A DNA stretch of 64,000 bases from Nguyenibacter vanlangensis. Its GTDB lineage: Bacteria > Pseudomonadota > Alphaproteobacteria > Acetobacterales > Acetobacteraceae. The DNA lies in the NCBI RefSeq assembly GCF_038719015.1, contig NZ_CP152276.1, forward strand, positions 4,605,501-4,669,500. The letters run 5' to 3'. Both the position numbers and the translations under genes were made by a program. Numbering within the stretch: position 1 is the first letter of the stretch; the number at the start of each line of letters is the position of its first letter. Positions 1 to 64,000 of this stretch are shown here, piece by piece. Below the pieces are notes generated by a model. That model ran no database searches. It was not told the DNA's origin and saw only the letters and a list, made by a program, of their open reading frames with translations.

Positions 1-2211
<2,211 letters not shown>

Positions 2212-2251
2212 GCATCGGGCCCGCGCCGGATAGCGGTATCGGAGCGATGAG

Positions 2252-3199
2252 TCAGAAGATCGCGTGCCAGGTGCGCGAGAAGAAGCCGCGGCGGGGCGGC
2301 GGCGGCGGGGCCTTGTGATCCGGCGTGCCGGCATCGGACGGAGCCTGGGCCGTGTCGGGGACCGAGCCGGGCAGCGGGGTGTTGGCGGCCAGCAGATGCT
2401 TGCTGCGCAGCATGTCGTAGCTGTAGCGGTACCACTGGCTGCCGGGGTAGTTGTAGGACAGGACCGAGGCGGTGCGGCGGGCCTGATCGGTCAGGCCGAG
2501 ATCGAGATAGACCTCGACCAGCCGTTCCAGGGCCTCGGGCACGTGGTTGGTGGTCTGGAAATCCTGCACCACGCGCTGGTAGCGATTGACCGCGGCCTCG
2601 TAATTCCGCTGCTGCTGATAGAAGCGGCCGACCAGCATTTCCTTGCCGGCCAGGTGGTCGCGGCAGAGATCGATCTTGAGCTGCGCGTCGCGGGCGTAGG
2701 GCGATTGCGGGAAGCGGGTGATGACCTCTTCCAGCGCGTTCATCGCCTCGATCGTGCCCTGCTGGTCGCGCCGTATGTCGGAGACCTGTTCATAATAGCA
2801 GAGCGCGCGGAGATAGAAGGCATAGGCGGCGTCGGGGCTGGTGGGGTGCAGTTCGAGGAAGCGATCGAGCTGCTGCACAGCCTCGGGATATTTGTCCTGG
2901 AGGTAGTTCGCGTAGCCTTCCATGAGCTGGGCGTTCGCGACATAGCCGGAATAGGGATAGTTCTGCTGCAGGGCCTCGAATTCCGCGGCGGCCAGGGCGT
3001 AGCGCTGGCTGTGCAGGGCGTCGATGCCGTTATTGTAGAGCGTGTCGGCCGGGGGGACATGCGCCTGCATGTCGCTGATCGCCTTCTTGTCGCCGCCGCA
3101 GGCTGCGAGCGACAGCATCAGGGCGAGCGCGGCGTACCGGGCGGCGCGGGGGCCGGTGGGACAAGCAGCGAAACGGGTGCGAATGGTGTGCAGTGACAT
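2252..3199 (-). CDS. bamD: Outer membrane assembly lipoprotein BamD (ComL)
   Basis: A 315-aa lipoprotein of the Bam complex that inserts beta-barrel proteins into the outer membrane. The signal sequence ends in the lipobox LAAC, giving acylated Cys34. The body is a run of TPR-like helices (YPYSGYVANAQLMEGYANYL, YPEAVQQLDRFLELHP, SPYARDAQLKIDLC) typical of BamD. The C-terminus after residue ~275 is Pro-rich and probably disordered. In related bacteria bamD normally follows lpxC directly. Here about 18 kb of accessory DNA separates them, so this gene must use a promoter in the upstream 125 bp or read-through from the Lrp gene. Confidence 0.95.
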   Translation of the reverse strand: MSLHTIRTRFAACPTGPRAARYAALALMLSLAACGGDKKAISDMQAHVPPADTLYNNGIDALHSQRYALAAAEFEALQQNYPYSGYVANAQLMEGYANYLQDKYPEAVQQLDRFLELHPTSPDAAYAFYLRALCYYEQVSDIRRDQQGTIEAMNALEEVITRFPQSPYARDAQLKIDLCRDHLAGKEMLVGRFYQQQRNYEAAVNRYQRVVQDFQTTNHVPEALERLVEVYLDLGLTDQARRTASVLSYNYPGSQWYRYSYDMLRSKHLLAANTPLPGSVPDTAQAPSDAGTPDHKAPPPPPRRGFFSRTWHAIF

Positions 3200-3324
3200 G
3201 CCGGCTCTTCCAGTTCGGTCTGCCTTATATCATGCGCCGGGCCATGGTGAAGGCCATGGCGTCGTTTTCGCGGCGAATGAGGGGGGATTCGGCGCGGGAC
3301 GGGGCATTTCGGATTGGAGGCGGA

Positions 3325-3807
3325 TCAGAAATCGAGCGCGGGTTCGTGCCGGTCGATCACCTCCTTGAGGCAGATGAAGGTGCGCGTACGGTTGATGCCG
3401 GGCAGCGAGACGAGATAGTCGCTGTGGATCGCATTGAAGCGGTAGATGTCGGCGACGCGGATCTTGAGGAAATAATCGTATTCGCCCGAGACCAGGTAGC
3501 AGTCGATCACGATGTCCAGCGCGCGGACCGCGCTTTCGAAGGCGAGGATGTTCGCCTTGTCCAGCGAGTCGAGATTGACGCCCACCAGGACCAGCGCACC
3601 GCGCCCGACCTTGGCGGAATCGAGGATCGCGCTGAAGCGCAGGATGACGCCGCGCTCGACCAGGCGTTGCACCCGGCGAAAACATGTCGCCGCACTTTGA
3701 TTGACCAGCGGGGCGAGGTCCGAGATCGGCAGGCGCCCGTTCGCTGCCAGGTGGTTCAGGATTGCACGGTCGGTCCGGTCGAGGTCGGACCTGGCAGCAT
3801 CTTCCAT
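3325..3807 (-). CDS. Lrp/AsnC-family transcriptional regulator
   Basis: A 160-aa Lrp/AsnC protein: an N-terminal winged HTH (LDRTDRAILNHLAANGRLPISDLAPLV, then recognition helix SAATCFRRVQRL), a linker, and a C-terminal RAM-type domain (ALVLVGVNLDS..., YDYFLKIRVADIYRFNAI). I chose the ATG at 3807 because a GGGAG lies 5 bp upstream; a TTG at 3828 is an alternative. In copy 2 of the local repeat this regulator is divergent from a TonB receptor, so it originally faced that receptor across the shared promoter region. It probably senses an amino acid and controls the receptor; this is inference from position. A truncated second copy lies at about 11914-12229. Confidence 0.9.
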   Translation of the reverse strand: MEDAARSDLDRTDRAILNHLAANGRLPISDLAPLVNQSAATCFRRVQRLVERGVILRFSAILDSAKVGRGALVLVGVNLDSLDKANILAFESAVRALDIVIDCYLVSGEYDYFLKIRVADIYRFNAIHSDYLVSLPGINRTRTFICLKEVIDRHEPALDF

Positions 3808-3975
3808 CATGTCTCCCGATGACGTCAAAATCCTTCAGCGAGACGAAATGTAGTGAATGATTTCGTCATTTCTGTGTCGGAATATGAATGCACAATTCGT
3901 ATCGCTTTCGACAATATCGCACCACACGAAATCGTGAGCAAGGAGCGACCCGTGAGCGCGCGAAGAAAATTTCTG
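3492..3975. repeat. Direct repeat copy 1 (about 484 bp)
   Basis: This copy matches 11914-12397 base for base at a constant offset of 8422 bp, with no indels and roughly a dozen mismatches. It spans the 5' two-thirds of the Lrp gene, the divergent promoter region and the first eight codons of the TonB-receptor gene. Similarity stops abruptly after TTTCTG at 3975. Confidence 0.95.
3856..3870. promoter_or_regulatory. Candidate Lrp operator, copy 1
   Basis: Interrupted palindrome AATGA-TTTCG-TCATT in the region between the Lrp gene and the receptor start. It is kept, with one change in the spacer, in copy 2 at 12278-12292. Its size and A/T-rich arms are compatible with Lrp-type sites; binding is inferred. 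Confidence 0.45.
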
Positions 3976-4020
3976 AGAGGCCGTCCGAGATCAGAGTTTT
4001 CACGCTTCACCACGTCATAG
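3952..4020 (+). pseudogene. 5' stub of the TonB-receptor gene
   Basis: GTG start with the SD AAGGAG six bases upstream, identical to the start of the complete receptor at 12374. The first eight codons (MSARRKFL) are intact. The sequence then changes to unrelated DNA and the frame stops at 4018-4020. It marks the left junction of the inserted block. Confidence 0.85.
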
Positions 4021-4377
4021 CCGTAGCACAGGCCGCGGTGCGGCTTGCGAGGCCTTTGAGGAACAGGGCATGCGGTCCAGCGCCCGCAAGCTGATCCAGC
4101 AGATCATAGGCCGAAGGCGCTGGGGCGTCCGCAGGACGCCGATCGTACTGATACCGTTGCCGTAGACTTGGGTAAGCACGGCGATTCGAAACATGCGCGA
4201 ACGCAGCCTGTCTGCAATCATTGATCCGGTTTCGGGTCAAATGCCCTGTGACGCGCATGCGTCGGCCGCGGAAGTTGAGTCCGTTCAAACGAGATCGTTT
4301 AAACGGGCGAGGATTGCTCCACACGGCCGACCTGACAGCACCGTTTCGGCCGGTCCTGTCCCCGGCCGGCTTGGCCG
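3976..4377. other. 402-bp stretch without a supportable gene
   Basis: This stretch lies between the left repeat junction and the M13 peptidase stop codon. Short open frames exist on both strands but none resembles a known protein or has a convincing start. It contains a 28-bp palindromic repeat at 4280-4307. It could be the remains of the vehicle that delivered the block. Confidence 0.5.
4280..4307. repeat. 28-bp palindromic repeat, copy A
   Basis: Arms TCCGTTCAAACG and CGTTTAAACGGG (10 of 12 pairs) around AGAT. The same architecture recurs at 19773-19800. It lies 70 bp downstream of the M13 peptidase stop, where it could act as a transcript-end hairpin. No T-run follows. Confidence 0.7.
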
Positions 4378-6489
4378 TCACCAGATCTTCACGCGGTCTT
4401 CCGGCTTCAGATAAAGCTTCTGTCCCGCCACGACGCCCCATGCGTCATACCATGCATCGATATTATGCATCGGCATGTTGACGCGCGCGACCGGCGGCGA
4501 ATGCGGATCGACCACGATTTGCTGGCGCAGGGCGTCGTCCCGCACTTTCTCGCGCCACACCTGCGCCCAGCCCAGGAACACGCGCTGGTCGCCCGTCAGT
4601 CCGTCGATCACCGGTGCCGGCTTGCCGTGTAGCGAGGCATGATAGGCATCCAGCGCCAGCGTCAGCCCGCCCAGATCGGCGATATTCTCGCCCATTGTCA
4701 GCTTTCCGTTCACATGCACGCCCGGCAGAACCACGAATGCGTCGAACTGCGCACCTAGCCGGTCGGCAAGTTTCTGGAACCGCGCCGCGTCCGCCTTGGT
4801 CCACCAGTCGCGCAGCCGCCCATGCTCGTCGAACTTGCGCCCCTCGTCGTCGAAGGAATGGGTCATCTCATGCCCGATCACGCCGCCGATGGCGCCGTAA
4901 TTGACGGCCGGATCGGCCTTAGGGTTGAAGAAGGGCGGCTGAAGGATCGCGGCTGGGAACACGACCTCGTCGAACACGGGCATATTGTAGGCATTTACAA
5001 TTTGCGGCGTCATGTCCCACTCGTCGCGATCGACCGGCTTGCCCAGATGCTCCAGCCAGTATCGCCATTCAAAGGCAATCGCGCGCGTGGCATTGCCATA
5101 CACGTCGCCCTTGCGGATTGTCAGCGCGTCATAATCACGCCACCTGGTGGGATAGCCGATCTGGATGGTAAAATTCTCCAGCTTGCGCAACGCAGCGGCA
5201 CGCGTCGCCGGCTCCATCCAGCTATTATGCTGAAGACGGACACGAAAGGCGGTCTTCAACTCATCCGTCAGATGACCCATCTGCACCTTGTTGTCCGGTG
5301 GGAAATAGCGCGAGACATAAACCCGGCCGATCGCCCATCCCATCGCGGAACTCGTCGCGCCCACCGCCCGCTTCCAGCGCACGGGCAGTTGCGGCTGGCC
5401 GGATAGCGTCTTGTCGTTGAACGCGAACCATGCGTCGACGAACGATTTCGACAGGTTGGGCGCCGCATTGTCCGCCAGATGGAAGGCCAACCACGCGCGT
5501 AGCGTCGCGATATCCGTCGCACCGAGGATTTTCGCCTCCCCGGTGATCGCACTGGGCTCGCCGGCGATCACGATACGCTGAGTGAGACCCGCCGTCGGAA
5601 TGCCCGCCGCCTGCAGCCAGATCGCCCAGTCGAAACCGGGCGCGTCCTTCCCGAGTTGTTCGACGGTGCGGGGATTGTAGCTCTTTTCGGGATCGCGCAT
5701 CGCTTCGCGCGCCCAGTGAGCCTTTGCGATGACCGTTTCCAGCGCGACGATGTCCGATGCCGCCTGCTTCGCGTCCGGCCACCCGATCAGGCCGAGCATT
5801 GTCTCGACATAGGCCCGATACGCGGTCTTCTTCGCGGCGAAGGACGGTTTGATGTAATAATCCCGATCCGGCATCCCCAGACCTGCTTGGTCCAGGTTGA
5901 GCGAATACCGCGTGGGGTCCTTCGCATCGGGCTGGATCATGAGCGAGAACGGCGATGCCTGAAACGTTTCCTGGGCCGACCCGGCGAGGGCAGCGAAGGA
6001 CGCGGCATCATGCACGGCACGGATCGCGGCCAGGTCGGCCGCCAATGGCGCCGCACCCGATGCCTCGACGGCCGCCTCGTCCATGAATGAGGCATAGAAC
6101 GTCCCGAGCTTGCCTTCGATCGTCGTCGGATTTGCCTGCGCCTGCGACGACACGTCGTTCAGGATCGCCTGCACCCGCGTACGCGACAGTTCGGCGAGTT
6201 CGTTGAACGGCCCCCAGCTCGCCCGGTCCGGCGGAATGACCAGGTGCTCGACATAAGTACCATTGGCATAGCCGAAGAAATCATTGCCTGGCTGCACCGA
6301 AAGGTTGCGCCCGGACAGGTCGAGCCCCCAGGTTCCCAGGTGCGCAGCCGACGCGCCCGGCGTCGCTGGAACCGCCACAGTGGCGGCCGTCGCACCTCCG
6401 GTGGCCAGCATCCCGGCCAGGCAGGCCGTGCCCAGCATCGCAATTCCACCACGGCGCTCTGCGATGCCGTATTGCTTCATGAGGATCAA
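4378..6489 (-). CDS. M13-family zinc metallopeptidase (PepO/neprilysin-like), secreted
   Basis: A ~703-aa M13 endopeptidase. The zinc site VIGHEMTHSFDDEGRKFD (HExxH near residue 540) is followed about 60 residues later by ENIADLGG, which supplies the third ligand Glu and the Asp of the ExxxD motif. The N-terminal M13 domain begins GLDLSGRNLSVQPGNDFFGYANGTY. A hydrophobic signal segment (MLGTACLAGMLATGG) predicts export. AGGAGG lies 8 bp before an in-frame TTG (6489) but 17 bp before the ATG at 6480, so TTG may be the real start. The gene follows the STN TonB receptor by ~80 bp on the same strand, suggesting that it cleaves extracellular or periplasmic peptides handled by that receptor (inference). 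Confidence 0.93.
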   Translation of the reverse strand: MILMKQYGIAERRGGIAMLGTACLAGMLATGGATAATVAVPATPGASAAHLGTWGLDLSGRNLSVQPGNDFFGYANGTYVEHLVIPPDRASWGPFNELAELSRTRVQAILNDVSSQAQANPTTIEGKLGTFYASFMDEAAVEASGAAPLAADLAAIRAVHDAASFAALAGSAQETFQASPFSLMIQPDAKDPTRYSLNLDQAGLGMPDRDYYIKPSFAAKKTAYRAYVETMLGLIGWPDAKQAASDIVALETVIAKAHWAREAMRDPEKSYNPRTVEQLGKDAPGFDWAIWLQAAGIPTAGLTQRIVIAGEPSAITGEAKILGATDIATLRAWLAFHLADNAAPNLSKSFVDAWFAFNDKTLSGQPQLPVRWKRAVGATSSAMGWAIGRVYVSRYFPPDNKVQMGHLTDELKTAFRVRLQHNSWMEPATRAAALRKLENFTIQIGYPTRWRDYDALTIRKGDVYGNATRAIAFEWRYWLEHLGKPVDRDEWDMTPQIVNAYNMPVFDEVVFPAAILQPPFFNPKADPAVNYGAIGGVIGHEMTHSFDDEGRKFDEHGRLRDWWTKADAARFQKLADRLGAQFDAFVVLPGVHVNGKLTMGENIADLGGLTLALDAYHASLHGKPAPVIDGLTGDQRVFLGWAQVWREKVRDDALRQQIVVDPHSPPVARVNMPMHNIDAWYDAWGVVAGQKLYLKPEDRVKIW

Positions 6490-6568
6490 ATCGATTTCCT
6501 CCTGGCGCACCGCGGCGCGCCGAATTGTATGGGATGGTCGTTCCGGCGCGGGACGCGCATGCCCGCGC

Positions 6569-9500
6569 TTAGAAATTCGCCTGGACCGTCAGCATGAACG
6601 AGCGTCCGATGATGCCGTCGAAATAGCGCGAGGTCGAGCCGATATAGGGATATTGCGGTTTCGCATCGAACACGTTGTTAATATTCAGGTTCGCCATATA
6701 ATGCTTGAGAAAAGTATAGCCGATGGTTGTGTTGAACATGAAATATTGCTTGAAGTCGTTGATGGAATAGGTGTTCGGGGCGACGTTCAGCTTGTAACGG
6801 CTCTTGCCGTAGTAGATCATTTGCCACTGCAGCATGAGTGGACCGCGGAAATAATTGATATTGGTCGTGAAATTGTCGCGCGGGTTGCTGGTGTCGCCGA
6901 CCTGCGCATAAGTCTGGCTGAGCAGCGTCTGGTTGTTGAAGACGTAATGCATGTAATTGACGGTCATCTCGACCGCGCCGGATTTCGGACCCAGCCCGAT
7001 ATCCTCGAGCGTCAGGAAGTAATCCAGCTTGGACTGCACGCCGCGCACGTGCTGGTTTGCGATATTGTAATATCCCTCGTGGAAATTGGTGATCTGGCCG
7101 GATGAATCCCGCGTGAAGGCCGAGCAGTAGGCATTCGGAAAGTTCGGCGAATCGTAGCACGCGTCCATGATCTGGGTGATGTCGAGCGACTGGATCTCAT
7201 TGTGCAGATTGATGTCGATGAAATCGGAATTGATGGTCAGCCCACGCACCCAGCGCGGACGCAGGGTGACGCCGCCGGTAAAGCTGTCCGCCGTTTCGTT
7301 CTGGAGATGGGGGTTTCCGCCCGAACTGCCGAGTATGGTATAATTATTGATATTCGACGTGAAGTTGGTCGGCACGCCCGCCTTGGCGCAATTCGCGCGC
7401 CGGACGCCCGGATTCGGGCCGGACGTGATGAACTGGGGCGAACACGGATCGTTCCCGCTGTCGTAGACCGAACCATCGGGTGCAAACAGTTCCGTGATCG
7501 ACGGCGCGCGGAGCGAGCGGGTATAATTGCCGTGGAACAGGACGTCGCGCGTCGGCGCATAGGTGCCTCCGGCGGTCCAGGTCCAGAAGCCTCCGGTTAT
7601 GGAGTTGTTGACATAGCGTGCCGCCGCGTCGCCCGAGAATTCATAGACGCCGGGGATATGCATCTTCGGCGAAACCAGCGGAACCTCGAGTTCGGCGAAG
7701 GCCTCGTGCGTATGATAGCTGCCCGCGACAGGCGAGACCGGAATAAACGCGCCATATTGCTGATAGGTGCCATCCGGCATGGGCTCCCCGAGGAAGAAGG
7801 CCCCCGGATTGAAGCTCGTAGCCTCGCGCCTGTGCTCGTAGCCCAGGTCCCAGCGCACATCCCCCGCCGGCAGCTTGACGACGGTGCTTTTCACCTCGGC
7901 CACGATGTCGAACTGGCTGTTCGTCTGCGAGGTCTTGCTCATGGCGGTAACATAGTCGATCGCCGACTGGCTTGCGGTGCTCACGCCGAACGGATTGAGC
8001 GCCGCGCAGGTCGCACTCTCGGTGGGCAGCGGCGAGCTGACATAGCCCGGTGCGCAGCCGATCGACCCGTCAGGCAGCCTCACGGCATTCAGCGCGTTGA
8101 CGAAGTTCTGCGCCACGATCATGGGCTGATAGGTCTGCGACATCGAGCGCCCGTACGTACCGGTGATATCCCAGTCGAAATGACGGCCGGCGAACTCGAA
8201 ATCCCCGTTCAGACCGCCGACGAAACGGAACGTCTGCGTGTTCGTGGTGAAAGCGCCGGTCCCGTAATCGGTGTTGGCGCGGGCCAGATAGAATTGGTCG
8301 GTCGGTACCCCCTGCGCGGCAAGGTTCGAGATGATGGTGGCGCGTTCCGCTTGCGTCAAGAATGGATTGCTGGTGCTCAACACCAGGTTGCCGCTCTGCG
8401 TCCCGTCGGCGGCGCCCGTCATCGCGCTGCCGAACAGGGCGGAATTGTAGTTCGGTTGGGCGGACGTATTGAAGGCGCTTGCATCCTGGTACCAGCCTTC
8501 GAACTTCGCCTTCAAGTGATCGGTGATGTCGTAATGGGCCAGCGTGGTCAGGTTCAGCCGCGTCTGGCCGACGATCAGATTATTGTAGTTGCCGATATTG
8601 AAGCCATTCCCGCCGGAGCCTGAAATCTGGTCGCCGTTGACCGAATTGAAGGTCAGCGGCACCAGGGCGGTGCCCGTGGGGTTGAATATCAGCGTCTGTC
8701 CCGCGGCGTTCGTCACCCCCCCCAGGTTCTGGCCCGAGAGCGTGGGGTAGGTATCGGAGGTGATGGGAATGCCCGAATTGGTGAATTCCAGATAACGCTG
8801 CCCGTGTTGCAGCACGTATTGGTACGGGCTGTTCGGATCGTTGCTTTGCCCGAAATAATTGCTGTTTCCGCCGCCGAATTGCGGCCGCGCCGCGCGGGTC
8901 AGCGGAAGCTGGTCGTTATATTCGAGATCGAAGACGACGCCGCCCCGGCCATGATCGAAATGCCGACCAGCCAGAAACGCGATCTTGGCCGATCCGTCAT
9001 CGAGCTTCTGGGAAAAACCGCCCTGTGCGGTAAACTCCACGCCCTGGAAATCATTCTTGAGGATGAAGTTCTGCACGCCGGCGATCGCGTCCGACCCGTA
9101 GGCGGGCGCGCCGCCGACGCTCACGGTCTCGACTTTCTTGATGAGCGAGGAGGGGATGATGGACAGATCGACCGGCGACCCCGCGACCGCGCCGAAGATC
9201 GAGGAAGACGCGTCCGAGACGAAGCGCATGCCGTTCACCAGCGTCAGCGTGCGCTGCGAGCCGAGGTTGAACATGTTGGCGAAGAACTGGCCGGCACCAT
9301 AACTGCCTTGGGTCCCCATATTGGAATTGTCCGGCGCTCCATAGGCCGGGTTTTCACGCAACAACGCGGTGCCGACATTGGTATAACCACGCCGTGCCAG
9401 TTGCTCGGCATCCAGCGTTGTGGTCGGCATGATGTCGGTCAGCGCGGAATGGGCGAGGCGCGACCCGGTGACGACGATGGCTTCGGCGTTGGATGTCGCG

Positions 9501-9931
9501 TCAGTACGATCCGGAGCGGCGAGGGCGGTTGCATTCGTTGCCTTGATGGCGTCCGCGCGCGGCATGGGGGTGGAGGCCGGCGCGGGCGGTAAGGTCGTGA
9601 CGATCTTCAACCCGCCGGATGGCGTCGCGACCACGGCCAATGCGGTGCCGCGCAAGGCGAGGCCGACCGCTGTCATCTCGGTCATCTGGCCGTCGATCGC
9701 AATCGCCTGCCTGCCTGCCACCTGATCGGGAGAAAACGCGATGGGAGTTCCGGTCTGGGCCGATATGCGCAACAAGGTTCGTGCCAACGGCCCCGGCGGC
9801 AGGGAGAAGGCGAAGGATTTCGCCTGACTGACGGAGATATCGGCGGCTCGGCCTGATGAGACCCCTGCGAGACATGAGCCCGTGAGCAGAAAAAAGGTGG
9901 ATATGCCGAATAGCCGCTGGTTTCTCTTCAT
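6569..9931 (-). CDS. TonB-dependent receptor with N-terminal STN signalling domain
   Basis: A 1120-aa outer-membrane receptor. Signal peptide at residues 1-30; STN (secretin/TonB N-terminal) domain at about 40-112 (FSLPPGPLARTLLRISAQTG ... VGLALRGTALAV); TonB box EAIVVTG at ~150-156; then plug and a very large beta-barrel ending in aromatic ...FMLTVQANF. An STN domain means the receptor reports ligand binding to the anti-sigma partner FecR, which is encoded just upstream with its ECF sigma factor. The ATG at 9931 (MKRNQRLFG) is preceded by AGGAAG; the longer open frame has no signal peptide at its start. Barrel length and the adjacent M13 peptidase suggest a peptide rather than a simple siderophore ligand, but this is not shown. 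Confidence 0.93.
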   Translation of the reverse strand: MKRNQRLFGISTFFLLTGSCLAGVSSGRAADISVSQAKSFAFSLPPGPLARTLLRISAQTGTPIAFSPDQVAGRQAIAIDGQMTEMTAVGLALRGTALAVVATPSGGLKIVTTLPPAPASTPMPRADAIKATNATALAAPDRTDATSNAEAIVVTGSRLAHSALTDIMPTTTLDAEQLARRGYTNVGTALLRENPAYGAPDNSNMGTQGSYGAGQFFANMFNLGSQRTLTLVNGMRFVSDASSSIFGAVAGSPVDLSIIPSSLIKKVETVSVGGAPAYGSDAIAGVQNFILKNDFQGVEFTAQGGFSQKLDDGSAKIAFLAGRHFDHGRGGVVFDLEYNDQLPLTRAARPQFGGGNSNYFGQSNDPNSPYQYVLQHGQRYLEFTNSGIPITSDTYPTLSGQNLGGVTNAAGQTLIFNPTGTALVPLTFNSVNGDQISGSGGNGFNIGNYNNLIVGQTRLNLTTLAHYDITDHLKAKFEGWYQDASAFNTSAQPNYNSALFGSAMTGAADGTQSGNLVLSTSNPFLTQAERATIISNLAAQGVPTDQFYLARANTDYGTGAFTTNTQTFRFVGGLNGDFEFAGRHFDWDITGTYGRSMSQTYQPMIVAQNFVNALNAVRLPDGSIGCAPGYVSSPLPTESATCAALNPFGVSTASQSAIDYVTAMSKTSQTNSQFDIVAEVKSTVVKLPAGDVRWDLGYEHRREATSFNPGAFFLGEPMPDGTYQQYGAFIPVSPVAGSYHTHEAFAELEVPLVSPKMHIPGVYEFSGDAAARYVNNSITGGFWTWTAGGTYAPTRDVLFHGNYTRSLRAPSITELFAPDGSVYDSGNDPCSPQFITSGPNPGVRRANCAKAGVPTNFTSNINNYTILGSSGGNPHLQNETADSFTGGVTLRPRWVRGLTINSDFIDINLHNEIQSLDITQIMDACYDSPNFPNAYCSAFTRDSSGQITNFHEGYYNIANQHVRGVQSKLDYFLTLEDIGLGPKSGAVEMTVNYMHYVFNNQTLLSQTYAQVGDTSNPRDNFTTNINYFRGPLMLQWQMIYYGKSRYKLNVAPNTYSINDFKQYFMFNTTIGYTFLKHYMANLNINNVFDAKPQYPYIGSTSRYFDGIIGRSFMLTVQANF

Positions 9932-10031
9932 CTCTTCCTCATCGTTACGGACCGTTACGGTGTGGCCGTCACAAAGGATGAGGATCGAGCCGGCCAAAGT
10001 GATACCGACTGAGAAACTTTTTTTACGTCAC

Positions 10032-10062
10032 GATCGTCACGATAAAGAATTGATCGTCACGA
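10032..10062. promoter_or_regulatory. GATCGTCACGA direct repeats before the STN receptor
   Basis: GATCGTCACGA occurs at 10032-10042 and 10052-10062, exactly 20 bp apart, with a further partial copy at 10026. They overlap the fecR stop codon and lie ~100-130 bp upstream of the receptor start. Two turns of spacing fits a regulator site; the factor is unknown. Confidence 0.4.
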
Positions 10063-10903
10063 CTCCGAAAGGTAGATGCCGGATGGAGACCGGGAAGATC
10101 TCCTCGAGTTGCGTGAGCGAACGGCGGGTATCGTTCAGCGAAAATACGCCGCTCGCCCGGATGCGCGCCGCGCGCGGCGTGATGTACAGCGCACCTCGCC
10201 AGTAGGGTGCCAACCCTGCGACCACATCGCCAAGCGTCCCGTTTTCCACGATCAGCATCCCATTGCGCCAAGAGGTCGCAAGGCCCCAGTCGATGGCCTG
10301 TTCGCCCGGTCCATTCGGCTCCAGATCGATGGCATGGCCAGCCGCCAGGGTCAGGCGCGGCCCATGCGCGGGCAGAATGGTCAGCATGTCGTCATGGGCG
10401 GTCACGATCGTCCGGCCGTCATCGCGACGGACCATGAAATCGCCGGCCAACGCACGGACCGTGCCCGCGCGGGTGGCAACTTGGATAAACGGCGATGCCG
10501 CGTCGGGGCGGCTTTCGACAAGAACCGTTCCACGCAGGAGCGTGAACGCGTTCCGCCCGCCGCCGGCGGCGAATGCGATGGCGCTGCACGGCGCAAGCGT
10601 TGCGGTGGATCGTGCTCCAAGGGCGAGTTGCTGCGTCTCGCCATGGCGGGTGCGGATATCGGCGCGCGGATCGCCCGACAGATGCCCCGGCCCGACCACC
10701 ACGTCCGCCACGCATGCTGCGCCGGCGAGCGCTCCCAGCCCCCGGCGCAGCAGCGCGCGGCGTTTCACCCGGCGTAGGTAAACGTCGCCTAGAGACTGGC
10801 CACCCAGCGCCGCGCTCAGCCGCGCAAGCTGCATGTCCACGGAGTTGGACCGCTCGTTTCCGCCCTGCAGCGCGTCCGTGGATCGTGTTGGATCGGAAGC
10901 CAT
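10037..10903 (-). CDS. FecR-family anti-sigma regulator
   Basis: A 288-aa FecR homologue. It has a short cytoplasmic N-terminus, a membrane segment (LLRRGLGALAGAACVADVVV, about 52-72) and a periplasmic FecR domain (TRHGETQQLALGARSTATLAP..., TLLRGTVLVES, VRALAGDFMVRRDDG). A C-terminal WRNGMLIVENGTLGDVVAGL segment is typical of the receptor-interacting end. It would hold the ECF sigma factor and pass the signal from the STN domain of the receptor encoded downstream. It starts 33 bp after the sigma gene on the same strand. The N-terminal cytoplasmic domain lacks the usual DUF4880 WxxWL signature. Confidence 0.9.
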   Translation of the reverse strand: MASDPTRSTDALQGGNERSNSVDMQLARLSAALGGQSLGDVYLRRVKRRALLRRGLGALAGAACVADVVVGPGHLSGDPRADIRTRHGETQQLALGARSTATLAPCSAIAFAAGGGRNAFTLLRGTVLVESRPDAASPFIQVATRAGTVRALAGDFMVRRDDGRTIVTAHDDMLTILPAHGPRLTLAAGHAIDLEPNGPGEQAIDWGLATSWRNGMLIVENGTLGDVVAGLAPYWRGALYITPRAARIRASGVFSLNDTRRSLTQLEEIFPVSIRHLPFGVVTINSLS

Positions 10904-10936
10904 GATGCTTTCTATTACGAACAGGAATTCAGGAAC

Positions 10937-11458
10937 TCAAGGCCGATCCAGCACGCCCACACAGGCACGTTCGGCGGTATCGATATATTTCCGTACCATG
11001 CTGACTGATACGTTGAGGCGTTCGGCGATGTCCTGATGGCGCAGATGGTCGATTCGGTAGAAGAAGAACGCCGCGCGTGCCTTGGGGGACACGCCGCGCA
11101 GCGCATGGTCCATGCGCTGGAGCAATTGCAGGAACTCATTATGTTCCTCGGGGCTCGGCGCTGTCTCCGCCGAAACGGTCCGCAGCGCGTCCAGATAGCT
11201 TGCCTCCAGCACGCTGCGTCTTCTCAACTCGGAGATCAAGCGCCGCGCCACGACCAGCAGAAAAGCACGCGGCTCGCGCAAGCTTTCCGCCTGCCGGGAT
11301 GCGGCAAGGCGGACAAACGCCTCGGAGGCGATTTCCTCCCCCTTGCTACGGGAACCGAGCTGACGCGCCACACGCCCGGCCAGCCAGCCGAAATGCGACT
11401 GGAACAGTCCTGCCAGCGGGTCTGCATGCCGTGAATGCGTCAGGGGGTGTTTGGTCAT
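10937..11458 (-). CDS. FecI-like ECF sigma factor
   Basis: A 173-aa ECF sigma factor. Region 2 (ADPLAGLFQSHFGWLAGRVARQLG..., EEIASEAFVRLAAS, ..REPRAFLLVVARRLISELRRR) resembles FecI (P-x-x-Y/F-L). Region 4 carries an HTH (HLRHQDIAERLNVSVSMVRKYIDTAERAC). I chose the ATG at 11458 (MTKHPLTHS), because the longer frame to 11536 adds sequence unlike sigma factors. First gene of the sigma-FecR-receptor-M13 block, so it likely directs transcription of the receptor and peptidase when ligand binds. Confidence 0.92.
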   Translation of the reverse strand: MTKHPLTHSRHADPLAGLFQSHFGWLAGRVARQLGSRSKGEEIASEAFVRLAASRQAESLREPRAFLLVVARRLISELRRRSVLEASYLDALRTVSAETAPSPEEHNEFLQLLQRMDHALRGVSPKARAAFFFYRIDHLRHQDIAERLNVSVSMVRKYIDTAERACVGVLDRP

Positions 11459-11913
11459 CTCTGGTTTCACACGGCCCAACCGAACGCGACGGGCACCGGA
11501 TCGTATCGCATCCCGCACGCATAAATACAAAAACAAATCGTATAATTATTGAATTTGTCCGATATATAAACTTTTTCCAAGGGTAATTTTTCTCACACGT
11601 TCTTGATATCGACTTCGTAACGTCTTCACGTGATTTCCAGCGCCGCGCCGTGTGTCCCCCGTTCAGGAAACGCTGTACGACGCTCTCTCCTGACAATCAT
11701 AACGAAGCCGCAATAGGCAAGAGGCACGTCCGCTCGACCAACCGCTTTTTTTTGGAATGTGTCCCGGCGAACACCCGGTGTGGCCGGGCATGAAAAGGCG
11801 GTCCTGTCCACTGTCCCTTTGATTCCAAAATTCGCCTATGGCGAGCGGCCCGTTATCACTGGCCGGGGTGATGTCACCGGCTCCGGTCTCATACGCCTTA
11901 CCATTCCGCAGCC
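11459..11913. other. 455-bp stretch upstream of the sigma gene, no supportable gene
   Basis: The part next to the sigma gene (about 11520-11620) is AT-rich and should hold its promoter. From about 11640 to 11913 there is only short open sequence, including the nonsense extension of the truncated Lrp frame. I see no recognisable transposase or recombinase. Confidence 0.5.
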
Positions 11914-12229
11914 CCAAGTAATAGTCGATCAGGATGTCCAGCGCGCGGACCGCGCTTTCGAAGGCTAGGATGTTCGCCTTGTCCAGCGAGTCGAGATTGA
12001 CGCCCACCAGGACCAGCGCGCCGCGCCCGACCTTGGCGGAATCGAGGATCGCGCTGAAGCGCAGGATGACGCCGCGTTCGACCAGGCGTTGCACCCGACG
12101 AAAACATGTCGCCGCACTTTGATTGACCAGCGGGGCGAGGTCCGAGATCGGCAGGCGTCCGTTCGCTGCCAGGTGGTTCAGGATTGCACGGTCGGTCCGG
12201 TCGAGGTCGGACCTGGCAGCATCTTCCAT
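11914..12229 (-). pseudogene. Truncated Lrp/AsnC regulator (second copy)
   Basis: The first ~105 residues are nearly identical to the complete regulator at 3325-3807: the whole HTH and the first half of the RAM domain up to ...LDILIDYYL. It then runs into unrelated sequence. The RAM ligand-binding/oligomerisation core is lost, so it is probably non-functional. If expressed, the remaining HTH could still bind DNA, possibly as a competitor of the intact copy. Confidence 0.88.
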
Positions 12230-12277
12230 CATGTCTCCCGATGACGTCAAAATCCTTCAGCGAGACGAAATGTAGTG

Positions 12278-12292
12278 AATGATTCCGTCATT
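12278..12292. promoter_or_regulatory. Candidate Lrp operator, copy 2
   Basis: AATGA-TTCCG-TCATT palindrome about 80-95 bp upstream of the receptor GTG. Arms are identical to copy 1 (3856-3870). Confidence 0.45.
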
Positions 12293-12373
12293 TCTATGTC
12301 GGAATATGAATGCACAATTCGTATCGATTTCGACAATATCGCACCACACGAATTCGTGAGCAAGGAGCGACCC

Positions 12374-14689
12374 GTGAGCGCGCGAAGAAAATTTCTGTAC
12401 GCCTTCGTTTCATCTTTGGCGGTGCTGGCTGCATTGCCTGCAGCCCATGGCGCTCCGGTGTCGGTGCGCAAACCGAAGGGCAAGGTGGCGGCATCCCATG
12501 CGCCGAAACCGCGCGTCCATGCCGTCGTCGCCGCGTCGGAATCGCTGGCCGTGACCGCGAACCGCAATACGTCCCATGGGATGGAGCAGACGATCACGCG
12601 CAAGGCGCTGGAGACCTTCGTGCCGGGAACCAGCGTGTTGCAGGTGCTCTCGGCCACGACGCCGGGGGTGAGCTTTGCCTCGGACGACCCGTTCGGCCTG
12701 GATACCTGGGCGAACACATTCTATATCCGGGGCTATACGCAGAGCCAGCTTGGCATCACGCTCGACGGGATCCCGCTGGGGGACGGGCAGTTCATCAATG
12801 CCAGCGGCCTGGACATCAACCAGGCGGTGATCCAGGACAATATCGGCCATGTGAACATGTCGCAGGGGGGCGGGGCGCTGGATGTCATGTCCATCACCAA
12901 CCTGGGCGGCGCGCTGCAATATTATACGCTGGACCCGCGCGACAGGATGGGCGGCGACGTGTCCCAGACCTTCGGCAGCAATGGGACCTATCGCACCTTC
13001 GCCCGGTTCGAGAGCGGGGTGCTGAACCGCACCGGCACGAAGTTTTCCGCCGCTTATGCCCGAACCGACGCGGGCAAGTGGAAGGGCGCGGGCGATCAGT
13101 TCGAGCAGCAGGCGAATTTCAAGGTCGTCCAGCCGCTGGGCACGCGGGGGAAGGTCAGCGGCTATTTCAACTATTCGGAGTTCGATCAATATAACTATAG
13201 CGACCTGAGCCTGGAGATCATCCACAAGCTGGGCCAGCGGGTCGATTACTACTATCCCGACTATGCCACGGCCTATAAGGCGGCGCTGGGGCAGTTTCCG
13301 GCCGGCTATGACAGGTTGTCGGACCCGGAGGATGCGTCCTATTACGACGGGGCGCAGCTTCAGCGGAATTACCTGACCGGCATTACGACGCAATATGACC
13401 TGACCGACCGGCTGCATTTCACCAACGTGCTGTACGACCACCAGTCCGGCGGGGATTACGAATGGACGAATCCCTATGTCACGTCGCCGTCGGGCGCGCC
13501 GATGATCCAGCAGGTGGGCCATACCGCGGTCACACGCCTGGGGGCGACGGCTGCCCTGCAATACGAAATCGGCAATCACACGCTGCATAGCGGGGTCTGG
13601 TACGAGCATGTGGGCTATAGCTGGGCGCAGCGTTACTACAGCCAGCCCGTGCTGGGCCAGGGCGCGCCGCGCAGCGGAACGGGGCCCTATGACGATCCGT
13701 TCGCCACGGCCTATGCGATGCAGTTCAACACGAACACGTTCCAATATTATCTGGAAGACAGCTATCGCATCCTGCAGAACCTGCGCGCGCATGCGGGCTT
13801 CAAGTCGATGCTGACGACCACGGCGGGGGGCGCGTCCTACAACAATCCGACCTATACCGGCCAGGACACGCTGCCCAATGGCAGCCTGACGACGGCCGGC
13901 GCCTTCCTGCCGCATGTCAGCCTGAACTGGACGTTCCTGGGTAGAAACGAGCTGTTCTTCGATTTCGCGAAGAACCTGCGGGCCTATACGTACAATACGT
14001 GGCAGAGCGGCAATGCCTGGGGCGTCAACGAGATGCCGACGAACCTGAAGCCGGAGACGTCCTATAACTACGAGGTGGGATATCGCTATAACGCGAAGCG
14101 GCTGACGGTTCTGGTCAATCTCTATCACATCGACTATCGCAACCGCTTGGCCACGATCACGGTCGGCAGCCTGGTGAACGCGCACAATACCTATATCAAC
14201 GTGGGCAACATGGATATGTGGGGCGCGGATGCGGGCGTGACCGTGCGGCCGCTGCCCGGCCTGGAGGTCTTCAACAGCTTCAGCTACAACAAATCGACCT
14301 ATGGCCGCGACGTGACGAGCGACGGCGTGACCTATCCGGTCGCGGGCAAGCTGGAGGCGGGCTATCCGCAATGGATGTACAAGGCGAACGCGAGCTATGC
14401 GTTCGGGGATGCCCGGCTGAACTTCAACGTCAACTACATGAGCAAGCGCTATATCTCGTATGTCAACGACGCGGCGGTGAGCGGCTACTGGCTGGCGACG
14501 CTGTCGGCGAATTATCGCTTCCGGCATATTCCGCATCTTGAGACGCTTGAATTCAACCTGGGTGTCTACAACCTGTTCAATCAGCAATATGTCGGCGGCA
14601 TCGGCGGCTATTCCATGTCGGGCGACACGCAGCAGCTCTTCGCGGGAGCGCCGCGCCAGATCTTCGGCTCGCTGCACGCACGGTTCTGA
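12374..14689 (+). CDS. TonB-dependent outer-membrane receptor (no STN domain)
   Basis: A 771-aa receptor. The GTG start at 12374 has AAGGAG six bases upstream and gives a clean signal peptide (MSARRKFLYAFVSSLAVLAALPAAHGA); the longer frame to 12275 crosses the promoter region. Plug domain at about residues 60-190 (VLQVLSATTPGVSF..., FYIRGYTQSQLGITLDGIPL), then a ~570-residue beta-barrel ending ...PRQIFGSLHARF. With no STN domain it should not signal through FecR. Its divergent regulator was an Lrp protein, so uptake of an amino-acid-related or peptide-like ligand is possible (inference). Its 5' end is duplicated at 3952. Confidence 0.92.
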   Translation: MSARRKFLYAFVSSLAVLAALPAAHGAPVSVRKPKGKVAASHAPKPRVHAVVAASESLAVTANRNTSHGMEQTITRKALETFVPGTSVLQVLSATTPGVSFASDDPFGLDTWANTFYIRGYTQSQLGITLDGIPLGDGQFINASGLDINQAVIQDNIGHVNMSQGGGALDVMSITNLGGALQYYTLDPRDRMGGDVSQTFGSNGTYRTFARFESGVLNRTGTKFSAAYARTDAGKWKGAGDQFEQQANFKVVQPLGTRGKVSGYFNYSEFDQYNYSDLSLEIIHKLGQRVDYYYPDYATAYKAALGQFPAGYDRLSDPEDASYYDGAQLQRNYLTGITTQYDLTDRLHFTNVLYDHQSGGDYEWTNPYVTSPSGAPMIQQVGHTAVTRLGATAALQYEIGNHTLHSGVWYEHVGYSWAQRYYSQPVLGQGAPRSGTGPYDDPFATAYAMQFNTNTFQYYLEDSYRILQNLRAHAGFKSMLTTTAGGASYNNPTYTGQDTLPNGSLTTAGAFLPHVSLNWTFLGRNELFFDFAKNLRAYTYNTWQSGNAWGVNEMPTNLKPETSYNYEVGYRYNAKRLTVLVNLYHIDYRNRLATITVGSLVNAHNTYINVGNMDMWGADAGVTVRPLPGLEVFNSFSYNKSTYGRDVTSDGVTYPVAGKLEAGYPQWMYKANASYAFGDARLNFNVNYMSKRYISYVNDAAVSGYWLATLSANYRFRHIPHLETLEFNLGVYNLFNQQYVGGIGGYSMSGDTQQLFAGAPRQIFGSLHARF

Positions 14690-14709
14690 CCCGGTCCTGA
14701 CGCGCCGTC

Positions 14710-14744
14710 GCATGGGCGGACCCGGTTGTCCGGGCCGCCCATGC
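14710..14744 (+). terminator. Hairpin after the TonB-receptor gene
   Basis: GCATGGGCGG-A-CCCGG, loop TTGT, CCGGG-CCGCCCATGC: a 15-pair stem with one bulged A, starting 20 bp after the stop codon. No T-run follows, so it may be a processing or Rho-assisted end. Confidence 0.55.
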
Positions 14745-14862
14745 GGGCCATGTCGCGGGGGAGAGCATGTCGTGAAAGCCCGTGGAACGCGCTGGGCCGC
14801 TGATAAAGCCTCGACGTTTTTCGCATCCTGGGCAGGTGAGTGTTCTGGGATCCCTGGTAGGC

Positions 14863-15189
14863 TTATACGGTTGAGGAGAGTTCAGCGCCCAGCCAATTCA
14901 GATAGTCCTTGATTGCAGCTTCGTCCCGTTTGCAATACGACCATTTCAGGTGCTTCCGCACGGTGATGAAGCCGGCTTGTTTGAGAATTTCCAGATGGCG
15001 GCTAGCCGTAGGCTGTGCCACCGATAGTGCCTCAGCGATCAATGTCATGCAGACGCCGAACTCGACCGGATCGGCCGACCATTGGTGGCCGAAGTGCTTT
15101 TGCGGTTTCGCCAGCAATCGAAGGACCGTCAGGCGTTGCTCGCTCGCCATCGCTTTGATTTGGTTTGATCTATCCATAGCTGTTATCAT
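14863..15189 (-). CDS. ArsR-family HTH regulator
   Basis: A 104-108-aa winged-helix protein: IKAMASEQRLTVLRLLAKP, then CMTLIAEALSVAQPTASRHLEILKQAGFITVRKHLKWSYCKRDE, the ArsR HTH and wing. The canonical metal-site ELCVCDL is absent, so it is probably not a metal sensor. It is divergent from an alpha/beta hydrolase gene only 37 bp away, with a near-perfect 32-bp palindrome between the two starts. It therefore most likely represses both genes and is relieved by the hydrolase substrate or product (inference). ATG at 15189 or 15177; neither has a clear SD. Confidence 0.88.
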   Translation of the reverse strand: MITAMDRSNQIKAMASEQRLTVLRLLAKPQKHFGHQWSADPVEFGVCMTLIAEALSVAQPTASRHLEILKQAGFITVRKHLKWSYCKRDEAAIKDYLNWLGAELSSTV

Positions 15190-15217
15190 ATTGTCATTTA
15201 GCTAAATTGCAATATGA
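15186..15217. promoter_or_regulatory. ArsR-type operator palindrome
   Basis: Centre ATTTAGCTAAAT (perfect 12-bp palindrome, 15196-15207) flanked by TCATATTG and CAATATGA. 28 of 32 positions are symmetric. It overlaps the regulator start and lies 10 bp before the hydrolase start. Confidence 0.75.
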
Positions 15218-15226
15218 GTAGCTGTC

Positions 15227-16045
15227 ATGCTGGACCTGCCCAATACGACGATCATAGAAGGAAATGCCGTCCGGTGGGGCAAGGCCGGCAACGGGCCACC
15301 GCTGGTGGCGCTTCATGGGACACCCTTTTCCTCGCAGGTCTGGCGTAGAATCGTGCCGCAACTCGCCGATCGCAGGACCATCTACTATTTCGATCTGGTC
15401 GGCTACGGACTGTCGGAGATGCGTGAGGGTCAAGACGTCTCTCTGGCTGTGCAGAACAAGACCCTCGCCGCTCTGTTCGCGGAGTGGGGCCTCGAACGTC
15501 CCGATATGTTGGCACATGACTTCGGCGGGGCCACGGCGCTACGCGCCTATTACATGAACGGCTTACGTTATAGTTCCTTGACGATCTTCGACGCTGTTGC
15601 CCTCGCCCCCTGGGGGTCCGCTTTGGTTCAGCATGTGCGTCAGCATGAGGCCGCCTTCTCCGGAATGCCAGACTACATGCACCGGGCGCTATTGCGCGCC
15701 TACTTGCAGACTGCGGCTTATAATCCGCTGTCCGAAAAAGCATTGGAAATCTATAGTACGCCGTGGCTCGGGCCAGTAGGCCAGCCTGCGTTCTATCGCC
15801 AGATAGCGCAGATGGATCAGAAATTTACCGATGAGGTTGAAGGACGATACGGGCGGATGGACTGTCCCGTAACAGTCCTCTGGGGGCGAAACGACGAATG
15901 GATACCCTTTGAAAAGGGCGTGGCGCTGGCTGCATTGATCTCCGACGTTGATTGCATCGCGGTGGACGATTCCGGGCACCTCGTTCAGGAAGACCGGCCC
16001 GAAATCATCGTGGCGGCCGTCCTGAAACGGCTCAACCAGGCGTAA
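15227..16045 (+). CDS. Alpha/beta hydrolase with Asp nucleophile (dehalogenase/epoxide-hydrolase-like)
   Basis: A 272-aa alpha/beta hydrolase. Oxyanion motif HGTPFSSQVW resembles the HGNPTSSYLW of haloalkane dehalogenases. The nucleophile elbow is AHDFGG, with Asp instead of Ser, as in dehalogenases, fluoroacetate dehalogenase and epoxide hydrolases. The acid is in LWGRNDEWIP and the base in DDSGHLVQEDRPE. The family hydrolyses C-halogen or epoxide bonds through an aspartyl ester; the substrate here is unknown. Base composition is slightly lower in GC than the neighbours. Divergent from and probably controlled by the ArsR gene. Confidence 0.85.
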   Translation: MLDLPNTTIIEGNAVRWGKAGNGPPLVALHGTPFSSQVWRRIVPQLADRRTIYYFDLVGYGLSEMREGQDVSLAVQNKTLAALFAEWGLERPDMLAHDFGGATALRAYYMNGLRYSSLTIFDAVALAPWGSALVQHVRQHEAAFSGMPDYMHRALLRAYLQTAAYNPLSEKALEIYSTPWLGPVGQPAFYRQIAQMDQKFTDEVEGRYGRMDCPVTVLWGRNDEWIPFEKGVALAALISDVDCIAVDDSGHLVQEDRPEIIVAAVLKRLNQA

Positions 16046-16229
16046 TGGCGATACGCAAGACATGCCTGCACCAGGCGGGCTGGAATTCGTGAACCGCCCC
16101 GGGGAAAATCATCATCCAACTGGCGAAGGCCGGGGCGGACAACCGGCCGTGCGGCGCGGCGTTCACCGTCGCGGTGGGCGGCATCGCGCGGCGGGTGCGG
16201 CCGAACGCGTTCTTTTGATGCGTGTTTTT

Positions 16230-16259
16230 GCCCGATCGGATGATTTCATCCGGTCGGGC
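16230..16259. terminator. Strong hairpin in the hydrolase-xylB gap
   Basis: GCCCGATCGGATGA, TT, TCATCCGGTCGGGC: a 14-bp stem with a single G-T pair. It is preceded, not followed, by a T-run (16225-16229), so polarity as an intrinsic terminator is unclear. It lies 80 bp before the xylB start. The rest of the 296-bp gap shows no supportable gene. Confidence 0.5.
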
Positions 16260-16341
16260 GATGCCGGGATGCCGCATTGCCTGAGTCGGGGCCCGAGTCG
16301 GGCGCGGACATTCCGCCGGGGCGTGTTGCAGGGAACGGGTG

Positions 16342-17814
16342 ATGTATATCGGCATCGATGCGGGTACGTCGGGGATCAAGGCGGTTCTGGTGGACGAGGC
16401 GCAGGCCGTCCTGGCGAAGCGGACCGTCGGGCTGAGCAGCCGGTCCCCGCATCCCGGCTGGAGCGAGCAGGACCCCGCGGATTGGTGGGGGGCGCTGCTC
16501 GACGCGGTGGACGGATTGCGGGCCGAGCAGCCGGCGGCGGTCGCCGCGGTGCGGGGGATCGGCCTGTCGGGGCAGCAGCATGGCGCCGTGCTGCTGGACG
16601 CGGCGGGGCAGGTGCTGCGGCCGTGCATCCTGTGGAACGATGTGCGCTCCAGCGCGGAATGCGAGGTGTTCGAGCAGCGTTTTCCCGACAGCCGGAGCGT
16701 GTGCGGCAATATCGCCATGCCGGGATTCACGGCGCCGAAGCTGATATGGGTGGCGCGGCACGAGCCGGAGATCTTCGACGCCGTCCGGCATGTCCTGCTG
16801 CCGAAGGCGTGGCTGCGCTATCGCCTGAGCGGCGAGATGATCGAGGACATGTCCGACGCGTCCGGCACGTTGTGGCAGGATGTCGGGCGCCGCCGCTGGT
16901 CGGACGATGCGCTGGCGGCGACCGGCCTGACGCGGGCCGCGATGCCGGCCCTGTGCGAGGGCACGGCGCAGGCCGGGCGGCTGACGCGCGCGCTGGCCGC
17001 GCGGTGGGGGATGGCGGTGCCGCCGATCCTGGCCGGAGGAGCCGGCGACAATGCGGCCGGCGCGGTCGGGCTGGGGGCGGTGCGGGAGGGCGATGCCTTC
17101 GTCTCGCTGGGGACGTCGGGGGTGGTGTGGGCCACGACCGAGCGTTTTCGCCCCCGGCCGGAATCGGCCATCCATGCCTTCTGCCATGCGGTGCCGGAGA
17201 TGTGGCACCAGATGGGGGTGACCCTGTCCGCCGCGTCCTGCCTGGCCTGGTGGGCGGAGGTGGCCGGACGGGACGAGGCGGCGCTGCTGGCCGAATTACC
17301 GGAGCGGGTCACCGCGCCGTCGGGTGTGCTGTTCCTGCCCTATCTGTCCGGGGAGCGGACGCCCCATAACGACGCCGCGATCCGGGGCGCGTTCGTCGGG
17401 CTGGATCGGGCGAGCACACGGGCGGACATGACCCAGGCCGTGCTGGAAGGCGTGGCCTTTTCGTTTCGCGACGCGCTGGACGGGCTGGCATCGGCGGGAT
17501 CGGTCCTGCGCCAGGCCGACGTGATCGGCGGCGGGGCGCGCAGCGCGGCCTGGGTGTCGATCCTGGCGTCGGTCATGGATATTCCGCTGCATCGGCTGGC
17601 GCACGGAGAGCAGGGCGGCGCGTTCGGCGCGGCGCGGCTGGCCCGGCTGGCCGCGACGGGAGAGCGCATCGCGGACATCTGCCTGCCGCCCGAGCGGATC
17701 GCGACCGTGGCGCCCGACGCGGCCCTGAGGGAGGCGTACGGGCCGGTGCTGGCGCGCTATCGGGCCCTGTATCCGGCCTTGTCCGGCCTGTCGCCGCGGC
17801 GCGGCGCCGCCTGA
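16342..17814 (+). CDS. xylB: Xylulokinase
   Basis: A 490-aa FGGY-family kinase that phosphorylates D-xylulose to xylulose 5-phosphate for the pentose phosphate pathway. It shows N-terminal phosphate motif YIGIDAGTSGIKAVLVDE, GLSGQQHGAVLLD, LWNDVRSSAE, the C-terminal adenosine motif GGGARSAAWVSILASVMDIPLH, and LPYLSGERTPHND characteristic of xylulokinases. ATG at 16342 follows an overlapping GTG; GGGAA lies upstream. It stands alone with no xylose isomerase or transporter nearby, and meets the MFS gene tail to tail. Confidence 0.93.
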   Translation: MYIGIDAGTSGIKAVLVDEAQAVLAKRTVGLSSRSPHPGWSEQDPADWWGALLDAVDGLRAEQPAAVAAVRGIGLSGQQHGAVLLDAAGQVLRPCILWNDVRSSAECEVFEQRFPDSRSVCGNIAMPGFTAPKLIWVARHEPEIFDAVRHVLLPKAWLRYRLSGEMIEDMSDASGTLWQDVGRRRWSDDALAATGLTRAAMPALCEGTAQAGRLTRALAARWGMAVPPILAGGAGDNAAGAVGLGAVREGDAFVSLGTSGVVWATTERFRPRPESAIHAFCHAVPEMWHQMGVTLSAASCLAWWAEVAGRDEAALLAELPERVTAPSGVLFLPYLSGERTPHNDAAIRGAFVGLDRASTRADMTQAVLEGVAFSFRDALDGLASAGSVLRQADVIGGGARSAAWVSILASVMDIPLHRLAHGEQGGAFGAARLARLAATGERIADICLPPERIATVAPDAALREAYGPVLARYRALYPALSGLSPRRGAA

Positions 17815-17855
17815 GGACGCCCCCAACGCAAGAGGCTTGGGCGGGGTGCGCGGAT

Positions 17856-19049
17856 TTATGCGGCCGTTTCCGCGGGGGCCGGGCCGTCGTTCGGGCGATT
17901 CAACGCGCGCAGGGTCATGCCCGTCAGCCCGATCAGCAGCACCACGTAGAGATCGGTGGTGGCCGTGAGGCCAAGGCCGCGCACCGCGAACCCGGCGGCG
18001 AAGGCCGGCACGCAGAAGGCGAGGTAGCTGAGCACGAAATAGCTGGCCATCAGGCCGGCGCGTTCGTGGACATGGGCGAGCGGGACCAGCGCGCGGAGCG
18101 ACCCCTGGACGATCAGGCCGAGCCCGGCGCCGGCGATCGCGGCCCCCGGCAGGAAGAGCGCGAGGTGCCGGGCATGAAGCCCGAGCAGGATGACGGGCAG
18201 GCCGAGCAGAACGAGGGGCGCGCCGCGCCGGAGCAGCATCATCGCGTCACCCTTGCGGTGCAGCAGCATCGCCGCGAGCGCCGCGCTCATGACCGAGGCG
18301 ATTTCCCAGCCGCCCAGCAGCGGGTCGGTCGATCCGCCGGCGGCCAGCCGCGCGACGGCGGGGCCGAGCGACAGGAACAGCCCGGCGAGCGCCCAGACCG
18401 CGATATTGGCGGGCGCGACCCGGAGCAGGGCCGCGCGGGCCCGGTGGGGCACATGCACGCGGGGCCTGAGGGAGGCGAGCGCGCCCGGCTTCGGCGAGAC
18501 CGTTTCGGGCAGGGCGAGGATCGCGGGAACGGCCAGTACCAGGGCGGCGAGGACCAGCACGAAGACCAGATGCAGCGGCTGGGGCGCGAAGCGTGCCAGC
18601 ACGGCCGAGAACAGCGCGAAGCCCGCCATCGAGCCCATCGGCACCATGCCGCTGATCAGCCCGCCGCGCGCGCGTTCGGCGTCCTGAAGGCCCGCGCTGA
18701 GCACGCTGGTGGCGATGCCGGTGGCCAGCCCCTGCAGGGCGCGGCCCCGGATGACGTCGCCGATCCCCGCGGCGGTGGCGAATTGCAGCATGGCCAGTGC
18801 CTCGATCGCGATCGCCATGAGCGCGACGCGGCGGCGGCCGATATGGTCGGACAGCGCGCCGAAGCAGAGCAGCGCGCCCAGCAGGGTCAGGGCGTAGATC
18901 GCGAAGGCGGCCTGGAGCATCGGCACCGGGACGTGCCATTGCGCCTGATAGAGCGGAAAGAGCGGGGTCAGCGCGGCCGAGGCGCCGAGAAAGACGAACA
19001 GGACCGCGCCATAGGTCCAGAGGAGGCGTCGTGCAGGTAGCTTCGTCAT
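17856..19049 (-). CDS. MFS transporter (drug-efflux type)
   Basis: A 397-aa major facilitator with about 12 hydrophobic segments. The loop 2-3 motif GALSDHIGRRRVALM (motif A) and the motif-C-like GLATGIATSVLSAGLQD in helix 5 point to the drug:H+ antiporter group. The substrate cannot be read from sequence. It is divergent from a TetR gene 94 bp away with a palindromic operator between them, the usual arrangement of an exporter and its repressor. Confidence 0.88.
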   Translation of the reverse strand: MTKLPARRLLWTYGAVLFVFLGASAALTPLFPLYQAQWHVPVPMLQAAFAIYALTLLGALLCFGALSDHIGRRRVALMAIAIEALAMLQFATAAGIGDVIRGRALQGLATGIATSVLSAGLQDAERARGGLISGMVPMGSMAGFALFSAVLARFAPQPLHLVFVLVLAALVLAVPAILALPETVSPKPGALASLRPRVHVPHRARAALLRVAPANIAVWALAGLFLSLGPAVARLAAGGSTDPLLGGWEIASVMSAALAAMLLHRKGDAMMLLRRGAPLVLLGLPVILLGLHARHLALFLPGAAIAGAGLGLIVQGSLRALVPLAHVHERAGLMASYFVLSYLAFCVPAFAAGFAVRGLGLTATTDLYVVLLIGLTGMTLRALNRPNDGPAPAETAA

Positions 19050-19110
19050 GGACGGGTTCCCCCGTTAAAGCATAGGATGTGCGTTAGTCCATATTGGAGT
19101 ATGCCGCATA

Positions 19111-19129
19111 AAAGCAATATATTTGCTTT
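19111..19129. promoter_or_regulatory. Candidate TetR operator
   Basis: Perfect interrupted palindrome AAAGCAA-TATAT-TTGCTTT between the divergent MFS and TetR starts. A related half site TAAAGCA lies at 19065-19071. Spacing suits repression of both genes. Confidence 0.7.
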
Positions 19130-19143
19130 AGAGGGTACGCATC

Positions 19144-19770
19144 ATGTCGGTGAGACGGGTCTTGCAAGCGGGGGGGCAAGCAGGGGGGCAACCCGGGGGG
19201 CAACCCGGGGGGCGAGCAGGGATGCGACCGGGGGGGCGGAGTTTGCGCGTGCAGCAGGCCGTGCATGCGGCGGTCGGCGCGTTGATCGCGGAGGGCGGCC
19301 GCGAGACGCTGACGGTGCCGCAGATCGCGCAGCGCGCGGGCGTGACGCCCTCGACGATCTATCGCCGCTGGGGCGATCTGGCGACATTGGTGAGCGACGT
19401 CGCCCAGCGCACCCTGCGCACGGAATGTCCGATCCGGCCGACCGGCCATTTCGGTACCGACCTGGCGACCTGGGCGGAGATGTACCAGGAGGAGATGGAC
19501 TCGACGCCCGGCCGGGAGATGATGCGCGACATCCTGCGCGGCTGGGACGGCGCACAGGCCGCATGCAGCCTGATGGATACGGTGCAGCCCGTTATCGAGG
19601 CGATTCTCGCCGCCGCCCAGCCGTCGGTCCGCCTGTCCGCCGCGCGCGTGATCGATGCCGTCGTCGCGCCGGTGCTGACGCGGCTGCTGTTCACGGATGC
19701 GCCGTTGCCCCCGGGGCTGGCGCGCGACGCGGCGCTGCGCGTGGCGGCGGAGGGCCGGGAGCGGGAGTAG
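19144..19770 (+). CDS. TetR-family repressor with Gly-rich N-terminal leader
   Basis: A 208-aa protein. The TetR HTH is at about residues 36-80 (VQQAVHAAVGALIAEGG, LTVPQIAQRAGVTPSTIYRRWGDLATLV), followed by a C-terminal ligand domain of the TetR_C type (WAEMYQEEMDSTPGREMMRDIL). It probably represses the divergent exporter. The first ~30 residues are an unusual GGQ/GGR-rich leader encoded by five runs of six or seven G. A start after the tract, at ATG 19222 (MRPGGRSLRV), would give a normal-length TetR protein and avoid most of the tract. Confidence 0.87.
   Translation: MSVRRVLQAGGQAGGQPGGQPGGRAGMRPGGRSLRVQQAVHAAVGALIAEGGRETLTVPQIAQRAGVTPSTIYRRWGDLATLVSDVAQRTLRTECPIRPTGHFGTDLATWAEMYQEEMDSTPGREMMRDILRGWDGAQAACSLMDTVQPVIEAILAAAQPSVRLSAARVIDAVVAPVLTRLLFTDAPLPPGLARDAALRVAAEGRERE
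19170..19236 (+). repeat. Five G6-G7 runs in the TetR 5' end
   Basis: G runs at 19170-19176, 19183-19188, 19195-19200, 19207-19212 and 19230-19236, partly as a tandem 12-bp unit. The spacing allows a G-quadruplex and is prone to slippage. Confidence 0.9.
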
Positions 19771-19772
19771 AT

Positions 19773-19800
19773 CCCGTTCAAGCGGAATCGTTTGAGCGGG
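19773..19800. repeat. 28-bp palindromic repeat, copy B
   Basis: Arms CCCGTTCAAGCG and CGTTTGAGCGGG around GAAT, three bases after the TetR stop. Aligned with 4280-4307 over 35 bp it keeps 27 identities. Most changes are transitions, and stem pairing is kept. Confidence 0.7.
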
Positions 19801-19843
19801 TGAAGATGCGCGATAAAACAACGACATAGGAAGTGAGGCGGTC

Positions 19844-20074
19844 ATGCGGACTACGTTGGCGATCGATGATGACGTACTGGTCGCAGCCAGGGCTCTTGCG
19901 CGGCAGCAGCGCAAGAGCCTTGGAGAAGTCGTGTCCGATCTGGTGCGCCATGCCTTGCGCCCCCATCCGGCGGCTCCGAGCATGCGTAATGGTATTCCTC
20001 TCCTGCCCGTGTCCGACGAAGCGACCATCGTGACGCGCGAGATCGTCAATATGCTTCGCGATGAGGGGCCGTGA
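19844..20074 (+). CDS. vapB: VapB-type antitoxin
   Basis: A 76-aa protein with an N-terminal ribbon-helix-helix (MRTTLAIDDDVLVAARALARQQRKSLGEVVSDLVRHAL), as in VapB/CopG-like antitoxins, and a short C-terminal tail that would bind the toxin. AGGAAGTGAGGCG lies upstream of the ATG. It overlaps by 4 bp (GTGA) with the start of a vapC gene that survives for only seven codons, so the antitoxin is an orphan here. Confidence 0.82.
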   Translation: MRTTLAIDDDVLVAARALARQQRKSLGEVVSDLVRHALRPHPAAPSMRNGIPLLPVSDEATIVTREIVNMLRDEGP

Positions 20075-20091
20075 CGTTTCTGCTCGACGTC
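20071..20091 (+). pseudogene. vapC: vapC toxin remnant (first seven codons)
   Basis: GTG ACG TTT CTG CTC GAC GTC encodes MTFLLDV, the usual opening of a PIN-domain VapC (the Asp is the first catalytic acid). From about 20092 the sequence belongs to another gene on the opposite strand. The toxin has been lost by deletion. Confidence 0.75.
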
Positions 20092-20417
20092 AAGCCCGTG
20101 GCCGGGTCGCGCCAAAGCGGCTGCGCATTGCCCCGCATGATGCGTCCCGCGCCGGACGCGTCGCTTTCGGCCCGGGTCAGCAATGTAGACAAAGTCAGTC
20201 CGAACGCGCCGGACAGGCGCCGCGGCATCGTTGCGGTGTGACTGGCCCCGGCGCGCTCGATCTTCGCGCTCGACCTTGCTGGTCATGGCGCGGCTGACGC
20301 CGGACGTATGGCCAGGCCGGACAGCGACCAGCCGCGCGGCACGCGCTCGGCGCGCAGCCGGGCGGCGAGGGTGTGCTCCAATACGGATAAGGCGATGTCG
20401 TTTTGTACCGTAGACAT
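20092..20417 (-). pseudogene. Broken XRE-family regulator
   Basis: Reading from 20417: MSTVQNDIALSVLEHTLAAR, then RGWSLSGLAIR, a normal XRE HTH opening. A 1-base deletion then shifts the frame to SGVSRAMTSKVER. A 13-bp tandem duplication (AAGRTCGAGCGCG twice) shifts again to ERAGASHTAT, RLSGAFGLTLSTLLTRAE and WRDPATG. The cupin half that usually follows is missing because the gene ends at the vapC remnant. Such regulators commonly sit divergent from GNAT genes, as here. Confidence 0.85.
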
Positions 20418-20474
20418 GATGACGCTATGGTGGATAGCGTCGATGATTCCATCCCGTATCGCCCGAGGGTGCCG

Positions 20475-20990
20475 ATGCCCATTACCGTCCGCGACGCGAC
20501 CGAGGCCGATCTTTCCGGCATCCTGGCCATCTATAACGAGGTCGTCCGCACATCCTCGGCCGTCTACACGGAGCAGGAAGCGACGCTGGAGGACCGCAAG
20601 GTCTGGTTCGCGCAGCGGGCCGGCCAGGGTTATCCGGTGCTGGTGGCCGGGCACCCGGCGGACGATTCGGTGCTGGGCTATGCCACGTTCGGCGATTTTC
20701 GGCCCTGGCCGGGCTATCGGCATACGGTCGAGCACTCGGTCTATGTTCGCGCCGACATGCGTGGCCGTGGGGTGGGCAGGGCGCTGGTCGAGCCCCTGTT
20801 CGGCCGGGCCGCGTCCCTTGGCAAGCATGTCATGGTGGCCGGGATCGACGCCGCCAATCCCGCCTCGATCCGCCTGCATGACCGTCTCGGCTTCGAGCGC
20901 GTGGGAACGTTGCGCGAGGTCGGACACAAATTCGGTCGCTGGCTCGACCTGGTGTTCATGCAGCGGTTTCTCGACGCGGGCCGCGACTGA
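20475..20990 (+). CDS. GNAT N-acetyltransferase (phosphinothricin acetyltransferase-like)
   Basis: A 171-aa GNAT protein. The opening MPITVRDATEADLSGILAIYNEVV, then SAVYTEQEATLEDRKVWF, GYATFGDFRPWPGYRHTVEHSVYV, the acetyl-CoA loop VRADMRGRGVGRAL, and IDAANPASIRLHDRLGFERVG match the PAT/methionine-sulfoximine acetyltransferase subgroup. These enzymes acetylate glutamate-analogue inhibitors of glutamine synthetase. I chose the ATG at 20475; the open frame extends upstream into the old promoter region. Its former XRE regulator is broken, so expression may be constitutive. Confidence 0.88.
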   Translation: MPITVRDATEADLSGILAIYNEVVRTSSAVYTEQEATLEDRKVWFAQRAGQGYPVLVAGHPADDSVLGYATFGDFRPWPGYRHTVEHSVYVRADMRGRGVGRALVEPLFGRAASLGKHVMVAGIDAANPASIRLHDRLGFERVGTLREVGHKFGRWLDLVFMQRFLDAGRD

Positions 20991-21017
20991 GGGCCGGCGT
21001 CGTGCATGGCGGCGGGG

Positions 21018-21542
21018 TCAGGCCGTCATATGGCCCGCTCGCGCGGCCTCGATCCGGGCAATGTCGATCCGGCGCATGGTCATCATGGCGTCCATCGCCC
21101 GCTTTGCGGCGGCGCGGTCCGGATCCTTCAGCGCGGCCATCAGGATTCGCGGCACGATCTGCCACGAGAAGCCCCAACGGTCCTTGCACCAACTGCACGC
21201 GCCTTCGCTGCCGCCATTCTCGATGATCGCATTCCAGTAGCGGTCGGTTTCCGCCTGATCCTCGGTCATCACCTGGAAGCTGACCGCCTCGTTCGGCGAG
21301 AATGCGGGGCCGCCATTCCGGTTCCTGTCGTTCAGGCCCCTGCCATTCAGGCCGATGAATGCCTGGCCGAGTACGGTGAATTCGACGGTCAGCTCGCTGC
21401 CCCGTTCGCCGCCAGGGTAATCGGACGGAGCGTGAAGCACTGGTCCGACATGGCTGTCCGGAAAGGTGGCCGCGTAGAATTCCGCCGCTTTCCGCGCCTC
21501 GTCATGGTCGAACCACAGGCAGGTGACGATTTTTCCGGACAT
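21018..21542 (-). CDS. VOC/PhnB-like protein
   Basis: A 174-aa protein of the vicinal-oxygen-chelate superfamily, PhnB/3-demethylubiquinone-methyltransferase-like subgroup ([81 protein letters not shown]). The signatures are strong for the family, but its members have diverse and often unknown functions. Same strand as lpxC but separated by a hairpin, so it is probably a separate unit. Confidence 0.88.
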
Positions 21543-21585
21543 GTGCTTTCCCCAGGGGTGCTTTCCCCAGGCGCGCCTTGACGGC

Positions 21586-21624
21586 GCGCCATCGCCATAC
21601 GCGTGCGACGTATGGCGATGGCGC
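21586..21624 (-). terminator. Hairpin downstream of lpxC
   Basis: Perfect 16-bp inverted repeat GCGCCATCGCCATACG / CGTATGGCGATGGCGC with a 7-base loop, 45 bp beyond the lpxC stop. There is no clear U-tract. It probably ends the long dcw-lpxC transcript. Confidence 0.65.
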
Positions 21625-21668
21625 TTCGCTTCAAGACCGGGTCATCCGTTCGTGACGGCTTGGGCTGT

Positions 21669-22688
21669 TCAGGCGGCGATGCGAAGGGGCTGCGGCTGCG
21701 GGGCGCGGCTGCGCAGGCGCCAGGCGGCGGGGTCGGCGAAGAGGGCGCGGAGCAGGCGGTTGTTCAGGGCGTGGCCGGATTTGTGGCCGGTGAACAGGCC
21801 GTTGATCGCGGCGCCGGCAAGGTAGAGATCGCCCACCGCGTCGAGCATCTTGTGCCGGACGAATTCATCCGGGCGGCGCAGGCCGGAAGGGTTGAGCACG
21901 CGCGCGCCGTCCACCACCACCGCATTGTCGAGCGAGCCGCCCCGGGCCAGGCCGGCCTTGTGCAGGGCCTCGATGTCCTGCCGCAGGGTGAAGGTGCGGC
22001 AATTGGCGAGGTCGCGGCGGAAGACCTGGCGGTCGATCCGCGTGGCGAAGGTCTGTTCGCCGATCGCGGCGGCGGCGAATTCGATCGACGAGGTCATCGA
22101 CAGGCCGGGATCGCGAGTACCGGGGTCGCGGGCGGGGCGCAGCTCGGCGAAGGCGTCGCCCTCGGCCACGCGGACGGGGGCCAGGATGTCGATCACCGCG
22201 CGCGTGGCGGCCTGTTCCGCCAGGCCGGCGCAGTCGAGCAGGAAGACGAAATCGGCCGCCGAGCCGTCCAGTACCGGGATTTCGGGTCCGTCGACATCGA
22301 CCAGCGCGTTATCGACGCCGCAGCCCGCGAACGCCGCCATCAGATGTTCGATGGTGGCGACGCGTAGCGCCGGGTCCCGGGCATCGCCGATCACGGTGCT
22401 GAGGCGGGTATCGACGACCTGATCGAACCGGGCGGCGATGGTGCGGCCGTCGAGATCGGTGCGGCGGAAGACGATGCCGGTCTCTTCGGCGGCCGGACGG
22501 AGGACCAGGCTGATGCGCCGGCCGGTATGCAGCCCGACGCCCACGCAGGAGATGGCGTGGCGCAGGGTCTGCTGGCGCGGGGCGCGCGAGGTCCGTGTGG
22601 CGGATGCCGGAGCGGGGGAGGATTGGACGGCGGGCGGCTGGGCCTGCCGCAGGGCGTCGTTCCCCACCATTGCCAGCATTCCGTCCAT
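21669..22688 (-). CDS. lpxC: UDP-3-O-acyl-N-acetylglucosamine deacetylase
   Basis: A 339-aa zinc deacetylase, the committed step of lipid A synthesis. The LpxC landmarks are present: GVGLHTGRRISLVLRPA, VATIEHLMAAFAGCGVDNALVDVDGPEIPVLDGSA (zinc His), FRRDLANCRTFTL, and RHKMLDAVGDLYLAG with the second His and the Asp ligand. About 40 residues of Ala/Pro-rich sequence precede the first conserved strand. Terminal gene of the dcw run; its usual partner bamD lies 18 kb further on, across accessory DNA. The 262-bp gap to ftsZ is partly AT-rich (22840-22890) and may carry its own promoter. Confidence 0.96.
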   Translation of the reverse strand: MDGMLAMVGNDALRQAQPPAVQSSPAPASATRTSRAPRQQTLRHAISCVGVGLHTGRRISLVLRPAAEETGIVFRRTDLDGRTIAARFDQVVDTRLSTVIGDARDPALRVATIEHLMAAFAGCGVDNALVDVDGPEIPVLDGSAADFVFLLDCAGLAEQAATRAVIDILAPVRVAEGDAFAELRPARDPGTRDPGLSMTSSIEFAAAAIGEQTFATRIDRQVFRRDLANCRTFTLRQDIEALHKAGLARGGSLDNAVVVDGARVLNPSGLRRPDEFVRHKMLDAVGDLYLAGAAINGLFTGHKSGHALNNRLLRALFADPAAWRLRSRAPQPQPLRIAA

Positions 22689-22950
22689 ATGTGTCCCCCA
22701 GTCTTTGATCGCTTCTTGAGCGCGTTTCGATCGCGTCTTGATCGCTTAATTCTCGATCGTTCGATTTGCGTCGTGCGTTACAGCAACGACAGCATGATCT
22801 GTAGCGGGTGCGGCGCGGCGGGGCGAGTCAAGGATTATTGCTGACTGTTACGGGGTAAGGGACTGATAATAAAGACAAAATTACGCCATAATGATCGATG
22901 TCGCGCATGGCGCCGCGCCGGCCGGGGAGGGCGCGGCGCCATGGAGCGGA

Positions 22951-24414
22951 TCAGGATTGGCGGCGCAGGAAGGCGGGGATGTCCAGCCCGACCTCGTCGG
23001 CCGAAGCCTGGCGCACCGTGGCGGTGGGCTCGGGGTCGGGCAGGGCGGGTTCGGCGCGCGGGGCCTCGGGGGCCGGCTGGCGGCGCAGCGCGCCGGTGAC
23101 GATGCTGAACAGGCTGCCGCCGCGCGGGGCGGGCTGATGGACCGGTTCGGGCTGGCGCGGAGCCTCGGAGAACAGGGGGGAGCGCGGCGAAGGACGTACG
23201 CCGGCCATGTGCTGCGGGACCGCATTGGGCGAGGGCGCGCCGGGCGACGCGGCGTGCGGCGACGCGGCGTGGGACGCGGCGGCGTTGGGCGCGGCCGCGA
23301 CCGGCGGGGCGTTGACGAAGTTCGGCGTCGCATGGCGCGGGGTCGCGCCGTGGGCGTCGGACGCGGCGTCCGGCGTCGGCGCGGATTCGGCGGCCTCGGC
23401 CGGAAATGCGTCGGCCGGGGCGGCGTCGAACGCGCGGACCGGCGGCGTGTCGATGCCGGTGGCGACCACCGAGACACGGATGCGGCCATTGAGCGATTCG
23501 TCGATCGCCGAGCCGAAGATGATGTTCGCGTCCTCGGCCACTTCCTCGCGGATGCGGTTGGCGGCCTGGTCGACCTCGTACAAGGTCATGTCCTCGCCGC
23601 CCGTGATGTTGATCAGCAGGCCGCGCGCGCCGGCCATCGAGGTATCTTCGAGCAGGGGGTTGGAGATGGCGTCCTCGGCCGCCGAGATGGCGCGGTTGTC
23701 GCCCTCGGCCTCGCCGGTGCCCATCATCGCCTTGCCCATCTCGGCCATCACGGTGCGGATGTCGGCGAAGTCGAGATTGACCAGGCCGGGCGCCATCATC
23801 AGGTCGGTCACGCCGCGCACGCCCATGTAGAGGACGTTGTCGGCCATCTTGAACGCGTCCTTCCAACTGGTGCGCTCGGTCGCCAGGCGGAACAGGTTCT
23901 GGTTGGGGATGACGATCAGCGTGTCGACATATTGCTGCAGCTCGGCGATGCCGGTCTCGGCGGATTTAGAGCGGCGCCCGCCCTCGAACGTGAAGGGCTT
24001 GGTGACCACGCCGACCGTCAGGATGCCGCGTTCGCGCGCCATGCGCGCGATCACCGGGGCGGCGCCGGTGCCGGTGCCGCCGCCCATGCCGGCGGTGATG
24101 AAGACCATGTGCGCGCCGTCGAGGTGGCGGGCGAGTTCGTCGGCCGCTTCCTCGGCGGCCGCGCGGCCGATTTCGGGCTTGGCGCCGGCGCCGAGGCCCT
24201 GGGTCAGGTGCGGGCCGAGCTGGATGCGGCGATCGGCCTTGCTGTGCGACAATTGCTGCGCGTCGGTGTTGGCGACGACGAATTCCACGCCCTGGAGCTG
24301 GGACTGGATCATGTTGTCGACGGCATTCGTCCCGCCGCCGCCCACGCCGATCACGGTGATGCGCGGCGTGAAGTCGGAATGATTCTGCTGCGGGATGGAG
24401 AGATTCAAAGTCAT
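22951..24414 (-). CDS. ftsZ: Cell division GTPase FtsZ
   Basis: A 487-aa tubulin homologue that forms the Z-ring. GTP contacts: [16 protein letters not shown] (about 21-36) and the tubulin signature GGGTGTG at 111-117. [22 protein letters not shown] and the T7-type loop follow. After ~residue 330 comes a long Ala/Pro-rich linker, then the conserved tail [15 protein letters not shown] that binds FtsA and other partners. It starts 80 bp after ftsA. Confidence 0.98.
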
Positions 24415-24494
24415 AGGCGTCTCCCGGGACGAGTCGTTGGATCGCGAGTGCCGATTCGCGGGTTTGGCTTCAGGGGGTATTGTGAATCATTTCA

Positions 24495-25883
24495 TCATAC
24501 CCTGTCGCGTATGAATTCGATGACGCGGCGCAGCAGGCCGGGCGATCGCGGTTCGGAAAGATCCAGATCGCCCAGCGCGCCGCCCGCGCCGGCCGCCCAG
24601 GCCAGCAGCCCGGCCGAGGTGGCGAAGGACGGCCAGGCCGCCGGGTCCTCGGGCAGGCCGCGAATCCCGGTGGGGCGGCCCAGCCTGACCTGGCGGTTGA
24701 GGATGCGCGCGGCCATGTTGCCCACGCCGTCGAGCAGCGAGGCGCCGCCGGTCAGCACGACGCGCCCGTCGGCGGCGCGGCCGACCCCCGCCGATTCCAG
24801 GCGGTCGCGCACCATTTCCAGTGTTTCCTCGATGCGCGGCCGGATGATCGAGACCACCTTGGCGCGCGAGACCTTGACGAAATGGTTGTCGTCGTCGCCG
24901 ATCAACTGCACGGGCAGCAGGTCGAGATCGTCATCGGCGGAGAGTTCGGCCGAGCCGTACATCGTCTTGAGCCATTCGGCGCTGTCGGGCGAGGTCGAGA
25001 GCACGTGGGCGATGTCGCGCGTGACATGCATGCCGCCGACCGGCAGGCAGGCGGTGTGCAGGAGCTGGCCCTCGCCGAAGATGGCGATCGAGGTGGTGCC
25101 GCCGCCCATGTCGACCACGGTGACGCCGAGTTCGCGCTCGTCGGCGTCGAGCACCGCGAGGCCGGAGGCCAGCGGGGCGGAGACCAGTTCCTCGATCTTG
25201 AGTTCCGCGCGGGTCAGCACGGTTTCCAGGTTGCGCAGCGCCGTGGTGCTGGCGTCGATGACGTGCAGGCGCGAGGTGAGCTGGTCGCACAGATGGCCGC
25301 GCGGGTCGGCGACGCCGGCGGTTTCGTCCACCGAGAAATCGAGCGGCATCGTATGCAGGATCGAGCGGCCCTCGGACATCGCGCGCATCCGGCCCTCGGT
25401 CACCACGCGGCGGACGTCGGACTCGGTGATCTCGCGCCCGCCCACCGGCCAGCGGACATTGAACAGGCGGCTTTCGGGGTGGCCGCAGGAGAGATTGACG
25501 TAGACATTGTCCAGCCGGCGTTCGGCCATGTCCTCGGCCTGGCCCACCGCGGCGCGGATCGCGGCCTCGGCGTCGCGCAAATCGACGATGCCGCCGGAGC
25601 GGACCCCGTGCGAGCGGCGCCAGCCATGGCCCAGCACCCGCAGCGTGCCGTCGGATTCGCCGCGTCCGATCAGGCACATGATCTTGGTGGAGCCGATATC
25701 CAGCACGCCGAAGACCCCCTGCCGCCAGCCGCGCGGCGGGGTGGGCTCATCGGGCGGGGGCAGGGCGATGACGCGGCCGCCCGCGGGCGCGGGGAGGGCC
25801 GCGTCGGCGCCGCGCCGGCGGGAGCGGCGGCGGCGGGCGGGGGCCGGGTTCTCGGGCTGCGGAGTGACGACGAGATCGTTCAT
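24495..25883 (-). CDS. ftsA: Cell division actin-like protein FtsA
   Basis: A 462-aa actin-fold ATPase that tethers FtsZ to the membrane. FGVLDIGSTKIMCLIGR (phosphate 1), the SHDS-type 1C region, VTVVDMGGGTTSIAIFGEG (phosphate 2) and VVLTGGASLLDGVGNMA (adenosine) are all present. The C-terminal amphipathic helix LLRRVIEFIRDRV is the membrane tether. I chose the ATG at 25883, which overlaps the ftsQ stop by 4 bp; the frame is open far upstream but only as an antisense-like shadow of ftsQ. An N-terminal basic/proline-rich leader of ~50 residues is longer than in enterobacteria. Confidence 0.97.
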   Translation of the reverse strand: MNDLVVTPQPENPAPARRRRSRRRGADAALPAPAGGRVIALPPPDEPTPPRGWRQGVFGVLDIGSTKIMCLIGRGESDGTLRVLGHGWRRSHGVRSGGIVDLRDAEAAIRAAVGQAEDMAERRLDNVYVNLSCGHPESRLFNVRWPVGGREITESDVRRVVTEGRMRAMSEGRSILHTMPLDFSVDETAGVADPRGHLCDQLTSRLHVIDASTTALRNLETVLTRAELKIEELVSAPLASGLAVLDADERELGVTVVDMGGGTTSIAIFGEGQLLHTACLPVGGMHVTRDIAHVLSTSPDSAEWLKTMYGSAELSADDDLDLLPVQLIGDDDNHFVKVSRAKVVSIIRPRIEETLEMVRDRLESAGVGRAADGRVVLTGGASLLDGVGNMAARILNRQVRLGRPTGIRGLPEDPAAWPSFATSAGLLAWAAGAGGALGDLDLSEPRSPGLLRRVIEFIRDRV

Positions 25884-27013
25884 GCGCGCCTCCGTGGGGC
25901 GGATTCGCCGTCGGGAGGCGGCAGGTTGGGGACGGGGGGCGGAAGCGCATTGCCGTCGGGGAGAGCGCTCGGCGCGGTGCGGAGCGGGGCGGCGTGCGCG
26001 ACGGCCGGATGTCCGGATGGCGGATGGTCGGGGACGGGATCGTCGGATGGCGGATGTCCGGGTGCCGGATGCCCCGGTGTCGGATGGCTGGGTGTCGGAT
26101 GGCTGGGCGCCGGGTGGGCCTCGGGGTGGGCGGCGGCGGCGTTCTGCTGGCCGGGCGCGCCCGGCGCGGGGGTGCCGCCGGCCGGAGCGGCGCCCGGGTC
26201 GGGGGGCGGGGGCTGCTGGATGACCAGCCGGTCGGGCAGGCGCATGTCGATGGCGATTACCGGGCGGTCCAGCAGCCTGATGCTGCCCTGCAGGTCGGCG
26301 AGGCGCCTGAGGGCGGGGATTTCCTCGCCTTCGGGCAGCAGGATGGTGGTGCCGTCGCGCAGCAGCAGGTTCCAGCGCCGCTGGTTGACCCGCACGGCGG
26401 CGACCACGCGCCCCTGCACGGCGGGCTGGCCGGCCAGCGCGTCGAGCAGGCCGGCGGCGGCGAGATTGGCGTCCTGCCCCACCACCAGCGGCAGTTGCAG
26501 GAAGGCCTGGGCGTCCTTGCCGGTCATGCCCTGGTCGTGGACGACGGTGCCGGCACGGTCGATCAGCATGAAGCGGCCCTTGTTCTGCCACACCGCGAAG
26601 GGGCGGCGTTCGGTCAGGCGCACGATGATCGTCCCGGGCAGATGACGTTCGATCACAGAATGATCGACGAAGGGCAGGGCGTCGATCCGCCGGCGCGCCT
26701 GCTCGACCGAGAAGCCCAGCACCGGGTCGCCGATGCGCGCGCCCAGCGCGTCCTGCAGGGCGGAGGCGGACGTGAGCACGCGGCCGCTGACCTGGATGTC
26801 GGTGATGCGCAGGGGCAGCATGCTGACCAGGCGGGCGCGGATCGGGGCGAACCGTTCCTCGGAACGCATGTCGCGCAGCGTGACCGCCGCCCCGCCCGCC
26901 AGCGCGGCCAGGGTGAGCGCCAGGGCGGCCGGCCGCACCATGCGGCGCCGGCGCCGCAGGAAGATCGACAGCCGGGAGGGCCGGTCGTTGCGATTGTCGG
27001 CTGCGCGTCTCAT
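25880..27013 (-). CDS. ftsQ: Cell division protein FtsQ
   Basis: A 377-aa bitopic divisome protein. Basic cytoplasmic N-terminus, one TM (PAALALTLAALAGGAAVTL), then the POTRA domain (ITDIQVSGRVLTSASALQDAL, VLGFSVEQARRRIDALPFVDHSVIERHLPGTIIVRLTERRPFAVW) and the beta-domain. Residues ~285-377 form a periplasmic low-complexity tail rich in His and Pro with HPTPSHPTPGHPAPGHPP-type repeats. The tail is not part of the known family core. Overlaps ftsA by 4 bp; 52 bp after ddl. Confidence 0.94.
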   Translation of the reverse strand: MRRAADNRNDRPSRLSIFLRRRRRMVRPAALALTLAALAGGAAVTLRDMRSEERFAPIRARLVSMLPLRITDIQVSGRVLTSASALQDALGARIGDPVLGFSVEQARRRIDALPFVDHSVIERHLPGTIIVRLTERRPFAVWQNKGRFMLIDRAGTVVHDQGMTGKDAQAFLQLPLVVGQDANLAAAGLLDALAGQPAVQGRVVAAVRVNQRRWNLLLRDGTTILLPEGEEIPALRRLADLQGSIRLLDRPVIAIDMRLPDRLVIQQPPPPDPGAAPAGGTPAPGAPGQQNAAAAHPEAHPAPSHPTPSHPTPGHPAPGHPPSDDPVPDHPPSGHPAVAHAAPLRTAPSALPDGNALPPPVPNLPPPDGESAPRRRA

Positions 27014-27065
27014 GCGACGGTTCGTGATCCTCCTTGGCTCAAGGGTGGGGTTTCGGTGCGGGGCT

Positions 27066-28025
27066 TCAGGTGCGGCAGGTCGCGTGCTCGACCATCCAGC
27101 GGCACAGCGCGCCGTAGGAGATGCCGCAATGCGCGGCCTGTTCGGGCAGGAGCGAGGTGGGCGTCATGCCGGGCTGGGTATTGACTTCGAGCACGACCAG
27201 GCAGCCGGGGCGGCGGTCGGGTCCGTCGCCGCAGGACGTGTCGTCATAGCGGAAATCGGTGCGCGAGGCGCCGGAGCAGCCGATCGCGCGATGGGCGGCC
27301 ACCGCCAGTTCCAGCGCCCGGGCGAAGGCGTCGGGGTGGATGCGCGCGGGCAATTGGTGGTGGGAGCCGTCATCGCCGTATTTGGCGTCGTAATCGTAGA
27401 ATTCGTGCGCCTGGGACGGGTTGGGGGTGATGTCGGTCGCCGTCAGGGCGCGGTCGCCCAGCACGCCCACCGTGATCTCGCGCCCGGGGATGAAGGTCTC
27501 GACCAGCGCGCGGGGGCCGAAGGTCCAGGCGGCGGCGATGGCGGCGCGGCGGTTGGAGCCGGGGCGGACGATCTCGACCCCCACCGACGAGCCTTCGTTC
27601 AGCGGCTTGATGACGTAGGGGGCGGGCAGCGGGTCGGCGGCGGGGAAGTCGGCGATGTCGATCACCCGTCCTTCGGCCACCGGCAGGCCGGCGGCGCGCA
27701 GCGTGGTACGCGCGGCTGCCTTGTCCATCGCCAGCGCCGAGGCGCGCACGCCGGAATGGGTGTAGGGGATGTTCATCCAGTCCAGCACGCCCTGGATCGA
27801 TCCGTCCTCGCCGAAGCGGCCATGGAGCGCGTTGAACACGACGTCGGGCCTGTGGTCGGTCAGGTCGGCGACGATGGCGCCGAGATCGGGGCCGGCGTCG
27901 ATCACGCGGACGTCGAATCCTTCCTCGCGCAGTGCCGCGCTGATTCCGGCGCCGCTGGACAGGCTGACCCTGCGTTCGGCGGAGAGGCCGCCCATGAGCA
28001 CGGTGATCTTGCGCGGTGCGGTCAT
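27066..28025 (-). CDS. ddl: D-alanine--D-alanine ligase
   Basis: A 319-aa ATP-grasp ligase that makes the D-Ala-D-Ala dipeptide of peptidoglycan. VLMGGLSAERRVSLSSG, FNALHGRFGEDGSIQGVLDWMNIPYTHSG, YVIKPLNEGSSVGVEIV and the C-terminal magnesium motif LEVNTQPGMTPTSLLPEQA are intact. The ATG at 28025 overlaps murB by 4 bp; the upstream open frame lies inside murB. Confidence 0.97.
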   Translation of the reverse strand: MTAPRKITVLMGGLSAERRVSLSSGAGISAALREEGFDVRVIDAGPDLGAIVADLTDHRPDVVFNALHGRFGEDGSIQGVLDWMNIPYTHSGVRASALAMDKAAARTTLRAAGLPVAEGRVIDIADFPAADPLPAPYVIKPLNEGSSVGVEIVRPGSNRRAAIAAAWTFGPRALVETFIPGREITVGVLGDRALTATDITPNPSQAHEFYDYDAKYGDDGSHHQLPARIHPDAFARALELAVAAHRAIGCSGASRTDFRYDDTSCGDGPDRRPGCLVVLEVNTQPGMTPTSLLPEQAAHCGISYGALCRWMVEHATCRT

Positions 28026-29020
28026 GCGGGGTCTCCGGCAGGGGATGGGATAGAGGCAGGATCGGGGCGGCCGATGCGCTTGATTTCCCAATGGAGCGCG
28101 ATGCCGGTGGCGGCCTGGACGCGGCTGCGCACCGTCTCGCCCAGCGTTTCAAGCTCGGCGGCGGTGGCGGTGCCGGTGTTGAGCATGAAATTGCAGTGTT
28201 TTTCGCTGACCTGCGCGCCGCCCAGGGCCAGGCCGCGGCAGCCGGCCGCGTCGATGAGCTGCCAGGCCTTGCGGTCGGTGAGGGCCGGGTCGGGATTGCG
28301 GAAGGTCGAGCCGCCGGTGCGGGCGCGGACGGGCTGCGACTCCTCGCGCGACTGGCGGATGGCGGCGATGGATCGGCGGATCTCGGCGGACGGGGCGGGG
28401 GTGCCGCGCAGGCGCGCGCGTGCGACCGCGGCGCCTGCCGGCAGGGCGGAATGGCGGTAGGCGAAGCCCAGTTCGGCGCCGGACAGGCGCAGGGTCCGGC
28501 CGTCGCGGGTGACGATGTCGGCCCAGTCGAGGATCGTGGCGATGTCGGAACCATAGGCGCCGGCATTCATCGCCACCGCGCCGCCGATCGAGCCGGGGAT
28601 GCCGGCAAGGAATTCCAGGCCCGCCAGCCCGGCCTCGGCCGCGCGTTCGGCGACGACCATGTCGAGGCAGGCGGCGCCGGCCACCAGCCCGTCCGGTTCG
28701 ATCGCGATGTCGGCGAAGCCGCCGCCCAGCCGGATGACCAGGCCCGCGATGCCGCCGTCGCGCAGGATGACGTTGGAGCATGCCCCCAGAACGGTCACAG
28801 GGACGTCGGGCGGGAGCAGGCGCATGGCCTGGGCCAGGTCGGCCGTATCGGCGGGCTGGAACAGCAGGTCGGCCGGGCCGCCGACGCGGAACCAGGTGCG
28901 CGGGCCGAGCGCGGCGCCCGGGGTCAGGCGGCCGCGCAGGCCGGACAGAAGGCCACGCAGCGCGGCCGGATCGGCCGCGGCGGGCGGGGAGGCGGAGGAT
29001 TCGGGTGCGGCGGCAATCAT
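28022..29020 (-). CDS. murB: UDP-N-acetylenolpyruvoylglucosamine reductase
   Basis: A 332-aa FAD enzyme reducing the enolpyruvyl group to form UDP-MurNAc. FAD-binding [66 protein letters not shown] with the catalytic Arg region, and C-terminal [12 protein letters not shown] and LHWEIKRIG are all present. It is a type I/IIb MurB. ATG at 29020, 4-bp overlap with murC. Confidence 0.97.
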
Positions 29021-30456
29021 GCCGCGAAGCCCCCCGACCTGGCCGCCGGGTTCTGCAGGGCGGCGAGTTCGCCGGGCAGGGCCTGGGCCCAGTTGGTGAT
29101 GCTGCCGGCGCCGAGGCAGACCACGAAATCGCCGGGGCGGGCGATGGCGTTGATCATTTCCGCCAGGTGTTCGGGGCCGGGCAGCGGGACCACCGAGCGG
29201 TGGCCGCGTTCGCGCAGGCCCTCGACCAGGGCGTCGCGGCTGATGCCGTCGATCGGGGTTTCGCCGGCGGCGTAGACGTCGGCCACGATGACGGTGCCGG
29301 CATCGTTCATGCAGGTGCAGAACTCGCCGAACAGGGTCTGCAGCCGCGAATAGCGGTGGGGCTGGACCACGGCGATGACGTCGCGCGCCCCGGCCTGGCG
29401 CGCGGCCTTGAGCACGGCGGCGATTTCGACCGGGTGATGGCCGTAATCGTCGATCACGGTGACGCCGCCGGTTTCGCCGGTGCGGGTGAAGCGGCGCTTG
29501 ACGCCGCGGAAGCCGGCGAAGGCCGAGCGGATGGTGGCGTCGTCGATTTCCATCTCGACCCCGACGGCGATCGCGGCCAGGGCGTTCTGCACGTTGTGAT
29601 GGCCGAGCATGGGCAGGCGGAACGGGCCGGCGCGGCGGGTGCGGTTGCGGTTGCGGTTGGTCACCACGACCTCGAACGTCGCGCCGAGCTTGTCGGTGAT
29701 GATCTTTTCCGCCCGGATGTCGGCCTGCGGCGAGAAGCCGTAGGTGATGATGCGGTGGTCGGACAGGCGGGGGATCATCTGCTGCACCGCCGGGTGGTCG
29801 ATGCACAGCACGGCGAAGCCGTAGAAGGGGATGTTGGCGACGAACTGGTCGTAGGCGGCCTGCATCGCCTCGGCCGTGCCCCAATGGTCGAGATGCTCGG
29901 GGTCCATGTTGGTGACGACGGTGATCACCGAGGGCAGGCGCAGGAAGGAGCCGTCGGATTCGTCGGCCTCGACCACCATCCAGTCGCCCGAGCCCATGCG
30001 GGTGTTGGTGCCGTAGGCCTCGATGATGCCGCCATTGATCACCGTGGGGTCGAGGCGGGCGGCTTCGAGCACCGCGGCGATCAGGCTGGTGGTGGTGGTC
30101 TTGCCGTGGGTGCCGCCGACGGCCACCGACCAGCGCAGGCGCATCAGCTCGGCCAGCATTTCCGCGCGGCGGACCACCGGAATCAGGCGCGCGCGGGCGG
30201 CCAGGACCTCGGGATTGTCGCGCTTGACCGCCGTCGAGGTGACCACGACCTGGGCCGCGCCGAGATTGGCGGCGTCATGGCCGATCGCGACCTTGATCCC
30301 GGCGGCGCGCAGGCGCAGGACGTTGGCGTTCTCCGCGATGTCCGACCCCTGGACGGCGTAGCCCAGCAGATGCAGCACCTCGGCGATTCCGGACATGCCG
30401 ATGCCGCCGATCCCGACGAAATGGATGGTGCCGATGGAAAGGGGCAGGGCTCTCAT
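29017..30456 (-). CDS. murC: UDP-N-acetylmuramate--L-alanine ligase
   Basis: A 479-aa Mur ligase adding the first residue (L-Ala) of the stem peptide. [23 protein letters not shown] (N-terminal UDP site), [22 protein letters not shown] (P-loop), [26 protein letters not shown], and [16 protein letters not shown] with the conserved His are typical of MurC. It overlaps both murG and murB by 4 bp, which points to coupled translation. Confidence 0.97.
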
Positions 30457-31610
30457 GCTGGGGTCTCCGTCTTGGCGGCTGTCGGATAGGCGGGGCGGGG
30501 CGTCCGATGCAAGCGTTCCGCGATCCGGGCTTCGATCAGGTCGGCGAAGCGGCGCGCGGCGTCGGGGCGGGCCAGGCCCCGCGCGGCGCGGGCGGCATCG
30601 GCGAGGGATGCGGGATCGGACAGCAGGGCCTGCAGCCGCTCGGCCAGCGCGGCGGCGGTGAAGCCGGGCTGGCGGATCATCCAGGCGGCGCCTTCCTGGA
30701 CCAGGGCGGCGGCGTTCGCCCCCTGTTCGTCGCCGGCGGCGATCGGCAGCGGCACCAGGATGGCGGGACGGCCGGCATTGGTCAGTTCGGCGACCGAGGA
30801 GCCGCCGGCGCGGCCGACGACCAGGTGGGCGGCGGCCAGCAGGGCCGCGACGTCGGAGAAGAAGGGCGAGAGGGTGGCGCGGATGCCCAGCGCGTCATAA
30901 GCGGCGCGGACCCGGTCGATATCCTCGGCGCGGGCCTGCTGCGTGACGCGCAGGCGCGCGCGCAGGCCAGCCGGCAGGCGGCCGATGGCGTCGGGCACCA
31001 CGTCGCTGAACACCCTGGCGCCCAGAGAGCCGCCCCAGACGAGGAGGCGGATCGCGTCGCCCGGCGGGATGTAGGGGGTGGCGTGCAGGGCGGCGATGTC
31101 GTCGCGGACCGGCATGCCGGTCGGCTCGGGATGCGCGTGGGCCGGCAGGCCGGCGACGCGGGCGAAGGAGGTGGCGATGCCGTCGGCGAAGCGGGCGAGC
31201 GCCTTGTTGGCCTGGCCCAGCACGGCGTTGCCTTCATGGAGGAAGATCAGCGGCCGGTCCTTGCCCAAAAGGCGGGCGCCCAGCAGGGGGGGGACCGAGG
31301 GGTAGCCGCCGAAGCCGACCACGGCCAGGGCATCGAGCCGGCGGAGGATGGCGCGGGCCTGGCGTGTGCCGCGCGCCAGAGCCAGGGCGGCGCCGGCGCG
31401 GCGGGCGAGCCCGTGGCCGGCGATGCCCGCGCCGGGCAGCACGAATTGCGGGCCCTCGGCGAAGATGCCGTGGCCGCGCTCGCCGGCGCGGCGGTCGGTC
31501 ATCAACGCGATGGCGTGGCCGCGCGCGGCGAGCGCGCGGGCCAGGGCCTCGGCGGGGATGAAATGGCCGCCGGTGCCTCCGGCGGCGATGACGATCGGGC
31601 GGGCGGTCAT
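30453..31610 (-). CDS. murG: UDP-GlcNAc:lipid I GlcNAc transferase
   Basis: A 385-aa GT28 glycosyltransferase that converts lipid I to lipid II at the inner membrane face. [22 protein letters not shown] is the N-terminal glycine loop; [65 protein letters not shown] with the donor-binding region are canonical. An 8-G run at 31286-31293 encodes part of the GYPSVPPLL loop. Confidence 0.97.
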
Positions 31611-31620
31611 GATTCGGTCC

Positions 31621-32784
31621 TCATGCCGCGGCTCGGCGGCCGCGGAAGGCGGGACGGCCGCGCGGGATGCGGCTTTCGCCCGTCCGCTGGCGGGTCAGGG
31701 CCAGGACCATGCCGATGGTCAGCGCCACCGACATGGCCGACGAGCCGCCATAGGAGATGAAGGGCAGGGTCATGCCCTTGGTCGGGATCAGGTGCAGGGT
31801 CGAGCCCATGTTGACGAACGCCTGGAGGCCGAAGCCGGTGACGAGGCCGGCGGTGGCGACGACGATGAAGGGATCGTCCTCGCGCAGCAGCTTGAGCAGG
31901 GTGCGGATGACGATCACGCCGAAGACGGCGATGATGAACAGGCAGATCAGCATGCCGAATTCCTCGCCCGCCACGGCGAAGACGAAATCGGCGTGAGCGT
32001 CGGGCAGCAGGTCCTTGACCCGCCCCTCGCCGGGGCCGCGGCCCATCAGCCCGCCATTGCCGAAGGCGCGCAGCGCGGTGTCGATCTGGTAATGGTCGCC
32101 GACATTGGGGTGCAGGAAGCGTTCGACGCGCGAGCGGACATGGGGGAAGACCATGTAAGCGCCAAGAAATGCGGCGATCATGCAGCCCACGCCGGCGCCG
32201 ACGAAGAAGATGTTCAGCCCGTCGATGAAGAGCTGGGCCAGGAACACCGTGGTGATCACGCTGAGCATGCCGATATCGGGCTGCGATTTGAGCAGCAGCA
32301 GGATGACCGCGAACAGGCCGAGCGCGATGGGCATGCCCGGGAAGAAGCGGCGCAGGCGCCGTTCGGTCAGCAGCCAGGCGGTGACGACCGCGAAACAGGG
32401 CTTGAGGAATTCGGAGGGCTGGACCGACATCAGCGGCAGCGCGATCCAGCGCCGCGCGCCCTTGATTTCGACCCCGTGGACCAGCGTGAGGGCGGTGGCG
32501 CCGATGGCGACCACGAAGCCCACCGCCGCCAGGCGCCTGACGCCGCGCGGCGAGAGCAGCGAGGTGGCGGTGACGATCGCCCCGGCCAGCAGCAGGAAGA
32601 TGACCTGCTTGAGGATGAACATGTCGCGCGAGGCGCCGATGCGGGTGGCCACCGCCGGGCTGGCCGCCAGCATCAGCACGTAGCCGAAGCCGATCAGGAT
32701 GCCGATGCAGGAGAGCGTCACCCGGTCGACATGGCGCCACCAGCGGGCGAGATAGGATGCATCGACGCGCGAAATGGCGGCCAT
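31621..32784 (-). CDS. ftsW: SEDS glycosyltransferase FtsW
   Basis: A 387-aa polytopic SEDS protein with about 10 TM segments. It polymerises septal peptidoglycan with FtsI. Signature stretches: KGARRWIALPLMSVQPSEFLKPCFAVV, KSQPDIGMLSVIT, YQIDTALRAFGNGGLMGRGPGEG, LPDAHADFVFAVAGEEFGM and LPFISYGGSSAMSVALTIGM. ATG overlaps the murD stop by one base (TAATG). Confidence 0.96.
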   Translation of the reverse strand: MAAISRVDASYLARWWRHVDRVTLSCIGILIGFGYVLMLAASPAVATRIGASRDMFILKQVIFLLLAGAIVTATSLLSPRGVRRLAAVGFVVAIGATALTLVHGVEIKGARRWIALPLMSVQPSEFLKPCFAVVTAWLLTERRLRRFFPGMPIALGLFAVILLLLKSQPDIGMLSVITTVFLAQLFIDGLNIFFVGAGVGCMIAAFLGAYMVFPHVRSRVERFLHPNVGDHYQIDTALRAFGNGGLMGRGPGEGRVKDLLPDAHADFVFAVAGEEFGMLICLFIIAVFGVIVIRTLLKLLREDDPFIVVATAGLVTGFGLQAFVNMGSTLHLIPTKGMTLPFISYGGSSAMSVALTIGMVLALTRQRTGESRIPRGRPAFRGRRAAA

Positions 32785-34226
32785 TATCCGTGATCCCCGT
32801 ATGCGTGATTCCCGTCCTGGGTATTGGCGATGCCCTCGACCAGCGCGGCGAAATGCCGGCCGCGCTGTTCGAAGCTGCTGAACTGGTCGAAGCTGGCGCA
32901 GGCGGGCGAGAGCAGCACGACGGGCGCGCCTGTCCGGCGGGCCGCGTCCAGGGCGGCGGGGACCGCCTGGTCCAGCGTGCCGGACAGGGTGTGGGGCACG
33001 CCGTGCGCCGCCAGCGTTTCGGCGAGCGCCGGGCCGTCGCGTCCGATCAGGAGGGCGTGGGCGATCCGTGGGAAATAGGGGGCGAGGTCGGCGATGCCGC
33101 CGGCCTTGGCCAGGCCGCCCGCGATCCAGACCAGGCGGTCGTAGCAGCCCAGCGCCCGCGCGGCGGCGTCGGCATTGGTGGCCTTGCTGTCGTCGATGAA
33201 GCGGATGCCGTCGATCGCGCCCACCGGTTTCTGGCGGTGGGGCAAGCCGGGGAAGTCGCGCAGCGCCTGGGGGATGTGTGCGCGGGGCACGCCGAGGGCC
33301 AGCGCCATGGCGGTCGCAGCGGCGGCGTTTTCCGCGTTGTGGGCGCCGGGCAGGGCGGGAGAGGCGGCGAGCGGGGCGATCGGGCCGGTGGTGTCGCGCA
33401 GCGTGCCGTCCGCGCCCGTCAGGTCGGCGGGGGCGCTGCCCGAGATCGTCATGACGCTTATGCCGCGCGCGCGCAAATCCTGGCAGAGCGCGTCGGTGGC
33501 GGCGTTGTCGCCCAGCACGGCGAGGTCGCCGGGGCCCTGGCGGTCGAAGATATGCAGCTTCGCCTGGCGGTAGCCGGCCATGTCGCCGTGGCGGTCGAGA
33601 TGGTCCGGGGTGAGGTTGAGCAGGCAGGCCGCATCGAAGCGCAGATCGTGCAGCCGTTCCAGCATGTAGGACGACATTTCCAGCACATAGACGCCGTCGT
33701 CGGGCAGCAGGGGCAGGGCGAGCGAGGCCGGGCCGAGATTGCCGCCCGCCGCTGCCGGGATGCCGGCCGCCTGGAGCATGTGGGCCAGCAGGGCGGTCGT
33801 GGTGGATTTGCCGTTGGTGCCGGTGATGCCGGCGAAGCGGGCGCGCGAGCCCGCGCGGCGTACCGCGCGGAACAGCAGGTCGGCGTCGGACAGGATGGGG
33901 ATGCCGGCCGCGCGGGCCAGCAGGGCGACCGGGTGGGGGGCGGGCAGCAGATGCGGGATGCCCGGGGACAGCACCAGGGCGTCGAACCCGTCCAGGGTCG
34001 AAAAGGGGGCGATGGTGATGCCGGGCGCGTCGCCCGGACCGGCGTTCAGCGCGGCGCGGGCGGCCTGGCCGTCGTCCCAGGCCTGGATCCGCGCGCCCAT
34101 GGCGGCGAGCGCGCGGACGACGGGCGCGCCGTTGCGGCCCAGCCCCAGCACCGCGTAGCGGTGGCCGGCGAAGAGGCCGGGGGGGAAGGGCCCCGGGATA
34201 TCGGGATCGGCGGGACGGGTCGTCAT
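32784..34226 (-). CDS. murD: UDP-N-acetylmuramoylalanine--D-glutamate ligase
   Basis: A 480-aa Mur ligase adding D-Glu. [45 protein letters not shown] (P-loop), [21 protein letters not shown] and [16 protein letters not shown] are diagnostic; the SYQLE-type motif is SYMLE here. I chose the ATG at 34226, which overlaps mraY by 4 bp; the longer open frame only mirrors mraY. Confidence 0.96.
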
Positions 34227-35314
34227 CGCAGTTTCAGCGTTGCCAGGCCGCACAGGCCGAGAACGATCGAGACGATCCAGAAGCGGATCACGATCTTGGG
34301 TTCCTGCCAGCCTTTCTTTTCGAAATGGTGGTGGAGCGGCGCCATCAGGAACACGCGGCGGCCGGTGCGGCGGTACCAGAAGACCTGGATGATCACCGAC
34401 AGGGTTTCGGCCACGAACAGGCCGCCGACGATGCACAGCACCAGTTCGTGCTTGACCGCGACCGCGACCGCGCCCAGCGCGCCGCCCAGGGCCAGCGAGC
34501 CGGTATCGCCCATGAAGACGGCCGCCGGCGGGGCGTTGAACCAGAGAAAGCCCAGGCCCGCCCCGACCAGCGCCGAGCAGAACACGCAGAGTTCGCCGGT
34601 GCCGGGCACCGCGTGCAGTTGCAGGTAGTCGGCGAAGACATGGTTGCCGACCAGGTAGGCGATCAGCGCGAAGACCAGGGCGGCGATGATGACCGGCACG
34701 ATCGCCAGCCCGTCCAGCCCGTCGGTGAAGTTCACCGCGTTGCCGAAGCCGGAGATGGTGATCATGGCGAAGAGCGGAAAGGCGAGGCCCAGCGGCAGCA
34801 GCCATTCCTTCAGGAAGGGGAAGGCCAGATGGTTGGCGAGGTCGGCGGGCATCAGGCTTTGCAGCCAGTAGCCGCCGATCAGCGAGGCCGCGAATTCGCA
34901 GCCCAGCCGCGTGCGCTTGGACACGCCCGCCGTGTTGCGCCGGGACAGCTTGAGATAGTCGTCGGCGAAGCCGACCGCGCCGAAGGCCAGCGTGGTCAGC
35001 AGCACCGCCCAGACGAAGCCGTTGGTGAGGTCTGCCCAGAGCAGGGTCGCGCCGAACAGGGCGGCGAGGATCAGCACCCCGCCCATGGTGGGGGTGCCGG
35101 CCTTTTCCAGGATATGGCGTTCGGGGCCGAGGGCGCGGATCGGCTGGCCCTCGCGCTGGATGCGGCGGAGCTGCGCGATCAGCGGGTTGCCCAGCACCAG
35201 CGCGATCGCCAGCGCCGTCAGGCAGGCGGCGCCCGCGCGGAAGGTGATGTAGCGGAACAGGTTGAGGATGGTGATGTGTGCCGCGGCGTGGTGCTGGACG
35301 AGATCGTAGAGCAT
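34223..35314 (-). CDS. mraY: Phospho-N-acetylmuramoyl-pentapeptide transferase
   Basis: A 363-aa integral membrane enzyme that loads undecaprenyl phosphate to give lipid I. About 10 TM segments; [36 protein letters not shown] (catalytic Asp pair), [27 protein letters not shown] and [11 protein letters not shown] are all present. ATG at 35314 shares one base with the murF stop. Confidence 0.97.
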
Positions 35315-36732
35315 CAGGCCACGTCCGCCCCGGCCGGGGTGGTGAGGACGGCGATGACGTCGCGCATGCGGCTGCCGAGGCTGCCCTTGACCAGGATCAC
35401 GTCGCCCGGCGCCACGGCGGCGCGGACCTGCGGCGCCAGGCCGGCCGCGTCGGGCGCCCAGGCGCCGCGTCTGGAGGGAGGAAGCAGGTCGAAGAGATAT
35501 TTCATGTTGGGGCCGCAGCAATAGACGATGTCCGCATGCGCGAGGACCGCGGACAGGAGGGATTCATGTTCGGCGCGTGCGAAGGCGCCGAGTTCGCGGA
35601 TATCGCCCAGCACGGCCATGCGCCGCGTCGCCGGGCGCAGGCCGAGCACGGAGAGGGAGGCGCGGATGGAGAGCGTGGATGCGTTGTAGCTTTCGTCGAG
35701 CAGCATGGCGCGGCCGTCGAGGATCGGCTGGTACGCGCCGCGCCCCGTGCCGGGACGGAAGGCGGAGAGGGCAGTGGCGGCAGCCGCGAGGACGCCGTCC
35801 GGGGCATGAGGATTCGGGGTATGAGGATTCAGGGCCGCGACCGCGCCCAGCGCCGTCGCGGCATTGCGGGCGAGGTGGGCGCCGGGGGCGTGCAGCGTGA
35901 CCGCGACGTGCTGTGCGCCGATTCGTACCGAGAAATCGCTGCCGTCCGGACCGAGCGCGAGGTCGGACAGGCGGATCGCGCTGTCGGGCCGGCTGCCGCT
36001 GCGCCACAGGATGGCGCGGGCGCGTTCGGCACGCTCGGCGAACAGGGCCTGGCCCACCGCGTCGTCGGGGACGATGGCGGTGCCGCCGGGCGGGAGGGCC
36101 GCGATCAGGTCGGATTTTTCCCGCGCGATGGCCTCCAGGCTGCCCATATGGCCGAGATGGGCGCCGGCGATGGTGGTGATGATCGCGACATCGGGGCGGA
36201 CCATGGCGGCCAGGGGGGCGATTTCGCCGGGATGGTTCATGCCGATCTCGGCCACGCACCAGGTCGCGTTCCCTGGCAGGCGCGCCAGGGTGAGCGGCAC
36301 GCCCCAATGGTTGTTGTAGGAGGCGACCGCGCAATGGGTGGGGCCCAGCGCGCCCAGCGCCACGCGCAGCATGTCCTTGGTCGTGGTCTTGCCCACGCTG
36401 CCGGTGACGGCGACCACGCGGCCGGTGAAGCGGGCGCGGGCCCGGCGGCCCAGGGCGCCCAGCGCCTCCATCGTGTCCGCGACGCGCAGCAGGCGTGGAT
36501 CGTCGAAGCCGGGGATCGTCCGATGGACCAGGGCGGCGGCCGCGCCGCTTGCCAAGGCCGCGCGGACATGGGCGTGGCCGTCGCTGTTTTCGCCCGCCAG
36601 GGCGATGAACAGGTCGCCGGGGACGAGGGTGCGGGTGTCGATCGATACCCCGGTCGCGGCGATCGGGGCGTCGCCGGCGAAGGTGCCGCCGGTTGCCGCT
36701 TCGAGTTCGGCGCGGGTCCAGAGCGCGGTCAT
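35314..36732 (-). CDS. murF: UDP-MurNAc-tripeptide--D-Ala-D-Ala ligase
   Basis: A 472-aa Mur ligase adding the D-Ala-D-Ala made by Ddl. [50 protein letters not shown] (P-loop), [22 protein letters not shown] and [17 protein letters not shown] (DxYNAxP-like) are present. Overlaps murE by 4 bp. Confidence 0.96.
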
Positions 36733-38210
36733 GCCGCGACCCCGGCCAGGGTGCGGATGACCGACGCGTCGTCGAACGGGTGGGTGGTGGTGCCGATGGT
36801 CTGGCCCTGTTCGTGGCCCTTGCCGGCGACGACCAGCACGTCGCCGGGGCGGAGCATGGACAGGCCCTCGGCGATCGCACGGGCGCGGTCAGGGATTTCG
36901 ATCGCGCCGGGGGCGCCGGACAGGACCTCGCCGCGGATGAAGGCCGGGTCTTCTGTGCGGGGATTGTCGTCGGTGACGATGGCGATGTCGGCGCGGCGCG
37001 CGGCCTCGTGCCCCATCAGGGGGCGCTTGCCGCGATCGCGGTCGCCGCCGGCGCCGAAGACGGCGATCAGCCGGCCCGTCGCGTGCGGACGCAGCGCGTC
37101 GAGCAGGCGCGCCAGGGCGTCGGGCGTGTGGGCGTAGTCGACATAGGCCGCCGCCCCGTTGGCGAGCAGGGCGGCGCGTTCCATCCGGCCGCGCACGCCC
37201 GTCAGCGACGGCAGCAGGTCGATGGCGGCCGCGAGCCCCTGGGTGCCGGGTGCGGCCAGGGCGGCGGCCAGCAGCGCGTTATCCGCCTGGAACCGGCCGG
37301 GCAGGGCCAGGTCGAGGTCGCGCGTGACGCCGGCGCCGGCGATGCGCAGGCGCTGGCCCTCGGGCAGGGGGGTGCTGTCCAGCAGGCGGATCGCATCGCC
37401 CGCCGTGCCGACCAGGCGCAGTTCCATCTGTTTGCGCGCGGCGATGGCGCGCAGGGCGTCCAGGGTCGCGGAGTCCATGTCGGCATTGGCCGCCGCCAGG
37501 GCGCCGGGGGGCAGGATGTCGGCGAACAGGCGCAGCTTGGCCGCGCGATAGGCGTCGAGCGTGCCGTGATAATCGAGATGGTCGCGGGTGAGGTTAGTGA
37601 AGCCGGCGGCGGAGAGGCGCAGCCCGTCGAGCCGGTGCTGTTCCAGCCCGTGGGATGAGGCTTCGAGCGCCACGTCGCTGATGCCGCCGCGGGCCATGGC
37701 GGCGAGCGCCCTTGCCAGCCCGACGCTGTCGGGCGTGGTCAGGACCGGACCGCAATCGGGGAGGGGGACGTCGGCGATGAGGCCCAGCGTGCCGATGCTG
37801 GCGGCCTGGCGGCCCTGGAGCCGCCAGATCTGCCGCAAGAAATCGACGGTGCTGGTCTTGCCGTTGGTGCCGGTGACGGCGACGACGTGATCGGGCTGCG
37901 CCCCGGCGAAGGCGGCGGCCAGCAGCGCCAGGGCGCGGCGCGGCTCGGGGGCGGTGATGACCGGCAGGTCGATGCCGTCGGCCGGGGTGCCGGCGGGCAC
38001 GACCAGGGCGGCGGCGCCGGCGGCGATGGCGGCCGGCACGAAGGCGCGGCCGTCGGCGCGCGTGCCGGGGATGGCGACGAACAGCATGCCGGGTCGGACC
38101 TGGCGGCTGTCGGCGGTGACGCCGGAGATCGCGGGATCGATCGCAAAGCCCGGTGCCGGCGGGGCGGACAGGCCCGATACGGCCAGGAGCTGGGACAGCG
38201 GGCGGTTCAT
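36729..38210 (-). CDS. murE: UDP-MurNAc-tripeptide synthetase (meso-DAP adding)
   Basis: A 493-aa Mur ligase. VTADSRQVRPGMLFVAIPG, VVAVTGTNGKTSTVDFLRQIW (P-loop, residues ~113-120), EASSHGLEQHRLDG, NLTRDHLDYHG, and in the C-terminal domain TDDNPRTEDP. The DNPR motif marks meso-diaminopimelate rather than lysine specificity. The ATG at 38210 overlaps ftsI by 4 bp. Confidence 0.96.
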   Translation of the reverse strand: MNRPLSQLLAVSGLSAPPAPGFAIDPAISGVTADSRQVRPGMLFVAIPGTRADGRAFVPAAIAAGAAALVVPAGTPADGIDLPVITAPEPRRALALLAAAFAGAQPDHVVAVTGTNGKTSTVDFLRQIWRLQGRQAASIGTLGLIADVPLPDCGPVLTTPDSVGLARALAAMARGGISDVALEASSHGLEQHRLDGLRLSAAGFTNLTRDHLDYHGTLDAYRAAKLRLFADILPPGALAAANADMDSATLDALRAIAARKQMELRLVGTAGDAIRLLDSTPLPEGQRLRIAGAGVTRDLDLALPGRFQADNALLAAALAAPGTQGLAAAIDLLPSLTGVRGRMERAALLANGAAAYVDYAHTPDALARLLDALRPHATGRLIAVFGAGGDRDRGKRPLMGHEAARRADIAIVTDDNPRTEDPAFIRGEVLSGAPGAIEIPDRARAIAEGLSMLRPGDVLVVAGKGHEQGQTIGTTTHPFDDASVIRTLAGVAA

Positions 38211-40321
38211 CCCCGGGACTCCGCGGCTGCCGGATGGGCGGCCTGTTCGGCGCGGGCGGCGCGCAGGCGGACGCGGGGCGATTGTTCGGCGAGCGGGATG
38301 CCGTGACGGTCGCCCTTGCGCGCGGGCTTGGGCTGGTTGCGCGGATCGCCGGGATCGTTGCCCGGGCCCAGCGCGCGATAGCCGCGCGGAACGGCGGGTT
38401 CCATCGGGATGGCGAGGGCGGCGTCGATGGCCTGGGCGTCGGCCGTGTCGGGGAACAGGCCGAGCATCGGGCCGATGCGGGTCACGATCTTGGACACGGT
38501 GGGGGCGGCGGTCCATCCGGCGGTGGTCCAGCCATGGGTCTGGGCGGTCGGCTTGGGACTGTCGAGCATGACATAGACCGCGTAGCGCGGCGCGTTCATC
38601 GGGAAGATGCCGGTAAAGGCCGAGACGTTGACATGTTTCAGGTAGCCGCCGTGCGGGCCGATCTTTTCTGCTGTGCCGGTCTTGCCGCCGACGAAATAGC
38701 CTGGGGATTCGGCCGATTTGCCGATGCCCTCGGTCACCACCAGGCGCAGGATGCGGCGGAGGACGTTCGAGATTTCAGGCGAGATCAGGCGCGTGCCGAC
38801 TGGCACCGCAGCCGGCGCGGCGGCGGGGGGGGGCGTGGTCAGGACGGCTGGGGTGATGCTGGCGACCGGAGCGTTTGGCCCGTCCTGAGTGCTTGTGTCC
38901 TGAGCGCCTGTGATCTGGACGCCCGCGCCCTGGCTGCCGGCGTCGGCGATCAGGTCGTCGTGCGCCAGCAGGGTCGGGCGGACCAGGATGCCGCCATTCA
39001 CGGTGGCGGCGGTGCCGCGCACGATGGCAAGCGGCGGTTCGGCGACGCCGTGGCCGAAGCCGACGGTCATGACCGTCGAGATGCCCCAGTTGCGGGGCGA
39101 GGGAATGAGGGGGCGCGCGGCCTCGGGCAATTCGATCGGCACGGGCGCGAAGAAGCCCATGGCGCGCAGCCAGTCCTGCTGGCGCTGAGCGCCGACATCG
39201 AGCGCGATATGGGCGGCGGCCGGGTTGGAGGAGTAGGCCATGACCGCCGGCAGGGAGAGCCAGGGCGCGAAATGGTCGGTCTTCATGTCCGAGATGGTGA
39301 AGCGGCCGACATGGATGGGGATGGTCGAGAACCGGTCCCAGACATGGGCGACGCCGAGTTGCAGCGCCATGGCGGCGGTCTGCAGCTTGAAGGTCGAGCC
39401 GGGTTCATACATGCCGGTGACGGCGCGGTTGAAGCGGGCATCGGGGTCGGCATGGCCGAAATCGTTGGCGTCGTAGTCCGGCAGGCTGACCATGGCGATG
39501 ATCTCGCCGGTATTGACGTCCATCACGATGGCGCAGGCGCCGATGGCCTGGAACATGTCCTTGGCCGCGGCGAGTTCGTCGCGGACCACGGCCTGGATGC
39601 GCACGTCCAGCGACAGGCGCAGCGGGGTGCGGTCGGCGTTCAGGCGCTTGTCCATGGAACGTTCGATGCCGGCCACGCCGTGATCGTCGATATCGACCGC
39701 GCCCATGATGTGGGCGGCGACGCGGCCCAGCGGGTAGTGGCGGCGCTCGCCCGGTTCGAAATAGACGCCGGGAATGCCGAGATTGTTGATCGCGACTTCC
39801 TGCATCGGGGAGATGTCGCGGGCCAGGTAGACGAACTGTTTCTTCGTCGAGAGGCGGCGGACCGCCTCGGCGACGTCCAGGGTGGGCAGCACCGACTTGA
39901 GCTTCTGCGCCGCGTCCTGCGGGTCGATCATTTCCTGCGGGTTGGCATAGACCTGCGCGACCGGCAGGGAGATCGCCAGTACCTGGCCGTTGCGGTCGGT
40001 GATCGAGGCGCGGTGGACCTGCGGCAGGGCGAAATCGGCCTCCATGCCCTTGGGGTCGCTTTTGGGGATGTCGGGGACCTGCGGCGCGATCTGCCGCCGT
40101 TCGGGCGCCATCGGCATGATGACGGTGGCGAAGGCGAGCTTGAGCGCGACCGCGCCGAACAGGCCGCAGAATAGGGCGGAGACGCCCAGCAGCCGCGACT
40201 GCGTGCGCTCGCGCGCCGTGCGGGTGCGCAGGTCGTCGCCGGTGACCCGCACGTCCATCCGCGGGGGGCGGGAGGGCCCGCTCCGCATACTGTCTGGTGT
40301 GTCGGTCGGGCCGTTGGTCAT
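38207..40321 (-). CDS. ftsI: Septal peptidoglycan transpeptidase (PBP3)
   Basis: A 704-aa class B PBP. One N-terminal TM (LLGVSALFCGLFGAVALKLAF), the dimerisation domain, then the transpeptidase with EPGSTFK (SxxK, active-site Ser), SSNPAA (SxN) and KTGTAEK (KTG). Longer than E. coli FtsI owing to an insert of ~50 residues rich in Ala, Pro, Thr and Gln before the KTG region, encoded partly by a 9-G run at 38825-38833, and a basic C-terminal tail. Functions with FtsW encoded in the same run. Confidence 0.96.
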   Translation of the reverse strand: MTNGPTDTPDSMRSGPSRPPRMDVRVTGDDLRTRTARERTQSRLLGVSALFCGLFGAVALKLAFATVIMPMAPERRQIAPQVPDIPKSDPKGMEADFALPQVHRASITDRNGQVLAISLPVAQVYANPQEMIDPQDAAQKLKSVLPTLDVAEAVRRLSTKKQFVYLARDISPMQEVAINNLGIPGVYFEPGERRHYPLGRVAAHIMGAVDIDDHGVAGIERSMDKRLNADRTPLRLSLDVRIQAVVRDELAAAKDMFQAIGACAIVMDVNTGEIIAMVSLPDYDANDFGHADPDARFNRAVTGMYEPGSTFKLQTAAMALQLGVAHVWDRFSTIPIHVGRFTISDMKTDHFAPWLSLPAVMAYSSNPAAAHIALDVGAQRQQDWLRAMGFFAPVPIELPEAARPLIPSPRNWGISTVMTVGFGHGVAEPPLAIVRGTAATVNGGILVRPTLLAHDDLIADAGSQGAGVQITGAQDTSTQDGPNAPVASITPAVLTTPPPAAAPAAVPVGTRLISPEISNVLRRILRLVVTEGIGKSAESPGYFVGGKTGTAEKIGPHGGYLKHVNVSAFTGIFPMNAPRYAVYVMLDSPKPTAQTHGWTTAGWTAAPTVSKIVTRIGPMLGLFPDTADAQAIDAALAIPMEPAVPRGYRALGPGNDPGDPRNQPKPARKGDRHGIPLAEQSPRVRLRAARAEQAAHPAAAESRG

Positions 40322-40339
40322 GTTACCTGCGCGAGGGCA

Positions 40340-41170
40340 TCAGTTGCTGAGGGGAACGGGCGGCGGCAGCGTTCCGGAATGTGAAAAGCCCAGGGACGAC
40401 CCCCTGCCGTATCCCCGTGCCTCCTGGTACGGGACCGGCGCGGCCGGGCGCCAGGCCGCGACGGCCATCGGCGCCGGGCGGGGCGGATGGTAGGCGGCGA
40501 TCCTGGTGGCCGGGTTGGCGGCAGGCGGTAGCACGGCGCGCGCGGCGTGGGCAACGGATTGTACGGCACGGCGCCCGACGTTAGGCGGCAATTCGGGCGA
40601 AAGCGCGGCAGGGTGGACAAAACGTGGAGTCGCCGGGCGGATTGGCGCCGTCGGGGCGACGGGAATCGTGGCTGAGGCCAGTAATACCGGGCGGGCCGGG
40701 GGCTGGGCCGGCTGGGCCGATTCGGGCGGCTGGCGATGCGTCGCCGCCGCCAGGATGGCGGGGGCCGGGGTTTCGTGCTGCGGGGCGGCGGGCGTCGGTT
40801 CGGCCGGGGCATGGGCCGGGGGCGGGGTCAGCGTGGCGCCGATCGCGTCACGCGGGTTGACCAGGGGCAGCGGCCGGGCGCCGGGGGCGGGCAGGCGGTC
40901 GGCCAGCGACGCCATCTGGATGAACTGGGTGGGCGCCATCGGGTGGATGTCGGGCAGGAAGCGTGCCGACAGGGCGGCCAGGCGGTCCGGCTGGTTCAGC
41001 AGCGCCCATTCGGCGCGCAGCATGGCCGTCTGTTCGCGGACATGCTGCGTGTCGGCGACGATTTCCGAGATCCGCTGGTCCAGAAGCGTGGTCTGGTGCT
41101 TCTTGGAATAGAGGAACAGCCCGGACAGGCCGGCCATGACGGCGCAGAGGAGGGTGAAGGATCGCATCAT
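40340..41170 (-). CDS. ftsL: FtsL-like divisome protein with long Pro-rich extension
   Basis: A 276-aa protein in the FtsL position. Residues 1-20 form the TM ([21 protein letters not shown]), followed by a short coiled coil ([39 protein letters not shown]) as in FtsL. After residue ~95 there are some 180 residues of Ala/Pro-rich sequence not seen in ordinary FtsL (~100 aa). Identity rests on position between rsmH and ftsI and on the architecture. ATG at 41170 overlaps rsmH by 4 bp. Confidence 0.85.
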
Positions 41171-42183
41171 GGGCGGCGTTCCGGCTGGTTGTCGGTTATG
41201 TCCGGGAGGGGAAGGCGTTCGGCCGCGCGCAGGCGGGCGCTGCGGGCGCGGGGGTTGGCGTGGCATTCGGCCGCGCCGGGGCGCAGGGCGCGGGTGGTGA
41301 GCAGGCGGTAGGACGGTGCGGCCGCGCGGGCCTGCATCGCCCTGGGGTCGTGGCGCGAGGGGGCGGGCAGGCGCCCGGCGGCGCGGTTCAGCGCCTGCTT
41401 GACCAGCCGGTCCTCGAGCGAATGGAAGGAGACGACGACCAGCCGGCCGCCGGGGGCGAGCAGGCCCAGCGCCTGGTCGAGGCCCGCGGCGATCTGCCCG
41501 AGTTCGTCGTTCACATGGATGCGGATGCCCTGGAACGACCGGGTGGCCGGGTCGATGCCCGAGCGGTCGGCGGGCACGACCGAACGGATGATGTCGGCGA
41601 GCTGGAACGTGGTCAGGATCGGCGCCTGGGCGCGGGCCGCGACGATGGCGCGGGCGACGCGGCGGGACAGCCGTTCCTCGCCATATTCATAGATGACGTC
41701 GGCGAGGTCCGATTCGGCCATCGTATTGACGATGTCGGCGGCGGTCGGGCCGGTGTCGTCCATGCGCATGTCCAGCGGGCCGTCGGTGCGGAAGGAGAAG
41801 CCGCGCTCGACCTCGTCCAGTTGGAAGGAGGACACGCCGAGATCGAGCACCACCCCGTCGAGGGCCGGGACGTGGCGCGCCTGCAGCAGGGCCTGCATGT
41901 CGCCGAAGCCGCCATGGATCATGTGCAGGCGGGTTTCGCCCTCTTGCGCGCGCAGTTCGGATTGCAGCGCGTGGCCGCGACGGATGGCGGCGGGATCGCG
42001 GTCGATGGCCCAGAGGGTGCAGCGGGCCGCCGACAGGATGGCGCGGGCATAGCCGCCACCGCCGAACGTGCCGTCGAGATAGGCGGCGCCGTCGCGCGGC
42101 TGCAGCATCGCCAGCACCTCGGCCAGCATGACGGGGACATGGCCGGGACGGTGGCCGGCGGGGGGCGTGGTCATGGCGTTCAT
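41167..42183 (-). CDS. rsmH: 16S rRNA (cytosine1402-N4)-methyltransferase
   Basis: A 338-aa RsmH (MraW). [36 protein letters not shown] contains the SAM-binding motif [62 protein letters not shown] and [15 protein letters not shown] are diagnostic. It methylates N4 of C1402 in the ribosomal P site. Overlaps mraZ and ftsL by 4 bp. Confidence 0.97.
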
Positions 42184-42710
42184 GCGGCGCCTCCGCCGTT
42201 GGTCCCGCCGTGGGTGCTGCCGCCTTGCTGAGCGTGATTCTGAACGTGACTATGGGCGCGGTTCTGGGCCGGCAGGGCGAGATTGCGCGAGCGGGTGCGG
42301 GCCTCGGCGCGGCGGCGTTCGGCGGCGGCGGGTTCCCAGATCTGGAAGATGCGGCCCAGCCCCATGAAGGCGACGCTGTCGGTCAGGGTGGCGTGTTCCT
42401 TCAGCGCGTCGGGCAGGATGATCCGTCCCTCGCGGTCGGCGTCGACGGGGAAGGCGTCGGCATAGAGGGCGGCGGCCATGTCGTCATGTTCGTCGGAGAA
42501 CATGTCCAGCCGGTCGAGCGGCTGGCTGAGGGCCGCGAAGGCGGCGGTGGGCCAGGCCTCGATGCAGGGATGCTGGTGCGAGGGGCGCAGGACGACCAGG
42601 GCGTCGCCGGCCTGGGCCTGGGCGCGCAGGGCCGTGCGGAAGGGAGCCGGGATCGACACGCGGCCCTTGGCGTCGAGGCGGTTCTGATGGGTGCCGAGGA
42701 ACACACTCAC
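42180..42710 (-). CDS. mraZ: MraZ transcriptional regulator
   Basis: A 176-aa protein with two SpoVT/AbrB-like repeats: [25 protein letters not shown] and [21 protein letters not shown]. MraZ binds TGGG-type direct repeats and represses its own dcw operon in enterobacteria. The GTG at 42710 fits the family start, with GGGAG about 10 bp upstream; a second GTG lies two codons on. A ~40-residue polar tail exceeds the usual length. Candidate operator boxes lie ~80-105 bp upstream. Confidence 0.94.
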
Positions 42711-42790
42711 GCTTTTGCGATGCTCCCTCGGCTGGATGGTTGCGGATGCGATTGCGCATGGGCCGGCGCCCCCTGCGCGCCGGGTTTTCA

Positions 42791-42815
42791 TGGGATATCA
42801 TGGGATTTTATGGGA
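42791..42815. promoter_or_regulatory. Candidate MraZ operator: three TGGGA boxes
   Basis: TGGGA at 42791-42795, 42801-42805 and 42811-42815, exactly 10 bp apart, upstream of mraZ. E. coli MraZ binds TGGG repeats with 5-bp spacers. Here the boxes read TGGGA on the strand opposite to mraZ. Confidence 0.8.
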
Positions 42816-42950
42816 CGTCAAACAAAACGCGCCGAAATTCTGGCAGAAAACCGCAGTTTTTCGTGGGTTGGACAAGTCGTGACAGGACTTGGTCCCAATT
42901 GTCGCAGGGGACGGACTTTGAAATGCGGCATGAATATGAATGTTTACGTT

Positions 42951-42985
42951 ATGTTCTAGTTTGGATGTGATCAAAACGAGAACAT
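42951..42985. promoter_or_regulatory. 35-bp palindrome between rnpB and mraZ
   Basis: ATGTTCT-n-GTTT-n-GAT, three bases, ATC-n-AAAC-n-AGAACAT. Only two arm positions and the centre break symmetry. It sits ~50 bp beyond the rnpB 3' end and ~240 bp upstream of mraZ, and contains a possible minus-strand -35 element (TTGATC). It could be an operator or an RNA-end hairpin. Confidence 0.6.
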
Positions 42986-43034
42986 TTTGCTGGGGGCATT
43001 TTGTTGGGGGTATGTTCCGCAGGGGACGACGAGG

Positions 43035-43435
43035 CCAGACGGTCTGTAAGCCGGGTTCTGTCCATCCTCGATGAAGATGGGGCGACCATTCCTCTGGGAC
43101 GCGCCTTGCGGCGCGCCTCACGCGACCAACCCGAACGACGGGGCGGAGGGACCCCCGGCGGCGCCTTTGGGGGCGTCGCCTGCCGTTCCTATTCGGTCTT
43201 GCTCCCGGTGGGGTTTGCCCTGCCGCCTGCGTTGCCGCACGCGCGGTGCGCTCTTACCGCACCGTTTCACCCTTGCCCGCACCATCTCCGGCGTACCGGA
43301 ATGCCGTGGGGGCGGTTTGTTTTCTGTGGCACTTTCCCTGGGGTCGCCCCCGCCGGCCGTTAGCCGGCACCGTTCCTCCGTGGAGCCCGGACTTTCCTCC
43401 ATCGCGTGAGCGACAGCGGTCGCCCGACCGTCTGG
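43035..43435 (-). ncRNA. rnpB: RNase P RNA (type A)
   Basis: Catalytic RNA of RNase P, which trims the 5' leader of tRNA precursors. On the minus strand it opens with CCAGACGGTCGGGCGACCGC and the conserved core GAGGAAAGTCCGGGCTCC (43382-43399), then GCCACAGAAAACAAACCGCC, and ends with the CR V region near CAGAACCCGGCTTACAGACC. The two ends pair (CCAGACGGTC near 43430 with GACCGTCTGG near 43035), giving helix P1. Ends are set by that pairing and may be off by a few bases. Confidence 0.95.
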
Positions 43436-43531
43436 CATGCGGAAACTGGCGGTCCGGGCGGCTTGCGTCAAGGGGGAATGCGCCGCATCAAGAGGCGGAC
43501 GACATGATGAGGCGAGGGCGGGAGCGCGGGC

Positions 43532-44548
43532 ATGGCGGGCGGGCCGGCGGTGGAATCGGGAATGGCGCAATCGGGCTCGGGCGCGGGCGCGGCGCGGCCG
43601 GGAGCGGCGCGATTGGAAGCCGGGCGATTGGGGCTGGCGTCGCGGCTGGTGCTGGGGCATCTGTCCGGCCGGGCGTCGCTGCGCGCGCGCCGGCCGCGCA
43701 CGCTGGCGGAATTGCGGCGGGCGCTGGACCGGCCCTGTTTTCCGCAGGCCCTGTCCAGCCTGCCGCTGCGCCGGGTGATGGCGCTGCGGGTGCCGGGGGC
43801 GACCGAGCTGCGGCCCGCGCGGCTGTACCTGCCCCATGGGAAGGTGCGCGGGGCGGTGCTGTTTCTACATGGCGGCGGATTCGTGCATTGCGGGTTGAAT
43901 TCGCATCACGGGATCTGCTGCCGGCTGGCGCGGGCATCGGGGGCGGCGGTGCTGTCCTTCGATTACCGTCTGGCGCCGGAGCATCGCTTTCCGGCGGCGG
44001 TCGAGGATAGCTGGGCGGCGCTGCGCTGGCTGGCGGGCGAGTCCTGGCGGTGGGGCGGCGGGCTGGCGGTGGCCGGGGACAGCGCCGGGGGGAACCTGGC
44101 GGCGGTGCTGGCGCACCTGGCTCGGGATCGGGGCGGGCCCGAACTGGCGCTGCAGTTGCTGTATTATCCGTCGCTCTACGGGGCGCGGGAGGTGCCGTCG
44201 CGGCGGATCCACGCGGAGGGATACATGCTGACGGCCCGGCTGATGGAATGGTACGCCGAGCAATATGTCCGCACGCCGGAGGACCTGTACCATCCGCTGA
44301 TGGCGCCGGTCTTTGCCGAATCGCTGGCCGGGCTGGCGCCGGCGGTGATCGTGCCGGCGGAATTCGATCCGCTGCATGACGAGGCCACGGGATACGCCCA
44401 GGCGATGCGTGCGGCGGGCGGGCAGGCCGAGCTGCGCTGCTATCCGGGCACGATCCACGGCTATCTGAACATGTATTCCGTCATGCCGGCGGGCAGGGCG
44501 GCGATCCGCTTCGGCGGGCGGAGGCTGCGCTCGGCCCTGGCGGGGTAG
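43532..44548 (+). CDS. HSL-family alpha/beta hydrolase (esterase/lipase)
   Basis: A 338-aa carboxylesterase of the hormone-sensitive-lipase family: oxyanion motif FLHGGGFVHCG, then FDYRLAPEHRFPAAVEDSWAALRWL, nucleophile elbow VAGDSAGGNLAAVLAHLA, acid region PAEFDPLHDEATGYAQAM and base GTIHGYLN. GGAG seven bases before the ATG supports this start. Substrate unknown. Stands alone between rnpB and the convergent petA operon. Confidence 0.88.
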   Translation: MAGGPAVESGMAQSGSGAGAARPGAARLEAGRLGLASRLVLGHLSGRASLRARRPRTLAELRRALDRPCFPQALSSLPLRRVMALRVPGATELRPARLYLPHGKVRGAVLFLHGGGFVHCGLNSHHGICCRLARASGAAVLSFDYRLAPEHRFPAAVEDSWAALRWLAGESWRWGGGLAVAGDSAGGNLAAVLAHLARDRGGPELALQLLYYPSLYGAREVPSRRIHAEGYMLTARLMEWYAEQYVRTPEDLYHPLMAPVFAESLAGLAPAVIVPAEFDPLHDEATGYAQAMRAAGGQAELRCYPGTIHGYLNMYSVMPAGRAAIRFGGRRLRSALAG

Positions 44549-44594
44549 GCCCGCGGGACCTGATGACACGGGGGGCGGCCTGATCGGCCGGCGG

Positions 44595-45251
44595 TCAGAT
44601 CTGCTGGATGGAGGCGAAGTCGAAACTGGTCCCGGGCGGGTTCTGGCCGAGGCGGATGGTGGTCGGGCCGGCCATGGAATAAGGCGGCACCGGCAGGTTG
44701 TAGGGGGCGGGCGCGCCGATGAAGACGCGGCCGGCCAGGTCGAATTTCGAGCCGTGGCAAGGGCAGGCATAGCCGCCCGGCCAGTTGGCGACCGGGGTGG
44801 CGGGGTCCGGCGCCGGGGCATAGGCCGGCACGCAGCCCAGATGGGTGCAGATGCCGACCACCACGCCATAGTCCGGGACGATGGAGCGGTGCCAGTTGTC
44901 GGCGTAGGGCGGCTGTTGCAGCGCGCGCGACGTGGGGTCGCGCAGGCGGGCGGCCAGGGCAGGATCCCGCAGCCGGGCCAGGGCCTGGGGCGTGCGGTGG
45001 GTGATGAAGACCGGACTGCCGTGCCAGACGACGGTGATCTGCTGCCCCGGAGGGAGCTTGGAGACGTCGACATCGACCGGGGCGCGGGCGGCGCCGGAAT
45101 CGGCCGGGCGCAGGGAGTCGAGGAACGGCCAGGCGAAGGCGGCCGCCCCCGCCCCGCCGGCGGCCAGCGTGACCAGGGTGAGGAAGTCGCGCCGTTTGCC
45201 GTCCGTGGGGGTGGCGGCGTGCATGGGAGGAGGATCGCCCCGGGTCGTCAT
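44595..45251 (-). CDS. petA: Ubiquinol-cytochrome c reductase Rieske subunit
   Basis: A 218-aa Rieske protein of the bc1 complex. Twin-arginine-like start [21 protein letters not shown] forms the signal/anchor. The 2Fe-2S ligands are in CTHLGC and CPCHGS, and PPY and RLGQNPPG follow at the C-terminus. It would pass electrons from ubiquinol to cytochrome c1. No petB/petC follows: the next gene is convergent. Transcribed behind zwf and a small membrane protein gene, 7 bp apart. Confidence 0.94.
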
Positions 45252-45258
45252 GGCGCCC

Positions 45259-45738
45259 TTAACGCGGCAGGGGGTGGAAGGTGCCGGGCGAGCCCCAGTC
45301 GGTCTGCACCGTCTGGTCGACCCGGTCGACCCGCAGCGTGAACAGTCTGGGCAGCGTGTTCTTGAGGGCAGGGTCCTTCGCCCCCGGGCAGGAGCCGGAA
45401 TGCTTGGCCATGACGTCGAAGCGCGTGGCGTCCGGCGGGTCGTTGCCGTTGACGATGAACAGCACGCAACGCCCGGGCAGGTCGGTCATGCCGTTATGGG
45501 TCACGACCGTGCGGAAATGTTCCACCAGGGCGGTGTCGTCGAACCAGTTGGCGTGGCGGAAGGTGATCTGGTCCGCCGCCTGGTCCAGCCAGCCCATGCG
45601 CGCGGCGACGACCGCGAGCAGGGCCATCGGCACGACCATGACCAGCCGCCTGACGATACGCTGGCGCATCGTCAGGCGGCCGCGGCGGCCGCCCAATTTG
45701 TTCGTGGTGTTGTTCGTGGTATCGGAAGGGGAGGCCAT
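45259..45738 (-). CDS. Membrane-anchored protein of unknown function
   Basis: A 159-aa protein I do not recognise. One TM segment ([20 protein letters not shown], about 33-52) after a basic N-terminus, then a presumably periplasmic domain with two Cys ([23 protein letters not shown]) that could pair. It sits in a tight run zwf (8 bp) - this gene - petA (7 bp), so it is probably co-expressed with both. Confidence 0.7.
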
Positions 45739-45746
45739 GCGGACGG

Positions 45747-47225
45747 TCAGACCATGTCCTCGTGCCACCGGTGGCCGCGCTCGGCCAGCAGGGCGCGGGC
45801 GGCGTCGGGGCCCCAGCTTCCGGCCGGGTAGGTTTCGAGCGGCGACTTGTTCTCGGCCCAGCCCTGGAGGATCGGGTCGGCCCAGCGCCATGCGGCCTCG
45901 ACCTCATCCCGGCGGATGAACAGGACCGGATCGCCGCGCACGACGTCGAGCAGCAGGCGTTCGTACGCGTCGGGGTAGCGGGTGGCGAACGCCTTTTCGA
46001 ACGCGATGTTGATGTCGGCCTGGCGCAGCGCCACCGAATCGGTCGGGGTCGGGTCCTTGGTCGAGACGGTCAGCATCACGCCCTCATCGGGCTGGATGCG
46101 GATGACCAGGCGGTTGGCCGCCGGCTTCTCGGGGAAGATCGACCAGGGGGTGGTCTTGAACTGGATGACGATCTCGCTGCTTTTCTGGGCCATGCGCTTG
46201 CCCGAGCGCAGGTAGAACGGCACGTTGCCCCAGCGCCAGGTATCGACCTGGGCGCGGATGGCGACGAAGGTCTCGGTGTTGCTGACCGCGTTCTCGCCGA
46301 GATCATCGAGATAGCCGGGGACGGGCTTGCCGCCCATTTCGCCGGCGCCGTACCGGGCGCGTACCGTGCTGACGGCGACGTCCTCGGGCGTGATCGGGCG
46401 CAGCGCGCGCAGGACCTTGAGCTTCTCGTTGCGCAGGCTGTCGGCCTCGAGCGAGCCGGGCGGGTCCATCGCGACCAGGCACAGCACCTGCAGCAGGTGG
46501 TTCTGGATCATGTCGCGCATGGCGCCGGACTTGTCGTAATACGGGCCGCGGCCCTCGACGCCCACGGTTTCGGCCGCGGTGATCTGGATATAGTCGATGG
46601 CGTCGGACGACCAGAGCCGTTCGAAGACCGGGTTGGCGAAGCGCAGCGCGATCACGGCCTGGACGGTTTCCTTGCCCAGATAGTGGTCGATGCGGAAAAT
46701 GTGGTTTTCCGGGAAGAACCGGCCGACGCCGTCATTGATTTCGTCCGCCGAGGCCAGGTCGGTGCCGATCGGCTTTTCCAGCACCACGCGCGACTGGTCG
46801 GTGACCAGGCCCTGGGTGCTGAGATTTTCGCAGATCCGGCCGTACAGGTCGGGCGCGGTGGCCAGGTAATAGACGCGGATCCGGTCGGCGGGGGCTTCGG
46901 CCAGCAGGTCCTTCAGCCCGGGCCAGTTGCTGCCGGCCTCGGCGCCGTTCAGGCTGACATAATGCACGAGGGCGAGGAAGCGGCGCGCGAGGTCGGGGTC
47001 GAGATCGGCGGGCTTGACGAAATTCTGCAGCGCCTTCTCGGCCCGGGCCTGGAAATCGGCGCGGGAGAGGGGCGAGCGGGCGGTGCCGATGATGCGGGCC
47101 TGATCGGGGATCTGCCCGTCGCGATAGCGGTAATAGAGCGCCGGCAGCAGCTTGCGCATCGTCAGGTCGCCGGTGGCCCCGAAGACGATGTAGTCGAAAA
47201 TATCGACGGGTGGGAGTTGAGCCAT
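45747..47225 (-). CDS. zwf: Glucose-6-phosphate 1-dehydrogenase
   Basis: A 492-aa enzyme oxidising glucose 6-phosphate to 6-phosphogluconolactone, the entry to the oxidative pentose phosphate pathway on which acetic acid bacteria rely. IVFGATGDLTMRKLLPALYY (NADP-binding), EKPIGTDLASA, active-site RIDHYLGKETVQ and FYLRSGKRM are present. The ATG at 47225 has AGGAGG nine bases upstream. First gene of the zwf-petA run. Confidence 0.97.
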   Translation of the reverse strand: MAQLPPVDIFDYIVFGATGDLTMRKLLPALYYRYRDGQIPDQARIIGTARSPLSRADFQARAEKALQNFVKPADLDPDLARRFLALVHYVSLNGAEAGSNWPGLKDLLAEAPADRIRVYYLATAPDLYGRICENLSTQGLVTDQSRVVLEKPIGTDLASADEINDGVGRFFPENHIFRIDHYLGKETVQAVIALRFANPVFERLWSSDAIDYIQITAAETVGVEGRGPYYDKSGAMRDMIQNHLLQVLCLVAMDPPGSLEADSLRNEKLKVLRALRPITPEDVAVSTVRARYGAGEMGGKPVPGYLDDLGENAVSNTETFVAIRAQVDTWRWGNVPFYLRSGKRMAQKSSEIVIQFKTTPWSIFPEKPAANRLVIRIQPDEGVMLTVSTKDPTPTDSVALRQADINIAFEKAFATRYPDAYERLLLDVVRGDPVLFIRRDEVEAAWRWADPILQGWAENKSPLETYPAGSWGPDAARALLAERGHRWHEDMV

Positions 47226-47492
47226 CGGATGCGGCCTCCTGCGCGGTTCTGATTGTTGCGTTGGACGTTTCGCGGACATGCGCGGGCCTGCCTCCATGTG
47301 CCGGGGGACCCGTGGGGGAGACGACCTGCCGTGCATCGGTTTGGGCCGGGCGAAGGGGGGCTGTCAAGTTGCCATTGACCGGCCGGCATCGTCACGATAA
47401 GCCCGCCGTTCCCTTTCGGATCGGGTGGTTTCGGCCCCTGGCCCGGTCGGACGAGCGACGTTCCACCCACGATGCTGGAGGCATGCGGTTCC

Positions 47493-47768
47493 ATGGATGC
47501 GGAGAATTTTGCGGCTGACGACAACGCGGCGGCGGTAGGCGGCATTGCGGCGGACCGGCTGCGCAGCATCATCGAGCGGATCGAGCGGCTGGAAGAGGAA
47601 CGCAAGGCCCTGGCCGGCGATATTAAGGATATCTTCACCGAGGCGAAGTCGGCCGGGTTCGACGTGAAGGTGATCCGGCAGATCATCCGCCTGCGCAAGC
47701 AGGAGCCGGCCGAGGTGGAGGAGCAGGAGACGCTGCTGGATATCTACCGCCGCGCCCTGGGAATGTGA
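47493..47768 (+). CDS. gapR: GapR nucleoid-associated protein (DUF2312)
   Basis: A 91-aa helical protein. AADRLRSIIERIERLEEERKALAGDIKDIFTEAKSAGFDVKVIRQIIRLRKQEPAEVEEQETLLDIY is not just similar but colinear with Caulobacter GapR, which forms tetramers clamping overtwisted DNA and aids replication and topology. I chose the ATG at 47493 (MDAENF), the usual family length. Confidence 0.9.
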   Translation: MDAENFAADDNAAAVGGIAADRLRSIIERIERLEEERKALAGDIKDIFTEAKSAGFDVKVIRQIIRLRKQEPAEVEEQETLLDIYRRALGM

Positions 47769-47848
47769 CCTTCTTACGGGATCCTTGCGCCGGCGTGGCC
47801 TGATCTGGTCACATGGGCGGAGGTCCGTTCTTTTCTGGTCGTATCGCG

Positions 47849-48742
47849 ATGCCGTTGCCGTTCCTCGACTGGATGCCCTGGTGGTTGCAGCTGGTGCTGC
47901 TGATCCTGGGGACGTTGTTTGCCTTTGTCTGGCTGCTGATGCCCTTTGCCGTGTTCGGGGTGAAGGGGCGGCTGGACGCGCTGGCGCTGCAGATCGAGGA
48001 TCTGCAGGCGGAATTGCGGGTGCTGGCGGTGCCGCCCGAGGAGCGGCGCCCGCTGGCCGCCGCGCGGGCGGCGGCGGCGGTCGCGCCGATGGTCTCGCCG
48101 GTGGTCGGTCCGGTCTCGGAGATGGCGAACGGGGCGGCCCCGGGGGGAGCCGGAGTGGCGCCGCCGCGCGTCGGCGACCCGGTCACGGCCAGCGATGCCT
48201 ATGTGCCCCGTCCGGAGCGGCCGGTGAGTCCGCCGCCCGTCCAGCCGCCGCCCGTCCAGCCATCGACGACCCAGCCATCGACGTTCCCGCCGCATTCCGT
48301 GCCGCCTGGCGGTCAGCCGGCCTATCAGCCCGCGCCGCGCCCCACGCGTTTCGCGCCGCCGCCCGATGCGGTGGGACCAATGCGGCCGCCTCCGCCCCCG
48401 CCGGTCGAGCCGCCGCCGGTCGCTGCGCCGCGGCCGAGCGTGCGGGTGCCTCCGGAGGACGGGCGGCCGATGCCGCCGCAACCGACGCCTCCGCAGTCGA
48501 TACCCCCGCAGTCGATACCTCCGCAGCCGGCGGCGCCGCAGTCGATGCCTTGGCATGAGCGGCCGGCCGCGCCGGAATCGCCCTATCCGCCTTATGCTCC
48601 GCCGCCGGTCGGGCCGGCGCGGCCATTGGCGGAACCCCGCGATCCGGGGCGCCGGCATGGGTACCGGGCGCGCGGCAATGACGAATGGGACGAGCCTCCG
48701 CCGCGTTCCGAGCCCACCCTGCGCTGGCCCCCGCGCACCTGA
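47849..48742 (+). CDS. Membrane-anchored proline-rich protein, function unknown
   Basis: A 297-aa protein. N-terminal TM (WWLQLVLLILGTLFAFVWLLMPFAV), then a short coiled coil (KGRLDALALQIEDLQAELRVL), then some 220 residues of Pro-rich low-complexity sequence with PPQSIPPQ-type repeats. The TM plus coiled coil and tail architecture is common in alphaproteobacterial proteins of unknown role. I chose MPLPFLDWM at 47849; the frame is open to 47813. It follows gapR by 80 bp. Confidence 0.75.
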   Translation: MPLPFLDWMPWWLQLVLLILGTLFAFVWLLMPFAVFGVKGRLDALALQIEDLQAELRVLAVPPEERRPLAAARAAAAVAPMVSPVVGPVSEMANGAAPGGAGVAPPRVGDPVTASDAYVPRPERPVSPPPVQPPPVQPSTTQPSTFPPHSVPPGGQPAYQPAPRPTRFAPPPDAVGPMRPPPPPPVEPPPVAAPRPSVRVPPEDGRPMPPQPTPPQSIPPQSIPPQPAAPQSMPWHERPAAPESPYPPYAPPPVGPARPLAEPRDPGRRHGYRARGNDEWDEPPPRSEPTLRWPPRT

Positions 48743-48832
48743 AAATCTCGTTGGCGAGGGCGGGTCGTCTGCCCGAAAACGTGGCCCGGTGAGCGGGAGC
48801 GGCGCGCGCGTCGGATCGCCGCCGGTCCGGGT

Positions 48833-51186
<2,354 letters not shown>

Positions 51187-51456
51187 TTACTCGGCGGCGA
51201 TCGCCAGGGCCTCGACCGACACGTGGACGCGGCCTTCGGCGCGGCGCTCGAAGCGCACATGGCCGTCGACCAGGGCGAAGATCGTGTGGTCGCGGCCGAG
51301 GCCGACATTGCTGCCCGGCTTCATCTTGGTGCCGCGCTGACGGACGATGATGTTGCCGGCGACAACGCTTTCGCCGCCGAACTTCTTGACGCCGAGGCGT
51401 CGGCCCGCGCTATCGCGTCCGTTGCGGGATGAACCGCCTGCCTTTTTTTGTGCCAT
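51187..51456 (-). CDS. rpmA: 50S ribosomal protein L27
   Basis: An 89-aa protein. [67 protein letters not shown] is the L27 sequence; its basic N-terminal tail reaches the peptidyl-transferase centre. Follows rplU by 66 bp, ends at an intrinsic terminator. Confidence 0.98.
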
Positions 51457-51522
51457 TGCCTGAACTCCTGAATCTGATCTGACCTGAGATGCCCCGGGGT
51501 GCCGATGCGCCCCGCGCGGGGT

Positions 51523-51837
51523 TCAGGCGGCGTTGATCGCGGCGATGCGCAGCACGGTGACGGGCTGGCGGTGGCCGTTCTTGCGGCGGCTGTTCTGCCG
51601 GCGGCGCTTCTTGAAGATGATGACCGTGTCCAGACGGTCCTGAGCGATGACCGTGGCGGTCACGCTGGCGCCGGGGACGGTCGGGGCACCGATCGTCGTG
51701 CCGGCTTCGCCGCCGACGGCGAGGACGTCATTGAAGGTCACGGTGGCGCCGGCCTCGGCGTCGAGCTTCTCGACCTTCAGCACGGTGTCCGGGGTGACGC
51801 GATACTGCTTTCCGCCGGTGCGGATGACTGCGAACAT
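51523..51837 (-). CDS. rplU: 50S ribosomal protein L21
   Basis: A 104-aa protein. [39 protein letters not shown] and the C-terminal [24 protein letters not shown] are diagnostic for L21, which binds 23S rRNA with L20. The 294-bp gap to the tRNA gene upstream should contain the promoter of the rplU-rpmA transcript. Confidence 0.98.
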
Positions 51838-52131
51838 GGTTTGTCCTAACTCTTTCCGATCTCTTGGCGCGTGCGGCCCCTGGCGGGACAGGCGACGCGG
51901 CCCAGTCGCTTTTTGTTGTTGGCCATGCGGGCATGGCTGAACCCCCGTGCGAGCGGGGGGGAAGTGGGGCTTCTACAGGTGGAGCGCGCGGGACGTCAAC
52001 AGGCAATGCGCGGGACAGGGCGTGAGGCGTGTGGCGGGGACTATAACATAATGAGTGAAAAACGCATCGGGGTGGCTTGCGTGCGGCCGGCACCCCCCCT
52101 ATAAGCCGCATCCATCGCCGCGTTGGATTAT

Positions 52132-52221
<90 letters not shown>

Positions 52222-52549
52222 AACACCGCCGATTACCGCACAAATTGATCTGCTATCTCTTTAGTTATCAATATGATAGCGAGGTTCTAGCGGTGCGCTT
52301 GAAGTTACGGTTCCCGCACCACCAGCCGGGCGGTATAGCTCCACCTGAGATAACCGCCGATTATACGCTCCGACATAGCTCTCAGAAGATCGCTGCGGCT
52401 GTTTTGGACCGCTTGGCATTCTCAACTGTACAGAATCGAAGTATGAAGAAGTGGGATCACTACGGAATTTTTTGGTGTTCTAAGATGGCCAGAGCACCCC
52501 ACCACTCCCGTAGGGTTTTTAAGAGCCGTTTATCGGAGGCGGCTGCCAA
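52222..52549. other. 328-bp low-GC gap after the tRNA gene
   Basis: No gene can be supported. Base composition is clearly lower in GC than the chromosome on the left. It may hold the left end of the island. I see no integrase and no repeat of the tRNA 3' end inside the window. Confidence 0.5.
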
Positions 52550-54193
52550 TTACACCTCGTCAGGCACGTCCTTCTTCTTCCGCTTCTTCTTGCGGCCTTC
52601 CGCTGCCACAACCTGGTCCGCGATGAAAATCACACGCCCCGGAACGTCCATAAGCTGGAGCGCCTTCATGCCGCGCATAAGGCTGATGCGGGAGAACAAG
52701 GGCAGGTTCAGCGACCGCCCGGCGGGGTCTTTCCGGGTCACGATGCCGAAGACGATGCGGCATTTCCGGTCACGAACGAGCGTGACCATCGCATCCGCAT
52801 CGCCATCGGCAAGCACTTCCCGGATAAGCGCCTCCAGCTTGTCAACGGCCTGCGGTTCCAGCCGCATCAATTCGATGGCGTTTACGCCCTGATTGAACAG
52901 ATGGCTCAACTGAGCCGAGAGCGTCGAGACTTTGACATGATAGAAGGCAGCGACGCCGTCGCGGACCGCCAGCAGGTCGCAAGGCTCCACCGCGCTTTGC
53001 CCGTCCGGGCTGATATTCTTTGTATCAAGGCAGGCGATAGCCGCGTCCCCCGCCCCAACGGCCGCATTGTATTCGCCCTCGCTCGGATGATCGTAGGGCG
53101 GGAGATCGCTGTCCGCGCATAGCGGGTCGAGATAGGCGCTAAGCCGCGCGATATAGGTATCGTCGATGCGGTACCAATTGCCTTCGCAAAGATGGAAGGT
53201 TTCGCCTTGCGCGTCCTCCAGCGTCGTGTCGAAGACCAGGCTCTTGAAGATGCTGTAGCGGTCGCGGCTGTTTCCCTCCTCGTCGGTCAGGACCAGAACG
53301 TGACGGCGCAAATCCTCGACGCCCAGAGCATTCAGGTCGATCCCATGTTCATCCAGATACTCGTAGTACCGCCCGATATAGACATCGTCATAGACGAGGC
53401 TGCGCCCGGCTCCGGCGAAGGCGGCGTAGAGGTTGTCGCTGTAGTTGATGATTTCCGGAACCGTGAGGTTGAGGTCGGGATTGCGCGCGCGAAAGGCCGC
53501 TAGGAGTCGGCCGTTCAGCGCCTCGATCTGCGCCGGATCACGGACCGGCATGATGTTCTGGATGTCCGGGAAAGCGGCCTTGTATTCCTCGCTCTGATAT
53601 AGATCGAGCAGCTTCTCGCACAGCGTCGCCAGCCGGTCGGCCTCGACATCCGTGCTGATACGCAAATTACTGCCGCCTGTGGCGTGCCGGAACAGTTCCT
53701 TGTGCTCATCGCGGACCTTGCCGGTCAGGCTGCGCAAGATCGTGCTGTCACGGTCGAAATCGAACAGCGTCAGCTCAGACTCGATCGGAAGCTGCGTCCG
53801 CTGGCGCTTGGCCGCACCGGGATCGAGCGTGTCGGTGCTTTTAAGCTTGTGCGGGTCAAGGCTGTTCAATGTTACCCGCAGCCCAAAATCATATTCGTAG
53901 CTGGAGTCGATCAAGTTATGGGCGACATGGCCGAAGGAGAGCGCGAAACACCGCCCGCCGACCGGCAGGAACACAAGGGCACCCTTGTTGACCTGCGTCA
54001 GGTTTTTCTCGACGTTAAAATATGACTTCCACCATGGCGGGCGCGGGTCGCTATCCAGCACGAACAGCGTTGCGCCTTCCGGCAGGCCCTGCGCGCCGAT
54101 ATCGTCATCGAGCGCATGGTCCTCCCGCAGCGCGTTGGCAGCATCATAGCCTTCCTTGAGAAGGTATATCGAGAAAGCCTTGCTCTTTGCCAT
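52550..54193 (-). CDS. DUF6119/TIGR04141-like sporadically distributed protein
   Basis: A 547-aa protein. The N-terminus SIYLLKEGYDAANALRED, then TLFVLDSDPRPPWWKSYF, GALVFLPVGGRCFALSFGHVAHNL and the later ALAV-like FYHVKVSTLSAQLSHLFNQGVNAIELM resemble the TIGR04141 (DUF6119) family of patchily distributed, island-borne proteins. The C-terminal part (DLLAVRDGVAAFYHVKVSTLSAQLSHLFNQG) recalls nuclease-like folds, but no certain active site is visible. The lysine-rich tail GRKKKRKKKD may bind nucleic acid. Divergent from the AAA ATPase gene. The family assignment is from memory, not a search. Confidence 0.7.
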   Translation of the reverse strand: MAKSKAFSIYLLKEGYDAANALREDHALDDDIGAQGLPEGATLFVLDSDPRPPWWKSYFNVEKNLTQVNKGALVFLPVGGRCFALSFGHVAHNLIDSSYEYDFGLRVTLNSLDPHKLKSTDTLDPGAAKRQRTQLPIESELTLFDFDRDSTILRSLTGKVRDEHKELFRHATGGSNLRISTDVEADRLATLCEKLLDLYQSEEYKAAFPDIQNIMPVRDPAQIEALNGRLLAAFRARNPDLNLTVPEIINYSDNLYAAFAGAGRSLVYDDVYIGRYYEYLDEHGIDLNALGVEDLRRHVLVLTDEEGNSRDRYSIFKSLVFDTTLEDAQGETFHLCEGNWYRIDDTYIARLSAYLDPLCADSDLPPYDHPSEGEYNAAVGAGDAAIACLDTKNISPDGQSAVEPCDLLAVRDGVAAFYHVKVSTLSAQLSHLFNQGVNAIELMRLEPQAVDKLEALIREVLADGDADAMVTLVRDRKCRIVFGIVTRKDPAGRSLNLPLFSRISLMRGMKALQLMDVPGRVIFIADQVVAAEGRKKKRKKKDVPDEV

Positions 54194-54300
54194 GCCGCCC
54201 CCGGCGCGCGATCAACATCTCGCTTCTTAAACCTGCGATAGCAGAAAGAAGACGGGGACGCATGTCAATGACGAGCGGCACAAGCCTAAGTATTGCAGGC

Positions 54301-54516
54301 TTATTCCCTGGATATGGTGCCATCGTCCCCAAGATGTGTCCCGCCGACCGCCTGATAGAGCGCCCAAAGAGATTCCGCTGCCGAGTCGGCCAGTGCCTTC
54401 CATTCGGGATTCGCCTGCACTTGCGCGTGTTCGCAAAGCTCGCTGGCAACCGCGCGGCTTAGGAAGGATGCCATGTGCAAGACCTCATGCCGCCCGCTAT
54501 CATCCATTTCCGGCAT
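54301..54516 (-). CDS. Small conserved-looking protein
   Basis: A 71-aa ORF. GAGG eight bases before the ATG at 54516. The sequence (RHEVLHMASFLSRAVASELC, VQANPEWKALADSAAESLWALYQAVGG) is helical, lacks the Arg/Pro-rich look of shadow frames, and resembles small hypothetical proteins I associate with alphaproteobacterial mobile DNA. It lies 107 bp upstream of the DUF6119-like gene on the same strand. Function unknown. Confidence 0.6.
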   Translation of the reverse strand: MPEMDDSGRHEVLHMASFLSRAVASELCEHAQVQANPEWKALADSAAESLWALYQAVGGTHLGDDGTISRE

Positions 54517-54744
54517 GTGCTGAACCTCGTCAGAATCCTGCTGCCATCATATTGCGAAGCCCGAGCGGCAGAACCCCGGCCCGAGAGTGGGAGGGCAGCG
54601 CCCACCTGGCCCCTGACCGGGCACTGCCGCAGGTTACATGCTATCCTGCGCGGGCGTGGATGCGGCCTGTTACTGAGACAATATTGGCGGGCTTTCGGCG
54701 CTATCAACTATACGGGGAAAGGGCCGGGTACCGGGGGCAACAGA

Positions 54745-57363
54745 ATGAACAAGAAAACAAACAAGACCGTTCTCGAAACCATACTCGACTGGTCGGCTGA
54801 CCGCCCGCTTTGGCAACGCGATGCCCTGCGCCGGATCGTGACCGGCGGAACGCCCGATGACGATGGGGTGAAGGACATCCTGGCCCTGTGCAAGAAGGAG
54901 CACGGTGCCGAAGGTATTGCGTTGGAACCGGCGGCCCTCGAAGCCGCGCATTTGCCGGCCGCCCCCGCCGGCGGCGAGTCGATAGCACTGGCAAGCGTCG
55001 GGGATATCGCCGGTGTAAACCAGCTTGCCCCCGGCCAGTCCCTACCGTTTGAAGCGGCGGGGCTCACCATCGTGTACGGGCCGAACGGGTCCGGCAAGTC
55101 GGGTTACGGGCGAGTGCTCAAGCGCGCCTGCCGCGCGCGCAAGGCGGGCGAGATCATGCCGGATGCGTACAACCCGCCGCCCGCCGGCAAAGCGACCGGC
55201 ACTTTTTCGATTCTCAAGGACGGTGTAGCCGCACCGCCCGTCAGCTGGACCGACGACGGCAAGCCGGACGCGGTGCTGTCTGCCGTCAGCGTCTTTGACC
55301 GGGACTGCGGCTCGGTGCATGTGCAGGAAAAGAACGAAGTGGCGTTCAGGCCCTTCGGCTTGGATATTCCCGACGACCTCGCCGGTGTTTGCCAGGCGCT
55401 CAAGCAGAAACTGGGTGCTGAAGAAACCCAGCTCAATGCGGTCCGCGACCCGGTCTTCGATAAGCCGACGTGGAACCCGGCCACGCCGGTCGGCGCGATC
55501 ATGTCGGCACTGAGCCATGACACCGATCTTGCCGCGCTTGAGAAACTTGGTGAGATGAGCGCCGACGAGCGGGCGCGGCTGGCACGCCTTGACGAAGACC
55601 TGCTGAAAAACCCGGCGGACGCTGCCGCCGAACAGAGGCTTTTTGCCGGCAATGTACGGCAGCTGATCGCTACCCTGGACAGGCTTGCCGCCGCCTATGG
55701 GGATGAAAAGCTGGCCGGGATGAAAACGCTGGCGGACGCGGCGCGGGACAAGCGGGCGGCGGCCGATCTTGCCGCGCGCGAGACCTTTGACGGCCTTTCC
55801 ATTCCCGGTGTCGGCGGGGAAACATGGCGGGCGCTATGGGAGGCCGCCCGCCACTATTCGGAACAAACGGCTTATCCCGGCGCGCCTTTCCCGCCCACAG
55901 GGGACGAAGCCTGCGTCCTGTGTCACCAGGCGCTGCATGCGGATGCCAAGGACCGGCTGGGGAGCTTCGAGGCATTCGTCCGCGCGGATGCCGAATCACA
56001 AGCGGCGCGCGCCGAGCAGGACTATTCTGAGGCTCTTGCCGCATTCACGGCGCGGCAACCGGACGTGCGCGTGATCGCGCAGGCGCGCCAGCGCATCGCC
56101 CTCCAGAACCCCGGCCTTGCCCGCAAGGTTTTGCGCTTTGTCGCCAGCGCGGATTTGCGCCGCCTGAAATGCCTTCGCGCCCTTTCGACCGCTGACCCGC
56201 TAATCCTGCCACCGTTTTCGCCGTCACCGAAGGCGGAGCTGGAGGCGTTAGCGGCCACTCTGGAAGCCTATGCTGCGGAACTTGACGAAGCGGCCGACGC
56301 TGAGGGCCGCGACCGGCTGATCCTCGAACGTGACTCGTTGACGGACCGGGCGGCGGTTGCCGACTTTCTCGAAATCGCAAAGAAAGAAATCAAGCGACTT
56401 GATGAACTGCGCATTGTCCGCGGCTGCATCACTGACACGGCGACCAACGCCATCACCAAGCTCGGCAACGATATCGCCGACAATGTCATCACCCCGAAAA
56501 TGCGCGACCAGTTCCAGTCGGAAATCGTCCGTCTCGCAGCGGAGAAAGTGCGCGTGGAAATCGTGCGCTCGGGCGGGCAGTACGGCTCGCCCAACTACCA
56601 GGTGCGCCTCTTTGCCAACCCGAAAGCCAAGGTCCATATGGTCCTGAGCGAGGGTGAGCAAACCTGCGTCGCTCTCGCCGCGTTCCTCACCGAACTGGCG
56701 ACGGCCCAGCATAAATCTGCGCTGGTGTTCGATGACCCGGTGACATCGCTCGATCATCGCTGGCGCGAAAAGGTGGCGGACCGGCTTGTCGAAGAATCCG
56801 CAACCCGCCAGATTATCGTCTTCACCCATGACATGGTGTTCGTGAACGACCTTCACGACAAGGCCGTCCGCGAGGCTGTTCCTATGAAGCTCGTCAGCCT
56901 GTCGCGAGGGCCAGCCGGGACGGGCATGGTCACGAACGGCTTGCCCTGGCAGCACGCCGGTATCCGCGACCGGGTTGATAAGCTGGAAAAGGCGGCGCGA
57001 GAGGCGCGGAATCTGTATGACGCGAACGATGAAGAAGGATACCGGGACGCAGCCGTGAAAATCTATGACCGGCTGCGGGCGACGTGGGAGCGCGGGCTGG
57101 AAGATGTCGCCTTTGCCGGGGTCATCCACCGCCACCGGGACTATATCGACACGAAGAACCTGAAACGGGTGACTGTCATTGAAGACGCGGATGTCGAGAC
57201 ATTCCGCAAGAACTTCAAGAAGTGCAGCGACCTCGTGGACGCGCACGACCCGTCGCGCGCACGGGACGGCGCGGTGCCGCCGCCCGACGACATCCTTGCC
57301 GACATCAAGACTCTTGCGGATTGGGCGGATTCGATCCGGGTCCGGCAGAACGCCTTTCCGTGA
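54745..57363 (+). CDS. AAA/SMC-like ATPase with zinc hook (AAA_13, RloC/PrrC-like architecture)
   Basis: An 872-aa ABC-type ATPase. Walker A YGPNGSGKSGYGR (residues ~112-119), a central helical part with a CxxC hook (CVLC, 390-393, then HADAKDRLGSFEAFV), ABC signature LSEGEQTCVALAAFL (~634) and Walker B SALVFDDPVTSLDH (~663), then a C-terminal domain with RATWERGLEDVAFAGVIHRHRDY. The architecture recalls Rad50/RloC; RloC and PrrC are anticodon nucleases often found next to restriction systems. An ACNase active site is not established here. I chose ATG 54745 (MNKKTNKTVLETILDW), the normal family opening. Convergent with the PLD nuclease gene. Confidence 0.85.
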   Translation: MNKKTNKTVLETILDWSADRPLWQRDALRRIVTGGTPDDDGVKDILALCKKEHGAEGIALEPAALEAAHLPAAPAGGESIALASVGDIAGVNQLAPGQSLPFEAAGLTIVYGPNGSGKSGYGRVLKRACRARKAGEIMPDAYNPPPAGKATGTFSILKDGVAAPPVSWTDDGKPDAVLSAVSVFDRDCGSVHVQEKNEVAFRPFGLDIPDDLAGVCQALKQKLGAEETQLNAVRDPVFDKPTWNPATPVGAIMSALSHDTDLAALEKLGEMSADERARLARLDEDLLKNPADAAAEQRLFAGNVRQLIATLDRLAAAYGDEKLAGMKTLADAARDKRAAADLAARETFDGLSIPGVGGETWRALWEAARHYSEQTAYPGAPFPPTGDEACVLCHQALHADAKDRLGSFEAFVRADAESQAARAEQDYSEALAAFTARQPDVRVIAQARQRIALQNPGLARKVLRFVASADLRRLKCLRALSTADPLILPPFSPSPKAELEALAATLEAYAAELDEAADAEGRDRLILERDSLTDRAAVADFLEIAKKEIKRLDELRIVRGCITDTATNAITKLGNDIADNVITPKMRDQFQSEIVRLAAEKVRVEIVRSGGQYGSPNYQVRLFANPKAKVHMVLSEGEQTCVALAAFLTELATAQHKSALVFDDPVTSLDHRWREKVADRLVEESATRQIIVFTHDMVFVNDLHDKAVREAVPMKLVSLSRGPAGTGMVTNGLPWQHAGIRDRVDKLEKAAREARNLYDANDEEGYRDAAVKIYDRLRATWERGLEDVAFAGVIHRHRDYIDTKNLKRVTVIEDADVETFRKNFKKCSDLVDAHDPSRARDGAVPPPDDILADIKTLADWADSIRVRQNAFP

Positions 57364-57531
57364 CCAAGCTCGTTCGCCCTGAATGCTTCGTGCCAGGGAT
57401 CGTCACCCGAATGGGCGGAGACAGCATGGCTGGCTCCTTAGAGCCGGCACATCCGGCGGCATAGAGCCCGGTCCGCGCACGCGGAGGCACCACAATCTGG
57501 GCAGCCGTACAAGACGATTAAATTCGCTGCC

Positions 57532-58617
57532 TTACAGCAAACCGACAACCCTGTTGGTGGCCACCGTGCCAAGGCGAAAAAGCGTTTGACGCTGTGCCGA
57601 GGCCTGCCGCCACGAACGTGCAAGGTCGGACTCCCAGGGGGTCACGATCAGCTCGAAGGAACCGTTGGTCAGGCGGCGGAACATGACCGCCGCGTCGGCA
57701 TAATTGAACCCGCCCTGTGCGGCAGTCGGCAGGTTCATCCGCTCCATCTTGTTATTGCCATGCCAGGTCAGTCGCCGGTCGTTCCACACGCGCGCGCCGC
57801 TGCGGAGGACGGGCTCACCGATTATCAAGTTATGCGGATAGTCGTATTGGTCGAACACGAAGCCGAAGAACCGGTGTCCGCCGCGCGGCAGCTCCAGTTG
57901 GTTGCTCGATCCGCCCTGAAGAGCCTCGCCGTGAACCCACATGGCGGCATAGTCGGCGGGGTTGATCACTCCGGTTTCAATGGCGACGCGGAACAAGGGC
58001 AACGCGGCATCCGCCACCGGTGCCGGTGCTGCTACAGGCTGTGCCTCCTGCTCGATTTCGGGGGGCGGCGGCTGGGCCTGTCGCAGGGCGGTATAGGCTG
58101 CGAGCAAGTCGTCGGTGAGAGCAGTCGTTTCAAAGCGGGCCTTGTCGAAGGCTTCATCGGCATCGGCGCGCGGAACGCCCTGCTGTGCCCATGCCGCCTC
58201 GGTATTCACGCTAAAACCGCGGCTGGTCAGGTTCGCCGAGCCGACCAGCGTGCAGCATGTTTGGGGATCGGTGCCAAAGACGTATAGTTTGGGATGAAAG
58301 GCGCGCAGCGGCATAAGCGAGCCCTGCGCCAGCCTCTGCGCGCCCGACACCAGAACAGTGGCGTTCGCCAGCCCGCGCCAATGCTGCAAGGCTTGAGGTT
58401 CGGTAAGGCCGAAATCAAAGGATGTCACAAGGGTTTTGGGCATCGCCGCGAATGCGGCCGGCCCCACGGCATTTGCGACGGCAGACAGCAATATATTCGC
58501 GCCGCCGAGCGTGACATATGCGGACGCTGCGCGGATATCGATGGCCCCCGCCGCGACCATATCAACGAGAGCATTACGCAGGCGCGCCGGTTCTGCGGCG
58601 TTCTGGACGATCAGCAT
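57532..58617 (-). CDS. PLD-superfamily nuclease-like protein
   Basis: A 361-aa protein with one HKD motif: FHPKLYVFGTDPQTCCTLVGSANLTSRGF (H108, K110, then GSAN at ~126-129). One-motif PLD proteins such as BfiI and the NgoFVII group act as dimeric endonucleases; DrmC of DISARM is another PLD protein. The rest (GGHRFFGFVFDQYDYPHNLIIGEPV, LTWHGNNKMERMNLP, FELIVTPWESD) is not assigned. Its start overlaps the upstream methyltransferase stop by 7 bp, so it should be the effector of that operon (inference). Confidence 0.82.
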   Translation of the reverse strand: MLIVQNAAEPARLRNALVDMVAAGAIDIRAASAYVTLGGANILLSAVANAVGPAAFAAMPKTLVTSFDFGLTEPQALQHWRGLANATVLVSGAQRLAQGSLMPLRAFHPKLYVFGTDPQTCCTLVGSANLTSRGFSVNTEAAWAQQGVPRADADEAFDKARFETTALTDDLLAAYTALRQAQPPPPEIEQEAQPVAAPAPVADAALPLFRVAIETGVINPADYAAMWVHGEALQGGSSNQLELPRGGHRFFGFVFDQYDYPHNLIIGEPVLRSGARVWNDRRLTWHGNNKMERMNLPTAAQGGFNYADAAVMFRRLTNGSFELIVTPWESDLARSWRQASAQRQTLFRLGTVATNRVVGLL

Positions 58618-61600
58618 ACCGGAGCCTGCGTCCCGCTACCGCTGCCGCCGGATGGCGCGGTGGATGCGCCGGCCAGCGTCGACTGCGCCAATGTTTCAAG
58701 CTGCGCCAGAAGCGGCGATGCTTCAAGCAGCGTGCGCAATTTGCGGCGACGCGCCGTCAGTGCCTTGACGGGATCGGCCAGATAAGGGTCCGTCGTGCAG
58801 TGGCCGTCTGCAAGTATGGCAATATCCTTGGCAAGGACCGCGATCTGCTGATGATCGCCGTTGGCGGCATCGTATGCGGGCATCATTCTGTAGGGTAGCG
58901 TGTGAAGATGCCGCTCCCCGAAATCGCCCTTCGGGTTAAACGCGAGGGTGGCGTTGGTGAGAGCCTCGCTGTTGAGCATGCCGACCTGGTACCAGGCCTC
59001 GTCCGCGTCCGTCACAACTTTCCAGTACAGTGTCTGGTCAACGACAAGGTCCTGAGCCTGCGCAACCGGAACGCACGCCGCGCAGATGATCTTGCCGCCG
59101 GCACCGGCCAGAATGAGGTACCCGCTCATACCGAAGACTTGCTTGGAAAGCTTACCCCGCTCATCGATGCGCTGTTGGAGCGACTTGCCTTTCCCCACCG
59201 TTTTGAGCCTCTGGTTGATCGCGGCGAACCGCCGTGCGGTCTGGGTAAAGCCCTGCCTGCGGATTTCGGCCTCGTCGAGAATGCTCCACGTTCCGCCCGC
59301 CGCGCGCAGCGCCGGCAGAGCCAGCGGCGCGCGATGGACACCGAGCACGAACGGCAGCAGGTTTTCCGACTGGGCCATGCGGAAAAGAAAGCGCGGCGCG
59401 ACGTGGCCGGGGAAGCGGTCTGCCGCCATTTCTTTGGCTGATTTGATCGTAAATCCCCACGCGGAAGCGCGTGTCGGCGTATCGACGCGAACCTCCGCGC
59501 CCGCATTCTGGACGATGTCCACGCAGACGGCCGTGCGCGGCATAAGGTCGGCTCCTTGCTGCGGCAGGTCGCCGCCACCGCCGGCCACGGCTGAACCGCC
59601 GCCCGTTTCGAGCACCCAGGCGCTGCGCGCCGAACCGATGGTGCGAACCGAAAAGCCTGCGGCGTTCAGCCCCGCGTCTGTCGCCACAAAGCCGCTAAAC
59701 GTGCTTTGTGGAAGACCGGTCGTATTCGCTCTTTTGTGACCGACCAGCGCCGCGCCGGGATATTTGAAGGTTCCGGGCGCGACCTGCCAGATTTCGGCGA
59801 TGTCGAACGGGACGGGGCGGTCGCTTGTCAGGAAATCATGCTGCCTGAGCCTTTCGTGGTGGGTGCCGTTCAGCACCGTGCCGGGTACAAGACAGGCGAC
59901 GCAGGCATGCGGTCCCAAATAACGGTCGATGGCATGAAGCAGGTGCATCGTGCCCAGCTCAAGATGGAGAAAGGACTGTCCTGCGGGCTGGATGCCGTAG
60001 AGTTTCGCTCGGCCTTTCAGCAAGTCCCGGTACGGGTTGTCGGCCAGCCCGCTCATGGCGAGCCATGGCGGATTGGACACAAGCCCGTTGAAGTGGCCGG
60101 TCAGGAGCCCCGGCCTGTAGGTATTGCGCAGGATGAACGCCCAGATGCCGTTGCGCCCGGCAACGGCCAGTTCAGCCATGCGATGCGCCAGCGGGAACAA
60201 CGCCTCGGAAAGCTGCTTGTAAAGCTCCGGCGACAACGTGATCCCGAACACGGCGATCGTGCCATCGAGAAAACTATCCGCGTCCGCCTTGCTGAAACCC
60301 GCAACGGTTCCGCGCTGCTGCGCATCGCGCGCCTCGTCATAGGCCCAGTCCACGATCTTGTCGAAAAATTCGCGGTATGCCGGCTGCACCAACGCTGTCG
60401 GCAGATGTACGGTCGTGCCGTCAAGCGATACCGGTATGGTATCGCTTTCGCCGACCAGCGGAACTGACGCCGAAACCGGTGTGACGGCGAACAGCGAGTC
60501 CGCATGATAGACCGGGATGACGATGGGCTTCGTCGCCGCCTTGATCTCAGCCGAGAGGCTGACGACCCAGGTCGTCTTGGCGAGACTGACCGCCAGCGGG
60601 TCGATGTCGAATCCGGTCGCCACGTCTTCAAGCTGTTCGATGGCGGAAAAGCCGAACCGGACCCGTGTGGCCTTTATGATTTCTGCGAGCATCGTGCCGG
60701 ACCCGCAGCACATATCGACGATCCGGGGGCTTTCCCCGTTCGGGAGGCCGTCGATGCAACGGTCGGCAAGCAGGCGCGCGAGCCAGTGCGGGGTCCATTC
60801 CTGGCCGAGCAGCTTGCGCTGGCTGCGGCGGGCGAGCTGCGCCATAAAGCGGCCGAACAAATCCTCATCGGGATACCAGCTGAAATCGTACGCATAGAGA
60901 TCGCGCTGGAGGTCGCGGGCCACCGCGACAAGCCGGTCGATGTAGGACGGGCCGAGAAGCCAGCCGAAATAATCCTGCTCGACCACATTCTCCAGCTGGA
61001 AATTGTTGCGGAAGAATTCCCCGTTCAGGATTGTCTTCAACTCGTCGTTCGTGCTGAGCACCGCCTTGCCTGTCAGTACGTTCGCGCTCAGAAGCCGCGC
61101 GAGAAGGGTCACGTAAGCTTCATCAACATATGCGGCGGTGCGGAAGGTGCCTGCCGGCCCTTCCAGATGATCGACGAACTGTGACCAGAGATCGGTGGCA
61201 AGGCTCGCCGACGGATCGGCTTTCCGCCCCTCGTCCACAAGCAACGACAAAGGCCCGGCGCTGCTCTTGTATGCGGCAGAGTCCATACCAAGGTCGGAGG
61301 CGAGGAATTCGGAACGCAACGGCCGCGACTGTTCGCGCGCCAGATGCTTCTTGATAAAGCCGCCGAGCTGCTCGGCGGACAGAACGCTGTCATCGGGTAG
61401 CTTGAGTTCGTCGATAACAACGAGCGTGATGTCGGCAGCGGTGCAGGACGATGGATCAACACCCGCTGCAAGCTCGGCATCGTAGGCGTACCATTCGACC
61501 GTGTCCGACAGTACGCCCCGGACCGTTGAAATCGGCATGCCCGCGCGGACAAGCCCCGCCGCCTGCTCCTGCACCTGCCCGTAGCCGGTATCGCGCTTGG

Positions 61601-61877
61601 CTGTGTTGCGCAGGTCGGATTCGTACTCAATCGTGGTCGAACCGACCAGATTGTCGATGAACCGGGATGCGGCCTTGCCTGATCCCGTGCCCACCTTGGT
61701 ATGGGCTTCCGTCCCTTCGGTGTAGTTGTTGATCCAGGTCTCGTGCGTGGTGTCCGGGAACATAAGCCGCAACCGTCCCACGAACTCGCTGCGCAGCACC
61801 GCCTCGACATGACTGGCATCCCGCAGCATGCGGCAGCGCGCAATAGTTTCACGAATGCGGGCAATATCAGCTGTCAT
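58611..61877 (-). CDS. Large adenine-type DNA methyltransferase with N-terminal nuclease-like region
   Basis: A 1088-aa protein. SAM motif I VDMCCGSGTML (~387-397), GFDIDPLAVSLAKTTWV, and the catalytic motif IV SNPPWLAM (~602) mark an N6-adenine-type MTase. GQEWTPHWLARLLADRCIDGL precedes motif I as in Eco57I/type I M subunits. The N-terminal 130 residues contain STTIEYESDLRNTAKRDTGY and GQVQEQAAGLVRAG, resembling restriction-enzyme PD-(D/E)XK domains but without a clear Lys. The C-terminal ~350 residues are probably target recognition. ATG at 61877 overlaps the upstream MTase gene by 11 bp. Confidence 0.85.
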   Translation of the reverse strand: MTADIARIRETIARCRMLRDASHVEAVLRSEFVGRLRLMFPDTTHETWINNYTEGTEAHTKVGTGSGKAASRFIDNLVGSTTIEYESDLRNTAKRDTGYGQVQEQAAGLVRAGMPISTVRGVLSDTVEWYAYDAELAAGVDPSSCTAADITLVVIDELKLPDDSVLSAEQLGGFIKKHLAREQSRPLRSEFLASDLGMDSAAYKSSAGPLSLLVDEGRKADPSASLATDLWSQFVDHLEGPAGTFRTAAYVDEAYVTLLARLLSANVLTGKAVLSTNDELKTILNGEFFRNNFQLENVVEQDYFGWLLGPSYIDRLVAVARDLQRDLYAYDFSWYPDEDLFGRFMAQLARRSQRKLLGQEWTPHWLARLLADRCIDGLPNGESPRIVDMCCGSGTMLAEIIKATRVRFGFSAIEQLEDVATGFDIDPLAVSLAKTTWVVSLSAEIKAATKPIVIPVYHADSLFAVTPVSASVPLVGESDTIPVSLDGTTVHLPTALVQPAYREFFDKIVDWAYDEARDAQQRGTVAGFSKADADSFLDGTIAVFGITLSPELYKQLSEALFPLAHRMAELAVAGRNGIWAFILRNTYRPGLLTGHFNGLVSNPPWLAMSGLADNPYRDLLKGRAKLYGIQPAGQSFLHLELGTMHLLHAIDRYLGPHACVACLVPGTVLNGTHHERLRQHDFLTSDRPVPFDIAEIWQVAPGTFKYPGAALVGHKRANTTGLPQSTFSGFVATDAGLNAAGFSVRTIGSARSAWVLETGGGSAVAGGGGDLPQQGADLMPRTAVCVDIVQNAGAEVRVDTPTRASAWGFTIKSAKEMAADRFPGHVAPRFLFRMAQSENLLPFVLGVHRAPLALPALRAAGGTWSILDEAEIRRQGFTQTARRFAAINQRLKTVGKGKSLQQRIDERGKLSKQVFGMSGYLILAGAGGKIICAACVPVAQAQDLVVDQTLYWKVVTDADEAWYQVGMLNSEALTNATLAFNPKGDFGERHLHTLPYRMMPAYDAANGDHQQIAVLAKDIAILADGHCTTDPYLADPVKALTARRRKLRTLLEASPLLAQLETLAQSTLAGASTAPSGGSGSGTQAPVC

Positions 61878-63993
61878 GGACGGTCCTTTGGCGGGCAGCG
61901 CACGCGGCCTCAAGGCGAGAGTCGATATGGCGCGCTACTTTCTTGAGGTCGTTTTCGTTCATACCGGGCAACGAAGCGGCCAGGATGAACATGTCGATCT
62001 GGTGCAGGGCTGACGGCACGCCCGCAGCCAGCTGCTGTCCGAGCGCGGCAAGTCTCTCGCAGTCGCGGTCCGACAAAACGGGAATCGGTACCTGACGTAT
62101 GTGCGTCGCTTCGAGTTTGAGCGCGCCGCCGCCAAGCGGGGTGCCGGCGGCTTCCATCGCCGCCCGGCACCAGCTGCTGTGGAACAGGGCGTAGAGCGCA
62201 TACGCTGTCCACCGCCTTTGCTCCGCCCACAGCGTTGAGAAGTTGGCATCAATCAGGACCGGCGGCTGCGTGTTCAGCGCGACGGCCGGTGTGCCGTGAT
62301 TGATGCGCGGCGTAAAAATCGCAGGCAGGTGGCGCGCGGTGAAGGCCGGCAGCATGTACCAAAAGCGCGGCACGTCGCGGCCGTTCGCGGGCCGGCGGAC
62401 ATTGGTGCGCACGGCCGTGAGATCGGGAATGAATTGGGCCGGCTTTTTCGGGTCCGGCGCAGTCCGGGCTGCCAGCCGCACGAACGACGCGAGCTCGGGA
62501 GGCATAACGCGGGGCGGAGACACGCGCCGCTTACGATAGGCCTCCGCCGCTTCTGCGACGAGCGGCTGGTCTTCCGGCAGAACCCAATCAGACAAATCAA
62601 GTGCTCGCGTGGCCGGAACGCGCCCGTCCGCAAAGGCTTGCATATCCGCCTGACGATGAAGAACGTGGCGCAGCGCCGCCACGGGAACGCGAACCTGCAT
62701 GTTCTCAAAGCTGTCCGATGTTTCGACGATGACGGTCTCACCCTCTTCGTCACCGGCCATTGCCACATAGAAAAACCGGTTACAGCCCGAACGCAAGCCC
62801 TGGCTGACCCGGATACCCGCCTGTTCGAGCGTCTGGAGGTGCGCCGGCGCCGCGCCGGGCGGCAGCATGTCCCGCAATCCTTCCGGTATCGCCGCCGGCC
62901 TTGCGTCCCCGGCGGAAAATAGCGGCAGGGCATCGCGCCTGTTTTCGGCCTTTTGGAACCAGCCCTTGCGTGCAAGGCGTTGCTCCAGTGTGCACCATTC
63001 CTCATCCAGCGCAAAGGGACGGCGCTCAATGCCCGGCACGTCCCCGTTTGCCGCGCCCGCCCATGCCGCAAAATCCCGCTCCGGTTCCGAACCGGGAAAG
63101 GCACCGCCCACAAGCGACTCTCCGCCCGCAGCCGCCGGTGCAACTTGCAGCCAGGTTGCCGGCAAAAGCGACCGGCCTGACACGGGCGCTTGCGCCTCGT
63201 CCCAAGAAAGCCGCCGCGCGATCACAAGATGCGTGCGCACCAGCGCATCGGAAAACCAGCCGGGTTGTGTATCCGCGACAATGTACTCAAGGCGAAACGA
63301 GCGCAGCAGCAGGTAGCGCACAACATCGGCATAGTCGCGCGAACGCCAGGTGGCGGGAACGACAAGGGCCAGGCGACCGCCCGGCCGTGTCAACAGGGCG
63401 GACAGGAGCCAGGCCGGTATGGAAAGATCGGCAAGGCCCGAATAGCCGTCAACCAGTGCCTGCCAGAGCGCGCGCTCGCCGCCGATCATGCGCGCATCAA
63501 CAATCGCGGACAGGCCCCGGCGCACGTCACCGACACCGGCACCGTTCCCGTTTTGCGATTGGTATCTCACATAAGGGGGATTGGTGATGACGAGATCGTA
63601 GCCGGGGGTATCTAGCGCCGCGATGGCGGCGGGGTCAAAAGCACTTCCCGTGAGAATATGGCTGCTCTCCGCAGCTTCGTCCGCCTGCAAAGCCGCCATC
63701 CTGCGACCGCAGAAGGCGGCTGTTTCGGAATCAAGCTCTATTCCGTGCAGTCGGCTGAGCCGAGCTCCCCGCGCCTGCGCCGTCAATGCTGCCGCATCAA
63801 GGAGGTCGCCGTGCCCGGCCATCGGATCGATCACCGTGCGCGCGCCGGGGTCGAGCGCTAGGTGCGCGAGAAGCGCCCCCAACGGCAACCCAGTAAAGAA
63901 CTGCCCCAGCCGTTTGCGCTGAGCCGGCGGCAGGCTTTCCTCAAAGGACCGCGCCGAGGACCTGATCGCGCCGACTGCGTCAGTCGCCGGCAC
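61867..63993 (-). CDS. Second adenine-type DNA methyltransferase (start near window edge)
   Basis: A 708-aa protein as read from the GTG at 63993. QRKRLGQFFTGLPLGALLAHL, motif I VIDPMAGHGDLLDAA (~54-68), GIELDSETAAFCGRRM and motif IV TNPPYVRYQS (138-141) define an N6-adenine-type MTase of the Eco57I-like group. The C-terminal half (GIRVSQGLRSGCNRFFYV, WYMLPAF, QVPIP) looks like a target-recognition domain. The frame stays open to the window edge, so the true start may lie beyond it. First visible gene of the MTase-MTase-PLD run. Confidence 0.85.
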   Translation of the reverse strand: MPATDAVGAIRSSARSFEESLPPAQRKRLGQFFTGLPLGALLAHLALDPGARTVIDPMAGHGDLLDAAALTAQARGARLSRLHGIELDSETAAFCGRRMAALQADEAAESSHILTGSAFDPAAIAALDTPGYDLVITNPPYVRYQSQNGNGAGVGDVRRGLSAIVDARMIGGERALWQALVDGYSGLADLSIPAWLLSALLTRPGGRLALVVPATWRSRDYADVVRYLLLRSFRLEYIVADTQPGWFSDALVRTHLVIARRLSWDEAQAPVSGRSLLPATWLQVAPAAAGGESLVGGAFPGSEPERDFAAWAGAANGDVPGIERRPFALDEEWCTLEQRLARKGWFQKAENRRDALPLFSAGDARPAAIPEGLRDMLPPGAAPAHLQTLEQAGIRVSQGLRSGCNRFFYVAMAGDEEGETVIVETSDSFENMQVRVPVAALRHVLHRQADMQAFADGRVPATRALDLSDWVLPEDQPLVAEAAEAYRKRRVSPPRVMPPELASFVRLAARTAPDPKKPAQFIPDLTAVRTNVRRPANGRDVPRFWYMLPAFTARHLPAIFTPRINHGTPAVALNTQPPVLIDANFSTLWAEQRRWTAYALYALFHSSWCRAAMEAAGTPLGGGALKLEATHIRQVPIPVLSDRDCERLAALGQQLAAGVPSALHQIDMFILAASLPGMNENDLKKVARHIDSRLEAACAARQRTVHDS

Positions 63994-64000
63994 TGCATAG

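Follow-up and report, generated by a model that had tools for sequence, protein, structure and literature searches.

We analysed the gene content of a locus of Nguyenibacter vanlangensis (genome G000 in the following) within a window of 64 kb, the whole stretch of DNA considered here, and checked it with Pfam and NCBIfam. An insertion between bamD and lpxC that is specific to this species among the genomes compared contains a block of four genes, enclosed by two copies of a segment from a divergent lrp-receptor gene pair (Table 1). The block encodes an M13 peptidase, a TonB-dependent receptor, a FecR-type protein and a FecI-type sigma factor, as originally predicted, except that the STN domain assigned to the receptor was detected only weakly, below threshold (13.4 bits versus a cut-off of 28.4). 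The FecI-type protein scored above the cut-off of the sigma70-ECF model and below those of the FecI models. As in FecI-FecR-TonB cell-surface signalling systems, the genes for sigma factor, FecR and TonB receptor lie in one direction, whereas the adjoining M13 peptidase gene and the weakly detected STN domain set the block apart. A tRNA, another RNA or an inverted repeat as the target was rejected: a single tRNA gene (tRNA-Ser) lies at 52132, there was no Rfam match at the gathering threshold in 3000–22000, and no inverted repeats of at least 40 bp were found.

Table 1 Features of the lrp-receptor locus and of the block enclosed in it (positions in the window).
Feature	Position	Strand	Remarks
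Species-specific insertion bamD-lpxC	3298–21668		Contains block and repeats; bamD 2252–3199, lpxC 21669–22688
lrp, complete Lrp/AsnC regulator, 167 aa	3325–3828	-	Pfam HTH_24, AsnC_trans_reg
Left copy of core X	3501–3975		5′ part of lrp, divergent promoter region, first 41 codons of receptor (dead copy)
Junction spacer	3976–4280	-	4003–4071, putative relic of large serine recombinase gene
Palindromic repeat at 3′ end of M13 gene	4281–4319		Also in G. aggeris; G. aggeris homology begins here
M13 family metallopeptidase, PepO-like	4378–6438	-	PF05649/PF01431; start codon assumed
TonB-dependent receptor of block, probably STN-type	6569–9928	-	Plug and barrel; start codon assumed
FecR-type protein	10037–10903	-	PF04773; PRK09774-like below cut-off
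FecI-type ECF sigma factor	10937–11461	-	Sigma70 r2/r4; start codon assumed
Upstream region of fecI	11462–11796		Common to G. sacchari site A; donor-side homology stops here
Probable relic of small ORF preceding serine recombinase gene in G006	11842–11889	-	77% over 48 bp to locus L201, 75% to locus L200
Right copy of core X	11923–12397		Truncated lrp′ (HTH part), divergent promoter, start of receptor
Complete TonB-dependent receptor paired with lrp	12275–14689	+	Plug and barrel

The direct repeat had been predicted at 3492–3975 and 11914–12397 with about a dozen mismatches, and we found 13, without indels and at a constant offset of 8422. Outside of the repeat, identity at this offset drops to 15–45% in 20-bp bins; 2000 random pairs of 484 bp at random offsets gave a mean of 28% and a maximum of 40%. 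The longest exact run inside the repeat measures 126 bp, and the 484-bp pair is the longest direct repeat listed in the window, followed by a family of 58 nt. At the left edge, three of four mismatches (3495, 3499, 3500) separate the left from the right copy in both N. vanlangensis strains (G000 and LMG 31431, hereafter G040), and just six of the first nine bases match; the real junction therefore probably lies at 3500/3501. We use the term repeat X for the remaining core of 475 bp with 10 mismatches, the safest extent of the duplicated segment. Its left copy completes lrp and its right copy completes the receptor gene. The predicted reciprocal truncations were likewise confirmed by Pfam and NCBIfam, with a full lrp next to a cut receptor gene on the left (41 codons, counted from a mechanical GTG start) and an lrp′ cut after ~109–112 codons next to a full receptor gene on the right.

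The block also occurs in three of the 12 other species of the genus, G. aggeris (Gluconacetobacter aggeris, G005), G. sacchari and G. takamatsuzukensis, there at another locus, here called site A, and without these repeats. The original prediction had named the block without the repeats in sister genomes as evidence against it; our observation comes close to this, in other species rather than in sister strains. Site A is empty in G000, with ~160–220 bp between its flanks versus 18.3 kb in G. aggeris. The block is 91.6% identical to that of G. aggeris, compared with 80–82% for the neighbouring core genes (~82% for those on the lpxC side); bamD reaches 85.0%, the M13 gene 91.9% (nt; dN 0.040, dS 0.249) and the inner TonB receptor gene 92.7% (nt). 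In the M13 tree, both N. vanlangensis genomes group with G005 and G007 (support 100/100), whereas the BamD tree places them outside a seven-species group that contains both (support 100/100), a conflict between block and core gene trees that refers to one core gene. The site A copies in relatives, the high identity to G. aggeris and the empty site A in G000 make it a well-supported conclusion that the block was probably acquired from outside, and the comparison points to site A in an unsampled relative of G. aggeris as its likely source. An intragenomic move from an old resident site A copy was not preferred, given that the block exceeds the neighbouring core genes in identity to G. aggeris.

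In all 12 other species, bamD is followed by lpxC, with a gap of ~20–320 bp in 11 of them and of ~1.8 kb, homologous to the MFS/TetR pair, in G008. The larger insertion, including the whole lrp-receptor region, is absent at this locus in each of the 12. At another locus, lrp and the receptor gene are directly adjacent in G004 and G012, and insertion of the foreign block between once-adjacent lrp and receptor genes is supported. Outside of the species, the best match to lrp/X was 75% over 155 bp among 40 genomes and 69% over 374 bp among 397 genomes (two candidates scored per genome), and only short stretches (up to 74 bp) reach 80–97% identity.

The original prediction had proposed a comparison with sister strains for an empty lrp-receptor site; the one other genome of the species, G040, carries the block and both repeats with the same junctions. 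This second genome bears on the history of the 10 core mismatches. Two (3676, 3863) are fixed between left and right in both strains, one (3544) cannot be judged, one (3655) is swapped between the strains, and six are private to one G000 copy, five of them derived relative to the outgroup G004. The original prediction had read the divergence as a sign of a related donor and offered later drift as the alternative. The strain data favor drift, with half of the core mismatches apparently later mutations in one G000 copy, and the donor-recipient divergence between the X copies expected from a related donor was not found, a comparison subject to possible conversion. Such divergence follows from the donor proposed there and would not be expected of all Campbell events. 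At sites 3763 and 3841, neither copy in G000 agrees with either copy in G040; this and the swapped 3655 suggest either gene conversion or chimeras in the G040 draft assembly (1310 contigs). By this comparison, most mismatches would have arisen after the insertion; since conversion may have removed earlier differences from the donor, identity of the X copies at birth is not proved.

The receptor part of the left X differs from the right copy by four nonsynonymous and no synonymous changes, and G040 has a 2-bp deletion in its left X and a 75-bp deletion within its right X. Between the strains, lrp shows five synonymous and no nonsynonymous codon changes. The dead gene ends thus appear to decay while lrp and the receptor gene remain intact. 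The X copies would be predicted to undergo gene conversion occasionally, and the block to be lost at times through RecA.

At both ends of the block there are apparent remnants of a single serine-recombinase gene cluster, with a strong match on the left and a weaker one on the right. The left relic runs through two frames with an internal deletion, is 97% identical over 34 bp and contains the stretches ALFLK and GLCYGYDVVKR as in PF00239/PF07508 recombinases; none of 300 control pieces reached its score. The open frame over it matched no Pfam family, and the left spacer had no match among the fetched site A loci of relatives. The right relic matched in two of 12 recombinase neighbourhoods, again with none of 300 controls reaching its score, at an E-value of 3e-5 in the recombinase-neighbourhood set and of 0.004 against all loci fetched. 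It is short and effectively depends on a single relative. An intact recombinase gene was not found in the element, only the fragment on the left and, probably, the one on the right. The recombinase family has 1–11 matches (fragments included) per genome in all 14 genus genomes. The view that no integrase is needed is not supported, given the putative remnants of a serine-recombinase cluster on either side of the block.

We tentatively suggest, at somewhat less than an even chance, that a horizontally acquired chromosomal fragment inserted into the lrp-receptor pair in an event that duplicated 475 bp of target, one copy on either side. The insert is flanked by the long direct target repeat that such a duplication would leave. 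By the route that we judge most likely, the incoming DNA would have been a linear foreign fragment already embedded in the debris of a recombinase cluster. One of its ends would have been joined to a chromosome with a break in the receptor gene and the other to the sister chromosome with a break in lrp, 475 bp from the first break; alternatively, the fragment could have been joined to a single staggered break whose ends had been filled in. Either kind of joining would make the X copies identical at birth. Selection could have favored an outcome that kept both genes and their common promoter intact. The route requires two illegitimate joints.

The data agree with long target duplication during insertion no less well than with the original prediction, Campbell integration of a circle that carried the block and a ~475-bp internal lrp-receptor fragment, by one crossover through that fragment. 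We consider Campbell integration possible, though doubtful. As in single-crossover integrants, one target segment is present in direct orientation at either end of the block, with a full gene on each side and reciprocal truncations, exactly the geometry that one crossover yields; the recombinase-cluster relics at both ends could be vehicle backbone, and the copies appear to have exchanged sequence at sites 3763 and 3841. The foreign insertion, the truncations and the geometry of the prediction are supported; its diverged donor and its independence from an integrase are not, and no circle was found. Such a circle must have carried an X close to that of the recipient, whereas the long matches known from outside the species reach 75% at most and the block comes from another lineage; it would itself need two prior illegitimate joints. 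Few left/right differences are shared by the strains although the block is of another lineage, and most mismatches look like later mutations, with the caveat of conversion. In a collection of 72,556 plasmid records, where absence is no proof, the block had just partial, distant matches (21 records, the best covering 12%), the left spacer one match (E 0.1) and the right spacer none; FecR matched 159 records, all below 60%, and the lrp/X region 29, partially, in lrp genes at 60–90% identity. No circle, plasmid or other donor that joins block and repeat was found, and a plasmid donor is not supported by this collection.

Tandem duplications are frequent in bacteria, and a duplication of lrp-receptor in which the foreign block later took the place of the interval between the copies would yield the same geometry; it requires two events, however, and no trace of a longer duplication exists outside of the repeat, which makes this order unlikely. 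That the block is a dedicated mobile element, inserted by a serine recombinase with the 475-bp repeats as attachment sites, gains from the putative relics of a large serine recombinase at its ends and from the presence of this family in every genus genome but is highly improbable, as the recombinase gene is a fragment in two frames that the block interrupts instead of adjoining, the site A block lacks such a relic among the loci fetched, and serine integrase attachment sites share a very short core.

The proposed insertion with long target duplication has a counterpart in Helicobacter pylori, where it often involves restriction-modification genes (Nobusato et al. 2000, as related in PMC1643837, PMC3154945 and PMC4978471). 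As far as these accounts describe it, long direct copies of the target enclose a block of accessory genes in both cases; here, the cargo consists of peptidase and TonB/FecIR genes, putative recombinase remnants are found between the repeats, and both genomes of the species compared here carry the insert. The microcin H47 genomic island of Escherichia coli (PMC5426353) likewise lacks its own recombinase and is enclosed by direct repeats, but those repeats are short compared with 475 bp; its excision was detected experimentally and was independent of the recombination functions tested.

It is also conceivable, though we rate it a long shot, that the block was cargo of a serine-recombinase-bearing vehicle, built into its recombinase gene, and is now a reversible module between still-exchanging 475-bp repeats. 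If so, the species could alternately carry and lose a sensing-and-peptidase module while keeping lrp and the receptor gene.

The event is of an already known kind and a clear example of it, from an acetic acid bacterium associated with plants. The landing site is copied on both sides of an acquired block of ~8 kb, which preserved the two neighbouring genes. Mismatches between flanking repeats need not imply a diverged donor, as most of them here look later and several lie in dead gene ends. This one case brings together the source locus, its empty counterpart, the insertion site and the decay of both copies at strain level, and it provides a testable example of long target duplication in an acetic acid bacterium.

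The bamD-lpxC region of this Nguyenibacter vanlangensis genome contains a direct repeat flanking a four-gene block (M13 peptidase, TonB receptor, FecR and FecI). The window spans G000:C1:4605501-4669500 of a genome assembled as a single contig. The predicted near-identical 484-bp copies were confirmed between 3492-3975 and 11914-12397, with a constant offset of 8422 bp, 13 mismatches and no indels, while 2000 random pairs reached at most 40% identity. Because the outermost left bases (3492-3500) are only 6/9 identical between copies in both strains, and their three mismatches distinguish left from right copy here and in LMG 31431 (G040, the other genome of the species compared) alike, we took the inner 475 bp, with 10 mismatches, as the duplicated segment. 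This core begins inside an Lrp/AsnC regulator gene (lrp), spans a divergent promoter region and ends at codon 41 of a second receptor gene. Gene content bore out the prediction that lrp is complete at the left copy and this receptor at the right.

Features of the locus (window positions unless a contig is named; dN and dS against G. aggeris)
Feature	Position	Remarks
Insertion between bamD and lpxC	3298-21668	18.4 kb
Core repeat, left copy	3501-3975	475 bp
Left recombinase relic	4003-4071	two frames; 34 bp at 97%; ALFLK and GLCYGYDVVKR stretches
Palindrome at M13 3′ end	4281-4319	related to 19765-19829
Truncated lrp (lrp′)	11663-12250	195-aa open frame; HTH domain kept, most of ligand domain gone
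Right relic (probable)	11842-11889	small ORF upstream of a recombinase gene; 77% over 48 bp
Core repeat, right copy	11923-12397	475 bp
MFS/TetR pair	17901-19748	homologous to G008 bamD-lpxC gap
Palindromic repeat	19765-19829	~65 bp
Site A	G000:C1:200070-200288	L090, L232, L233 in relatives
M13		dN 0.040, dS 0.249
Block TonB receptor		dN 0.023, dS 0.273
FecR		dN 0.062, dS 0.202
FecI		dN 0.041, dS 0.458

Since bamD is followed by lpxC in all 12 other species of the genus compared, the whole stretch up to 21668, with lrp, the block and the receptor in it, is an insertion seen only in N. vanlangensis. The gap it fills is nearly closed (~20-320 bp) in 11 of these species and measures ~1.8 kb in the twelfth, G008. 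LMG 31431 (87% complete) shares the insertion up to 14755 and diverges beyond, so the site is variable between strains; LysR- and MFS-like sequence, labeled by eye, lies there instead. G004 and G012 carry lrp (66% protein identity) and the receptor side by side at a different locus, with the receptor broken near its 3′ end in G004 (L098) and in three pieces in G012 (L099). More distant adjacent pairs occur in G. aggeris and G002 (51-54% and 61-62%).

A single conserved locus, site A, holds the block genes in unchanged order in G. aggeris (G005), G. sacchari (G007; block receptor split into two frames) and G. takamatsuzukensis (G001). Of these genes, only M13 is kept at site A in G006 and G011. 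The block is missing there in G003 and G008, although their BamD matches G. aggeris at 96.9% and 98.5% identity; G008 has ~780 bp in place of 8 kb. The flanks of site A in our genome lie ~160-220 bp apart. Site A adjoins a sufS-like gene, and its content differs within the genus, with close species either carrying or lacking the block and a gene set of N-acetylglucosamine type (labels by eye).

Against G. aggeris, the block is 91.6% identical, compared with 81.4% for recN-bamD, 79.9% for lpxC and 81.7% for genes past lpxC (M13 91.9%, BamD 85.0%). Both N. vanlangensis strains group with G. aggeris and G. sacchari in the M13 tree (support 100/100), whereas BamD, the one core gene treed, places them outside a seven-species group holding both (100/100). 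We read these results as horizontal transfer of the block into N. vanlangensis, with the nesting as the basis for its direction.

Homology to site A extends from 4281 (against G. aggeris), at a palindromic repeat also found in that species, to 11796 (against G. sacchari). The related palindrome at 19765-19829 is REP-like, with at least 20 copies (77-93% identical) in each N. vanlangensis genome and no Rfam match at the gathering threshold. Past the limits of site A homology lie, on the left, part of a large serine recombinase gene and, on the right, a probable relic that matches the small ORF immediately upstream of such a gene (E 3e-5 in the recombinase-neighborhood set, 0.004 against all loci fetched). 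Pfam assigned no family to the open frame across the left relic. None of 300 random 231-bp window pieces attained the score of either relic. The left relic matched all 12 neighborhoods (from 11/12 loci), as it was the criterion of their choice, and the right relic matched two. The recombinases of these two share 95% identity, so support for the right relic comes effectively from a single relative. The relics agree in strand and order, so the block seems to have taken the place of ~0.54 kb in one recombinase cluster, either before its arrival here or during it. Several large serine recombinase genes also lie ~130-180 bp from contig ends (G005:C12, G008:C51, G001:C16, G011:C14, G040:C35, G003:C28), positions suggesting that they adjoin a sequence repeated in the same genomes.

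Three routes lead to an identical product. We rate insertion with long target duplication slightly above the originally predicted Campbell-type integration, in which a circle carrying block and core enters by one crossover, because outside the species the known long matches to the core do not exceed 75% (75% over 155 bp; 69% over 374 bp among 397 genomes, with two candidates scored in each) and the block comes from another lineage, so a circle holding both needs extra steps. Such insertions with duplicated target have been described before (Nobusato et al. 2000; PMC1643837, PMC3154945, PMC4978471). The joining step itself we infer, and Campbell integration is possible but not established.

Among the core mismatches, 3676 and 3863 are left/right differences fixed in both strains, 3655 has its states swapped between strains and 3544 is not assignable, the right copy being deleted there in LMG 31431. 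Three are private to our left copy (3598, 3905, 3931) and three to our right copy (3510, 3736, 3874); compared with outgroup G004 (only ~70% identical), the carrying copy holds the derived state at five of the six, and 3736 is ambiguous. The dead receptor start differs from the live one by four nonsynonymous and no synonymous changes and carries a 2-bp deletion in LMG 31431, where lrp′ has lost 75 bp; live lrp shows five synonymous and no nonsynonymous changes between strains. The lrp′ product, if expressed, could compete with Lrp. Of the two predicted sources of divergence, related donor or later drift, these data favor drift, and the differences look like post-duplication decay. At 3763 and 3841 both copies share a strain-specific state, which suggests gene conversion, although the LMG 31431 draft (1310 contigs) is possibly chimeric here; conversion could also have erased older left/right differences.

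Because all four block genes are open and dN is below dS, they were constrained for most of the time since divergence from G. aggeris. Between the strains, synonymous and nonsynonymous counts are small: 6 and 4 (M13), 17 and 13 (block receptor), 0 and 2 (FecR), 2 and 0 (FecI).

The event is a real horizontal insertion that predates the split of the two strains. Its kind is already known, and the N. vanlangensis locus adds another case.
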